From the NCBI GenBank assembly GCA_950295325.1, contig OX485808.1:4158501-4222500 (forward strand): a DNA stretch of 64,000 nt, given 5' to 3'. Each line of letters opens with the position of its first letter. Within the stretch, counting starts at the first letter, position 1. The notes under the pieces were generated by a model, which had not been told where the DNA came from, ran no database searches, and saw only the letters and a list, made by a program, of their open reading frames with translations. Source of the stretch: Polytrichum commune. Taxonomy: Eukaryota > Streptophyta > Polytrichopsida > Polytrichales > Polytrichaceae. The translations under genes were made by a program, and so were the position numbers. This document shows positions 1 to 64,000 of the stretch, piece by piece.

Positions 1-30
1 GAAGTGGGCGAGTCATTAATAGTAATCATT

Positions 31-1260
31 TAAGACCCATCTATCCGAGTTGCCTAAGGGCCACTTTACACACAAACCAAGAATTGTGACCACGAAAATC
101 TATATAAGGGCCCTTGAAATTCATCCAAAGGGAAACAAAATATCCAATTTGCAATTGATGGGCCTCAAGCTTAGTGTGAAGTGAGAATGTGGACCATGTT
201 GAGGTACCGCAACAAATTTTGGGGACAATTCATAATAGTAGGTGGTCTAGGACCCCACCATGGCAATGCAATATTTTTAGAAGGCAATGACAATTTGGTT
301 GCTTGTCACATTGCTTAATTTACATCAAACCCACCTCTTTTTGATGGGCTTAATGCAATATCCAGTAGATTGTGAAACCCAAACCCACTTCTCAAAACAT
401 CATTATGAAGTAAACCTTGCACACTACCTCCAAAAAAATATAATCTTCTCAACAAGGACCTCCAACCAATGCTGAAGGGGTACTATCTCTGAACTCGACA
501 ACATGTTATGATCTCGTGGGATGTTAGGGGCTATTAAGTGGCAAAAACTTGACCCATCATCATATGATAGTATGCTTAATATCTACCTAGGTAATAAGAA
601 TTGGTTGTCCACACAATTGTAGGGGGGGATGAAAATAACTAGAGAAAGGGAAGTTGACTACCTCTCTACTCTAAAACCAGGATTCAACTTTCATTTGAGT
701 AAAAAATAATTGATTTGAAAATATGTTGGTGTGGCCCCAAGATTGTCACATTTTACATTAAGGTTAAATTATAGGACGGGGCCCTATTGATTCATTGGCA
801 TATATTATGGGTTTGATGTGGCTTGATGGGGGTGGCTTAGTGCCTATTTTCATAGGTGAACCTTGTGGTTGGCGGACGATAAGTTCTCCCCCACGAACTT
901 TGTGGGGGAGGAATATTAGGGCAAGGGCAGTCGCCCATCAGATTTTCTGGACCCGACCGAAAATTGTTGCCCGCCCACCTGACTTCGAAAAAACTATTGT
1001 ACTTGCATTCTTGAAGGCCACTTATCCACAAATGCCATATTGAGTGCACTTCATTTTCAAGGTCCCAAATCCAATATATATGTTCACTTCCATTAAGTAA
1101 ATAAGCAATTAACTGGATTTCATTTTCAAAGTGAAACCGCCAATAAAGCATGTAATTAACTTGGAAGTTAAAAACATTACAAAATCCTCATTAGCACTGA
1201 GGTTATAATTTTTGTCACTTACCATTAAAAGGGACTTTGTCATTCTAAACTAAAACTAAA
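31..1260. repeat. Direct duplication block, copy 1 (partner 13,190-14,410)
   Basis: From the motif ATCCGAGTTGCCTAAGGGCC onward this stretch can be followed almost base for base in the block beginning near 13,190, with small indels and substitutions. It holds no convincing gene; the 62-codon plus-strand frame near 287-475 is shared with its twin at 13,448-13,636 but has no recognisable domain. The right third (from 871) is one arm of a Mutator-like element. The phrase CATTTAAGACCCATCTA at its left edge also occurs near 8,580, so this edge belongs to a wider repeat family. Confidence 0.85.
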
Positions 1261-1443
1261 ATTAATGATTTATTTTTAATATTTTAGTATTATACAATTT
1301 TATATTTTATATTTTATAGTTTTAATACCTTCTACTATCACAAAGTTTTCATACGCATTTGAACTAGTTAAGTAAGATTGAATGCAACTAAGTCTAATAA
1401 ATTCTGATTAATCTTGATTAATTCTAATTAAGCCCAATTAAAT
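871..1443. mobile_element. Half copy (one arm) of the Mutator-like foldback element
   Basis: This is one arm of the foldback element that is complete at 14,015-15,274. It starts GGCGGACGATAAGTTC directly after CTTGTGGTT, the same nine bases that flank the complete copy. The arm stops abruptly at 1,443, where an unrelated block (1,444-2,108) begins. The inner part (about 1,310-1,443) matches the reverse complement of the right arm of the complete copy better than the left arm, which suggests exchange or gene conversion between arms. There is no coding capacity. Confidence 0.75.
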
Positions 1444-2108
1444 CATGCTGGCATTTCCTGAACGACGAGATCTCACTTTCATAGCTCTTTGGATATTGTC
1501 ATAATCGTCTCTGCAAATTCTGCCACATTATAGTATAATTGCAGCATACAAATCTGTCGGAGTATACTGGCATTAACATGCACTTCAGCATGTTCTGTAT
1601 ATGGATTGGGCGTTGGTCCAGTCGTGCTTGAATTGTATCCACTATCAAGTATCCAAGAATCCAAACAGAGGAGTTCGCAGATGCAGTCTGTGTAGGACCT
1701 GTGTGTCCTCCTTCCTCAATTGGTCTTCAGCACAGCAGATCCAACAAAGCATCTGGCATCACTGTGCTACTGACATCAGTTGCAGAGCTCAATGGTAAAG
1801 CTCGACGATGAAACTGTTGCGAGTGCCTGCAAGTGGAAGAAACTGAGAAAGCAACGCTGGGACCAGCAGACGTCACCAAGGTTCGGAACGCACCTGCTCT
1901 TACAACATCGCCAATTCAGCTTCATAGCAAATCGGTGCATCCACTTCCTCTCCAAATGGATCATTCCGGCGTTTCCGATCATCCTACCCAGAAACGTCAA
2001 TCTCAGGACATGTGTTCTCTGTCATTGTCTTCGGGTTTTGTGATCCACGAGACTCTATAAGTGTGCCTCCCAACAGTAGTTATTGGATTTCAATTAATAA
2101 GCACAATC
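1444..2108. repeat. Duplicated block, copy 1 (partner 19,718-20,384)
   Basis: This 665-bp block begins at ATGCTGGCATTTCCTGAACG and ends at AATAAGCACAATCAT, and is almost identical to 19,718-20,384. It is richer in GC and more coding-like than its flanks, with overlapping plus-strand frames (1,601-1,798; 1,780-2,043; 1,833-2,060) conserved in both copies. One reading is serine/glutamine-rich and resembles captured exons of a host gene, but I recognise no family. The two copies have different neighbours on both sides, so the block moves as a unit. Confidence 0.75.
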
Positions 2109-2822
2109 ATAATTAGGCCCGGCTTACCTTACCCAAAGAAGATCGACAACATAAACTTGAATGCACCCACTGAAAGTACGCAACCCTAACATTATGAGCA
2201 CTTCAAAATGCACATACAGTTTGGACGTTGCATCCAATTTGTCTCGACGTAGCAATCCCGATTCATGAACATCAGCATTTCAAGTTTCCAAACCGTACTC
2301 TACTAGCACTCCACTTAGCTGCTCAACAACAATTGCAAAGTGCAACATTGATTTGGAACGAATGTCATTTTATTGACATCGTGACAATGTAATATATGTA
2401 CATACCCAATTTTCTGATGGGTTGAAAGGATTGAGAGTTTCTAGTCTCCTTTGGAGTTACTAGCTCTCTAACCCAAGAATATTGCTACTGGAACTACAAG
2501 TCGATCATCATGCTTGGGCATCGTTGATTTCGAACTCTGTCATTTCATTGACATCGTAACAACGTAATTTATATACATGCCCGTTTTCTTGTGGGTTGAA
2601 AGGATTGAGAATGTCTAGTCTCCTTTTGAGTTACTAGCTCTCTAACCCACGAATATTGTTAGTGGAATCGCAAGTCGATCATCATGCTCGGGCATCGTCG
2701 GCACCATCATGAACATGCTTGGCCTCATTTTCTTTGAGTTGCTTCTGTGCATTTTTATGATTGATATTGTACAGTTTCATGCAATGTTGCAGCCGCACTG
2801 TTGCAGCCGCACTGTTGCATCT

Positions 2823-4022
2823 TTAGTGTCTTGTGCGGCGCTCCCACGAACAACATTTCGCATGTGATGGATGCATTTTGGGGATAGAGAATCTGAGCCC
2901 CTGGAAACTGCGAGCCCTGGTGCGCACCTCTTGGTCCTCGTGCTCGGAGAGGTCGAAGAGCAGTTTGGAGAATTTCAGCATGCAGAATCGAGGTGCATCG
3001 CACGGCATGTGCTCCAAGCCCAACATCCTGCGATCGTGCAGGTGTTGCAAGGCTTTGATTAGCTTGCGGAGGACTGGCCTACCCTCAAATATGGGTAGAA
3101 AATATCGGAGCATCTCGTACAGCACATGCAATCCTCTGTGCCTCATGAAGCACTCGATCTTGGACAGACTGTTGGTGTTGAGCAGGGGGTTGAGAGCCAA
3201 ACAAGCATCTCGAACAGAGGAACGGTCTCCACCGGGGAGATCCATATCCAACAGTTTTATGTACCGTTTCATTGCACGGTCCCCGCTCTTCAAGCTCTCA
3301 TCTGGTTTGATGAGGTGGCGTAGCTTCTTGTCCACTTGAAGGCGAAGCTTGGCCACAGGACCAGTTTGTGCAAAGCAGGACTTTAGCGTGGTCGTTGGGA
3401 GCGAAGCCACTGGCCGCTTTTCTTTCACGCCCTTCAAATACCTATCAATAGCATCCATGGAGGGCGTGGATGGTGAGGTTGCAGCATTAGTGCAAGGCTC
3501 GTTTCCATCACACAATACCGACTTACTGATCTCGGAGGTGACAATTTTTTGCACTTGAACTCCGATGTTAGGCTTGCAAAGCTTGGCCACACGATCATCA
3601 GTTTGTGCAAAGCAACGTTTACGCTTGCCAGCCGTTGTGATCAACGAAACCACGGCATCCTCACTTTCTTTCACGCCCTTCAATTTCATATCTGATTCAA
3701 TGGCATCCATGGAGGCCGCGGATGTTGAGGTTCTTGCAATGCAAGCCGGCTCGTTCACATTGTTTAGCAACGGCTTGCTGATCTCATCAGAGGTGGCCTT
3801 TGCTTCCAGGGCCTTCAAATTTGCACCGACAACATCCATGGGCGGGCGAGATATTGTTGAGGCGGCAGCAATAATGCCAGGCTTGTTCGCCTTAACTGAG
3901 GGTTTGCTGATTTCAGAGATTCTGACCATTTGCTCAGGCTCGGGGTTGAGGGAAGCGTCCACAAACGTAAGAGTGATATGGGCATCGGCCTGATCCAGGG
4001 CTTGCTCAAGATGCGAAGCCAT
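2823..4022 (-). CDS. Single-exon protein with TFIIS-N-domain-like helical C-terminal half
   Basis: This is an intact frame of 399 residues. I chose the ATG at 4,022 because upstream in-frame codons run through a tandem-repeat promoter, and a 5-bp indel in the 29-32 kb copy breaks the frame just upstream of this ATG but not after it. Residues 36-222 are low complexity and hold three degenerate repeats beginning EISK (37, 80, 164), two or three followed by MDAI and LKGVKE, and two CFAQT...VAKL motifs. Residues about 250-375 look like a bundle of helices (LNPLLN, SKIECFMRHRGLHVLYEML, VLRKLIKALQHL, FSKLLFDLSEHEDQEVRTRA), the pattern of TFIIS N-terminal/LW domains of transcription elongation factors. 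A nuclear role is inferred. It could instead be a gene carried by a transposon. The last 20 residues differ in frame from the 20-21 kb copy. Confidence 0.55.
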   Translation of the reverse strand: MASHLEQALDQADAHITLTFVDASLNPEPEQMVRISEISKPSVKANKPGIIAAASTISRPPMDVVGANLKALEAKATSDEISKPLLNNVNEPACIARTSTSAASMDAIESDMKLKGVKESEDAVVSLITTAGKRKRCFAQTDDRVAKLCKPNIGVQVQKIVTSEISKSVLCDGNEPCTNAATSPSTPSMDAIDRYLKGVKEKRPVASLPTTTLKSCFAQTGPVAKLRLQVDKKLRHLIKPDESLKSGDRAMKRYIKLLDMDLPGGDRSSVRDACLALNPLLNTNSLSKIECFMRHRGLHVLYEMLRYFLPIFEGRPVLRKLIKALQHLHDRRMLGLEHMPCDAPRFCMLKFSKLLFDLSEHEDQEVRTRARSFQGLRFSIPKMHPSHAKCCSWERRTRH

Positions 4023-4209
4023 GGAAGCAAACCGATAGCGAGGAGAATGTGTTGAATTATGTGGGTATGCAGGAGGATGCAATTCAGCGACTGCTGAGAA
4101 CGATGCAACGGAAGCAAGTCCGGCGCTGCAGCGAAGAACCATGGACGCGACAATCGCGAAAGCAAAATAAGAGTAAACAAATGGGAGACCCACGCTTTTA
4201 AAATGGCCT

Positions 4210-4392
4210 GGTAACTTGGAGCGAAAGTAAAAGCGAAACGTGTGGTAACTTGGAGAAAAAGTAAAAGGGAAACGTGTGGTAACTTGGAGCGAAAGTAAAA
4301 GCAAAACGTGTGGTAACTTGGAGAAAAAGTAAAAGGGAAACGTGTGGTAACTTGGAACGAAGGTAAAAGGGAAACGTGTGGTAACTTGGAGA
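4210..4392. repeat. 34-bp tandem minisatellite upstream of the TND-like gene (5 units)
   Basis: There are five full 34-bp units and a partial sixth, each beginning GGTAACTTGGAG and ending AAACGTGT. The array lies about 190 bp upstream of the chosen start codon of the minus-strand gene, so probably in its promoter or 5' UTR. Each unit junction carries an ACGTG core (ACGTGTGG on the plus strand), which resembles G-box/ABRE-type plant elements. The partner locus has ten units. Confidence 0.85.
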
Positions 4393-5030
4393 TAAACTTC
4401 CAGAAACATCCCGCTTGCGTCACAAGTTCATCCACGGATGTACGGATGATGTCATTCATTCTGGTACAGTGGCTGAAATAATACATCCAAATCGCTTAAA
4501 TGGGAGGTGTGAACGATAGTCCTCCGCATGGATGAGAAATGCCTTGAGGCCTGGAGGACGTCGAGACATCCAATGATATGGTTATATGGCTTGTGGTGAA
4601 GTAAATGTACATTGATTATCCCATTTAGTGAGTGTGGTACTAATTCCCAAAACTCACAGTCTTATGCCAAATCTCAACAATAGTGAGCTAAGTTTTTATC
4701 AAGTGATACTAAATCCATGAACACATGCTCATTTACCATACTTGTCAAGAATATTAGTGCATATTCTAAGATGCTTTGAAGTTTGAGGTCGGACCTTTAA
4801 GAATCATACTTGATGGTGTAACAATAATAGCAACTTCATGTCTTATAAAGTAGTATGGCAGCGTTGTGAATAAACCATCTAGCGAGAGAATGAAATGAGT
4901 GCCAAGTGAGGAGGCACTTTGGGGTCATGAATCCCTAGTTCTTCCTGTGGCACTAATTTCATAGCATGAAGAAATTTAGTTTCACCTTCACTAGTTTTCC
5001 ACAGTGACGCTCTATTAGCCAACCCTCTGT

Positions 5031-7085
5031 GAGCCCAAAGCGGTGCCCACATTTAGTCTTAGCGTTAGAAAATATTAGTTGGTGTGCGTTGAAGTGGTGT
5101 ATCACTTCACAAAAATATAAAAAGAGTGAAATGTTAGCCTTAGAAGTACAATGTTGTAAGAGGCTAGCATGTGAGTGGTTATTGTATTTTTACCTTAGAA
5201 AAGGATTGGAGTGAAGTAGGGTAGATAGGAAAGGCTTAAATCAAATAGTTAGTGAGTAGGCTAGTACAATGGATGGAGACAACCAAGGTGACTCAAGAAG
5301 CAAGTGCATTCGAATTGGGATGAATGGAGGATCACATTGAGCGCACAAGTGGACCACCTCATCGTGGCCACTTAATGGGGAAGGTCCAAGGAAGAATGCA
5401 AGATGGAGGATAAGCAAATTCTAAAAGCACCAATCAAATTACGATTTAAGCATCGTGGTTTGAATTAAAGTGGTGAGTGACAATTTGGGAAGGTAAGGGG
5501 AGAAAGTTATGGCGGCGGAAAGTGGAGGAGGCTAAGTTTGGGTTGAGCACTCCCAAGGGGGTCCGAGGTAAGGTGGGGGATTGCTCTCATTCTCGCTCTC
5601 TCTTGTTGATGTTAGGAAGTGAAGCTCTTAGAGCTCATGAGGAGGATGTGACTTAGTTAGTAGGAAAAACTCTTGTACTTAGAGGCAATGTGTGGGAAAT
5701 TAGTGGGGTGAATTAGTGTAGTTAGTTAGTCTCTCTCTCTTGGCTCTCTTTTCTTCTTGCCCTCTTGGCACCTCATGTGGTGTGTGTGGGTGTGTGTGGA
5801 GCAAGAAGGGTGCACGTGTGGTGCAAGGTTCTAGGTAGAGAACCGAGGCAAACTAGTTTTTAGATTGGTTTTGCATTGCTTAGATATAGTATTTGACTTA
5901 AGGCATTTAGTGATTGTGTTTAGTTCATAGTGTTCACCTCATAGCATTTAGTTTATAGAGCTTAGTTTGAACCATTAAATTGGCGCACTCAGTTGGTATT
6001 AGATGATGGTACTTATTTTCAATGGTTTAATATTTGGCCAAAGGCCTGAATTGTTGAAGAAGGAGCAGGACTTTTGGAGAAGGTGCTGGGAGTCCGAGAC
6101 TGGGTAAGCTGTAAGCTGGGATTAGCTCTGCAGCTGGGCCTAGTTAGCTGCAGTTGCTGGTTAGGTCCACTTCACACATGAGCCAAGAGCCGTGACCTTG
6201 TAATGTTGAGCCGAGACTGTTGGTGGCAACTGAAGCCGAGACTGGGAACTGCATTAATTAAATCAAGGGAGCTGCACTAACCAAGCTGAGATCAAAGGAA
6301 TCACCAGACGGCAGCTAATTAGGGGAAGGTGGCTATGATCGGGGAGAACCGACAGTTGGTTACAAATTGTTTAAAGGACATCTAGGCCAATCATGAGCCA
6401 TGCTAATTAGGAGATAGGCTAATTGCGAGTTGAGCTAACTAAGGAGCTGGCAAATTAGAAGCCGGACTATTTGAAGTTAGGCCAGAGAGGAGCTAGCTAC
6501 GTAGGAGCTGGCTAATCAAGGCCAAGCAAATTAGGAGCTAGCTACCGTACTTAGGAGCAGCTTAATTAAGGGCCGAGCAAAGCAGGAGCTAGCTAATTCG
6601 AAGCTAGCCTAACTAGAGGAGGGCTAACAAGGAGCTGGTCTCTGTCTGCGGGGAACAGGTGCCTCAAGGAAGAAAGTGACGGGCGATGACGGGCGGAACA
6701 ATTGGAGAACAACGCAAAATTACACCCGGAGATTTGAGACTGAGACCTCGGGAAGGGTCTTGTTGGAGACTGCCGGGGTTCTTCTATGGGGGAATCTACT
6801 CACCTTGAATGAAAAAAATGGAGGAAGATAGAAAAATGAGGATTTGGTGATTGTGATGGACCAAGAGCCACATTCCTAAGTTTGAGGTTGGGGTGGTTGT
6901 GTTTAAGTGATTGGTAGGGTAGGAAGCTTGAGGAGTAGACTCGTTGGGCTTGATGCTTTGATTGTGAGACAATAAGCCTTGGAGAAAAGTATTTCTTAAT
7001 ACTATTCACTTGGATTGTCAAATAAAGATTTGTGTGTTTGGATGCTTCCATACCATGCATGGTGTATTGAATTATTAAGTAGAGG
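5031..7085. other. Intergenic, possible LTR-retrotransposon debris and AGCT-rich low complexity
   Basis: There is no gene I can support. From 5,550 to 5,960 the sequence has the look of an LTR tail (pyrimidine tracts, then TTGGTATTAGATGATGG at about 5,993, a weak resemblance to an initiator-Met primer-binding site), but no partner LTR was found. From 6,100 to 6,650 it is a low-complexity string of GAGCTAGCTAATTAGGAGCTGG-like words. At 6,336 GATCGGGGAGAACCG matches the end of the 40,235 inverted-repeat element, but no other end was found. Confidence 0.4.
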
Positions 7086-7107
7086 TTAAAAAGTTGATCC
7101 TTGCACT

Positions 7108-7320
7108 ATGGACTCAACAACCAAACCTAGTGAGGAGCTCAAGGACCCTAAAGAAGTGAAGGTAACCATTGGTAAAAGGAAGAAGGGAATATCCGCTTGG
7201 GCTTGCGCGTACAAGGCAAGGAATTGGACACTTGAGTCATCAAAGGACACATCCAAGCCTAAGGCCAATGCCACGGAGGAATGTGAGCCCAAACCCACTA
7301 CTCGGACTACGAACGCTTAA
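7108..7320 (+). other. Short lysine/threonine-rich reading frame, unrecognised
   Basis: This is a 70-codon frame starting MDSTTKPSEELKDPKEVKV, with an acidic-basic, low-complexity composition. It has no domain, no partner copy in the window, and no visible exon structure. It may be chance or a remnant of a retroelement gag tail. Confidence 0.15.
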
Positions 7321-7862
7321 GGGTGGGGGGTTTGGCCTCACACCCTCATTGAACGAGATAATTTGTGTAGAGCTACATCAACTAAAAGTAAAAGCTAAAG
7401 TAACTTATGGTTTCTCTCCACTTGACCCTAGCAATAGTGGTACGCAAATCATCCAATGTAGTGAGGGTTGGCTGATAGTGTGTGTGCAAAATTAGTGAAG
7501 GTGATACTAAATTTCTATACATTATTAAATTAATGCCATCAAAAGATCTAGGAATCACTACCCAATTCCACACTATTCATTGAAATTAGCATACATTCAT
7601 AGCAGCATTATTCATTGAAAGTAGTGACACTATTCGTTCAATTTGTTGTTCATTAGCAACCTTATTCACTAGAATTGCCAACACTATTCATCATGGCATT
7701 GTTCACTGACAAGCATGCGTTTGCATATAATGTTTTTTTTATCACTCTACAAATATTTGAGAGCATATACTAATTTTCCCAAAATGTATGGTAAAGGAGC
7801 ATGTATTCATGACATAGTATAACTCAGTGAAAAATTGAGCCTAAACCAATTTTGAGACTTGG
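7321..7862. other. Non-coding AT-rich stretch
   Basis: A repeated phrase of the type CACTATTCATTGAAA / CACTATTCGTTCAA recurs about five times between 7,570 and 7,710, giving a loose tandem texture. Nothing else is recognisable. Confidence 0.4.
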
Positions 7863-8365
7863 AAAAATAGTGCAAGTTCAAGTTTTAGTACCACACGCAC
7901 TAATTGGAATAATCAATATAGTATATTGATCATCCGAACTAGTACGCGTGACTATTTGAACTCACATAATGCTTTGACTATTTGATGTGATTGTAAAATT
8001 TTACCGAGCAAAGCCATTTGTGTTCTATAATGTCCAAACAACCTATAAAACTGTGGTTAGTAAAAATTGAACTCATGAGTGAGACGTTGTTGCACTGTGT
8101 GACTCCACATAGTAACACACACTAATCTCCATAAGCAGTGTAGTTGCGGAAACCAATTTGAAAACCAAACTTGCAAAAGTGCAGCAATTTCATACGGCAG
8201 TCACGCTTAATATGGAAGGAGATCAAAGTAGACATGTCTAATTCCGATACTTATCTCAATTGGGCATCTGCATTTGAGTAGTATGTGGTTAGGTGTGACT
8301 CCAAGAATAGATACCAAAAAGACACGTTTTGAAAAGAGATTGCACAACATGCTCAAAATGCGATG
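7863..8365. repeat. Direct duplication block, copy 1 (partner 25,959-26,463)
   Basis: From AAAAATAGTGCA to CTCAAAATGCGATGA this is nearly the same as 25,959-26,463. It contains the short palindromic phrase ATAGTATATTGATCATCC and matches, reverse-complemented, part of 53,560-53,750 (GTTTGGACATTATAGAACATAAATG), so it belongs to a family with at least three members here. There is no gene. Confidence 0.8.
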
Positions 8366-8630
8366 ACCATTCTAGACTCAATAATCAACATAATTTGGGG
8401 GACCTATATGACAACTTGATGAGCACGAGAATCTTTCACTTTGATGATGAACAAGATATTCATATGAGCTCCAATAATTATGTAGAAGGCAGCTATGGCA
8501 TCAATTTGGATTTGCTAAGAATCTTGTACCCATCGTGTATTTCATATTCAAGGAGAAGTGGGCTAGTTAGAAAAGGCAACCATTTAAGACCCATCTACCT
8601 TTTGGTGAAATGTTGTTTGCACTTGCTATG
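8366..8630. other. Unique linker sequence
   Basis: A 125-codon plus-strand frame crosses here (8,329-8,706) but it runs out of one repeat and into another, so I do not call it a gene. AACCATTTAAGACCCATCTAC near 8,580 matches the start of the window. Confidence 0.4.
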
Positions 8631-9090
8631 GACGGACGTTAAACACCCCCACAAACTTTCGAGGGTGTCAGATCCGGGCTGGGGCAACCTCCACATAAAT
8701 TTTTGAACCTGACCGAAACGTGCTACCCGCCCCACCAAACTTCAAGAAAAGCACATTGCCCTTGCATTCATGAAGGCTGCTTAACTACAAATCCCATATT
8801 GAGTGCATTTCACCTTACAGGTGTGAAATCCAATATATATATGTGTACTTCTAATTAGTAAATAAGCAATTGATTGGGATTTCATTCCGAAAGTGAAACC
8901 ATCAATATAGCACGTAATTAACTTGGAGGTCAAAAACATTACAAAATCCTCATTAACATTGAAATTATGATTTTTGTGACTTACCATTTGAAATTATCTT
9001 TGTCATTCTCAAATGATACTTAAATTTGTGTGTTGATTTAGTATTTATATTTACACATGTGGATCATGCCTTCTACTTTCACAAGTGTTC
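8631..9090. mobile_element. Decayed half copy of the Mutator-like foldback element
   Basis: It starts GACGGACGTTAAACACCCCC and follows the left arm of the 14,015 element through the CCCGCC, GAGTGCATTTCA, GTGAAACC and CATTACAAAATCCTCATTA motifs, with about one change every six to ten bases. Only one arm is present. This is the most diverged of the three copies and implies older activity of the family. Confidence 0.7.
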
Positions 9091-10640
9091 ATATGCAATT
9101 AATTGTTGTAATGGTGTTCATTCATCTTTGAGCAGGTGTTTGAGGTGTAGCTTGGGAAAGCCTAGTACCTAATTCTTAGTAATTTGGTTTGAATCATTAT
9201 CAATCGGGTTTAAATCCATACTAAGAAGTATGTTCATCTTGTGTAGACAATCGAGGCACACACTTTGGAAAACTCCTTTGCTTATGTTTTCGAATCCGGT
9301 GTCGAAATGAGTAGTGATGTGGAAGCCCTCAGATTGTCCGCTGTCTTGTTTCATCTTTTCATGTCTTGGAAGTTGTGTGAAATGAGGATGGTGTCCCGGG
9401 ACCAATTCCGGCCTCTCAAGGGCCATTGGGGAGGGTTTTGGTTGTGTAATGCAAGTCTACAAGGATGTGGATCATTAAGCAGGTTGTGGTTGTTGAGGTT
9501 GTATTGAGCAAAGAAATTCCTAGTGTTTGCAGTGACAGTGGGGCCATGAGTGGCAAATTCACATCTCTATCTTGATCCTTGATGATTGATAGGCTTGGGG
9601 ATGGTATTTTGGTTGATGGGTTTGTTGATATTTGTATGTGATTCATGGTGGCGGTGTGTGGGTGGAGGACTGGCAATTCGTATCAACCAGGTGGCCAAAT
9701 TGTTTAGCCAAATGGAGAATATTTGCAGTCTTGCGCTAGTAGCCATATAGCAAACCACACAAGACGCTATTCCACGTGCCAGGCATAGAGCTTGCCCATG
9801 TGCCATGTAGAGATTGAGGTTGTGTGTGTGTGTGTGTGTTGTGTATACACCATTTTGTTGTTTTTGTCTGGTTGATTTTGGTTTTGAGGGGATGCCTTAC
9901 TATGTTGTGAGGTGGTTTGCACAAGTGGGATCAAAAATGGTGTCTTAAAAAGGTGTGAGGGTTTTTTTATGGTAGGAGTGAAGAGGCTCATGTGTTGGGT
10001 TGTGGGGTTCGTTGTGTTTGTATCAATTGGCATTTTGCTTCTTCTTTATGTAGTCATTATGATTGTTTTTTTAGACGCAAGATTTTTTTGTTGTCTACGG
10101 GCTAGTGTTGCTGATCTTGGTGGTGGCTTGTGTAGGTTGCGGTTGTAAGAAGTGGATTTTTTTGGAGTTTGATGTGGGACCATTGAAATGCATTGGATGT
10201 GTTCTTGAGTAAGGGTTAGGTATATTAGCACCTAGGGACAATGCCTTTTAACAAATGTGAAGAATATTGTTGAGTAGTTTGGGGAATTAGTAGAGTCTTT
10301 TGGTACAGTTTGAGAGAATCCATATTAGTTTAGATCCTTATTGATGGTTGGTGGTAGGGAGATTGGTGGCAAGCTTGGTGGCAAGCTTCTTCTTCTTCTT
10401 CTTCTTCTTCTTGAGTGTCCAAATGGCAACCAAAACAAATCGATTGAACGTACTTCTCAGTGGTGATCAGTGTGATGATGGAGATGAAGCAATGGTGGAC
10501 CCAGAGGAGAGGGGCATCTGAGGGGAGTCTAAGAGATTACAACTTCATGGACGAAGGTGGTAGCGAGGAAGCAAAGGGAAGGAGTCTCGACTTTCGACTC
10601 TCTGCTCTCTAGGGATGAATGAAATTTGATTGATCAATTT
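9091..10640. other. Intergenic, with TG and CTT microsatellites
   Basis: (TG)n lies at 9,821-9,839 and (CTT)n at 10,386-10,412. On the minus strand between 9,420 and 10,230 several overlapping frames are rich in Thr, Pro, Asn and His, which could be the N-terminal low-complexity part of a retroelement polyprotein, but no motif confirms it. No host gene is visible. Confidence 0.35.
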
Positions 10641-12660
10641 TTGTATGAACAGTGCTTGGTGGGCATATTATATTGAAGACTTCAAGTGACGTCTTTCTTT
10701 TCAATTTGGGGTTGCATTTTGAAGGGTTGTTTTGAGAGAGGCATATTTGAAAAGCCAAATCGAGTTTGAAGAGCATTGCATACTTCAATCTTGAGAACTC
10801 GTCCCCCAATCTTTATATTCAGGTGTGAATTACGTTGTCCAAGGGTAGGCACCCTACAATTAAGTCTAGTATGTTCCATGCTAAACCTATAGTCCAACTA
10901 TCTAGAGCTGGGAATAATGCTTATCCATTGAAATTTGGGATGTGATTGTATAACATCATTTATCTCTCAAAGAGTAGTTGAAGGAGTCAAAAAAGGAGGG
11001 AAAATAAATGAGTCGGCCAAACATTTACCACCACGACTTGGTATTTGGAAAGGATCTATAGGATGCGCTACAAAGTTGGCAATAAGTGGATTGAATATGA
11101 ACAAGCAATTGACTTGGACTGGCGTTCTAATATGGAAATAGGGTTTATGTTGGTATCAAAATAAGAATGGGTCAATGTGGACCTATGATTTGAAGGATCA
11201 TTTAATGGTAAAGTTAGAAACCATCATTGCATTAGCTACAATGACTTATATTGTAGAAACAAATTTGTATGAGTTACATCTAATGAAGGAACGAGTGTTC
11301 AATGATTTCATTAATGATAAATAAATATGTCTTGCTAAGAGTATTTGAGCCATATTTTTCACGTAATCTATTTGGCGTATAGTACATATGATTGGGGCCT
11401 AAATGATTTATTTATTTAGTTTTCACTTGTATATGTATTCAAGGGGAATTTACATATATATATCATGGTCATGCATGCATGTGGTTCCCGGTTCTAACAA
11501 TGAGTGCACTCCAAGGACATAACCTAATAACACTTTTAGTGCCTAACCTCAATAATAACTTACCACATGCGATTGGGTTTGTTAGTTATATTAAATAACC
11601 TTGGTAATAAGTAGATGACATATTGTAGAGATGACACTTAACAAATAAGGTAAGGTCAAGGAAGGCCATGTGTGAATAGAAGTAGTCACCACTCCAGATT
11701 CATAGGTGACATCTTCGGTATGTCTACCTATAGGTGTGAATGGAATGACATTTAAGGAAATTTAAAGAGAGGTTAATCTATCATTAGGATTGGTAAGTAT
11801 AGCAATAACAATTAAGATTACCCATAGGTGTGAACCAACCCACCTTCTTTTGATGGGCCTAACTCAATCTCCAATAAACCATGAAACATTATCCACTTGA
11901 TGCCACGACGTACAATATCATGTAGATTTCCATTCATTTGAATTTCTTTGGTCCATAAGGTCCTTATGGTCAAGTGTGAAATGAAAATGGACCATTCCTA
12001 ACTTCTCAACCAATCACATTTGTATATCAAAGGACAAGGGCCCTCAGGCTTTCAGTATATTCTTGTCATTGGCACCATGTTTGTGTTGGGCATGGGCCGG
12101 GCTGAGCCGGGTATCTCTTGTAACCCGGGAGTGAGGGCTTTCCCCAACTACGCCACGGTGGAAATGCTCCGCCACATGGAGAAATTTTGACCCGTTGATT
12201 GGGGGACCATTATCGCAGGTGTCCCTGACCTCAATCTTCACCTCAAATCATAAGAGTCAGGTACATGGGCCTTGAATGGTTACTTTTTTCCCTGTGCACC
12301 ACTTCGGCCTTGTATATTAAACATATCATTGGCACGAGATGATTAGCAAATCCCACTGAAGGTCACGGCAATTTTCTTCATAATTTTTGGAACTCGTAAT
12401 ATATTTAATTTTCTACCAATGACATTGTGACGATTCCCTTTTTCATTAAATTATCAGGTCCCCTGGGATGTTCAACTTGACCATTGAAGCGCCCTTGAAT
12501 CAATAAATTGTCACGTCTTCTGAGCACGTACTCGAATCATTTTTAGACCCACATGTCTTTCCTGTTGTTGTCCATTCTCAGATCTATCCATATCATATCT
12601 AACCACGCACAACTCAGTTATAGGTTTATATTGATTCAGACAAGTAACGGAATTAGGCCC
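10640..12660. repeat. Inverted duplication block, left copy (partner within 21,890-25,930)
   Basis: Most of this block can be read on the opposite strand between 21,890 and 25,930. Examples are GATTTCATTAATGATAAATAAATATG (11,305) against 24,345, and CGCACAACTCAGTTA (12,607) against 21,938. The right copy carries extra insertions: about 750 bp near 22,710-23,460 and about 1,030 bp at 24,711-25,740. Short coding-like phrases around 10,680-10,970 and 11,040-11,160 are conserved in both copies, but I recognise no family. It contains no intact gene. Confidence 0.8.
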
Positions 12661-13190
12661 GGCTTACCTCACCCAAAGAAGATCGACAAAATAAACTTGA
12701 ATGCACCCACTAAAAGAACGCAACCCTAACATTATGAACACTTCAAAATGCACATACAGTTTGGACGTTGCATCGAATTTGTCTCGACTTAGCAATCCCG
12801 ATTCGTGAACATCAGCATTTCAAGTTTCCGAACCGTACTCTACTAGCACTCCACTTAGCTGCTCAACAACAATTGCAAAGTGCAACATTGATTTGGAACG
12901 AATGTCATTTTATTGACATCGTGACAAATTGAATGTAATATATGTACATACTACATACCCAACTTTCTGATGAGTTGAAAGGATTGAGAGTTTCTAGTCT
13001 CCTTTTGAGTTACTAGCTCTCTAACCCACGAATATTGTTAGTGGAATCGCAAGTCGATCATCATGCTTGGGCATCGTCGGCACCATCATGAACATGCTTG
13101 GCCTCATTTTCTTTGAGTTGCTTCTGTACATTCTTATGATTGATATTGTACAGTTTTATGCAATGCTGCAGCCGCACTGTTGAATCTTTA
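12655..13190. repeat. Partial copy of the 3'-flank of the TND-like gene module
   Basis: It begins AATTAGGCCCGGCTTACC and follows 2,109-2,815 up to GCAGCCGCACTGTTG, where it stops just short of the TND-like coding region. Compared with 2,109-2,815 it lacks one of the two internal TTGAAAGGATTGAGA units. It is followed directly by the block that recurs at 31-1,260. Confidence 0.85.
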
Positions 13191-14014
13191 AGACGCAGCT
13201 ATCCGAGTTGCCTAAGGGCCACTTTACACACAAACCAAGAATTGTGACCATGAAAATCTATCTAAGGGCCCTTGAAATTCATCCAAAGGGAAACAAAATA
13301 TCCAATTTGCAATTGATGGGCCTCAAGCTTAGTGTGAAGTGAGAATGTGGACCATGTTGAGGTACCGCAACCAATTTCGGGGACAATAATTCATAATAGT
13401 AGGTGGTCTAGGACCCCACCATGGCAATGCAATATTTTTAGAAGGCAATGACAATTTGGTTGCTTGTCACATTGCTTAATTTACATCAAACCCACCTCTT
13501 TTTGATGGGCCTAATGCAATATCCAGTAGATTGTGAAACCCAACCCCACTTCTCAAAACATCATTATGAAGTAAACCTTGCACACTACCTCCAAACAAAT
13601 ATTATCTTCTCAACAAGGACCTCCAACCAATGCTGAACTCGACAACATGATGTGATCTCGTGGGATGTTAGGGGCTATTAAGTGGCAAAAACTTGACCCA
13701 TCATCATATGATAGTATGCTTAATATCTACCTAGGTAATAAGAATTGGTTGTCCACACAATCGTAGGGGGAGATGAAAGTAACTAGAGAAAGGGAAGTTG
13801 ACTACCTCTCTACTCTAAAACTAGGATTCAACTTTCATTTGAGTAAAAAATAATTGATTTGAAAATATGTTGGTGTGGCCCCAAGATTGTCACATTTTAC
13901 ATTAAGGTTAAATTATAGGATGGGGCCCTATTGATTCATTGGCATATATTATGGGTTTGATGTGGCTTGATGGGGGTGGCTTAGTGCCTATTTTCATAGG
14001 TGAACCTTGTAGTT
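13190..14014. repeat. Direct duplication block, copy 2 (partner 31-870)
   Basis: It follows 31-870 through the same motifs with scattered substitutions and a few indels (for example AATTCATAATAGTAGG is preceded by an extra AAT). It ends in CTTGTAGTT (14,006-14,014), the left target duplication of the foldback element. There is no supported gene. Confidence 0.85.
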
Positions 14015-15274
14015 GGTGGACGTTAAGTTCTCCCCCATGAACTTTGCGGGGGAGGAATATTAGGGCAGGGGCAGTCGCCCATCAGATTTTCTGGACCCGA
14101 CCGAAAATTGTTGCCCGCCCGCCTGACTTCGAAAAAACTATTGTACTTGCATTCTTGAAGGCCACTTATCCACAAATGCCATATTGAGTGCACTTCATTT
14201 TCAAGGTCCCAAATCCAATATAATATATGTTCACTTCCATTAAGTAAATAAGCAATTAACTGGATTTCATTTTCAAAGTGAAACCGCCAATAAAGCATGT
14301 AATTAACTTGGAAGTTAAAAACATTACAAAATCCTCATTAGCATTGAGGTTATAATTTTTGTCACATACCATTGAAAGGGACTTTGTCATTCTAAAATGA
14401 AACTAAAATTAATGATTTATTTTTTATATGTTAAAAATTATAGTCTGGTTAACACCTTCTACTTTCATAAAGTATTCATATGCATTTAAATTAATTAAGT
14501 GTGATTGAATGTAACTAAGTATGGTTAATTTTGATTAATCATAATTAAGCCTAATTAAATCAGAAAATATGCTTACCAAATTAATTAAGCCAAATTAATT
14601 ATAAATTACATTTACTGGAGTTAATTCCATCAAGTCATGATTAATTCCAGTAAGTATATTTTATAATTAATTAGGCTTAATTATTTTGGTTAGCATGCTT
14701 TCTGATTTAATTGGGCTTAATTAGAATTAATCAAGATTAATCAGAATTTATTAGACTTAGTTGCATTCAATCTTACTTAACTAGTTTATTAAATGCGTAT
14801 GAAAACTTTGTGATAGTAGAAGGTATTAAATATTAAATATTAAATGTATAATACTAAACTATTAAAAATAAATCATTAATTTGAGTTTCATTCTAGAATG
14901 ACAAAGACCCTTTCAATTGTAAGTGACAAAAATTATAACCTAAGTGCTAATGAGGATTTCGTAATTTTTTAAACTTCCAAGTTAATTACATGTTTTATTG
15001 GCGGTTTCACTTTGAAAATGAAATCCAATCAATTGTTTATTTACTCAATGGAAGTGAACATATATATTGGATTTGGGACCTTGAAAATGAAGTGTACTCA
15101 ATATGAAATTTGTGGATATTAAGTGGCCTCCAAGAATGCAGGTACAATAGTTTTTTTGAAGTCAGGGGGGCGGGCAACATTTTTCGGTCAGGTCTAGAAA
15201 ATCTAACGGGCGGCTGCCCCTGCCCGAATATTCCTCCCCCGAAAAGTTTGTGGGGGGGGAACTTAATGTCCGCC
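14015..15274. mobile_element. Complete foldback Mutator-like element (MULE-type), non-autonomous
   Basis: The whole 1,260 bp folds on itself. The left arm 14,015-about 14,630 is the reverse complement of about 14,642-15,274, with only a short loop between. The ends are GGTGGACGTTAAG and, inverted, GGCGGACATTAAG. It is flanked by nine-base repeats CTTGTAGTT (14,006-14,014) and CTTGTGGTT (15,275-15,283), one mismatch apart. Nine-base target duplications and very long inverted ends are typical of the Mutator superfamily. It has no transposase. If transcribed it would give a long hairpin RNA, a likely small-RNA source (inference). Confidence 0.85.
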
Positions 15275-15339
15275 CTTGTGGTTAGTGTTAGGGCTACGTG
15301 TTTTGTGTTAGTTTTGGGCTTTAGCGTTAGTAAGTGTGT

Positions 15340-16560
15340 TTAGTCAAGTGGGATCGGGGCTTGTTTCTTTTCTAATTTCCTTTTGTTTAGGATTATGTGT
15401 GTTAGGTACCTTATAGCAATTCGGAGAAGGATTCCATTACTTTATGGATTTTGGAGTTGGGGGTTTGTAGGTCTTGAAGGAGTTTAACAGTTGTTGTATG
15501 TGTAGCGCCTCTTACTCCTTCTGTGATTTAATGGGTGGTAGTACAATCCACCCTAGTTGGGATAGGAGTGGGTGGAGATTGGCGTATTTAGCAAGTTTTT
15601 GGTTGATGGCTTTTGCGGGGAATTTATTATTGTAGTAAGTGAATTCAAATATTTGTACTTTGAGGTTTGGATTGAGTGTGAAGGGTGGTTTGTATGTAAG
15701 TGAGGCTCCTAAGATGCATAATGTGTTAGGTTTAAGTCGAGTTGGGCATTTACATATTGGTAGATAGCATGTGCACTGGAGTTGCCATGAGGGTATGGTG
15801 TTGTTAGGTGTGCAGTCTTCAAATGCTACCAACTTTGATTAGGGTGAAGCTATGGGTTGTGGGGTGGGGTAGAGTGTGTCTGCTAGAGCGTGTATTGATT
15901 TATTGTGTTGGTTTTTCCTTAGATTGTTTATGTGTGCAACATGATAGTAGGTGGAGGCATGTGTCATATTGGTGGGATGTACATAGGTTACATTGGGGGA
16001 TATATCTTGTTTGAGATATGGTTTTTTTATGGTAGTTCCCTAAGAATCTTCCATATCTAAATTTGAGGGCTTGTGTTATTTGTGCATTGGTAATCCAAGG
16101 GGCATCCCATAATAGATTTGAACATTTTATGTGTATATTTGTGTTAGAGAGCTATTTGTCTATATAGGGCATTGTATTTTTTGCATGAGATGAGTGCGCT
16201 TATGTACTATTCTTTGTCTATGTAGTTTTATAGGTTGCTGATTGAGTCGTCATGTTGTGTGGATGTTGGGGGGTTAGATGATCATTACGGTGTTTGATGG
16301 CCGATGAGGTGGAAAGGGGTTTCTACAATGCGAGATCATTCTACTCCTTGTTTGGCCAATTTACCAGCCTTGTCATTTCCAACGATGTTTGTGCGGGCTT
16401 TGACTTTGCGGATGGTGATATATTGAGGTGGGAGGTTTTTTGCGTGTTTACCATTCGGGTTGTGAGAGGAGCTTATATGGGTAACTAGACAGTGACACAA
16501 GGAGATCTTGCGGCTATCCCATATGGGAATTTGCTCTATTTTCCCTCTTATTTCCCTCAT
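15340..16560 (-). pseudogene. Non-LTR retrotransposon remnant: RNase H, zinc knuckle and REL-type endonuclease
   Basis: Read on the minus strand this is the 3' end of a retrotransposon polyprotein broken by frameshifts and stops. In order: an RNase H tail (KVKARTNIVGNDKAGKLAKQG, near 16,345-16,410, matching the family's HTxxxGNxxAD...LAK pattern), a Cys-His knuckle (NLCTSHQYDTCLHLLSCC, near 15,925-15,980), then an endonuclease-like stretch (LCILGA...IFEFTYYNN...GWIVLPPI, 15,560-15,720) and the end AIRYLTHIILNKRKLEKKQ before a TAA at 15,340-15,342. RNase H followed by a restriction-like endonuclease is the order described for Dualen/RandI elements. Naming that clade is inference, because no reverse transcriptase is visible here. 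The foldback element sits just 3' of it. Confidence 0.6.
16400..16495. repeat. Short block recurring at 26,483-26,578
   Basis: The sequence from GCTTTGACTTTGCGGATGG to GGGTAACTAGACAGTGA is repeated at 26,483-26,578, where it is joined directly to the copia gag fragment. It lies inside the RNase H part of the non-LTR remnant, so the 26 kb copy was taken from this element. Confidence 0.75.
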
Positions 16561-17301
16561 CTACTTACACTTATAAGGGAATGTGGCAAAGAGGGAAAAA
16601 ATGTGCAGTTCCCACATTGTGAATGAGGGAATTTCAATAGATATGGGAATTGATCCGGGACTTTGAGGATGAGGGAATGATGTTGTATCTAAAATTCCTA
16701 TAAGGGATATGATGTTTTCCCTTGAGGTGTATGTAAAACTACAAATAGTCTTCACAGTTTGACCAAGTAAATTATTGAATTTATTGGATTACATTTGAAA
16801 TTGGTAATTCAAATTCACAAATCAAATTTTGACAAGTGTCCAAAGGTGAATCAAAGATGCATATAAGATCACAATACGCGTCATGCATGATATGTATGAA
16901 TGTTTACCATTGTGAATAGAAACAATGTGATTGTGTTATGTTTTTGATTACAAATAATGCTAATAAGATGTCTGGGAGGCCATTCATGTTGCTCTATATA
17001 CAACATGCTTCTCCAAAAAATAAATACTGAGAAGAGGCTCAACATGTATTGTTGCTCTCCTTTTAATGAAACTCAATGCTATATTTGAGTTCACCTACTG
17101 CTACACTGACTGCCACATATGCTTCACTTCCTCAATCTCGGTGAGTTCACAAGGTCACCTGCACACATCATTGTACTATGAGTATCACTATTAAGCACAC
17201 AAAAGTGAATAGGTTCATATTTCATCACCACATATATAGCACGACCAGTAAAATGAAACATTGAAAATTAGCTACCAGGACGAGAAAAACCTAGAATACC
17301 A
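16561..17301. other. Non-coding stretch
   Basis: From 16,530 to 16,690 the phrase GGGAAT/ATTCCC recurs in both orientations (TTCCCTC, AAGGGAATG, GAGGGAATT), which may be a decayed inverted-repeat element. The rest (16,690-17,300) shows nothing recognisable. Confidence 0.35.
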
Positions 17302-17305
17302 TTAA

Positions 17306-17554
17306 CCCTTAAAGGTTTGGATTGCCCATTCCATCCAATATTCCAGCCAACTATTGTACAGCCATTAACCACCGTGTTTCATTGTATTTGGAATGGTTTT
17401 ACACATCCTAATATGAGTTTCATATCAAAAGTGAAGTTAAAAATCATGTCTGCATGATCTTAAAAGGTATTGGGTTCTCAATTTTGAACTTTCTACTTAC
17501 AACAAATGTCAAATATACAGCAACGTATCTACTATCACCAAGGACCTTTAAGGG
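17306..17554. mobile_element. piggyBac-like miniature element with TTAA target duplication
   Basis: It is bounded by TTAA at 17,302-17,305 and 17,555-17,558. Inside these, the ends are CCCTTAAAGGT and, inverted, the same 11 bases, a perfect inverted repeat. TTAA duplication with ends starting CCC is the piggyBac hallmark. The 249-bp interior has no coding capacity, so this is a non-autonomous copy. A chance palindrome is possible because the end itself contains TTAA, but both ends and both target sites match. Confidence 0.6.
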
Positions 17555-17689
17555 TTAAGGTTCCGAGTTTATGGACTTATTCACCAACATCAAAAGCGTC
17601 ATCTGCAAAGACATAAGGTCACTGGAAAGACACCTACTGCTTTTCCAAGGCTAGAAAGTGCTTACCATTGCTATAAAGAGATCCAACGA

Positions 17690-18322
17690 AAATATCGTAT
17701 CCATATCACTGGTTGTGCCCACCAAGCGTTGTATATAAACACCACCCCCATTGTTTTTATCACTGAATCTGCAGAAACTTGACACAAGAAGGTAATGTAG
17801 AAGAGCATGACCACAGAACAAACAGTCCACATCTCACGATCAAAACTAAGAGTAAGAGTTCGCAACAGTTTCTTCGCGAGCTGATTCTCTAAGATTGTAT
17901 ATAATTTGAAATACAATGGTTCACAGGTTGTTGAAAATCGAGAATCTTTAGTGCCTATGTCAATGATTGGAAAGCATGTGAAAAGCTTTACCAAGTCAGC
18001 TGTGAAGCAACCTCCATTGCTCAGAATTTTGGCCGCACCTCCCTGCAAATCGCCTTTCATAAGTTTCAAAAACAAATTCCCTTATATGTCAGAACTCAAA
18101 TCCTGGTCAAAAGGAAAGGTTACAACTTCAGGTGGATCAAATTTATCAGCACTCAAAAGGAGAGGTTAGAACTTAAGTTGAATCAAATTATTCAGCACTG
18201 GAGTCTCACCAAGTGTCACATGGCCAGCAAGAGTCTCAACATCCATGTTCCATTCTCTGCAACTGCTGAATTTCTGAAGTTCAAAAGTATCAACTTCTGG
18301 ATCTGTGCCAATGAAGCTGAAT
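17690..18322 (-). pseudogene. Two-exon fragment of an unrecognised host gene
   Basis: Two exons look real on the minus strand. The first (about 18,208-18,322, after the acceptor TATTCAG) reads FIGTDPEVDTFELQKFSSC and REWNMDVETLAGHVTL and ends at a good donor GTGAGA. The second starts after GCAGGGAG near 18,040 and reads GAAKILSNGGCFTADLVKL, FTCFPIIDIGTKDSRF, TTCEPLYFKLYTILENQ. The phases agree (a split Gly codon). The frame continues to 17,671 but that tail looks intronic. I do not recognise the family. Further exons are missing because a copia fragment begins at 18,415. Confidence 0.4.
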
Positions 18323-18414
18323 ACATATTGGTTCTTTGACCAATTTATATTTATAGTAATTCAAAAACAAAACATAAATACACATATAAATGCAACTATA
18401 TGGGTAACATGAAA

Positions 18415-18905
18415 TAGCCTTATTGATTTTTCACAGACAACACACAGCAAATACGAGCAGAGACTTATTGAACAAAACAGAAATTTATTGAAGTAAAGAG
18501 TACATGCGTTTTTCCGTCGTCATGCATAAGGATAGTATGTTAGAGTACACTGGTCAGAATTTTAGCCCATGGAAGGTTCAAATGCAGATTGCCTTCGAGA
18601 ATGAAAAGCCGATGGATCGGAAGTAGCCGATGGGACAGCAACATTGGAAGCAGCTGCAGTTCCAGACGTGTGGAAGAAGAAGAAGATTAATGCAGCCAAA
18701 TGGTTGATTACCGCCGCAGTAGACACAGAACATCTTGCTATGATTGTCAATTGTAACACAGCGGCTGACATGTGGGCGCGTCTGCTTACCATATATACAT
18801 GAGCAGGGATCATCAAAATGCATTTTATTTCCTTCTCATTCAGAATGTTGTCGACGACAAATCCTATCTACCGTAGCGATATTTACATCCTGCTTTAATG
18901 TAGGC
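18415..18905 (+). pseudogene. Ty1/copia gag remnant, copy 1
   Basis: Three frames together give a copia-type gag (UBN2-like) segment. The first is LEYTGQNFSPWKVQMQIAFE (18,540-18,600). The second, after a frameshift, is DGTATLEAAAVPDVWKKK then NAAKWLITAAVDTEHLAMIV and NCNTAADMWARLLTIY (to about 18,797). The third, after another shift, is EQGSSKCILF. The W-aliphatic pattern AADMWARLL is typical of plant copia gag. No LTR, protease, integrase or reverse transcriptase is present. The same piece lies at 26,579-27,073, one codon shorter in the Lys run. Confidence 0.7.
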
Positions 18906-19143
18906 CGGGCTCTGGGCGGTGAATGCGGTCACCGGCAATCCCTTAATATGCACGGTGTCGAAGGCCACGACAAGGATGTATGCCTGGGAGCAAGCCTTTT
19001 TGGCATCCTCGATGTGAGAAAGATGATTCCAGAGGCACCACATCAGAGTTGCAGTTCCGCGTGCGAGTATTCAGTTTGAACGGAATGCTGGCATTTTCGT
19101 AAGCACGCTTACAATCTAAACTACCACTTATTAATGTGATCAT
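18906..19143. other. Coding-like fragment of unknown origin
   Basis: GC content rises here. On the minus strand one frame stays open as LSHIEDAKKACSQAYILVVA then FDTVHIKGLPVTAFTAQS, which looks like exon sequence, but I cannot assign it. An overlapping plus-strand frame (ending 19,079) is also open. It lies between the copia fragment and a TND-like gene fragment. Confidence 0.25.
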
Positions 19144-19149
19144 GTGAGT

Positions 19150-19226
19150 CTACATTTCGCATGTGATGGTTGCCTTTGGGGGATAGAGAATCTGAGCCCC
19201 TGGAAACTGCGAGCCCTGGTGCGCAC
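19150..19226 (-). pseudogene. Small fragment of the TND-like gene (3' end)
   Basis: TTTCGCATGTGATGG to GCGAGCCCTGGTGCGCAC matches 2,854-2,928, the C-terminal codons (VRTRARSFQGLRFSIPK) of the gene at 2,823-4,022. Homology stops at both sides. It shows that pieces of this gene are scattered independently of the full module. Confidence 0.75.
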
Positions 19227-19717
19227 ACATGGAGACCCGGAGGCCTTCCCCACATGGGAAAGTGGGGCGGTTTCCCATGTGAAAAGGGGGGCCACAAGAC
19301 TGGGGCTCTTGCCCATTCCAGTGGCCACTCTATCCATGCTGAAGACCGTCACTAAACACCAACCGCAATCGTTGTTTGAGCACAAACTGCGCCACCACAA
19401 CGTGCTATTAACGACACGAACCCTGCTCGCATCACACGCTTTCCATCCCGCCGAAGATTCTTGCACCCAGCCTTCACCTGTGACACACACGGCAGTCGTA
19501 AGTGCAAAAATCTTCCAAGTTGGTGTGCCCCACCACTCGGAAATTGCCATGCTTAGGCAAATCTCGGCTTCGTGCTTTCCTGCATTCCATGCGCGCCTCC
19601 ATCCATACACTTCCAATATATCCCAACTCATTGCAGAAATTTGAATCGTCCATAAATGTTTGTTACGATGCCCATATACGCCAAGCAAAATCAATACACT
19701 ACTTTCCGATCTCATAA
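19227..19717. other. GC-rich coding-like stretch, unrecognised
   Basis: Both strands have long open frames here: plus 19,144-19,644 and minus 19,140-19,757, each fusing into the TND-like fragment. The minus frame reads ISEWWGTPTWKIFALTTAVC and CSNNDCGWCLVTVFSMDRVA. I recognise no family. It is probably a captured gene fragment or an old retroelement piece, not a functional gene. Confidence 0.25.
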
Positions 19718-20384
19718 TCATGCTGGCATTTCCTGAACGACGAGATCTCACTTTCATAGCTCTTTGGATATTGTCATAATCGTCTCTGCAAATTCTGCCA
19801 CATTATAGTATAATTGCAGCATACAAATCTGTCGGAGTATACTGGCATTAACATGCACTTCAGCATGTTCTGTATATGGATTGGGCGTTGGTCCAGTCGT
19901 GCTTGAATTGTATCCACTATCAAGTATCCAAGAATCCAAACAGAGGAGTTCGCAGATGCAGTCTGTGTAGGACCTGTGTGTCCTCCTTCCTCAATTGGTC
20001 TTCAGCACAGCAGATCCAACAAAGCATCTGGCATCACTGTGCTACTGACATCAGTTGCAGAGCTCAATGGTAAAGCTCGACGATGAAACTGTTGCGAGTG
20101 CCTGCAAGTGGAAGAAACTGAGAAAGCAACGCAGGGACCAGCAGACGTCACCAAGGTTCGGAACGCACCTGCTCTTACAACATCGCCAATTCAGCTTCAT
20201 AGCAAATCCGTGCATCCACTTCCTCTCCAAATGGATCATTCCGGCGTGTCCGATCATCCTACCCAGAAACGTCAATCTCAGGACATGTGTTCTCTGTCAT
20301 TGTCTTCGGGTTTTGTGATTCACGAGACTCTATAAGTGTGCCTCCCAACAGTAATTATTGGATTTCAATTAATAAGCACAATCA
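19718..20384. repeat. Duplicated block, copy 2 (partner 1,444-2,108)
   Basis: It is nearly identical to 1,444-2,108, with only a few substitutions (for example GCAGGGACC for GCTGGGACC, GTGTCC for GTTTCC). The left neighbour here is the stretch ending ATCTCATA; the right neighbour is CCACGTAGACAAATT. Both differ from the first copy. Confidence 0.85.
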
Positions 20385-20419
20385 TCCACGTAGACAAATT
20401 ATATGATATGTCGCAAAAA

Positions 20420-21267
20420 GTTGCTATACCGTTTCATTGCACGTTTGCGCAAAGCAGCACTTAAGCGTGGCCGTTGGGAGCGAAGCCACTGGTCCCTTAA
20501 TTAGTTTCATTCACGCCCTTCAAGTACATATCAATAGCATCCATGGAGCGCGTGCATGGTGAGGTTGCAGCACTAGTGCAAGGATCGTTTCCATCACCCA
20601 ATGCGCCAACTCTGATGAGATCAGCAAGCCGTTGCTAAACAATGTGAACGAGCCGGCTTGCATTGCAATAACCTCAACATCCGCGGCCTCCATGGATGCC
20701 ATTGATATGTATTTGAAGGGCGTGAAAGAAACTGAGGGTGCCGTGGTTTCCACAGGAAGTTTTGGATGCATTAGCCCCTGGGGCTAAAGTTGACTGGGGG
20801 GTCTCCCCGGTGGAGACCGTTCCTCTGTTCGAGATGCTTGTTTGGCTCTCAATCCCCTGCTCAACACCAACTATCTGTCCAAGATCGAGTGCTTCAAGAG
20901 GCAGAGCGGATTGCATGTGCTGTACGAGATGCTCCGACATTTTCTACCCATATTTGAGGGTAGGCCAGTCCTGCGCAAGCTAATGAAAGCCTTACAACAC
21001 CTGCACGATCGCAAGATGTGGAGCGTGGAACACATGCCGTGCGATGCACCTCGATTCTGCATGCTGAAATTCTCCAAACTGCTCTTCGACCTCTCCGAGC
21101 ATGAGGACCAAGAGGTGCGCACCGCGGCTCGCAGTTTCCAGCAGGGGCTCCGATTCTCTATCCCAAAATGCATCCATCACATGCGAAATGCTGTTCGTGG
21201 GAGCGCCGCACAAGACACTAAAGATGCAACAGTGCGGCTGCAACAGTGCGGCTGCAACATTGCATGA
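20420..21267 (+). pseudogene. Internally deleted, inverted copy of the TND-like gene
   Basis: It reads in the opposite orientation to the 2.8 and 30.3 kb copies. SDEISKPLLNNVNEPACI...SMDAI...LKGVKE (about 20,610-20,740) is followed, after a deletion and frameshift, by ALNPLLNTNYLSKIECFKRQ, FLPIFEGRPVLRKLMKALQH and FSKLLFDLSEHEDQEVRTAA (20,842-21,150). The frame then runs to 21,267 with a different tail from copy 1 (QQGLRFSIPKCIHHMRNAVR). At 20,420-20,600 small gene pieces occur in shuffled order. It is more diverged than the 29-32 kb copy, so it is an older duplicate. Confidence 0.75.
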
Positions 21268-21890
21268 AACTGTACAATATCAATCATAAAAATGTACAGA
21301 AGCAACTCAGAGAAAATGAGGCCAAGCATGTTGATGATGGTGTCCACGATGCCCGAGCATGATGATCGACTTGCGATGCCACTAACAATATTCTTGGGTT
21401 GGAGAGCTAGTTAGTCCAAAAGAGACTAGACACTCTCAATCCTTCCAACCCACAAGAAAACGGGCAGGTATATAAATTACGTTGTTACGATGTCAATGAA
21501 ATGACAGAGTTCGAAATCAATGATGCCCAAGCATGATGATCGACTTGTAGTTCTAGTAGCAATATTCTTGGGTTAGAGAGCTAGTAACTCCAAAGGAGAC
21601 TAGAAACTCTCAATCCTTTCAACCCATCAGAAAATTGGGTATGTACATATATTACATTGTCACGATGTCAATAAAATGACAGACGTTCCAAATCCATTTT
21701 GCAGTTTGCAATTGTTGTTGATCAGCTGAGTGGAGTACTAGTAGAGTACGGTTTGGAAACTTGAAATGCTGATCTTCGTGACGCCCAAAACTGTATACGG
21801 AGGTTGAAGTGCCTACAATTTTAGGGTTGCGTACTTTCAGTGGGTGCATTCAAGTTTATATTGTCGATCTTCTTTGAGTGAGGTAAGCCG
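21268..21890. repeat. Inverted copy of the 3'-flank of the TND-like module
   Basis: This is the reverse complement of 2,109-2,800, including both internal units with TCTCAATCCTTTCAACCCA. It continues without a break into the inverted partner of 10,640-12,660, just as 12,655-13,190 does on the left. Confidence 0.85.
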
Positions 21891-24800
21891 GGCCTAATTT
21901 CGTTACTTGTCTGAATCAATATAAACCTGTAACTGAGTTGTGCGTGGTTAGATATGATATGGATCTGAGAATGGACTACAACAGGAAAGACATGTGGGTT
22001 TAAGAATGATTGGAGTACGTGTGCAGAATATGTCACAATTCTTAATTCAAGGGCAATTCAATAGTCAACATCGTAGGCTACCTATATGATATTTTAATGA
22101 AAAAGGGAATCGTCACATTGTCATTGGTAGAAAATTCAATATTCTTACGAGTTCCAAAAATTATGAAGAAAATTGTTGCGACCTCGAGTTGGAATTGCTA
22201 ATCATCTCGTGCCAATCATATGTGTAATATACAAGGCCGAAGTAGTGCATTGGAAAATGAAAAAAAAACCATTTAAGGTCCATTTACCTCGCTCTTATGA
22301 TTTGAGGTGAAGATTGAGGTCAGGGAGAGCTACGATGATTATGGTCCCCCAATCAATGATCCAAATTTCTCCATGTGGTAGAGCAGTTCCTTTGTGGCAT
22401 AGTTGGGGATAGCCTTCACTCCTCGGCTCACAAGAGCTGCCCGACACAAACATGGTGGCAATGACTAGAATAGATTGAAGGCTAGTTTACACTAAAGCAT
22501 TAGGGCCCTTGTCCCATGATATACAAATGTGATTGGTTGAGAAGTTGGAAATGGTCCAAGTTCACTTCACACTTGACCATAAGGACCTAAGGGACCAAAG
22601 AAATTCAAATGGATGAAAACCTACATGGTATTGTACATGGCATCAAGTGGAAAATATTTCATGGTTTATTGGATAAGTTCATGAATTAGGCCCATCAAAA
22701 AGAGGTGGGTTTAATGTACAGGCATAGGGGTCATGGCAAGCAATCAAATTGTTGTTGCCTCCTATTAATATTATGTTGCCATGGTCGGTTGGGTCCAGTG
22801 TTCAAGATTGAACTCTTCAATGCGGCCTTTCAAATGGGATTTGGCCCTTCAAAATAAAGCTCTTTGAAAACAACCCTTCAAAACACAACCCCAAATTGAA
22901 AATGAAGACGTCGCTTGAAGTCCTCAATAGAATATGCCCGCCACAAGAACCAACAAATGTAGGGCATTGTCACCACAAGAAGTAGAGTTAGATGGTTGAT
23001 TCTTAATTCTTCACACTGTGTAGGAAACATGTACCACATAATTCATACACAAGTTTAATATGAGTTTTATTTCATTTCTATATTCTTTAATTGACGCCTA
23101 GGATTTGAACCAGCCCTTCAAGTGAAAGGCTAAAATTTGAGAACCCTTCAAAATGAAATTCATATGAGGACTTCAATCTTGAACATTGGTGGGGTCCCAG
23201 ACTACCTATTATTTTTAGTTTCTCAAAAAATATGTCACGATATGTCAACATGGTTCACATTTTCACTCTACACTAAGCTTATTAAGGGGCCCATCTATTG
23301 CAATTTTTTTTTAAATAATAATTTTTTTTTTTTTTCATCCTTTGGGATAACATACGTTCAAAGGCTTATAGGTTTTCATGGTCACCATTTTTGGTCTATG
23401 TGTAAAGCGGCCCTTGGGCAACTAGGTTGTGGCAATTAATTTCACTTAGGGATGGTTGACACTCATGGGTAAGTCCTAATTGTGATTGCTACACTTACAA
23501 ATCGTAATGTCATTCCTCTCTTTAAATTAACCTCTCTTTAAATTTCTATAAATGTCATTCCATTCACACCTATAGGTACCTATACCAAAGACGCGACCTA
23601 CCTAGAGTGGTGACTACTTCTGTTCACACATGTCCATCATCAACCTTAATATCTTATTTGTTATATGTCGTCACTCCAATATGTCATCTACTTACTAACA
23701 AGGCCTTCAAATTTAACTAACATTTCTAATCGCATGTCGTAAGTTACCACTGAGGTTAGCGACTAAAAGTGTTATTAGGTTATATCCTTGCGGTGTACTC
23801 ATAGTTAGAACTGGGAACCATCTGCTTGCATGACCATGAAATTAATACCCCATATGTATCATATCTATATATCTATATATAAAATTTATATTTATATATA
23901 TTCCCTCATAAGCATGATATACATGCAAATATATAGCTAAAAAAACCCCTTGAATACATACACTGTAAGTCCTTTCAAAGCATCAAAGATTGATGGCTTT
24001 AGCAACTGGACTTCAACTCACTATGGTGGAAATAAGATGGTTTCTTCCCAGCCATCCTTTAGGGTTTCGTATGTTGGGATGTCCTCTATCACAATCTCTA
24101 GTGCTTCAACTCCAACTTCAACCACATGCGTGCATGACCATGAAATTAATATCCCATGTATATATATAACTACAAATATATATACTCCCTCATAAAAATG
24201 ATATACGTGCAAATACATAGCTATAAAAAACCCCTTGAATACATGCACAAGTGAAAAATAAATAAATAAATCATTTAGATCCCAATCATATGTATATGCC
24301 AATAGATTATGTGAAAAATATGGCTCAAATACTCTTAGCAAGACATATTTATTTATCATTAATGAAATCATTGAACACCCGTTCGTCCATTAGATTTAAC
24401 TCATACAAATTTGTTTCTGCAATATAACTCATGATTGTAGCTAATGCAATGATGGTTTCTAACTCTATCATTAAGCGATCCGTCAAATCATAGGTCCACA
24501 TTGACCCATTCTTATTTTGATACCAACATAAACCCTATTTCCATATTAGAAGGCTGATCCAAGTCAATTGGTTGTCGATGTTCAATCCACTTATTGCCAG
24601 TTTTGTAATGCACCCTATAGATCCTTTCCAAATACCAAGTCGTGGTGGTAAATGTGTTGGTTGATCGATTTATTTTCCCTCTTTTTTTGACTCCTTCAAC
24701 TACTCCTTGCAATGTATGGGGAGAATTGGTATTTAGTGTAATGGCGGCTAGTTGGTTTTGTGAAAAGTCCAGTTGAATTGGGAAAGTGGAGGATGTGAAA

Positions 24801-25930
24801 CCGCTGCTTTAAAAATAAAAACAGATTTCAACCGGCAACCATTTTAAGGAGGAGGATTTTTACCCGGATGAGTTGTGAAATAGGCGGATTTCATCCGCTT
24901 TGATTCATCTAGGGCCGGATATCATGATCTTGTTTTAGGGTTTAGGTTATGTGTTCGTTGTAGGCTTGTAGCGATTTGGTGAAATTGGTGGATAGGCGAA
25001 GCTTTTGCTTCATTGTTGCATTTCATTGTTGATAGCTAGCGTTTAGAGTATTATGCGTGTGTCTATGAAAGATCTTTGTGGTAATCTTGATAACATACTA
25101 ATGAAAGCCTAGCTTTATGGAGGAACTCTACAAAGTTTAGATGGTTGTTTCCACATCCACAGAGATACCTTTCATGGCATTTTCGTCTTGAAGGTGAAGA
25201 TGATATTGTTGATTTTGACTCTAACAATTGATGAATTTTGATTTTGTATATAGTATGGTATGCTAGGTCACCCTTTTATCATGATGTGGCCTTGAATCTA
25301 ATATGAGATTTTAAGACCTAGGTATCATGATAGAAGAGTAAATCCATGGCCATCAACCGGTTGATGGGTTATTTCAGGTTCAACTCTTGCTATGGATAAA
25401 TTGTTGATCATTGTTGTTGTTTCTTGTATGTAATGAATTGTTGATCATTGTTGTTGGATGTTGATATGTTCTTTGGACGTTGTTGTTGAATGGTGCATAT
25501 TGTTTGTAGATATAATTTTGCTACATTGGAAACTCACTTACTTATCAACGCCCAAGTTTTTGGCCGGTTGTCATTACGATGAAGAGGAAATTAGCCGGCA
25601 CTTGATAAAAAATATAGGATGTTGGCCGGTCCAATTTAATGGCAACATGTTTGCAACCGGTCAAATCCTGAAAAAACCGGTAGAAGTTGTAGAGGGACGG
25701 ATTTTAGATGGTTGAGCTTAAAAATCTCCCGACCCCTGAGTCCTTGAGAAATAAATGATATTGTACAGCCACATCCCAATTTCAATGGATAAGCATTATT
25801 CCCGGCTCTACATAGTTGGACTTGAGGTTTAACATGAAACATACTAGACTTGATTCTAGGGTGCCTATCCTTGGACAACGTGATTCATACCTGAATAATA
25901 AGATTGGGGGGCTACTCATCAAGATTGAAG
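21890..25930. repeat. Inverted duplication block, right copy (partner 10,640-12,660)
   Basis: This is the reverse complement of the left copy, interrupted by insertions. Segments 21,890-22,710, 23,460-24,703 and 25,741-25,930 are the homologous parts. The interval 22,710-23,460 is extra and includes the phrase CATGGCAAGCAATCAAATTG, inverted from the 13,440 block, and a poly-T run near 23,320. No intact gene is present. Confidence 0.75.
24711..25740. mobile_element. 1.03-kb insertion, Mutator-like family with GGGGAGA ends
   Basis: It is absent from the equivalent place in the left copy (near 10,975), so it inserted after the duplication or was lost there. It starts ATGTATGGGGAGAATTGG and ends AATCTCCCGACCCCTGAG, resembling the ends of the 40,235 and 47,202 elements (ATGATCGGGGAGAACCGG ... 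AAAATCTCCCCGATCAC). TCCTTGCAA (24,704-24,712) and TCCTTGAGA (25,741-25,749) are imperfect 9-bp flanks. The interior is rich in CCGGTT/AACCGG words and holds no long frame. Confidence 0.55.
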
Positions 25931-27073
25931 TCTTCAATGGATGTTTAGGTTTGCGATAAGAAAAATAGTGCATGTTTAGGTTTTAGTACCACACACTAAT
26001 TGGAATAATCAACATAGTATATTGATTATCCGAACTAGTACGTGTGACTATTCAAAATCACATATTAATGCTTTAACTATTTGATGTGATTGTAATATTT
26101 TACCGAGCAAAGCCATTTGTGTTCTATAATGTCCACACAACCTATTTTTGCTTAGTAAAATCTGAACTCATGAGTGAGATGTTATTGCACTGCGTGACTC
26201 CACATAGTAACACGCACTAATCGCCATAACCAGTGTAGTTGCAAAAACCAATTTCAAAACCGAACTTGTAAAAAATGCAGCAATTTCATACTGCAGTTAA
26301 TGTTAATATGGAAGGAGATCAAAGTAGACATGTCTAATTCAGATAGTTATCTCAATTGGGCATCCCCATTTGAGTAGTATGTGGTTAGGTGTGACTCCAA
26401 GAGTAGATACCAAAAAGACACGTTTTGAAAAGAGATTGCACAACATGCTCAAAATGTGATGAGGAGTTCGCAGATGACTTTGCGGGCTCTGACTTTTGCG
26501 GATGGTGATATATTGAGGTGGGAGGCTTTTTGCGTATTTACCATTCGGGTTATGAGGAGCTTATATGGGTAACTAGACAGTGAAATAGCCTTATTGATCT
26601 GCCACAGACAACACACAGCAAATACGAGCAGAGACTTATTGAACAAAACAGAAATTTATTGAAGTAAAGAGTACATGAGTTTTTCCGTCGTCATGCATAA
26701 GGATAGTATGTTAGAGTACACTGGTCAGAATTTTAGCCTCTGGAAGGTTCAAATGCAGATTGCCTTCGAGAATAAAAACCCTATGGATCGGAGGTAGCCG
26801 ATGGGACAGCAACATTGGAAGCAGCTGCAGTTCCAGACGTGTGGAAGAAGAGGATTAATGCAGCCAAATGGTTGATTACCGCCGCAGTAGACACAGAACA
26901 TCTTGCTATGATTGTCGATTGTAAAACAGCGGCTGACATGTGGGCGCGTCTGCTTACCATATATACATGAGCAGGGATCATCAAAATGCATTTTATTTCC
27001 TTCTCATTCAGAATGTTGTCGACGGCAAATCCCATCTACCGTAGCGATATTTACATCCTGCTTTAATGTAGGC
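25741..27073. repeat. Composite locus built from fragments found elsewhere in the window
   Basis: The pieces in order are: 25,741-25,930 (inverted from 10,795-10,985); 25,959-26,463 (direct from 7,863-8,365); a filler of about 16 bp, GAGGAGTTCGCAGATG, also present at 1,669 and 19,944; 26,483-26,578 (from 16,400-16,495); 26,579-27,073 (from 18,415-18,905). The junctions are abrupt with no transposon ends. No functional gene results. Confidence 0.8.
26579..27073 (+). pseudogene. Ty1/copia gag remnant, copy 2
   Basis: It contains the same frames as copy 1: EYTGQNFSLWKVQMQIAFEN, then in another frame DGTATLEAAAVPDVWKKR and MIVDCKTAADMWARLLTIY. It has one Lys codon fewer and several substitutions. 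It shares copy 1's right-hand breakpoint at TTTAATGTAGGC, and here abuts the truncated methyltransferase gene. Confidence 0.7.
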
Positions 27074-27159
27074 AATAACATATGGTGTAGTGGTTTTCTC
27101 TTTGAATATTTGAGTGGTTGCTTTGAAGAATGAAAACAAGTATCCATTGGGATGCATAC

Positions 27160-29611
27160 CTTCAAGGCTTGTTGTTTTGGCAGATGCTATCCCTGGTGTA
27201 TATTGCCGACGGGATGAATGTGTAGGTGTAATTACTGCGAACTGTAATTTGCCAACACAGCAAGGTGAGACAACATAGGCTGCCCTCCACTTTAAAGCTT
27301 GAACAAGAGAAAGATCAGTTGCATTGCCACACGCGTGCAGAGCAACACAAGCATCAAACGGCTCCATGTAGTCCTCGATCCGACCCTGCCATGGAGAGAT
27401 GACAATGAATAAGGGGACAGCTTGTTCAAGTTCGAGAGCAGCAGAAAAAGCAGACCAGAGACCAAGAGTGGAATATAAGTTTTGTTGTGAGGACCTTCCT
27501 ATGGACATTATAGATTATAAGCAAAAATAAAGGAATGCGATGAGCTGAGACCAAAGGCTACATTCCTGTTCCAATGCATGCAGAAGGAAGCAACAAGGAA
27601 GGATATATGCATTGAGGCCATCTGGAAGGAGAAAACCTCAGGAAGCCACCAGTCTACCTACGAGGATTGTTTCCGCTAAATACTACTTAGGAACTTTTGC
27701 CTTTGCTATAGGTGATGAATGACACTTGCATTTAAAGATCCACTGATTCAGAACAGAGTAGCTAGTAGACAACACAACATCTTTGAATGTAAGCAACTAC
27801 CTTCTTCAGAGCTGGAGGACATGTAAAATCACCAAGGTCATGCCAAGTAAGCATATGTTAATGTTGACATTTAATCACAAGCACAAAAGGCATTGCCTTT
27901 GATACCTGCCAAGTGGACACATTCGTGAGGTTTGCAGCTTGTGTGCGTTGATCCAGCAGTCTTATGCTTTCATGTTTGTAGTCCACACATACAAAGGTGA
28001 GATCTAGAAAGAGGCATGCAAGGGGGAGGGACAGCGCGCCTGAGCCACAACCAAAGTCTACCACCACAGAACCTGCAAAAGAGAGTGCAAAAATAATTGA
28101 GATTTTCATACCTAATTATTATGGCAGGACTTTCACAAAAATGCTACAAAATTAATTCAAGAAACACATTGGAACTGATCTGAAATTTGCTGTCAGATCT
28201 CCCTGTTTGATCGGATCCATATAACACCTTGCACAAGTTACAAAGTCATTTTCCTCTTCAGGAGTATACATCCCAGACCATTGAATCCTTGAGCCTACAT
28301 TGAAATTTGTGACAGCCATATGAGGGGATATCTCCACCCTGAGAGGTACATGTAAGCAAGGCAGACAACCCAATTATCAAATCATTCTTACCACTCCAAT
28401 CCAATGATACTCGGGAGCATTATTGAAAGGATTTTTGGCACTTCTATGACATGCCTTCAAACTTAACAGTGAGTCACAGGGCAGGTTATGTTACTTGAGA
28501 AATTCAGCCCCATCTCCTTAAACGTGATGTATATTAAGTGCATCGGTTTACAACTTTGTGGTTGAATCCTAAACCCTGTGTCTTAGATATGGCACACATC
28601 AATTCAAGAGACAATCAGCTCTATTTGAAATCTCAATACATTGAAAAAATGTGCACCTGTATAAGGACTAGATACCTGTGGGCAGATTGTAGGATTTTAA
28701 AGCTGCTGCAATAGTACCCACTTGCAATCAATTAACCTTGAATCCTGTAGTCTAGACTAGTGTTTGTGACAGACATATGAGGAGATATGTCCACCCTGAG
28801 AGCTACATGTAAGCAAGGCAGAATGCCCTATCTTCATTTTGTTCCTATCAATCCAATTCAATGATACTCACGATCATTGCAAGGAATTTCTGAAAGGTTA
28901 GAGCAGAATCATAGGCCAGGTTATGTTACATAAAGCCCCATCTCCTTAAATGTGTCATACAGTGAATGCGTTAGTTTACATTTCGTGGTTGAACCCTAAA
29001 CCCTAAACCCTGTGACTTGAATACGGCAAGTATCAATTCAAGAGACAATCAGCTCCACTTGAAGTTTCAAAACAATGAACAAATGTGAACCCATGCGAGG
29101 ATTAGATAACTTGCAGGCCAGGTTATGTTACTTGAAAAATTCAGCCCCATCTCCTTAAATGTGTCGGACATTGAATGCATCGGTTTACAACTTCGTGGTT
29201 AAACCCTAAACCCTAAACCCTGTCTCCTTCAATATGGCACAAATCAATTCGAGAGACAATCCGCTCTACCTGAAGTTTCAATACAATGAACAAGTGCACA
29301 ACTGTGTAAACACTACATCTCTGCAGGTCAGGTTATGTTACTTTATAGATTCGGCCCAGTCTCTCTAAACCCTAAACCCTGTGTCTTGAATCCATCACGC
29401 ATCAATTCAAGAGACAATCAGCTCTACCTGAAGGTTTCTCACAACGAACAAACGCTTACGAATATAAGGACTACATACCTGCAGGCAGATTGAAGGATTT
29501 CAAAGCCGTTGCAATACTAGCCACTTGCGATCGTTTCCGTTCTCCACGAGCTAACCCACCCTCTCCTTCCCCATCGTCATCTTCATCATGACCCCGTTTG
29601 CCTCCTCTCAA
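27160..29611 (-). pseudogene. Class I methyltransferase gene (GSTCD-like, Methyltransf_32), truncated at both ends
   Basis: Exons on the minus strand: A, 29,479 to about 29,611 (KRSQVASIATALKSFNLPAG, donor GTATGT); B, from 28,294 (GSRIQWSGMYTPEEENDF, donor unresolved); C, 27,906-28,072 (VVVDFGCGSGALSLPLA, the SAM-binding motif I, then FVCVDYKHESIRLLDQR); D, 27,160-27,385 (GRIEDYMEPFDACVALHACG, YVVSPCCVGKLQF; donor GTATGC). The C-D junction is in frame (W-Q-G-R). The 5' end is cut at 29,611 by the duplicated TND module and the 3' end is lost before the copia fragment at 27,073. Such proteins are SAM-dependent methyltransferases; the substrate is unknown to me. No stop codon interrupts exons C and D. 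Confidence 0.65.
28282..29470. repeat. Tandem duplications inside the methyltransferase gene, with telomere-like motifs
   Basis: Diverged units repeat a string of motifs: CAGGTTATGTTAC, CAGCCCCATCTCCTTAAA, GTTTACAACTTCGTGGTTGAA, (CCCTAAA)n, ATCAATTCAAGAGACAATC. They start near 28,480, 28,910, 29,110 and 29,330. A degenerate second copy of the end of exon A with its donor lies at about 28,677-28,745, and a degenerate copy of the exon B acceptor region at about 28,740-28,820. Two or three CCCTAAA repeats occur at 28,989-29,009, 29,202-29,222 and 29,366-29,379. Confidence 0.7.
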
Positions 29612-30317
29612 TGAATCATAATTAGGCCCGGCTTACCTCACCCAAAGAAGATCGACAACATAAACTTGAATGCACCCACTGAAAGTACGCAACCCTAACA
29701 TTATGAGCACTTCAAAATGCACATACAGTTTGGACGTTGCATCCAATTTGTCTCGACTTAGCAATCCCGATTCATGAACATCAGCATTTCAAGTTTCCAA
29801 ACCGTACTCTACTAGCACTCCACTTAGCTGCTCAACAACAATTGCAAAGTGCAACATTGATTTGGAACGAATGTCATTTTATTGACATCGTGACAATGTA
29901 ATATATGTACATACCCAATTTTCTGATGGGTTGAAAGGATTGAGAGTTTCTAGTCTCCTTTGGAGTTACTAGCTCTCTAACCCAAGAATATTGCTACTGG
30001 AACTACAAGTCGATCATCATGCTTGGGCATCGTTGATTTCGAACTCTGTCATTTCATTGACATCGTAACAACGTAATTTATATACATGCCCGTTTTCTTG
30101 TGGGTTGAAAGGATTGAGAATGTCTAGTCTCCTTTTGAGTTACTAGCTCTCTAACCCACGAATATTGTTAGTGGAATCGCAAGTCGATCATCATGCTTGG
30201 GCATCGTCGGCACCATCATGAACATGCTTGGCCTCATTTTCTTTGAGTTGCTTCTGTACATTTTTATGATTGATATTGTACAGTTTCATGCAATGTTGCA
30301 GCCGCACTGTTGCATCT

Positions 30318-31517
30318 TTAGTGTCTTGTGCGGCGCTCCCACGAACAGCATTTCGCATGTGATGGATGCATTTTGGGGATAGAGAATCTGAGCCCCTGGA
30401 AACTGCGAGCCCTGGTGCGCACCTCTTGGTCCTCGTGCTCGGAGAGGTCGAAGAGCAGTTTGGAGAATTTCAGCATGCAGAATCGAGGTGCATCGCACGG
30501 CATGTGCTCCAAGCCCAACATCCTGCGATCGTGCAGGTGTTGCAAGGCTTTGATTAGCTTGCGGAGGACTGGCCTACCCTCAAATATGGGTAGAAAATAT
30601 CGGAGCATCTCGTACAGCACATGCAATCCTCTGTGCCTCATGAAGCACTCGATCTTGGACAGACTGTTGGTGTTGAGCAGGGGGTTGAGAGCCAAACAAG
30701 CATCTCGAACAGAGGAACGGTCTCCACCGGGGAGATCCATATCCAACAGTTTTATGTACCGTTTCATTGCACGGTCCCCGCTCTTCAAGCTCTCATCTGG
30801 TTTGATGAGGTGGCGTAGCTTCTTGTCCACTTGAAGGCGAAGCTTGGCCACAGGACCAGTTTGTGCAAATCAGGACTTTAGCGTGGTCGTTGGGAGCGAA
30901 GCCACTGGCCGCTTTTCTTTCACGCCCTTCAAATACCTATCAATAGCATCCATGGAGGGCGTGGATGGTGAGGTTGCAGCATTAGTGCAAGGCTCGTTTC
31001 CATCACACAATACCGACTTACTGATCTCGGAGGTGACAATTTTTTGCACTTGAACTCCGATGTTAGGCTTGCAAAGCTTGGCCACACGATCATCAGTTTG
31101 TGCAAAGCAACGTTTACGCTTGCCAGCCGTTGTGATCAACGAAACCACGGCATCCTCACTTTCTTTCACGCCCTTCAATTTCATATCTGATTCAATGGCA
31201 TCCATGGAGGCCGCGGATGTTGAGGTTCTTGCAATGCAAGCCGGCTCGTTCACATTGTTTAGCAACGGCTTGCTGATCTCATCAGAGGTGGCCTTTGCTT
31301 CCAGGGCCTTCAAATTTGCACCGACAACATCCATGGGCGGGCGAGATATTGTTGAGGCGGCAGCAATAATGCCAGGCTTGTTCGCCTTAACTGAGGGTTT
31401 GCTGATTTCAGAGATTCTGACCATTTGCTCAGGCTCGGGGTTGAGGGAAGCGTCCACAAACGTAAGAGTGATATGGGCATCGGCCTGATCCAGGGCTTGC
31501 TCAAGATGCGAAGCCAT
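30318..31517 (-). pseudogene. TND-like gene, copy 2, broken by a nonsense codon
   Basis: The start codon (31,517) and the frame match copy 1, but codon 216 is TGA where copy 1 has TGC (Cys in KSCFAQT), at 30,870-30,872. Beyond the stop the frame stays open to the same terminus at 30,318 (last 177 residues from an internal Met at 30,851). As it stands it encodes only the 215-residue low-complexity half and lacks the helical domain. The single nonsense change in an otherwise intact frame suggests very recent inactivation. Confidence 0.8.
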
Positions 31518-31709
31518 GGAAGCAAACCGATAGCGAGGAGAATGTGTTGAATTACTGTATGTGGGTATGCAGGAGGATGCAATTCAGCGACTGCTGAGAA
31601 CGATGCAACGGAAGCAAGTCCGGCGCTGCAGCGAAGAACCATGGACGCGACAATCGCGAAAGCAAAATAAGAGAAAACAAATGGGAGACCCACGCTTTTA
31701 AAATGGCCT

Positions 31710-32063
31710 GGTAACTTGGAGCGAAAGTAAAAGCGAAACGTGTGGTAACTTGGAGCGAAAGTAAAAGGGAAACGTGTGGTAACTTGGAGCGAAAGTAAAA
31801 GCGAAACGTGTGGTAACTTGGAGCGAAGGTAAAAGGGAAACGTGTGGTAACTTGGAGCGAAGGTAAAAGGGAAACGTGTGGTAACTTGGAGCAAAAGTAA
31901 AAGCGAAACGTGTGGTAACTTGGACCAAAAAGTAAAAGCGAAACGTGTGGTAACTTGGAGCGAAAGTAAAAGGGAAACGTGTGGTAACTTGGAGCGAAGG
32001 TAAAAGGGAAACGTGTGGTAACTTGGAGAAAAAGTAAAAGCGAAACGTGTGGTAACTTGGAGA
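31710..32063. repeat. 34-bp tandem minisatellite upstream of TND-like copy 2 (10 units)
   Basis: There are ten units of 34-35 bp (31,710-32,050) plus a partial one, the same unit as at 4,210-4,392. One unit carries ACCAAAAAG, making it 35 bp. Unit variants (GCGAAAG, GCGAAGG, GAAAAAG) are shuffled relative to copy 1, as expected for unequal exchange or slippage. The ACGTGTGG core is repeated at each junction. Confidence 0.85.
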
Positions 32064-32690
32064 TAAACTTCCAGAAACATCCCGCTTGCGTCACAAGTTC
32101 ATCCACAGATGTACGGATGATGTCATTCATTCTGGTACAGTGGCTGAAATAATACATCCAAATCGCTTAAATGGGAGGTGTGAACGATAGTCCTCCGCAT
32201 GGATGAGAAATGCCTTGAGGCCTGGAGGACGTCGAGACATCCAATGATATGGTTATATGGCTTGTGGTGAAGTAAATGTACATTGATTATCCCATTTAGT
32301 GAGTGTGGTACTAATTCCCAAAACTCACAGTCTTATGCCAAATCTCAACAATAGTGAGCTAAGTTTTTATCAAGTGATACTAAATCCATGAACACATGCT
32401 CATTTACCATACTTGTCAAGAATATTAGTGCATATTCTAAGATGCTTTGAAGTTTGAGGTCGGACCTTTAAGAATCATACTTGATGGTGTAACAATAATA
32501 GCAACTTCATGTCTTATAAAGTAGTATGGTAGCGTTGTGAATAAACCATCTAGCGAGAGAATGAAATGAGTGCCAAGTGAGGAGGCACTTTGGGGTCATG
32601 AATCCCTAGTTCTTCCTGTGGCACTAATTTCATAGCATGAAGAAGTTTAGTTTCACCTTCACTAGTTTCCCACACGCATTATTAGCCAAT

Positions 32691-33489
32691 CCTCACTTTA
32701 AACAAGTTTTCCAACATTACAAAACACTAGGCAACAATCGGGAAAGACTTTAAAGGTAATTTATATAACATCTAGGTCTCAAAGATGAGTTTTGTTAGGA
32801 CAATCACATGATTATAACATATTAGTTCATATTCAATAAGCATTATGGGTTCATATCGGGATAGACATTACAACATCACTTAGTCATAGTACATGAAATT
32901 GTGACAGTGATTCACCTCACTCGAGTCTAGTTGCATTAAGTTCATTTTAAATGAACTAAGAGCGGTGCACAAGTATAGGCACATCATGGTCAATTGTCTT
33001 GCATGAGTATCCCAATTCTGTCTCTTTCCCAAAGCCAAGGGCACTTTGGTGTGATCAATTGTCTTGTATTAATTACTTATTTTTAATGCAACTTAGAATT
33101 TAGTGTGGTCATCCTTTCAAGATTTTCAGTCTTATTTGATTATTTGAATTACATTGTCTGACTATAGTCTTTTACCTTGTCTTGGCCAAGATAATCATAG
33201 TATTCGTATAGTACCCATATTTCATCCCAATTCTATGGTCAATCAAACTTAAGTTTGCATGAGTGGCAAATGGTCTTAAATGGACTCCACCGACAATTAC
33301 AATTATACTTTGACTTTGTTCCTACCCTTCTTTCAAACAATGTCCAGTGTTTATTTACAGTACCAAGTAATGATCTTAGCGCCTCACATTATTTGTTCTA
33401 ATATGATAAAATTGTCAATAGACTAGAGAGGTATATCAAAGAGGCATCAACTAGCAAATATCCTCTCTTAAACTTACGTGGTCAAATTT
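32691..33489. other. Non-coding AT-rich stretch
   Basis: I see no gene, repeat partner or transposon end here. AGTACCAAGTAATGATC and similar words do not recur. Confidence 0.4.
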
Positions 33490-34510
33490 AATTAGAGCTA
33501 CCACCACCCAGTTTTTCCATCTCTCATGTGGTCATTGATTTACCCTTAGTGGGAAGCCCACTCACTTTGCAATACTTAGGCCAATACAACAAGATGTTTG
33601 ACGACCCACATGAGGAGCCCGTGCCTACTTGGCAAGCCATTATCTAGCTAGATAGAAACTCCGGTCCCTTTGAAGGGGCCAGCGTGAATAAAGTGTCTGT
33701 TCATAATGTCAATGACCCGATGCCCACCGGACAAGGGGACATTGGGGCAATACTACTCTCCCCTTTCGAGGATGGGCACTATAGTGACACACCATACTAG
33801 TTCCTAGCTAGCCACTAGTGTTACCTAGCTACTTGAAGATTATGGATTGTCAAGGACCGAAGATGTACCCCCTGACATCTATTACCGAAGGATCTTCAAG
33901 CAATGGTCTTCAAACTTGCCCCCGGCCATATTTGTTCATGTCCCAAAAGACACAAATGGGATCCGCAAATGATCTTCTATAGCATTGACTACAACTGGCC
34001 ACTAATACCGGGACCCAAGAAAACCGCAACTCAGTATCAAGCCACATACCAAAAGTTTTTTGAAGCACACATACAATACTCAGATATAGTGTGTTTCAGG
34101 GCTGCAGTATTTTGTAACACTCTTGCAAATTGGTGCAGCCAATGGAATGTAACAATTGATGTGAATCAATTTTCCGAGAGCCATCATGAGTTTCTTTTAC
34201 TCTTGAAATTGCAATATCGACGAACAAAATGGGTACGATTGGTGGAGGCCATGGCGATGACGCATTTTATTGTAGGTGCACATAAGTGTTTGATCAATGA
34301 GTTCCCACACACAAGAGCATGACCCTTTGAACGCTTCTTGAGGTAACAACGACTCAATGCACCCGAGTTGGTAGAACAACATGATGATTTACTCCAAGCA
34401 ATTGAGAAGATGGAGATCCTGAGATAACAAATGAACCGCTGAAATGAGTTTGCATCCTCAAAGACCCCCTCCCAAGCAATGCAGAAAATAAGTTGTGGAG
34501 GACAACAACA
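33490..34510 (+). pseudogene. Decayed gag-like reading frame, probably of a retroelement
   Basis: The clearest part is an open frame of 139 codons at 33,903-34,322, with IFYSIDYNWPLIPGPKKTAT, YQKFFEAHIQYSD and WVRLVEAMAMTHFIVGAHKC. Upstream the reading QYNKMFDDPHEEPVPTWQAI and VNDPMPTGQGDIGAILLSPF is interrupted by stops, and downstream FERFLR...ELVEQHDDLLQAIEKMEIL follows after further stops. The helical, charged C-terminus suits a gag or capsid-like protein, but I recognise no family signature. No LTRs were found. Confidence 0.35.
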
Positions 34511-35230
34511 AGGTTAGCGGAGGGCTATGTGATGGAATTTTTGGTTGAATTGGAAATGAAGTGTAAAAAGGGATTGAAGAATTAATTACTTAATTGCCAT
34601 GTGCTAAATTTGGACCATAGCCTAGGAGATAGAGAAAGTCAGAATTGAGAAGACTAGTATCTGATATGAGAGGTTGCATCCTCAAGGCACTTTAGGTTTG
34701 CGGTAGAAAGAAATTAGTATGATAAAAATAATAGAGGAATTTGTTTTAAAGAATAGAATGAGCTTATTCACATACAATACATGCAAAATGGATGAAAATT
34801 GAACGACTAGGTTATAATGTGTACACTCTTCTTTCACCAATATATAGCAACGTGGATATACGCCATGCCATATTGGAGCCTGAAGTTTGCCTTCGTACGG
34901 AATGAGTTAATAAAAAATTCATAAGTAATTTAGCATCATTTGAAATAGTCTAAGTTTTCTCTTATAATTTCCTATAAGGTGTTGAATATTTGGTGTTGTT
35001 ATTTTGTACTTAAAGGGTTCCCTAAAATCCAATGAGGAGGTAAATAGCCCCCCCCCCCCCCCCCCAAAAAAAAATACCCTTTGAATGCATGTGGTTACAT
35101 AAGAATAATAACGCCCTTACCTAGGTACCGGCATGAATGTGAGCCTATTGGCAAAATGTTGACCATGATTGTCCATGATGCAACATAAGGCTTTATGCCT
35201 CTTGGGAGGTGGGCTCGGGTGGTGTACAAA
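34511..35230. other. Non-coding, poly-C/poly-A tract
   Basis: There is a run of C followed by A at 35,050-35,073, and a G-rich run at 35,245-35,260 just inside the next feature. No gene is seen. Confidence 0.5.
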
Positions 35231-35790
35231 TTATCCCAACTTATTTGGGGGGGGGGGGAGGGAGGGGATAGGTCTTTGGTTGTTTTCAAGTTTCCTTTTA
35301 TTTGGGACTAGGTATGTGAGATATTTGATGGCATTTTGATGTATATTTTTCATGACGGTTTTGATGGTTGGTTTTGGGATTTTTTGATTGATAAGTTTGT
35401 TGATGGAGTGTTCGTGTATGGCTCCTCTAATGTTGGTTGTGAGGGTAATGAGGGGGTTAGTTTTCCATCCATTATTTTGTATTGTGTTAATTAATGGGTC
35501 ATAATTAGTGTGCTTGTGTGTGAGGGCTTGTTCGGGGTATATGTCGTGGCAGTATGTGAATTCAATGAGTTGGATTGTGTTTGTAGACGTGGTTGATATT
35601 GGTGTTTGTGTGTGGTTGGGGCTCCAATTATGCATAGGATATTTGGTCATAATTTGGCTTGGCATTGACATGTTATTGTGGGCATGTGCATTTAAGGATC
35701 TAGTCTAGAATTGTTTGTTTGGGTGTTTGTTGTTGAGATTTCTTACATTTGTCAGTTTGAGGAACCGGATGCTTTAGTTAGCTTATAGTG
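35231..35790 (-). pseudogene. Non-LTR retrotransposon remnant: C-terminal endonuclease region, copy 2
   Basis: One 146-codon frame reads IQLIEFTYCHDIYPEQALTH, NGWKTNPLITLTTNIRGAIH, EHSINKLINQKIPKPTIKTV and NAIKYLTYLVPNKRKLENNQ, ending at 35,231. It aligns by eye with the decayed 15,340-15,720 remnant (EFTYYNN, GWIVLPPI, AIRYLTH...NKRKLEKKQ). The EFTYCHD motif fits the catalytic strand of PD-(D/E)XK-type endonucleases of non-LTR elements. The frame is better kept than at 15 kb, so this insertion is younger or from another subfamily. It is truncated upstream, as usual for such elements. Confidence 0.6.
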
Positions 35791-37060
35791 TCTGGGTAAT
35801 GAGATGTACTGTTTTATTGTGAGATGCCATGTGGTTACATAACACAAGAGGGAGTGACCCCCCAAGACTACCACACAAAATCTCCAACTATGTCAAATCA
35901 GGTTCTAATAGGTGCAACCTCAAAAAATTAGCCAACCGAGATTGTCATCCGTTTGGTGAGGTGCTTCCACATGATTTGTTGATATATTGAGTACTCAGTG
36001 CTAGTGGGGCACATAACATGATTGGAGAAGGCAACCCCCTTCCCACGTAAACAATAGCGATGGCCCGCGACGGACATTGGCTTGGTGACTATATCATTCA
36101 ATATATATATATGACATATTGCTCGAAAATAAAAGGTGAGAGCAAATTATTGCAAAATAATGTACCTCTCATTCATCTAACATAAAGCCCTGAAGTAATT
36201 TGCAATCAATATTGAGCAAGACAAATAGCATTTGTGACATGAATGTTGAGCCATGTATAACAGATAAGAGAAGAGAGTTTGCACAATAATACATTCATCC
36301 AAAGTTGGAAACCGCATGTCAACCACTCACATCACATTGCAAATTTTGGCAAACAATTGTAGTTAGCAATTGATAACATTCATACTCATTCCGCATCTAA
36401 TTCGGTGTGCTTGGTGAACACAAAGTTGCCAGCACATAAACCTTAACTCCGTTTGCATGAACCCTAATAGATCTCATCCATGCTAGAATTGCAAGCAGTT
36501 TAGTGAGTGGTTGAATATGCATGGTTGACTATGGATGCCTCGACCTTAAGTTCTCCACTTGGATATGCTATTGAATTGGTTTGCAGGTGAATGCATGGTA
36601 TGATTAGTTGTAGGAAAAGAACTCAACCCCTGAATACATTTGGGGCCATATATGACCTCAAGTTTCATACAAACTTGTGGTTTGCATGATTAATCCATCC
36701 AACATGGCATGAATGATTTTGTTCAAAAGTCACAAAATGATTTTCTCCCTGAAAAAATTTCAAAGAAGAAAAAAAAATCAATGAGTGGTCTAAAGAATCT
36801 ATTATACACGGAGGAGCAATGTTTTTTTTGTCTATGACCAGGAGATGGTCCTGCCCATGGAAAAAAACCTTGCCCCTCCCATGTAGTACTTTGAAGTGAA
36901 CTGTAGTTTACCCTAGTATCCTTTCATATGGATGCAAAAGTTTAACTTTGTAGATGCAATTCATAAATAACAAATGGATGAAGTAGAGGGCTCTTACAAA
37001 GACACTGGATGAAAATGAATGGATGATGGATGAAGTTGGGTGTGGGGAGGTGGCAGAAAT
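35791..37060. other. Non-coding stretch
   Basis: I see no supported gene or transposon end. A short (AT)n lies near 36,103-36,112. The sentence-like GTACCTCTCATTCATCTAACAT at about 36,162 resembles 48,250 (TACCTCTCATCCATCCAACAT), hinting at a shared dispersed repeat. Confidence 0.35.
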
Positions 37061-37079
37061 AAAATTTGGGGCTCACCAA

Positions 37080-38960
37080 CATGATGACAAAGCTTGCAAG
37101 TGAAAGAGTAGAGGTGCCTATAACCGATCACTTAAGAGATTATTCACCAGACCTGGAGCAATATGAGGTGGTGCAAATTTATTATGTACATGAAGATAGA
37201 AATCAGGAGGACTGCAACTTTTTTTGGGTAATTTTATTCCTTAAATTGAAACTTTTGTGAATTTTTGAGGCCAAAAGTTGGCCCGAACATATTACCGATG
37301 CCTAGAGTTTGCCATAATTGCTCATTCCTCCTCATCTTAACACTCAAAACTAGGACATGTGTCATGGCACTATTGGTTCCGGCCTAATCAAAATTTATTC
37401 CTAGCATGATCAGAATTAGGCCTAGCATGATTGGAAGTCAATCCTAGTCTGACCAAAATTTAATCCCAGCTCGATCGCAATTTAGTCCCAACCTAATCAA
37501 AATTCCAATACCCTATAGATTGCATCCAAATGAATAAAGTCGCATGAATGAAGTGGTCTTGAGTAGAGGCACCCATAACTGATCACTTAAGAAATTCAAC
37601 ACCAAGTCTGGAGAAGTATAAGGTGGTGCAAACTTTTTCCATGTCAGAACAAGAAATCATGATGACTGCAAATTTTTTGGTAATTTTATTCCTTAAATTG
37701 AAATTACTTTGAACTTTTGAAACCAAAAGTTGGCTTGAACACATTATCAATGCCTAGAGTCTACCATAACCACTCATTTAAGTTGCTCATTCCTCCTCAC
37801 CTTAGCACTCAAAACCATGACATGTGTCATGGTACTATTGGTTATGGCCTAATCGAAATCGAGTCCCAACATGATTGGAATTATAGATTGCCGATGGGAA
37901 CCTGATCTATGCATAGATTACCTATTCCTTTACTATACATAGCTTGGATGAAAGTAGGGGTGGTCTTTTGGTTGATAGGAAAAACCCCACCAAAATCTCA
38001 AGGGGTAAAGTTTCGTGACACCTACTTATGGGGGAGGGTGAAAATGCAAAGCAACACTACACTAAATATTGTAATTAAGGTCAAGGCATCCAAAGTCGAC
38101 CAAGTCCATTTAACTGCTCACTAGGGTTATGTCATAAATGAGATCTAGAGTGGAGGTGCCCATAACTGATCACTTAATTGATTATGTGCCAAATCTGGAG
38201 AAATATAAGGCAATGCATTTTTTCCCCATGTAGGAAGATAGTAATCAGGAGAACTGCAACATTTTCAATAATTTTATTCGTTGAAGTCACGGGGAGGTCA
38301 CTTCATTGTCAAGTTGACACCACGTGCAGACAAAGTTTGCTACCCCTATATTACATGCCATATATAATTTTAAAATTTATGATATTTTTTCTACATATAC
38401 ATAACCATTGATAGTATCTTTTGAATATTTTTTTGAAATTTTTAGTCATCTTTATTTTTTTTAGTAATTGTTTTAGTTCAATTTTGTGTCATTCTAGTTA
38501 GAAATGGTATGTTTTATGAAAAAAACAAATCATCAAATTTAGTTACCACTTTTAACTATGTCATAGGTACTGTGTATATCTACTCATGAAAAATTTTTGA
38601 TAAAATTTTGACCCATTTTGGTGGTGCAACTTACCAAAAGAAGATTTTTTTTGGTCGCACGTGGTGTTCAACTTGACAATGAAGTGATCTACCCGTGGTT
38701 GAAGTGAAATTACTGTGAATTTTTTAAGCCAAAGTTGGCCCACACATATTACCAATGTCTAGAGCATGGAATAATTGCTCATTCCTCCTTACTTTAGCAC
38801 TCAAAGACCATGACATGTGTCATGGCACTCTTTGTTCCGGCTCAATCGAAATTTAGTCCCAATGTGATCAAAATTTTAATCCCATGGCAACATGATTAGA
38901 AAATCAATCCCAGCTTGATCAAAATTGCAGTACCCTACAAATTGCCGATGGCGTCTTGAT
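37080..38960. repeat. Three diverged tandem copies of a ~450-bp unit
   Basis: Units begin near 37,105, 37,565 and 38,150 with GAGGTGCCCATAACTGATCACTTAA. They continue through TGGAGAAATATAAGGTGGTGCAA, AATTTTATTCCTTAAATTGA, CAAAAGTTGGCC and ACATGTGTCATGGCACT. The second is followed by 240 bp of other sequence, and the third is split by a hAT-type insertion. The unit is non-coding, with several poly-T or poly-A runs. It looks like an old tandem array or nested insertion family. Confidence 0.7.
38288..38697. mobile_element. hAT-type miniature element with 8-bp target duplication
   Basis: GTTGAAGT flanks it exactly on both sides (38,280-38,287 and 38,698-38,705). The inverted ends run for about 40 bp: CACGGGGAGGTCACTTCATT on the left and, inverted, CACGGGTAGATCACTTCATT on the right, then a shared TGTCAAGTTGA and CACCACGTGC. 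Eight-base duplications and CA-GGG ends are diagnostic of hAT elements. At 410 bp with no frame it is non-autonomous. The neighbouring repeat units at 37,235 and 37,690 serve as empty sites. Confidence 0.88.
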
Positions 38961-39602
38961 TGGGAATAGACGCTCCTACTATATATTTTTAACACAAAAT
39001 ATTAAGTTTATATGTATTACTATACAAACTCTCTTATTTATTTGTTATACTCCACTTAAACAAATGCATACTCTCGTATTTTATAGGTTATAAAGTAGAG
39101 GTACCCGTAGCTGACGTGGGAACTTAGGGAAGTTCATTCCTAGTGGAGTTCGAGGTCCCCCAAAGACATATTTAAGGCCTACATTCTCCATTGTCGTGTC
39201 CAATGGGTTTTGCGGTGGGAGAGGCAAAAGAGGTGCTTTGGTAGGCAAAAAACAGGGGTCCATGGTAGAGAAATGTTGTTGTAATAAAATTTTAATGAAA
39301 TATATTTTGGGAAAGAGAAGATGAAGACAAGAGGAGACAAGAGAATGGTCATTTTATTTTATTTTATTTTATTTATCATTATTATTATTTTCAAAACTGC
39401 CTTTTTGGACATATATTAGAAAAAATCAACATATTCATTTTTTGGTGCATGGTCATTCCTCTTGGTCCACATTCGGTTTACACCTAGTGAGGGCCCAAAG
39501 GCATTGTAAATTGATTTTTGATAAATTGGACCATGGAAGTCGGACCATGGCAAATGGCCATCTTCATGGTCCGCCTTCATGGTCCATGGTGTAAACCAAC
39601 CC
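38961..39602. other. Intergenic, with an ATTTT microsatellite and a small inverted repeat
   Basis: (ATTTT)n lies at 39,353-39,376. At 39,475-39,597 GGTTTACACC and its inverse GGTGTAAACC bracket 103 bp rich in CCATGG words, perhaps a very small inverted-repeat element. No gene is seen. Confidence 0.4.
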
Positions 39603-40079
39603 TTAAGGCCACTTCACAAAGGAGCCAAGAACCGTGACCATGAAAATTGTGAGAGACCAAAAGAAAATGTCCAAAGGTTGTCCCAAGACACTTCCAAAAC
39701 CATGTAGTATGGTCACAGACCCTCAAGTGTAGTGTGAAGCCCTATGTGACTGGGCCCTCGACCAAATGCTTTTTCAACGAACTTTTATTCACACAGGTCC
39801 TAACACGTGACAAAATAGAATAAATCAATGGTTGTGAGCGTTCAGAATGTTGTGGTCTCCCAATTTTGTGTTAGACCTACCTCCAAGAGATGGTTCTCGA
39901 AAAATACTCCAAGTGACCATGAAACATGATCCATTCGATGCCATGTAAGAATCGACGTAGACTCTTACATCCATCTTGCATTCACATACTCCGTTGGACT
40001 GGCTCCGCCTTTTCCACCAATGAGAGTGCTCGAAGTGTAATGGTCACGGGCTCTCAGTCTCGTGTGTGAAGTGGACCTT
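39603..40079. mobile_element. Inverted-repeat element with AAGGCCACTTCACA ends
   Basis: The left end TTAAGGCCACTTCACAAAGG...CCGTGACCA has an inverted counterpart on the right (AAGGTCCACTTCACACACGA ... CCCGTGACCA). Related end sequences occur at 6,168 (GGTCCACTTCACACATGAGC), 55 and 13,214 (AAGGGCCACTTTACACAC) and 50,150. No target duplication could be fixed with confidence. It is non-coding. Confidence 0.55.
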
Positions 40080-40088
40080 GGGTGCACA

Positions 40089-40110
40089 AGTACTCTAGTA
40101 CTAGAGTACT
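40089..40110. repeat. Perfect 22-bp palindrome
   Basis: AGTACTCTAGT followed by its own reverse complement, without a spacer, just outside the preceding element. It is probably a product of transposition or repair. Confidence 0.8.
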
Positions 40111-40234
40111 CTAGCACACAAGATACAACCAAGGCCCACCAAACCAACCTGAATACAGTAATACAAGGTTTCATTCCTGTCGCATAAGTTCGATCATCAT
40201 ATAATTAATGATACCATGGATTCACGATCATACC

Positions 40235-40462
40235 AATGATCGGGGAGAACCGGCAAATAGTTACAAATGAACCGGTTGAGTTTGAGAAATAACCGGTTGA
40301 AGTTGAAGACTGCAGGAAAATTAGTGATCATTTTAGAGGAATCTATAAAAGAATATACCCCAATTTAATAAAGGAAAACCGAAGGATGTCAACATGTAAC
40401 CGGCTGGACTTGCAAACACTAGGATCTCAACCGATTATGCCCAAAAATCTCCCCGATCACTG
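40235..40462. mobile_element. 228-bp Mutator-like miniature element (GATCGGGGAGA ends)
   Basis: It is flanked by perfect nine-base repeats GATCATACC at 40,226-40,234 and 40,463-40,471. The ends are AATGATCGGGGAGA and, inverted, CAGTGATCGGGGAGA. The interior is rich in ACCGGTTGA and ACCGGCTGG. The same element lies at 47,202-47,425 and, truncated, at about 59,449-59,570; a longer relative is at 24,711-25,740. Nine-base duplication suggests the Mutator superfamily. Confidence 0.8.
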
Positions 40463-40471
40463 GATCATACC

Positions 40472-41296
40472 ATATTTCTATTGTTGACTCTTGTGTGTGT
40501 AAGTCGGGAAACCCTAACATATATAGGTGCTAGGATATTAATTGACTTGGGTGCACAAAATCCATGTGTTTGGTGGTACTCACTCACCACACAAACCAAT
40601 AAGTCCACATAACACTTCTCTATGAGAGTAGTGCCAGTCTTTTGCGTGCCCAAGTGGAGATCTTGGCCCAGGTGGTAGGATAGGCGAATGGATGAGCCGC
40701 ATGGATGAGTTTGTGTCAGGGAGAACAAGTAGTCATGGATGAATGGAGGGAGGATGGGGAGATGGATGAATGAATGGAGGGAGCACATTGTCAACCGAGG
40801 CTCGAGCTCTATGTATTATGGCCACTTCACCGTCTCCTTGTGCCCACAATGAGCGTTTTCCTTTTTCTTGTCTTGTGGATCGGAGTGCATGTCGATCGAC
40901 TCAAGAATCCGATAGCCAAGGTCAAGAGCAAGGGCTCTAGTTGCTAGTATATAAGAGTAGACAAAGAAATCTAGAGGCGGAGAGACACACGTCGATGTAT
41001 TGTTTGCATTGCCGTTGTTGACTCTCCTTACAAAGTGCCTAGTCTCGGCTTTGACACCCAGGTTGTCACTTTGTGTATCATTGAGTTACTAGTTTGCATC
41101 TTAGGATTGATTGCATTCATCTAACTTAGGATCTGGGATCTCGTTCGTGTTGTGCTTTTGTTTGTCATATGGAGATTTGTGGCTCGTTGTGGTCTGAATT
41201 TTGTCGTTTTTCTTCAAGCGCATGTTTGTGTGGACGTTGTTTTCGAGTGCATCGGCATGGACATGTGATCTTGAGCGGCTACAGAAAGCACCATTC
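40472..41296. other. Intergenic, possibly an LTR remnant
   Basis: At 40,950 TATATAAGAGTAG is TATA-box-like and is followed by GTATTGTTTGCATTGCCG and other LTR-like sequence up to about 41,090, but no partner copy or primer-binding site was found. There is no coding frame I trust. Confidence 0.3.
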
Positions 41297-41322
41297 TCCT
41301 AAACCCTAAACCCTAAACCCTA
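41297..41322. repeat. Interstitial telomere-like motif
   Basis: Slightly more than three CCCTAAA units in a row. Short blocks like this are common as intronic or promoter telo-boxes in plants and do not imply a chromosome end. Confidence 0.85.
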
Positions 41323-44300
41323 ATACCTTGACATTTGATATCTTTGGTCCATATTTAAGAGGGATGTAGATGGTATCATTGTGCTACATGTCAAGTAGTG
41401 CATCTACGATGACCCTAGATATTGAGACATGAGATTGACACAAGGTAGTATCCATGTCAAAGGGAGAGGGTTGCACTTGAGTCTCCATAGGGACCTTGAA
41501 CTTGGGGCTTGAAGTTCATCACCTTTTCTATTTCAATATGTTTTAAGGCCTTAGTAGATGTGCCACTTTTAGTAGTGGTGCAATCCACATGCCCTACACA
41601 TTGGATTGAAGAGGTGACGACATTTAGGATCCTAATTTATGTGTGTGCCCCTCATCCATGCATGTAAAAAAAAAGGTCTTACATAGGTTTGTGGTTAATT
41701 CATGCCAATTAAATATTGTTGTAGTAATTTTGTCTATTGAAGGTAACATGATGTTGAAAAATTAGGAACCTTTGATCTACATGCATATTGTTTCATGACA
41801 TTTTGTTGGATGAATGTATGGGAGGCACTCCGTAGGCAACAATTTCTTCTTGCCTTGCAAAAGGTCAGTGGGTTGTCACAGTGGGTTGTGTAAATTCATT
41901 GTCATTGACAAAGCAAACACCCAGAGCAGGCAACTTTTCATGACAAGAATTAAGATTGTCCATTTGTACTTGGTAACACACATCCTTGTGGGCACATTGA
42001 ACAAGTTTAATTTTGAAATTGGATGTCAACGGAAGACTTGTGGTTTGTATGAAAGGGTGTAGCCTTAACCTCCCTCTAAAGCATAGACTTTCCAAGTCCA
42101 TTGTAGTGCAATGAAAAACACTAAACAAACACTAAACATACATTTGCAGTTATTATTAAGCAAGCCATTACTCTACAATGAGTATACTGCTCGTGTTTGT
42201 TTAATGATGGGAGATTATTAAGCAAGCTCGAGGCGCAAGGTTGTCACTACTCTCAAAGATAATGGGCTTATGATCAATGGATGGTGAAGTGGATTGTTCC
42301 AGTCTTGGAGTGATTGGCTTTGGAAAGTGGTAGTCCAGTGAACATGGAGTTGGAATGGGAGGAGTTGCTCAAATGTTTTAAGGTTCTTGGAAAGAATCTC
42401 ATGCTTAGATGCAACCTGATTGGGGTTATAATAGTGGAAAATGATCAAGTAGAAGTTGGGCTGTAGAGAGGTAATGAGATTGAAAGGTTGTAGGACATGA
42501 AAATTCAAGAGAATTGTGGGCAAAGAGGAATTATATATGAGTCCCTGTATAACACTTGTCCCAGAATCCTTGTCTCGCATATTATTTGACTGAGTTTGAA
42601 ACATGTGGCAACAGGGCCGAAGGAGATTGAGATGGTCTAGGCTTCAACAATTGGCATCTCCACGTAGTTATTTGCAGCAACCACTGAGGATTTCGAGCGC
42701 ATATCATACTTGACTCTTTAGGAACTTGTTGGTAGGAGTGGCATCTTTTTGTTGTTGTTGAGGATGTTGTTATCTGTTTCTTTCTCTTGGTTTTGATCTC
42801 TTTGCATTCTTTCTTGTCCTTAACATGCCCTGGTAGTGGCAAGTAATTGTTTTGTCTTGCTCCCGTTGTAGAACCTTGCAATAGAACATGTGGTTTAGTA
42901 CCTCTTATGATTTTGCTCATGTTCTCTTCACATTTGGTTTATTTTGAGTCTTCCATTTGTGGCTATCCTTATCAGTCGTCGGTTTGTTGAGAGCATGTGC
43001 ATAGATCAAGTAGAGGTGTTCTTGCGAGAATCCACTTAGAAGTTCATTTCTATTCAGTTGTGATCTAGAGGCTTTGGGTCATTAGTATGCAACTCCATTG
43101 ATTCGACTTGGCATAGATATTCTTGATGAAATAAGGATCTAAGATTACTTCATTTTCACTTACAGTAAAATGACAAGAGATTATGGATCACATCAATGAC
43201 CAATTTAGTATAAGGGTGCAAGCATGGTATAGTGGACCAAAAAATGCTTTGGATACCATAACCCTATTTTTTTGGTCAAGAGCCTAAAAATAATAGCAAA
43301 GTGTGTTTAAATTGGAATTTCTTTCAAGATGACCTCTATTGTTGTGTTAAATACACAAATGTAGAACATAAAGCTGAGATCTTCAAATTTATTATTATTA
43401 AAAGTGATGCTCAAAAGCAAATGGTTGAATCTGGTTTTGGACGTAATTTTCATGACCTTAAATATTTTGAAATTGGATTTTTTTTCAAATTCCTTATATT
43501 CATTATGTATTTGAAGGCATCATCACAAAATTTTGTAGAAAACTATCAATTTAATGTAATTTTACCATATTTCAAACAAATTTCAAATAATAACTTGTCC
43601 AATATTACCTACTTGCACACCACTTGCACCGTTTTCTAAAATATGTAGATTTTTCTTGGAATTAAATTTTTATCTTAAATTACTAGGCCTTGTAGATCAA
43701 TATTTTAGTAAAATGTCTATGAATTTTTTCTTCACAAAATTAGTTTTGAATCACTTTCACCTAAACTTAGGCAGGGATCAAGAGATGTCTACTTTGCCAT
43801 GCTTGCACCCATAAGATATTAATGTCAGCTTTGTACTACTATACATGGTTTATTGCAAAGCCAAGAAATGATCTGTAGCTCACATCATGTCTTTTAGAAT
43901 AAGAAGTTGATGGGTGACATTCTTGTTGAGAATTGCTCTTTGTGTTGGTAAGACCCATCCTTGCCTTATCAATGTTCACCAGATTTGTTTGAAACATGTT
44001 GTAGCCTAGTTGGAGGAGATTAAGGTGGGTTAGGCACCAATAGATCGCATCTTAGTTGGCAATCTGGAGTAGTTGCTCTTGTGGATCTTGGGAGAAGGAA
44101 AAATCTTTTAATTTGTAAGTTATATGTTTGTACAATCTAACATGATTTCCCTTCTCCAACTTAGCCCATATTAGTGTAAAGCGGATATGTAATTAAGAAT
44201 CCTATATAGTCTTGCCAACACAAATGGGAGGTTGCACATGATGAATGCGGTGTACACACAAAGAGACGATTTGGTGAAAAGGCTTCAATGTGAAGCTTTC

Positions 44301-44625
44301 ACAATGATATATATACCTATGTTGTAAGTTTCATGTTTCATGGTTGCGTTGTCTTTCTGAATGGGCGTGAATGTTTGTTTCTGAGAAACTTTTTAAGACT
44401 TTGGTTCTTGTCAGTGTGCTATCCATCTCCAATAGACATGTGGAACGTGTTTGTGGTCGTCATTTTTGTGTGGTGATGTTTTTCTTGTAGCTTTATTGAA
44501 ACCTCATGTCAGTTATGATAGATTTGTTCTTTTCTCTATGAGGTTCATAATTAGGAAGCATAGCCAGCTAGCTCTAGGCAAGTTGCCAAGTTCTATATCT
44601 CTAGGTGTATTGACCTCTCGCACGG
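41323..44625. other. 3.3 kb without a supported gene
   Basis: Several frames of 80-128 codons occur on both strands (for example minus 42,218-42,604, plus 43,301-43,639), but none has a recognisable motif, a repeated partner or splice signals, and their composition follows the AT-rich background. I see no transposon ends. Confidence 0.4.
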
Positions 44626-44716
44626 AATCTCTTGGGGATATTCATGACCTGATGTTTTCCCTGCGGGGATAAAACTTGAATCTACATCCTACGATTATAT
44701 CTCTGGACTTTTGCAG

Positions 44717-46632
44717 GTTGGAGGTTGCAGTGGCATGGCAAATGAGGTGGCATTGGCACCGCCAACAATTTTGACAAACACGGAAATTGACTCTTGGGTT
44801 GACAAAATCGTTGGTCTTGATAAATCAGCAATCTCTTTAAGTAAGATTCAGGCTACTGCAAGACTCAGGTTTGCAGAAGAGGTGGGCGGCATTCCTGTGA
44901 GCACTGAATTGATGGTCGATTTTGTTATAGTCTCAGAAAGAAGTAAAAAAGCAGGCTCAGGATTTTTTTTAATAAGAACCTGCTTAAAACATAAACAATG
45001 AAATAATGAGTAACAGTTGTTTGTAGATGAAGAAGCTTGAACCTGTAAGACAAGCGCAGGCTATGAATCTTATCAGGATGCCAGAGAACTGCTCCTACAA
45101 GAACAACATGGTCAGTCCACTTGCAAAAGAGTGCGGAGATCGCATGCGATTTCTCAATGACGTCATTCGCACAGACAACAGAGAGGTGTTTGTAAAAGTG
45201 TGAGTACTTTGGTTTTGGCCGACCTCATTTGCATAAATCTGGGTTTGTAATTCTACATTTTTCTCTTCGCTGCAAGTTTGGTATCAAGCTTGTTATGAAA
45301 ACCTGAAAATTCAAACCTGTATGTTCGGCACCAATAGTAGTGACCACTTTTTGCTTTTATTTAGGGTTTAAGGCCCCAACATGCCCGGATCTAGTTTCTA
45401 TCATTCTTGTAGCGGTGGAATGAAATCCGTCAAATTTTGCTGACACATTGTAGGGCTAAGTAGAAGGTATTCAACATATTCATGAAAGTTATTCGCCGGT
45501 CTTAACTGATATGAAACTCTAATGTTGAGTTTGAGACAAACAACTGAACTAGCTGCTTTGGTTTAAATATAATACCAAATCGTGGTTAGTTGATGGTGAC
45601 TAATTTATCCCTCGTGCAGTGCTACATCGCTGCTCAAGGAAGAAATCAATGTCATGACGATGATTGACCGTTGGGGCACAAAATATAAGTATAAACTCCA
45701 GGCTCTGGGTTCCCAGGAGCTTCAACTGAGGGAGAAGCTCAAAGATTACAGAGCAGGAGAACATCGTCGACTGCTTGAGGTTAAATCTCATTCATTAAAT
45801 TTCAAGTTTGGCTGCAAGTTCCCTGATGACTGAACGGAAACATATCGCTACTTCGGTCATTGTATCAATGTTAATTTAGTGGAAATAACTTTTTCTAATA
45901 TGTATTCAAATTTGTACAGTTCTTTTCAGACTTTCGAGAGCGCTCAACAATAGACACCCATGCAAGCAGCCCGACGGAACCCTTGCAGATGGAGCAACTC
46001 TTATCTGCCAAGAGAGCAACTTTGGATCTAAAATCCGCACTTACAGCTGAATCTGATAATCAAGCCTTACAGAAGGTGAGAAGGTGGATCCAGATTTTAT
46101 TCAATCGGTAGCGTAATGGAATAGGTCTGGACTGCAGGCTCACCTACTTACATTGCATAGCATAGGCAGGGAATTTCAGTTTTGTCCTCCATGGTCCCAG
46201 GGTGTAGTTTTCAATATCTCTCAGTTCAGGAGAGTAAGTCAATCTGCTCTCATGTTCCGAAATTACCATGCCCTTGGATCTACGCTTTCCTGTCGTGTGT
46301 CTCCGTCCTAAATAGAAAAGACAATGACGTATAAATTTGTATCTGAACAGGATGTGGATAGCTATGAGTCGAAGGTTGCCGAGCTTTCTTGTGAGCTCTA
46401 TGAGGCAAAATCAGTAGTGAAGAGCTCGGAATGCACGATCTGCTGTCACGAACTCGACGTTGCAACTTATGCACGAGCTCAATGTAGTTCGCCCCGGATG
46501 CGGGCATGCTTTTTTCCATGTCTTCATGCATCTGTTTGCCTTGATTGTGCACTGCGAATTTTCGACGACACCAAAAAATGTCCCATCTGCAATGCACGTC
46601 TTTCTCAGACACCATCTCCTATCTACTTTTAA
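44717..46632 (+). pseudogene. RING-finger gene, left copy: exons 2-6, lacking exon 1
   Basis: Exons by GT-AG rules are 44,717-44,896, 45,027-45,199, 45,620-45,779, 45,920-46,075 and 46,351-46,632. They join in frame (GGIP|MKKLEPV; FVKV-ATSLLKEE; RLLE|FFSDF; ALQK|DVDSY). The product would have helical, charged segments (EINVMTMIDRW, QLREKLKDYRAGEH) and a C-terminal C3HC4 RING: CTIC, then PCLHASVCLDC and CPIC. All five exons are open and all splice sites are kept. The only length change from the right copy is one codon in exon 5. Exon 1 was not included in the duplication, so it needs another start or is dead. RING proteins are usually ubiquitin ligases; that role is inferred. Confidence 0.65.
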
Positions 46633-47200
46633 GGTTGTAGGTCAGCAGCACTCCATCCAACCTGGAGTCTCAACTCTGCATCATCTACATCCAGCAACGC
46701 CCATAATGTGTGTATATTTGCCAGCTTGATTTGTTGTACACACACATGTGCTTAGAATGCACTTTCGTGTGTCTACTCGGGTGTCAGACAGTGTGGTAAA
46801 GAATAGTCTGTCAAGTCCAAACAAGCAAGTCTTGTGTTTGAACCTCTACCTATGAGGTGCATGTTGTATATCTCAAAGTGTTCCCAAAATGGTTCCAATC
46901 TTTCTTCAACTGCTAGCATGAGATTCCATGAATAAAAAATGGATATCCACTTTGAACACTATGTATGCTTAGAATGTCTTGATCACTTTTGATGTACACA
47001 CTTTGTTCCGGGTTCAGGAGGACTAGGTATTTGGATTGATTCACAGAAAATGTACCTGGCACCAGCTGCCTTATTATCCTTTGATTATTTGGAGGACAGG
47101 GCATATAGAAAATCACTGTTGAGAAGGTAAGACCCACCCCCAAGATAAAAGCATTACAAGATGCTATCATGTTGCAAACAGTTTTCAGTACGTAACAAAC
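46633..47200. other. 3'-flank of the left RING gene copy
   Basis: Non-coding and matched in the right arm at 59,580-59,996. The piece at about 47,052-47,296, including part of the next element, is missing from the right arm, where TCACAGAAAAT joins directly to CACTTTAGAGG. Confidence 0.6.
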
Positions 47201-47201
47201 T

Positions 47202-47425
47202 ATGTCCGGGGAGAAGCGGCAGTTAGTTACAGATGAACCGGTTGAGTTTCAGATATAACCGGTTGAAGTTTGAGACTTCAAGAGAAGTACCGATCACTTT
47301 AGAGGAACCTATAGAATATACCTCAAATGAATAAAGCAAAACTGGAAGATGTCAACACGGAACCGGCTGGATTTAGAATCACTAGGATCTTGAGCGACTA
47401 TGTCCTAAAACTTCCCAGGCACTGG
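47202..47425. mobile_element. 224-bp Mutator-like miniature element (GGGGAGA ends), second copy
   Basis: The flanks are TAACAAACT (47,193-47,201) and TAACAAAGT (47,426-47,434), nine bases with one mismatch. The ends are ATGTCCGGGGAGA and, inverted, CCAGTGCCTGGGAAG. The interior matches the 40,235 element (AACCGGTTGAGTTT, GAACCGGCTGGA). A remnant lies in the matching place in the right arm (59,449-59,570), so it was present before the inverted duplication formed. Confidence 0.75.
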
Positions 47426-48830
47426 TAACAAAGTTATGGATAATCAACGAACTCGGTAATGGATGAGTCGAGGCATGTACCAGATGTCTACTACGCTGTT
47501 TGCTGATTATCAGGGATGGCATTTCCACTTATTGTACATTCAAGAAGTACTGAAGGCTACTGCATAATTTCAAATCCTTGAATGCCTCAATGATTCCAAG
47601 ACCATACTATGTAAAGGTTTTCCAGTTACATCTTATAAGTTGAAAATATAGAAATTCTTTACTTGTCCAGATTATTTTCACTTTGTAAGATGGCTTAAAC
47701 TTCGTGGCATCCAGATCTACTCAACTATCATGGCTGGAAGGCCTTCAGTGATAACAAACCCAAACCAAGCCCCTGTAGATTGAGGCGATTCATTCCAAAT
47801 AGACCTTGCTAGAGAAATTTGGGGGCTTTTGATGTTATTTTTGACCTCAAAGCAGTTAAAATAGAATAACCAGGATACACCTTCTCAATGGATGATTTTT
47901 GCATAGACAACACAAAGCTCTGAAATGTTCTCTCTCTCTCTCTCCACACACACACAGATATATCTATATATCCTCAAGCTCAATAAGAAAAAATTTCACA
48001 CCATTCAAAATATCTTGAAATTATGTAGATATTGCAACCACACGTGTCTAGTCCAGTTTCAACAATAATTTGAAAACATTGAATTTCTAGGCTCACATTT
48101 GGATATTTGTGGTGGCTTGGTTGTGGAGGGAATGCCAGCTCAACAATCTATGTTCATGTTGTACAATTTTAAAACATGGTATGCATTAAGAATCGGGCTG
48201 CAAAAATGTCGAGGGGTTGAAGGGAGGAGAGACGGAATTATAGTATACAGGTGTACCTCTCATCCATCCAACATAAAAACTTGACCCCCTATAGGCTTGT
48301 TGCCAATTCATCTTAAATGACCTTGATTACAATTCTAATTTGGGATCTTTAAAGCTTATTCCAGTGTCAAATCAACTAAAACAAGTAACCTTCGGGATAT
48401 ATATTATTTAATGTCCACTAGATTTTAGATAATAGTGGGTTGGAGGTGTTCCCATGTAGATAAGCACAAGCCACTAGCCAACCACATTTTGGTGGCCTAC
48501 TAAAATGTGGGGGGCCATGGACATATACCGCTAGACTTTTGTGTGCCCACTAAAGCACTTTTTAACCTACAAGTGCCAATCATTGAAGGATTGAAGACCA
48601 GTTCTATGAGAAGGAGGTTTTAGCCCGCAGGAGGTTAGTAGGTGGACCTAGATTTGAGAAGATGGGAGTAGCTACACTAAATAGTCTTATTGGTGTGGGT
48701 GAAAAAAATTTGTGGAAATAATTAGTGTGGGCCACACTAATTTTCTAGTTGAGGTGGAATTAATGTGGGTAAAAGACCGCGGATCTTCCCCTAAGTCTTC
48801 ATGAAGAACTTCCGGCCAACACATTGAATA
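47426..48830. other. Non-coding part of the left arm
   Basis: It matches 58,032-59,448 inverted. It contains a CT/CA microsatellite at 47,932-47,957 (expanded as TG/AG in the partner near 58,882-58,924). Short frames such as 48,099-48,284 are not conserved in frame in the partner. Confidence 0.5.
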
Positions 48831-49202
48831 CTACACCAAATATGATATTTAGTGTCATGGTATTTTATGTCACTATGATACCTTTTCGGATGACACTTCT
48901 TTTGAATAAGTGAACAAATATTGTCATGGATGATGGATGGGTTCATCCATTGGCCAAGACCCTACCTTCTCTTGTCAGCAACTTGTGATGAAATATTGTC
49001 ATGGATAATTGAAATTTGGATGAAAATCCACTTGGTAACTGATAGTAATTGCAACACTGTATTTTCATAATCCCCCGAAAGATTTACAAGGAATGACAAA
49101 TAATGTTTGGTTAACATATAGTGTTGGTGATACTATACCACGGTTTACAATTAGAATTGAGCAAGGTAATTAGAATTGGTGACACTAAATATGACATTGT
49201 AG
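48831..49202. mobile_element. Miniature inverted-repeat element, CTACAC-AAATATGATATTT family
   Basis: The ends are CTACACCAAATATGATATTT and, inverted, CTACAATGTCATATTTAGTG, both followed by AGTGTCA or an equivalent. The same element is in the right arm at about 57,654-58,030, and related copies are at 52,446-52,672 and 53,751-54,628. The CTACAC start recalls CACTA-type ends, but a clean 3-bp target duplication is not visible, so the superfamily is uncertain. Confidence 0.6.
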
Positions 49203-49350
49203 TTATAGGACACAATAATCACCCATGTTAATATTCTAGAAAAAAAAAATTAGTGTGGCCAATGTTGATTTTCTACTAGAAATTTAGCGTGGGTTGGAAA
49301 TTCGTGTGGCCCATAGTAATTCTCATTATGAGAATTACTGTGGACTCTTG

Positions 49351-50147
49351 AAAGCAAATGTGGCCCATGGTAATATGACTATTTAACATAGTTGGCATAT
49401 ATGAACCCTACCCCACTAGATTTCATCTACATTTGGGTCCAAGTCCAAATTTTATGTGTGCTCTACTTAGCTGATTGATTGTAGGTGAATATTGAACTCC
49501 CATAGAACTCGGGTAACAACTTCAAATGGATTGAGCATTTCTGAGTTTCAAGTCATTCTCAAGGTAAGCAAATTCTTATTTATGACATATTAGAATTAGC
49601 AGGTGCAACTCTTTTCCTCAAATCTCTTATCATAACTCATAGTAAGCTTATTATAAATTTTAACTTCAATTCCTCTTCTTAAGCATGCAACCCTTGCTTC
49701 TTATACATGTGTTGCCACCCAAGGGGTTGTTGTGATAGTGATATATGAATTTAGACAAAATTACAATTGTGTTGTCACTATTAATATGAGATTTTGACCT
49801 ATGACTATTTATAACAAAAAGATGAAAATATCACTATATTCGTTAATTTGAGACTTTCTCTTGTCTCAAATTAATATATGGACCACAACAACATGGTCTA
49901 ATGTTTGGGTCGTCCTACCTAAACCATCTTGATATGAGTTCTTAACTGGGTTCTTGATATGAACACCTGCCTCAAAGTATTTGCATCTTACAACATTCTC
50001 CAATATCTTTGTGATTTTATCCATGTTCTTATATTTGTAACTGTCTCAAAATGCCGAAAAAGTCCCAACTTAACAAATATAGTGATAAATGAGAAATATG
50101 GTAGCTGCTTGTAGCAACAACTGCCAGCCAAGCAAGGTAGATGGTTC
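49351..50147. other. Non-coding start of the spacer
   Basis: AT-rich, with no frame, repeat partner or transposon end that I can support. Confidence 0.4.
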
Positions 50148-50149
50148 TA

Positions 50150-50636
50150 AGGGCCGCTTCACACTATGGCCATCCAAGTCAAGAGGCCGTGGGATTGAGT
50201 GGCCGAACTTTGTTGAGAGTCCAAAGAAATGGGCTGAAAATAGCCAATAAATTTTAGGAGTTGAAGCCTTCGGTCAGGCATAGTGTGAGTTTTCGAAAGG
50301 CCACACCCAAAGTCCAAACCCAAAAGAGAATCCCACTTTCTTCCTTGCCCAAAACAACTCCTCCAATCTAACGGCCAAGATCTTGTCAATGTTTGATTTT
50401 TTAATGAAAAAAAATCCACGGCCTCTCGACCATAGTTTGGATTTCCAGTCTCGTCCAACCCAAACTTCCATCGAGTGTCCGTCGCCTTGGTCAAAAAGTC
50501 AGCATTTTAAATTGTGACGGCCTTAGGACTTGGCCTCTACTGTGAAGGGTTGAGAGGCTGAACTCTTGGTTTCTTGCAACCTGATTGGTGGAAATCAACG
50601 GCCTCTCAACCTTCGGCCATAGTGTGAAGCGGCCCT
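50150..50636. mobile_element. Miniature inverted-repeat element with AGGGCCGCTTCACACTATGG ends
   Basis: The left end AGGGCCGCTTCACACTATGG is repeated perfectly in inverse at the right end. TA lies outside both ends (50,148-50,149; 50,637-50,638), fitting a TA target duplication of the Tc1/mariner-Stowaway kind. A three-base TAA/TTA (Tourist-type) reading is also possible. The 487-bp interior is GC-richer than its flanks and has further internal inverted phrases (GGCCTCTCAAC / GTTGAGAGG). The minus-strand frame 50,159-50,494 is a by-product. Confidence 0.75.
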
Positions 50637-50638
50637 TA

Positions 50639-53559
50639 AATGGTTTTTTTTAATTTATTTATTTTTACCAGCCCATTTCTCCCATGATATGAAACATGTC
50701 ATTATTACAACATGGTTAATATATTCAAATAGAGGCCGTAGCCGCTTTTGTCATAATTTTCGATGCTCATATGAATATCTTATTCATTTTGAAAGTGAAT
50801 TATCATATTTGAAAGTGAGTTATCATGTTTGAGCACATAGTCCAATCTCTTTTAAACACACATCTTTTTGGTAGTTGTTGTTGGAGCCATTCTTAACCAC
50901 ATACCTCTCAAATATAGGTGCCTGATCAAGATAAGTAACCAAATTAAGCACGACAACAGTATGTTGTTCCAATGAGGAACTTTGCTAGTTGTTTGTTTAT
51001 GAGTTTTCACTCTCCTAATCTATAGGGGAAGAAGGACCGGTACATCTATTTGGTTAACGATACACATATTTTGCACAAGTTAGATTTTTGGTAAGCACAG
51101 GTCTTTCACATGTTTGATAACTATTTGCAATGGTATGTGTGTTTTATGCCTCTTTGTTGCCATGCTTTTTCCCACCACTTTTGCATTGCATACACTTTTT
51201 ATTTATTTATTTTTGATTAAAAAGAAATGTAGACTACAAAATATTGCAATGACATGGGTAGTAGAAGTAATGATAGGGTGCAAAAAAAAAGGCCATTTTA
51301 GAGAATTAAGTAATTACAAGGAGCTTTTAATTTGTGCATTGGACGTAAATAGCCCTTAAACAAATACCCCTCCACAGCATGTGGTGCACAAAAATCCTAT
51401 AGAGTGACCTACCCAAGCTATGAGACTAGGCCTTAGAATTCAATTGGCCTCAAAATTTCTAGATCTTGCCTATGTAGCTATTGCTCAAAGATATGTGCAT
51501 ATATTTCCAATAATGAAAACACTCGCCCATGCTAGGTGCTAACACCCCTTCATGCATATGTTGTTTTTACAACATCAACAAATCTAACCTTGAAGGTTTG
51601 CAGTTCTCATATATATATATATATATATATATAGTTGTGACATCACATTGACAATAAATGTGTTAGTTTCATCCAATTCACATTTATGCATTGTTGTTAC
51701 ATGGTAAAAGTTCTCAACAACTCCCTTGTGCATTATTATCAGGTGGATTCTAGGTGAAGCTAGAGGCTCTTGGGGTGCTCATGGGCTTCCTTGAGTTTTT
51801 CTCTCCAGATTATGGCTTAGTTACTATATATGCTCTTGTCTTTGATTGTTTGATGCTATCATTAAGTCACATACTATGAATGAAAAAAAAAATGTTCAAT
51901 GACTTTCTCATTAGAAAGTGAATAGGCATTTTACATGTAACAAAGATATAATCAATTCATGATTTATATTTTGTATATCGAGTGGAGGCATTTAACACAT
52001 TAAATTGAAAAGCTTCATATAATTACATGAGCCCATTTTTAACATGCCATTAGTACGTATACATCTGTAGTTGGGCTCCATTATCATTGGGTGATGGGGG
52101 TTGACATTATTGCTTCATGGATGAACATGTATCAGCTTCTGGAGGTTAAAGTATACTAGATGAAATAAACTCCTCATGCAATCCTTTAATGGATCCTTAG
52201 GGTACACTTATCCACCCCATATTCCATAAACTTAATTTAACTTACAAAACTAGGTGGAAGACTTCCATCCCATAGTATGTATGTTTTGTAAGCCAAAACT
52301 ATCTTTAGATACTCTTTTGTACATCCATGTGGTGTTGTATGGGCTATGTCAACCCCCCCCCCTCAATATTGTACAAGCAAAGACTTTGGCAAGTGACGTA
52401 GACATCATTTTTTGCAATCTATCTATCTATCTATCTATCTATAGTAAATTAAATATGATATTTAGTGTCACTTATTATTTGGAATTATGCAATGCTATAT
52501 CTATTTATTGTATATCTCATATTTTACCAACAAACATTAAATTAATTTTTGGACATTATGGAACATTAACAACTATACTTGGGTTTCAATTTACATCAAA
52601 TAGTTAAAAGATATAACACTATATGAATATAAATAGTAAGTGACACTAAATATAAATTTTAGTGGAGTGTTGTATATGGGGTAAGATAATAATTATTTGG
52701 TTATGCTGTAAATGTCAAAATAATTTAATAAGAAAGAAATTTTATATTGCAACCTTGGGGGGCAGTGTGTTAAAAAGTTAAGGATATAGGTGCGAACAAC
52801 CACTATTTTATAGGGGGGTATTACTTTCAATTCTCTTCTTTTTTTCACATGCTATCATTATGTAATTTTCTACTTTGGGTGAATAGAAAAATGGCTTGCA
52901 TTACTTATAATTCCATACCCTATAGTACTTTAAAGATGTCCAGTGCCATTTTTGATACCCTATATTACTCTCAAGTTCATTTATAATTTTTTGTCCCCAT
53001 GTTTTTAAAATACCCTATCATTTGTTCGCACGTATATTGCTACTCCAACCAATGATTACCCCCCCCCCCCCCCCCCCTGAGATTGCAACATAACATTACT
53101 AAGTAATGTTCATTCGTTCTATGAGCCCTACAAATATGACCATGGGATGCACAAACCTTGTGTTAGGGTACTCAAGTTCAGATTGAGCTCCCAACATCCC
53201 ATGCTTATATTCCTAGGGCCCACATTTGCTTAATAATGTTATGAAGCTCTAAATGAATAATAATAATAATAATAATAATAATGTAATTTTTAGTATGATT
53301 TGCAGACAACCCATTGAAAATTCATCTATTTTGCGGACTGCGTGTAAAATTATAAACTTTTCTTTGAGCAACCCATGAAAACAAGATACGTCTAAATACT
53401 TATACCAAATCTAGGGACATATGCCTCTTGCTTATGCTCATGTCTTGACTTGGCTCGTGCATGTGGCCATGAAGCGCCAATGGCTAGAGGATCTCTTAAC
53501 AATCCTTGCTACTTCGAAATAACAGGGAGCATGGGTATTAATTGCACAGGCTTGGCAAC
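50639..53559. other. Non-coding spacer with simple repeats
   Basis: (AT)n at 51,610-51,632, poly-C at 52,352-52,361 and 53,060-53,077, (CTAT)n at 52,419-52,442, (AAT)n at 53,258-53,282. A small inverted-repeat element with AAATATGATATTTAGTGTCA ends occupies about 52,446-52,672. No gene is seen; the 117-codon frame at 52,254-52,607 crosses the microsatellite and the element. Confidence 0.5.
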
Positions 53560-53750
53560 TACACTAATTATCCCAATTAGTGCGTGATACTATTTGGACT
53601 TACACAGAAAACTAATGTCTTACTCAAGTGTTCATTTTTTACGAATGAAAGATGAATACGTTGTTTGGACATTATAGAACATAAATGACTTTGCTTGATA
53701 AAATATTTACGTTCTCATTAAATAATTATAGCAGTGCGTAACTCCGAATA

Positions 53751-54628
53751 CACTACACTAAATATGATATTTATTGTCACCAATTCTAATTGTCTTGCTC
53801 AATACTAATTTTAAACCACGGGGTAGTGTCACCAACACTAACTGTTAACGCAACATTCTTTGTCATTTCTTGTAAATTTTCGGGGGGATTATAGATTCAG
53901 AGTATTGCAATTAACGTCACTTACCAAGTGGTTTTTCCTCCAAATTTCAACCCTCCATGACAATATTTCATCACAAGTTGGTGACAAGAGAAGGTAGGGT
54001 TTTGGCCAATGGATGAACTCATCCATCATCCATAACAACATTCGTTCACTTATTCATAAAAGATAATACCATATGACACTAATGCCCCCTTCCCACCTGA
54101 CTTTAGCTAAGATTAAAAGTTGGTTTTAACAACCTGGCCTTCACACCATCGACATTATCTAGTGCCGAGCCTAGTTGGCAAACGATGTGGCATGGCTTAA
54201 AAGTGGAGTTTTTAAGCCTCAAGCACCGACCCTCCCATCGATACCGTAAACATGAGGCAAGAATATAGGACCTTTAAAAGTGTCGCCTCCCGCCCTTGTG
54301 ATTGGATGCTTTTTAGTCTTAGCTATGAGGGCACGAGGAGCTCCATTAACAAAAACCGATGGTAAGATAAGTGAGTAGTAAGGCATTTGGGGATGGGACA
54401 AAAACTACCCAACATGTCATTGCTTGGTAAATAAAACAATGAACATGTGTGAAAGCTACTTAACTATAGCCTACTAGAAAAACTCTGGAACAAGTTCTTG
54501 TAGGTGCATTGGGATAGCCGGATGCCTCCGCTATAACCGAGGGAGCTTTACCCGGTTTTTAGAAAATACTTTGGTTATTTGGTAAAGTCAGGTGGGAAGG
54601 GGGCATAAATATCATATTTAGTGTAGTA
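53751..54628. mobile_element. CTACAC-AAATATGATATTT family element carrying a nested insertion
   Basis: It starts ACTACACTAAATATGATATT and ends with the inverse (AATATCATATTTAGTGTAGT). Its body matches the elements in both duplication arms (AATTCTAATTGTCTTGCTCA, CCATGACAATATTTCATCAC). At 54,083 it is interrupted by another element, and the sequence resumes at 54,606. It sits within sequence related to the 7,863-8,365 block. Confidence 0.7.
54083..54605. mobile_element. Nested miniature element with TAA target duplication (PIF/Harbinger-like)
   Basis: The ends are perfect inverted repeats of 23 bp beginning TGCCCCCTTCCCACCTGACT. TAA lies on both sides (54,080-54,082 and 54,606-54,608). The uninterrupted sisters of the host element read GACACTAAATATCAT at this point, which is exactly the empty site. 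Three-base TAA/TTA duplications are typical of PIF/Harbinger (Tourist) elements. Some CACTA elements also give 3 bp, but the ends do not start CACTA. The 523-bp interior has no transposase. Confidence 0.85.
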
Positions 54629-55606
54629 ACATGCATTGATTGGGATAATCAAGGGTTTTAACAGATTTCAGCTCATGCACCATGTAGGCTCACATGTAAG
54701 AAGATGCTGAACATGTGGAAAAACCCATTACTAAATCCAAAGTTTACTCTAATATACCTGGTTAGGGTCAAGTGAAGATAGATGGTTAGGGTTTTGAATA
54801 ATTGTCTTCATCAGGAAACCATTTTGATCAATGAAACCGAAAGCTCAGCTCCAGGGGCAAAGCTGAGCCCACAACGAAGGAGAAACAATGAGGCGTTGTC
54901 ACTGTATCGAACATTTCAGCATTTTGCAGATGGTAACGGTAAACCTTAACAATAATTAAGCCCAGGACAATGGGAGAATCACGAGAAGGATTGAACATGT
55001 AACTTGTAGGAGAATTTTTTCAAAAAATGTGAGATAAATGTTACTTGAATTTTAAGCTCAAAACTCTCAAAGTATATTTCAACGCTACTGATGCACAATG
55101 TGCACTTGTGCGAATCAACTAATAATTGTTCATCAGTTCCCAAGTCTTCTCGATTGATTTCCAAGTGTGAAAAGCGAGCAGTATGCACTAGCTACATGTG
55201 CTTGCTGTCTATCTAACTGTATATTCAAAAAGTAAAGAAAACCTATTCCGATATATTACTCCCATCAATTGAATCACCGATTCCAAGAAACATGAGAAGG
55301 TTCAAACTTATGGGTGAATTTACCTTGTAAAAGTTGGGAGAAAAGTCGTACTTGGAATATAAATAAATTTAAATGCTCGAATCTCAAATTATCTTGCAAC
55401 ACAGTGCATTTGAGTACTGATGCACGCTGGACAATACATCTGACCTCTATTTCCTAGTCCATTTTTCATTTCCTTACCGAGCATGAAATTTAAAGCGAGC
55501 AATATGCTCCATCTACACCTGTTTACTGTCTAACCTTTAACGATAGAATTTCCTCTTAACTGTACATTCAAGAAAGCTATTCCAGTATATTATAAACTTA
55601 GTTCCC
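54629..55606. other. 3'-flank of the zinc-ribbon gene, with a diverged tandem duplication
   Basis: About 55,005-55,205 and 55,325-55,535 are diverged repeats sharing, in order, GTACTGATGCAC, CAAGTGTGAAAAGCGAGCAGTATGC-like, and CTGTTTACTGTCTA phrases. They probably represent a duplicated 3' UTR or downstream region. There is no separate gene. Confidence 0.45.
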
Positions 55607-55807
55607 TCAATGCCTCTTGTACTCAGCGCCACAACGAGCGCACATGACGCGGCGATGGTGACTCCAGCAAACAGGGATGAAGCAGAAGCGAAACATGTCG
55701 CGCACTCTTACTTCACTCACGGCTCCTCCACAGTTGCTGCACATGCCATCGATAGGGCTGCTGCCGACTACCTTCCGCTGCTCGTCGCACACACAGCAGA
55801 GAAACAT
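55607..55807 (-). CDS. Small zinc-ribbon protein
   Basis: This is an intact 66-residue frame. Cysteine pairs lie at CCVC (4-7), CSNC (23-26) and CARC (56-59), with FCFIPVCW (about 41-48) between them. This pattern, with a hydrophobic F-x-F-I-P-V strand between two Cys knuckles, fits the plant zinc-ribbon (zinc_ribbon_15-like) family of short proteins of unknown function. It starts MFLCCVCDEQRK and ends AEYKRH before TGA. A good acceptor (TTTTTGCAG) lies 61 bp upstream of the ATG, so the leader is probably spliced. It is the only complete, uninterrupted host-type gene besides the TND-like copy, and lies in the spacer of the inverted duplication. Confidence 0.65.
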   Translation of the reverse strand: MFLCCVCDEQRKVVGSSPIDGMCSNCGGAVSEVRVRDMFRFCFIPVCWSHHRRVMCARCGAEYKRH

Positions 55808-56930
55808 GGTGACTGTTGAAACGATTTACAATTAGCGACGAGTGATACCACCACAACCTGGCCAAAACCTGCAAAAAGAAACAGTTCAATTTTAGTTAGT
55901 ATAGGGCCCTCTCTACACTAGAGCTTGAGTTAAGAACTGGAAGAAAGGAACTTCTCGTTGGCTGGGAGCCTCGTACGTATGCTTGTTCACTCAAACCCAC
56001 TTCACACAAGGGCTCTCAACGGAGCTCTCAACTTGAGAGCTTGGAGAAGGTTTTACAGGACTTACAACGCTTAGATGGCACCTTGATAGACTACGACAAG
56101 CTCTTGGTCAAATTCCAATTCTACCTTCATGAGGTAGCTTAGAAACTCTCGGGAGTTCGAGCTTCCAATTTTTGGACCTCAAGCGAATGGGGTTTGAAGC
56201 GTTCTTTGGCTTGCCATGAAAACTCTATTGGATTGTCATGGATGCTTCTTTAATTTGTTCCATATAATTTTCCCCTTGATATCGAGCCTTGAGCACGGCC
56301 GCTTTACACTTGCTCGAACTATTGAGATCTTGGAGATTGGTCAAGCTCTCAATAATTTGAGCTTCCAATGAAAGCTTGTCAACTCCAAATACCAACTCTC
56401 CAGAAAATTAAGAAGGCCTAAGGCAAGGTGCACCCGATCGGATCCACAAAGTATGATACATGGATGTATGCAGAGTCAAAAATGGCCAGCAGTCGCATGG
56501 CGTTCCATAGATCTACGGTAACTATCATATAGAAAGCAAGAAATTATGACACAGTAAACCCTAAGCGAAAAAAGAAGAAACTGAAGGCCCACAGTATCAA
56601 AGGTCTTGAACTAGAATTTAAGATTTCCACATGCACAAAGACTTGAAGCAATCAAACACAAATCACCTCTTACCTCACGACAGAGCACAAATCACCTCTT
56701 ATCTCACGACAGCACACAAATCTCCATACACAAAGACCTCGCGAAAACCCAGCACAAAAAAATCTCAAAAATAAACACACACCTGCTAAGAATTTCACTC
56801 TCTTTCTCTAGATCGCGTCCGCCAGCGCAATGGAAATAAGAAATTCGCCGACCACACCAGACTTGCGCACTCCTGGCCTTAATTAAGACAGCTGCAATGG
56901 GGGCTGAAACCTTCCCTCGGCCTTCAAATC
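55808..56930 (-). other. Inferred 5' UTR and leader intron of the zinc-ribbon gene
   Basis: The acceptor GCAG is at 55,869-55,872, and a donor GCAG|GTGTGT at 56,783/56,782 would end a leader exon that begins somewhere near 56,900 and contains GTCGGCGAATTTC and GGCGGACGCGATC. The 914-bp intron carries a region (about 55,910-56,420) full of GAGCTTGAG/CTCAAGCTC words in both orientations, probably an inserted inverted-repeat element, and a 28-bp tandem repeat (CACAAATCACCTCTTA) at 56,656-56,715. The model rests only on splice consensus. Confidence 0.35.
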
Positions 56931-57240
56931 ACTCGTAGTAAAAAGAAAATGTAGAGAACGGAATATTGGCGATGCTCTTGCAGAGATGAAGCTGTTGAAT
57001 TTGAAGTAGTGAGAGCATGCCGCGGTCAATATATCTTGCGAGTGAGGCGTCGGTGAGGAAGAGCTCGGAGACGAAGCCGGTGCTTGTACACATGGAACGA
57101 TTCCAGCTGGGCAGAAAACCGGCTGGGCACGTGGCAGCGCGATGACAGTTGGCTGCCAAATGCCGGTGGCTTGCTAGCGGACGGTGGAGATCGACGGCCA
57201 CGTAGATCCATCTCCTGCGATCAGAGGCTCCAATTCAACA
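56931..57240. promoter_or_regulatory. GC-rich segment upstream of the zinc-ribbon gene
   Basis: This is a GC-rich island in an AT-rich background, with overlapping short frames on both strands (minus 56,929-57,201; plus 57,084-57,269) and no family match. It is either the promoter and first exon of the zinc-ribbon gene or the 5' end of a gene I cannot recognise. Confidence 0.25.
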
Positions 57241-57653
57241 CCTGGTTCTTCTGTACAATCAACTTTTGAAGAAATGCATACGCAATAAAGGAATTTAAAT
57301 ACATTACTTCAAGTTCTTTTCAAGGAGAGAGGGAATTAGGGTGAGCTTCCATGTATGTTGCTCGCCCACCAGATTCTAGTGGAAATAAGGACAAACCCGT
57401 TCAAATGTAGAGGACATATGGTGTGGTAGGGTTTGTATGTGCCAACTACATTAAATAATCGTATTGCTCTATGTCATGTCAACATGAACTTTTCCAAGTC
57501 CATTCTGATTCTCACAATGAGACTTAATCTGGGCCACATGAATTTCCAACCCATGCTAAATTTCTAGTCGAAAATCCACGTGGGCCACACTAAATTCTTT
57601 TTAGGATTTTATATGGGTAATTATTTTATTTTGTGTTGCTTGTGTCCTATGAC

Positions 57654-58030
57654 TACACTAACTGTCATATTTAGTGTCACCAATTCTAAGTGTCTTGCTC
57701 AATAGTGATTGTAAACCGTGGTATAGTGTCACCAACACTAAATGTTAACCCAACATTATTTGTCATTCCTTGTAAATCTTTCGGGGGATTATGAATTTAC
57801 AGTGTTGCAATTACTATCAATTACCAAGTAGAATTTCATCCAAATTTCAATTATCCATGACAATATTTCATCACAAGTTGCTGCCAAGAGAAGGTAGGGT
57901 CTTGGCCAATGGATGAACTCGTCCATCATCCATGACAATATTTGTTCACTTATTCAAAAGAAGTGTCATCCAAAAAGGTATCACAGTGACATAAAATACC
58001 ACGACACTAAATATCATATTTGGTGTAGTA
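57654..58030. mobile_element. CTACAC-AAATATGATATTT family element, right-arm copy
   Basis: This is the inverted partner of 48,831-49,202. The ends are CTACACTAACTGTCATATTT and, inverted, CTACACCAAATATGATATTT. It shares the same internal sequence, including CCATGACAATATTTCATCAC. Confidence 0.6.
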
Positions 58031-59448
58031 TTCAATGTGTTGGCCAGAAGTCTTCATTCCACCTCAACTAGAAAATTAGTGTGGCCCACACTAATTACTT
58101 CCACGATAAATTTTCCACCCACACTAATAGGATTTTTTAGTGTAGCTACCCTCATCTTCTCAAAATCTAGGTCCACCTACTAACCTCCTCCTCATAGAAC
58201 CAGTCTTCAATCCTTCAATGACCAGCACTTGTAGGTTAAAAAGTGCTTTAGTGGGCACATAAAAGTCTAGAGGCATGTGTCCATGGCCCCCCACATTTCA
58301 TTAAGCCACCAACATGTGGTTGGTTAGTAGCTTGTGCTTATCTACATGGGAACACCTCCAACCCACTATCACTTAGAATCGAGTGGACATGCAACCTACA
58401 TAGAAACGCGCCCTTATTGTATATGAGTACCTCTTAAAAGCCTTGAAATAGTATGCATCCCGAAGGTTACTTGTTTTAGTTGATTTGACACCGGAATTAA
58501 CTTTACAAATCCCAAATTAGAGTTGTAATCAAGGTCATTTGAGATGAATCGGCAACAAGCCTATAGGAGGTCAAGTTTTTATGTTAGATGGACAGGAGGT
58601 ACACTTGTATACTATAATTCCGTCTCTCCTCCCTTCAACGCCTCAACATTTTTGCAGCCCGATTCTTACTGCATACCATGTTTTAAAATTGTACAACATG
58701 AACATAGATTGTTGAGCTGGCCTTCCCTCCACAACCAAGCCACCACAAATATCCAAATGTGAGCCTAGAAATTCAATGTTTTCAAATTATTGTTGAAACT
58801 GGACTAGACACGTGTGGTTGTAATATCTACATAATTTCAAGATTTTTTGAATGGTGTGAAATTTCTTGTTATTGAGCTTGAGTATATGTGTGTGTGTGTG
58901 TATATGTGTGTGTGAGAGAGAGAGAACATTTCAGAGCTTTGTGTTGTCTATGCACAAATCATCCATTGAGAAGGCGTAAATACAACAAGCTACTCTATAT
59001 CCTGGTTATTCTATTTTAACTGCTTTGAGGTCAAAAATAACATCAAAGCCCCCAAACTTCTCTAGCAAGGTCTATTTGGAATGAATCGCCTCCATCTACA
59101 GGGGCTTGGTTGGGTTTGTTATCACTCGAGGCCTTCCATCCATGATAGTTGAGTAGATCTGGATGCCACAAAGTTTAAGCCATCTTACAAAGTGAAAATA
59201 ATCTGGACAAGTAAAGAATATCTATATTTTCAACTTATAAGATGTAACTGGAAAACCTTTACATAGTATGGTCTTGGAATCATTGAGGCATTCAAGGATT
59301 TAAAAATCTGCAGTAGCCTTCAGTACTTCTTGAATGTACAATAAGTGGAAATACCGTCCCTGATAATCAGCAAACAGCGTAGTAGACATCTGGTACGTGC
59401 CTCCACTCATCCATTACCGAGTTCGTTGATTATCCATAACTTTGTTAC

Positions 59449-59570
59449 CAGTGCCTGGGAAGTTTTTGGGCATAGTCACTCAAGATCCTAGTGATTCCAA
59501 ATCCAGCCGGTTACGTGTTGACATCTTCCAGTTGAGCTTTATTCATTTGAGGTATATTCTACAGGTTCCT
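59449..59570. mobile_element. Truncated GGGGAGA-end miniature element in the right arm
   Basis: It begins CCAGTGCCTGGGAAG and runs through AAATCCAGCCGGTTACGTG to CCTCTAAAGTGATT, then joins directly to TTCTGTGAATC. About half of the element and its outer target duplication are deleted, compared with 47,202-47,425. Confidence 0.7.
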
Positions 59571-59996
59571 CTAAAGTGATTTTCTGTGAATCAATTCAAA
59601 TACCTAGTCCTCCTGAACCCGGAACAAAGTGTGTAAATCAAAAGTGATCAAGACATTCTAAGTATACATAGTGTTCAAAGTGGATATCCATTTTTATTCA
59701 TGGAACTTCATTCTACCAGTTGAAGAAAGATTGGAACCATTTTGGGAACACTTTGAGATATACAACATGCACCTCGTAGGTAGAGTTTCAAACACAAGAC
59801 TTGCTTGTTTGGACTTGACAGACTATTCTTTACCACACTGTCTGACACCCGAGTAGACACACGAAAGTGCATTCTAAGCACATGTGTGTGTACAACAAAT
59901 CAAGCTGGCAAATATACACATATTATGGGCGTTGCTGGATGTAGATGATGCAGAGTTGAGACTCCAGGTTGGATGGAGTGCTGCTGACCTACAACC

Positions 59997-62687
59997 TTAA
60001 AAGTAGATAGGAGATGGTACCTGAGAAAGATGTGCATTGCAGATGGGACATTTTTTGGTGTCATCGAAAATTCGCAGTGCACAATCAAGGCAAACAGATG
60101 CATGAAAACATGGAATAAAGCATGCCCGCATCCGGGGCGAACTATATTGAGCTTGTGCATAAGTTGCAACGTCGAGTTCGTGACAGCAGATCGTGCATTC
60201 CAAGCTCTTCACTACTGATTTTGCCTCATAGAGCTCACAAGAAAGCTCGGCAACCTTCGACTCATAGCTATCAACATCCTGTTCAGATACAAATTTACAC
60301 GTCATTGTCTTTTCTATTTAGAACGGAGACACACAACTGGGAAGAGTAGATCCAAGGACATGGTAATTTTGGAACATGAGAGCAGATTGACTTACTCTCC
60401 TGGAGTGAGAGATATTGAAAAATAAACCCTGGGACCATGGAGGACTAAACTGAAATTCCCTGCCTATGCTATGCAATGTAAGTAGGTGAGCCTGCAGTCC
60501 AGACCTATTCCATTACGCTACCGATTGAACAAAATCTGGATCCGCCTTCTCACCTTCTGTAAGGCTTGATTAGCAGCTTCAACTGTAAGTACAGATTTTA
60601 GATCCAAAGTTGCTTTCTTGGCAGATAAGAGTCGCTCCATTGTCAGCAAGGGTTTTGTTGAACCGCTTGCATTGGTATCTATTGTTGACTGCACTCGAAA
60701 GTCTGAAAAGAACTGCACAAATTGATAACATATTAGAAAAAGTCATTTCCACTAAATTAACATTGATACAATGACCGAAGTAGCGATATGTTTTCGTCCA
60801 GCCATCAGGGAACTTGCAGCCAAACTTGAAATTTAATGAATGAGATTTAACCTCAAGCAGTCGATGATGTTCTTCTGCTCTGTAAGCTTTGAACTTCTCC
60901 CTCAGTTCAAGCTCCTGGGAACACAGAGCCTGGAGTTCATGCTTATAATTTGAGCTCCAACGGTCAATCATCGTCATGACATTGATTTCTTCCTTGAGCA
61001 GCAATTTAGCACTACACAAGGGATAAATTAGTAACCATCAACTAACCACGATTTGGTATTATATTAAACCAAAGCAGCTAGTTCAGTTGTTTGTCTCAAA
61101 CTCAACATTAGAGTTTCATATCAGTTAAGACCTGCGAATAACTTTCATGAATATGTTGAATACCTTCTACTTAGCCCTACAAAGTGTCAGCAAAATTTGA
61201 CGGATTTCATTCCACCGCTATAAGAATGATAGAAACTAGATGCGGGCATGTTGGGGCCTTAAACCCTAAATAAAAGCAAAAAGTGGTCACTACTATTGGT
61301 GCCGAGCATACAGGTTTGAATTTTCAGCTTTTAATAACAAGCTTGATACCAAACTTGCAGCGAAGAGAAAAGTGTAGAATTACAAACCCAGATTTATGCA
61401 AATGAGGTCGGCCAAAACCAAAGTACTTACACATTTACAAACACCTCTCTGTTGTCTGTACGAATGACACCATTTAGAAACCGCATGCGATCTCCGCACT
61501 CTTTTGCAAGTGGACTGACCATGTTGTTCTTGTAGGAGCAGTTCTCTGGCATCCTGATAAGATTCATAGCCTGCGCTTGTCTTACAGCCTCAAGCACCTT
61601 CATCTACAAACAACTGTTACTCATTAATTCATTGTTTATGTTTTAAACAGGTTCGTATAAAAAAACTTGAGCCTGCTTTTTGACTTCTTTCTGAGACTAT
61701 AACAAAATCGACCATCAATTCAGTGCTCACAGGAATGCCGCCCACCTCTTCTACAAACTTGAGTCTTGCATTAGCCTGAATCTTACTTAAAGAGTTTGCT
61801 GATTGATCAACACCAACGATATTGTTAACCCAAAAGTCAATTTCCGTGTTTGTCAAAATTGTTGGCGGTGCCAATGCCACCTCATTTGCCATGCCACTGC
61901 AACCTCCAACCTGCAAAAGTCCAGAGATATAATCGTAGGATGTAGATTCAAGTTTCATCCCCGCAGGGAAAACATCAGTTCATGATAATCCCCAAGAGAT
62001 TGGATTCTCCAAAGATCATGTGTTCAAAGGGTGTGCAGTAAGACAAGAACAAACGTGGCATAAATTTGGTGCAAAAACCAGATAGTGATTAATTTGCAAA
62101 AAAAATCTCACAAAACCCTGAGCCCTGAACCCTAAACCCTTGCAGTCAAGAGTTTGAATTTCCGTAACTAACCGGTGCTTCGGAGTCCTTTGTGCTTGGT
62201 TTTGAGCCAGCAGCAGTGACATTAAGAACATCGGTGGCAGGATCTATCATGGCGTTCTGAGACCCTATTACGACGTTCCATCCTTTAACAAGGTTCTTAT
62301 CAGGATCAATTTTCTTCAAGTCTCGTACGTTGGCAAGGCAACAAGTATAGCCGGTTTTCATTGACAACTTAACCCGTCGTCCCAAACCATTTTCTTCAAA
62401 GTGCTTGTGGATGACTTGCGCGATGGCGAAGCTTTCGTGGCGTCGCGGGAAACAATATATATATGTGAGACTCGGTGCATCACCAACTTTGAGGAATTTG
62501 GCGGCCTTGAAAGCATGCTTCTGAGCCGCTAACTGCGCCTTCAAATGGTTTGTTGCTTCTGTGAGCATCGAGGAGGGACTGATCTGGATCTTCAACACAG
62601 GCGGCCACACAAGGCGGTCCTCTATTGTCAATGTCATTGTGCGTGTTGACGAAACCCCTTCGAACTTGTTAGTCCCTCCCTGCTTCC
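59997..62687 (-). CDS. RING-finger protein gene, six visible exons (putative E3 ubiquitin ligase)
   Basis: Exons on the minus strand are 62,173-62,687 (or from ATG 62,637), 61,731-61,910, 61,431-61,603, 60,852-61,011, 60,554-60,712 and 59,997-60,278. All junctions obey GT-AG and keep frame; from ATG 62,637 the product is 472 residues. Exon 1 reads MTLTIEDRLVWPPVLKIQIS, LGRRVKLSMKTGYTCCLANV; I do not recognise this N-terminal region. An in-frame extension (GKQGGTNKFEGVSSTRT) after an acceptor CACAG at 62,688 suggests a further upstream exon. Exons 3-6 are helical and charged, and the C-terminus has a C3HC4 RING (CTIC, PCFHASVCLDC, KKCPIC) 15 residues before the stop. RING domains recruit E2 enzymes; substrate and pathway are unknown. 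Its exons 2-6 are duplicated at 44.7-46.6 kb. Confidence 0.65.
62002..62172. other. Intron 1 of the RING gene, part not duplicated on the left
   Basis: It runs from the outer breakpoint of the inverted duplication to the exon 1 donor (CACCG|GTTAGT). It contains a degenerate telomere-like string CCTGAGCCCTGAACCCTAAACCCT at about 62,117-62,140. Confidence 0.6.
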
Positions 62688-62714
62688 CTGTGATAATAAG
62701 ACCAAATACTTAAT

Positions 62715-63900
62715 GAGTAGTTTCCGAACGGGAGCAATCTCCTACATACAATGCCCAGCCCATCAGTAAACAGCGAGATGCATCGACAAGCAGGTAGGGC
62801 GACAAGTGCGAAAACTTTTTTATGGATTTCTCTGCAGTAAGTTAGCCTCCTTGAGTGATGTTCAACATAATTCGCTGCTTGGCTGCGAACTACAGTATGT
62901 CTGGCCCCTGAACCAAGTACTCAGGAATGCTCAACCTAATTCTTGGCAACAACTCTTATGATGTTATTAACAATGAAGTGGAACAGAACAGGAATCACCT
63001 ACTTCAATGCAAATCCCCAGCTCATCCGAAAACAACAAGATGCATTGACAACCAGATTGGGCGACAAGTGGACTATCTTTTTTACGGAATTCTCTTCACG
63101 AATTCAGTTTCCTTGAGTAAATACTCGACATAATTCGCTGCTTGGCTGTGAATAATGTCTGCTGCAACTCATGCCCCAAAACCAAGTACTTAGAAATGCT
63201 CCGCCTAATTCTTGGCAGTGATTCTCATAATTGTGACTGACGATCAAGTGGGACGGAACTTGAAGGACATTACTTTACAGAAAACCTCATAATTAGTTAG
63301 ACATCGTTAAGTGAATAAACTCTTAAATTGCAGCACACAAATTGATAAGGCCCTACCTATACTTTCTGATGAGGATTAGTGATCTCCTTATTTAGCATGA
63401 GCAATCACTCAGACTTCATGTTAAGGCCTCCAATACTACTTAAGCATCAATTATTCTTACCAAGCAATCAATAATGGTCGAGCATGTGTCGAGAATATAT
63501 GTCGATCCCTGTCAAGACTTATGTCAAGCATTTACTACAACCTGTTGAGAAAATTAAACACCAGAAATATAGTTTCCGAACGGGAATCGCATACTTTCAT
63601 ATGTCCAGCTCATCAGGAATCGACGAGATGCATCGACAAGCAGGTACTGCGACATGTGGATTATCTTATTTATGGAATTCTCTTCATCAATTTAGCCGGC
63701 TTGAGTGGAAAGCTCGACATAATTCGCTGCCTAGCAGGTAGACCTCCTTGAGTGAATGAATAAACCCTAAAATTGCTGCACACAATCTGATGATGCCCTA
63801 CGTACCAATCCTTGCTGATGAGGATCGGAGACCTCCTTTCTTAACGTGAGCAATCAATCAAAGTTCAAGACTACGGATCAAGTACTTACCGAGCAATCAA
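62715..63900. repeat. Diverged tandem repeats upstream of the RING gene
   Basis: At least three units share the order CAGCTCATC...GATGCATCGACAAGCAGGT, GCGACAAGTGGA, TTTATGGAATTCTCTTCA and CGACATAATTCGCTGC. They start near 62,750, 63,010 and 63,600. Each is followed by CTCCTTGAGTGAA-type sequence. They are non-coding as far as I can see, and may be a duplicated promoter or upstream intron. The final 100 bases of the window hold the start of what may be another unit (TATCGACCGCTGCCAAGAATT). Confidence 0.55.
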
Positions 63901-64000
63901 TGATTTTGGAGCATATGTGGCGAATCCATATCGACCGCTGCCAAGAATTATGTGGAGCATTCACTATGGGAGGAGGCTAATAAAGGAACAGATTTCTGTG

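Follow-up and report, generated by a model that had tools for sequence, protein, structure and literature searches.

The segment at 25741-27073 reads as a succession of fragments, each with a counterpart elsewhere in the same neighbourhood. The question raised by this locus is how the fragments were brought together, and in how many events. The original prediction took them for five pieces brought in by template-switching repair or filler capture at a break. The window is the whole stretch of 64,000 nucleotides that was analysed (C6:4158501-4222500, where C6 stands for contig OX485808.1), and positions without a prefix refer to it. Pieces were located by blastn of the window against itself, and genome searches covered 408 Mb in 64 contigs. 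A separate, plastid-like contig carries rbcL, which matched Rubisco large chains, with a downstream 315-aa frame that is putatively accD; the genome would be that of a land plant, perhaps a bryophyte. The literature listed on templated fillers, on plant duplications and template switching, and on filler with segmental duplication is general work, and no title or abstract opening among it concerns this locus. The whole window gave no match in Rfam at gathering scores; an XS-domain match at 62146-62709 scored under its cut-off.

Composition of the locus

All five pieces were recovered in the predicted order, each placed correctly with a margin of a few tens of bases (blastn and shuffles), far above chance. 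Their reading as five captured pieces did not hold up. The mosaic is made of three blocks with two inner joints (Table 1), plus an edge at 27073 that has only one known parent and was left out of the joint count.

Table 1. Features of the mosaic and of its local counterparts (window coordinates; piece numbers are those of the original prediction).
Feature	Position	Strand	Description
Block I	21241-25939	-	Inverted duplicate of 10774-13182, with interruptions, among them the transposon at 24710-25738
hAT-like transposon, non-autonomous, ~1.03 kb	24710-25738	+	Ends CAATG...CCCTG; 8-bp target duplication ACTCCTTG/AGTCCTTG with one mismatch
Right end of block I (piece 1)	25741-25939	-	~10973-10774 inverted, 86.5%, E 1.6e-63
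20-bp filler, joint I/II	25940-25959	.	GATGTTTAGGTTTGCGATAA, in neither donor at that place
Block II	25960-26462	+	~7862-8366 direct, 90.2%, E 0
16-bp filler, joint II/III	26461-26476	+	GAGGAGTTCGCAGATG, identical at 1668-1683 and 19943-19958
Block III (pieces 4 and 5)	26473-27073	+	Copy of 16384-16495 and 18397-18905 without the 1.9 kb insertion
First part of block III (piece 4)	26473-26583	+	~16384-16495, 91.2%, E 1.5e-38
Second part of block III (piece 5)	26562-27073	+	~18397-18905, 95.1%, E 0
Open frame, partial Methyltransf_32 match	27008-27514	-	Pfam PF13679, 34 bits (cut-off 27), positions 99-141 of 143
Local copy of block I	10774-13182	+	blastn within the window
Local copy of block II	7862-8366	+	blastn within the window
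Local copy of block III	16384-18905	+	Split by single-copy 1.9 kb insertion 16496-18396, flanked by TATATGGGTAAC repeats
Possible template of 16-bp filler (block X)	19943-19958	+	Other window copy at 1668-1683

The junctions had been described as lacking transposon ends, and the left boundary contradicts this: the start of piece 1 at 25741 is set by the end of a transposon. An 8-bp target duplication is a criterion for hAT elements, and the element is called hAT-like on account of its own duplication of that length. Among the best 40 of 4247 candidates it matches at least 34 other places genome-wide, in 35 match rows; at 27 of these places the match stops no more than a few bases short of either end. 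Target duplications of 8 bp are clear in four of five copies with flanks (CTTGCCAT, GTCTTCTG, GTGGAGCC and CACTGAGG), and none is clearly visible in the fifth (L018). The empty target of the element is found at window 10968-10973; L021, an unlinked relative on C3, has it as well. To the left of the transposon, the inverted match to 10.8-13.2 kb runs on to ~21.2 kb. The blastn chain of block I pairs 10774-10973 with 25939-25741, 10968-11446 with 24709-24231, 11460-11841 with 23842-23449, 11837-13075 with 22711-21522, and 12882-13182 with 21526-21241.

Block II holds a MITE-like repeat at about 26014-26246, for which at least 31 match rows outside the array were obtained on all seven large contigs (best 40 of 3582 candidates). 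Three clustered substitutions lie in block II beside the 20-bp filler.

The boundary between pieces 4 and 5 was rejected as a junction, as the two are contiguous in three copies: this locus, its duplicate (see below) and C6:4794855-4795444, where the 601 bp of block III are 94% identical. What had been read as a junction is the empty site of an insertion that only the 16.4/18.4 kb copy carries. The repeat flanking this insertion is a direct repeat of 12 bp. Apart from its edges the insertion has no other match genome-wide, and a Pfam search of 3 of its 11 frames of at least 60 aa gave no match.

The right end of block III lies inside the open frame with the Methyltransf_32 match, for which an exon-by-exon search returned two genome matches at E ≤0.001. 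High-identity copies of the blocks were found only on C6, and parts of blocks I and III match weakly (74-84%) on C2, C3 and distal C6. These weaker, unlinked relatives comprise a part of block III at C2:22935863-22936131 (74%) and, on C3 and at C6:39.94 Mb, a part of block I (L021 and L022, 82-84%).

A duplicate 600 kb away

The whole mosaic recurs on the opposite strand at C6:4780523-4781870, 600 kb away and 94% identical, with both fillers and the hAT-like transposon present. Together with flanks and transposon it forms a 6.2 kb collinear block (window 21038-27148 against C6:4786597-4780445, 93.5%), and an inverted duplication of ~28 kb, collinear in pieces, relates window 1441-29615 to C6:4802148-4774250. 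The duplicate has private insertions, e.g. one of 3.5 kb that lies where window 27143-27148 has its counterpart and is accompanied by a TCCATT repeat. Transposon-like insertions also differ, with 5028-7341 (CCCTC duplicated) on the one side and 539 bp in the duplicate (about 8 bp duplicated) on the other.

Several further observations concern the array as a whole. About 110 bp of window 20918-21027 are doubled in the duplicate as adjoining copies in opposite orientations, forming a small inverted repeat (C6:4786604-4786963 against 20799-21036). The inverted pair of window 1441-29615 and C6:4774250-4802148, with its spacing of ~600 kb, could serve as a substrate for inverting the segment that lies between the two copies. 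A long-palindrome element of 1.26 kb with arms about 84% alike (14015-15274) has dozens of copies genome-wide, with at least 97 match rows on both strands (best 40 of 2653 candidates). Repeated open frames are found at 2823-4427 and 30318-32098, the longest of 534 aa; some of them overlap with tandem repeats of 34 bp, and the frame at 30318-30869 had no match in Pfam. Two pairs of blocks, 1441-2110 and 19716-20385 (99.3%) and 2105-4391 and 29614-31891 (98.6%), are nearly identical in an array that is otherwise more diverged. This near-identity would reflect either recent duplication or gene conversion.

Joints and fillers

The 16-bp filler at joint II/III has no mismatch at any of its three sites in the window, compared with a mean of 0.00 in shuffles (n = 100, one mismatch allowed). 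In the 408 Mb it has seven exact matches, all of them on C6 in the array or its duplicate: at this locus, in the duplicate at 4781128, and in five copies of block X (window 1668 and 19943; C6:4794021, 4801909 and 4815632). The expectation from window composition is 0.09 copies genome-wide, and the reversed control gave 0 occurrences. From these matches, the filler was very probably copied from the local block X of the same array. It overlaps block II by 2 bp (GA). On the side of block III, GATG is common to both partners and followed by mismatches; a strict reading leaves four unexplained bases (ACTT). An insert of at least 6 bp with an identifiable template nearby is present at joint II/III. 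At joint I/II, 12 bases of the 20-bp filler repeat a few bases into block II, a weak match, since 1.5% of random 20-mers from this window do as well.

Microhomology of 1-6 bp had been proposed as a check on the junctions. Eight joints in the array or in its duplicate were chosen by hand, only where both parents are known. Five of them show microhomology (5, 6, 4, 4 and 2 bp) and three show extra bases (20, 5 and 4). The longer overlaps belong to the joint of the long-palindrome element with block X (5 bp), the joint of X with Y (6 bp) and two deletions in the duplicate (4 bp each). Among random pairs of window positions, 1.9% overlap by at least 4 bp, and four of eight would be reached by chance with a probability of 9e-6, a figure that applies to hand-picked joints. 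The fillers at both inner joints, the restriction of the 16-mer to the array and its duplicate, and the 4-6 bp in common at four of eight joints are consistent with repeated template switching or end joining in this neighbourhood. This part of the original prediction is supported, in contrast to one burst of five pieces.

We regard the locus, with reasonable confidence, as an old cluster of breakpoints in a segmental-duplication array, made by short-homology end joining with local template copying and with the joins probably added stepwise. Break repair would have primed on short homology and copied short nearby stretches, by polymerase-theta-type end joining or a replication-based equivalent. 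Copies of 10.8-13.2 kb (inverted), 7.9-8.4 kb and 16.4-18.9 kb would in this way have been joined, leaving as scars the 20-bp filler and a 16-bp filler for which block X is the putative template. Polymerase theta is a candidate enzyme, and copying from block X into the joint is the presumed direction.

The main rival is a series of ordinary deletions in a tandem array, in which the 16 bp would be a leftover of an order II...X...III and not a copied scrap. In the window, blocks II, X and III share the + orientation, and units of a repeating order are found at C6 4.793-4.817 Mb. One duplicate copy in this region, C6:4793-4799 kb, lacks the sequence corresponding to window 7956-8492, 9862-15689 and 18941-19160, and left end-joining scars at all three places (CTAT, TTGT and a 5-bp filler GTTGA, respectively). 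Judged by sequence, these losses look like deletions: the first is read as such because a stub of the MITE-like repeat remains, and the other two because a neighbouring unit keeps part or all of the missing sequence (8493-10221, 18909-19261). At the locus itself, however, serial deletion requires two independent breakpoints 16 bp apart within X, and it leaves the inverted joint I/II and its 20-bp filler unexplained. We consider it unlikely, though it fares better than the explanations that follow.

Divergence and proposed order of events

The mosaic could also have arisen in one burst, either chromothripsis-like or by fork stalling with serial template switching, in which all blocks were copied at once. 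Several pieces in mixed orientation, short overlaps and fillers, and copies that all lie within 20 kb are what such an event would leave. The divergences speak against it. Substitutions relative to the local donors amount to 201/1831 in block I (11.0%), 41/499 in block II (8.2%) and 19/580 in block III (3.3%), and are unequal (P = 9e-8), whereas those relative to the duplicate are equal, with 69/1859 (3.7%), 19/500 (3.8%) and 24/571 (4.2%), respectively (P = 0.87). Unequal donor and equal duplicate divergence points to assembly in steps, and a single multi-piece capture is accordingly disfavoured; we judge it improbable.

The comparison has its own structure. Blocks I and II do not differ significantly in donor divergence (P 0.08). 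Block I itself spans 8.0 to 13.1% over its three parts, and block III is divided into a short part at 6.4% (7/110) and a long part at 2.6% (12/470). The four copies of the long part are about equally far apart (2.6-4.0%), from which we infer that its spread, or its homogenisation, dates from about when the large duplication took place. The apparent youth of block III could be an effect of gene conversion, and the actual sources may differ from the donor copies seen today. Stepwise assembly is still probably the simplest account of the block divergences.

If the mosaic was built in steps by end joining, the divergences suggest an order for the joins. The hAT-like element was already present when the region of ~28 kb gave rise to its inverted duplicate at 4.77-4.80 Mb on the same chromosome. 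Insertion of the 1.9 kb into the copy at 16.4 kb was probably a later event than this duplication. More tentatively, the array may be a long-lived hot spot of recurring local template switching, active before and after its duplication. If so, filler scraps would record which neighbouring sequences touched at each repair.

Transposon capture and assembly error as alternatives

A further explanation is sequence capture inside a terminal-inverted-repeat transposon. Gap filling of the Pack-TIR kind is described for animals (PMC8277862), and MITE-like, hAT-like and long-palindrome families lie in or near the blocks. The composite itself shows neither terminal repeats with a target duplication nor unlinked copies. 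The only such repeats at its edges are those of the 1 kb element on the left, the blocks extend into flanks common to the duplicate, and the full composite is found in two places only, both within segmental duplicates. An intact transposon elsewhere with all pieces in the same order had been named as the finding that would overturn the original prediction; the order is indeed present at C6:4780523-4781870, but in a segmental duplicate and not in a transposon. Capture of this kind is highly improbable. An assembly error, formerly given as the main alternative, would join unrelated repeats, for which the repeat-rich, near-identical blocks (98.6-99.3%, 1.4-4.4 kb against 19.7-20.4 and 29.6-31.9 kb) offer an opportunity, but it is rejected as hardly credible because the three blocks, both fillers and the flanks, with the same joints, recur 600 kb away in an inverted duplication that is ~4% diverged and carries private insertions, which also makes the mosaic old.

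Comparison with known systems

In summary, the locus is real, older and simpler than was first thought, with one clean templated scar, and of a known kind. It provides a natural example in which templated filler marks a duplication breakpoint and the events can be placed in time: the likely donor block of the 16-base scrap can be named, and what preceded the large duplication is fixed by the second copy. The known mechanism is unchanged by it: this is ordinary repair with an unusually readable scar.

Theta-mediated end joining (TMEJ) with templated insertions, the "filler DNA" of plants, resembles the locus in its short filler matching nearby DNA and its accompanying deletions, and perhaps in short microhomology at the joints (PMC10923293). 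In Arabidopsis, the same work takes templated fillers to indicate polymerase theta and describes about 2-3 bp of microhomology. Unlike in those cases, the pieces joined here are duplicate blocks of ~0.5-5 kb fixed in the genome, and the enzyme is a presumption. MMBIR/FoSTeS complex rearrangements (PMC2621351) likewise comprise discontinuous blocks of mixed orientation from one neighbourhood. In a single such event all blocks would be copied together; the block-donor divergences differ here, so that one event is not probable, with gene conversion and unsampled donors as caveats to this comparison.

The array as a whole is best compared with a third system. Mosaic segmental duplications are nested, tandem and inverted duplicates of common blocks on one chromosome, defined as low-copy blocks of more than 1 kb and at least 90% identity that have different partners in different copies. 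Such blocks are found here in the 98.6% pair of 2105-4391 and 29614-31891, in the 93.5% pair of window 21038-27148 and C6 4786597-4780445, and in the collinear stretch of window 1441-29615. Judging from this locus, small end-joining steps may be a way in which mosaic duplications grow, with transposons inserting on top. In its nested, tandem and inverted organisation the array is like these duplications, with no essential difference.
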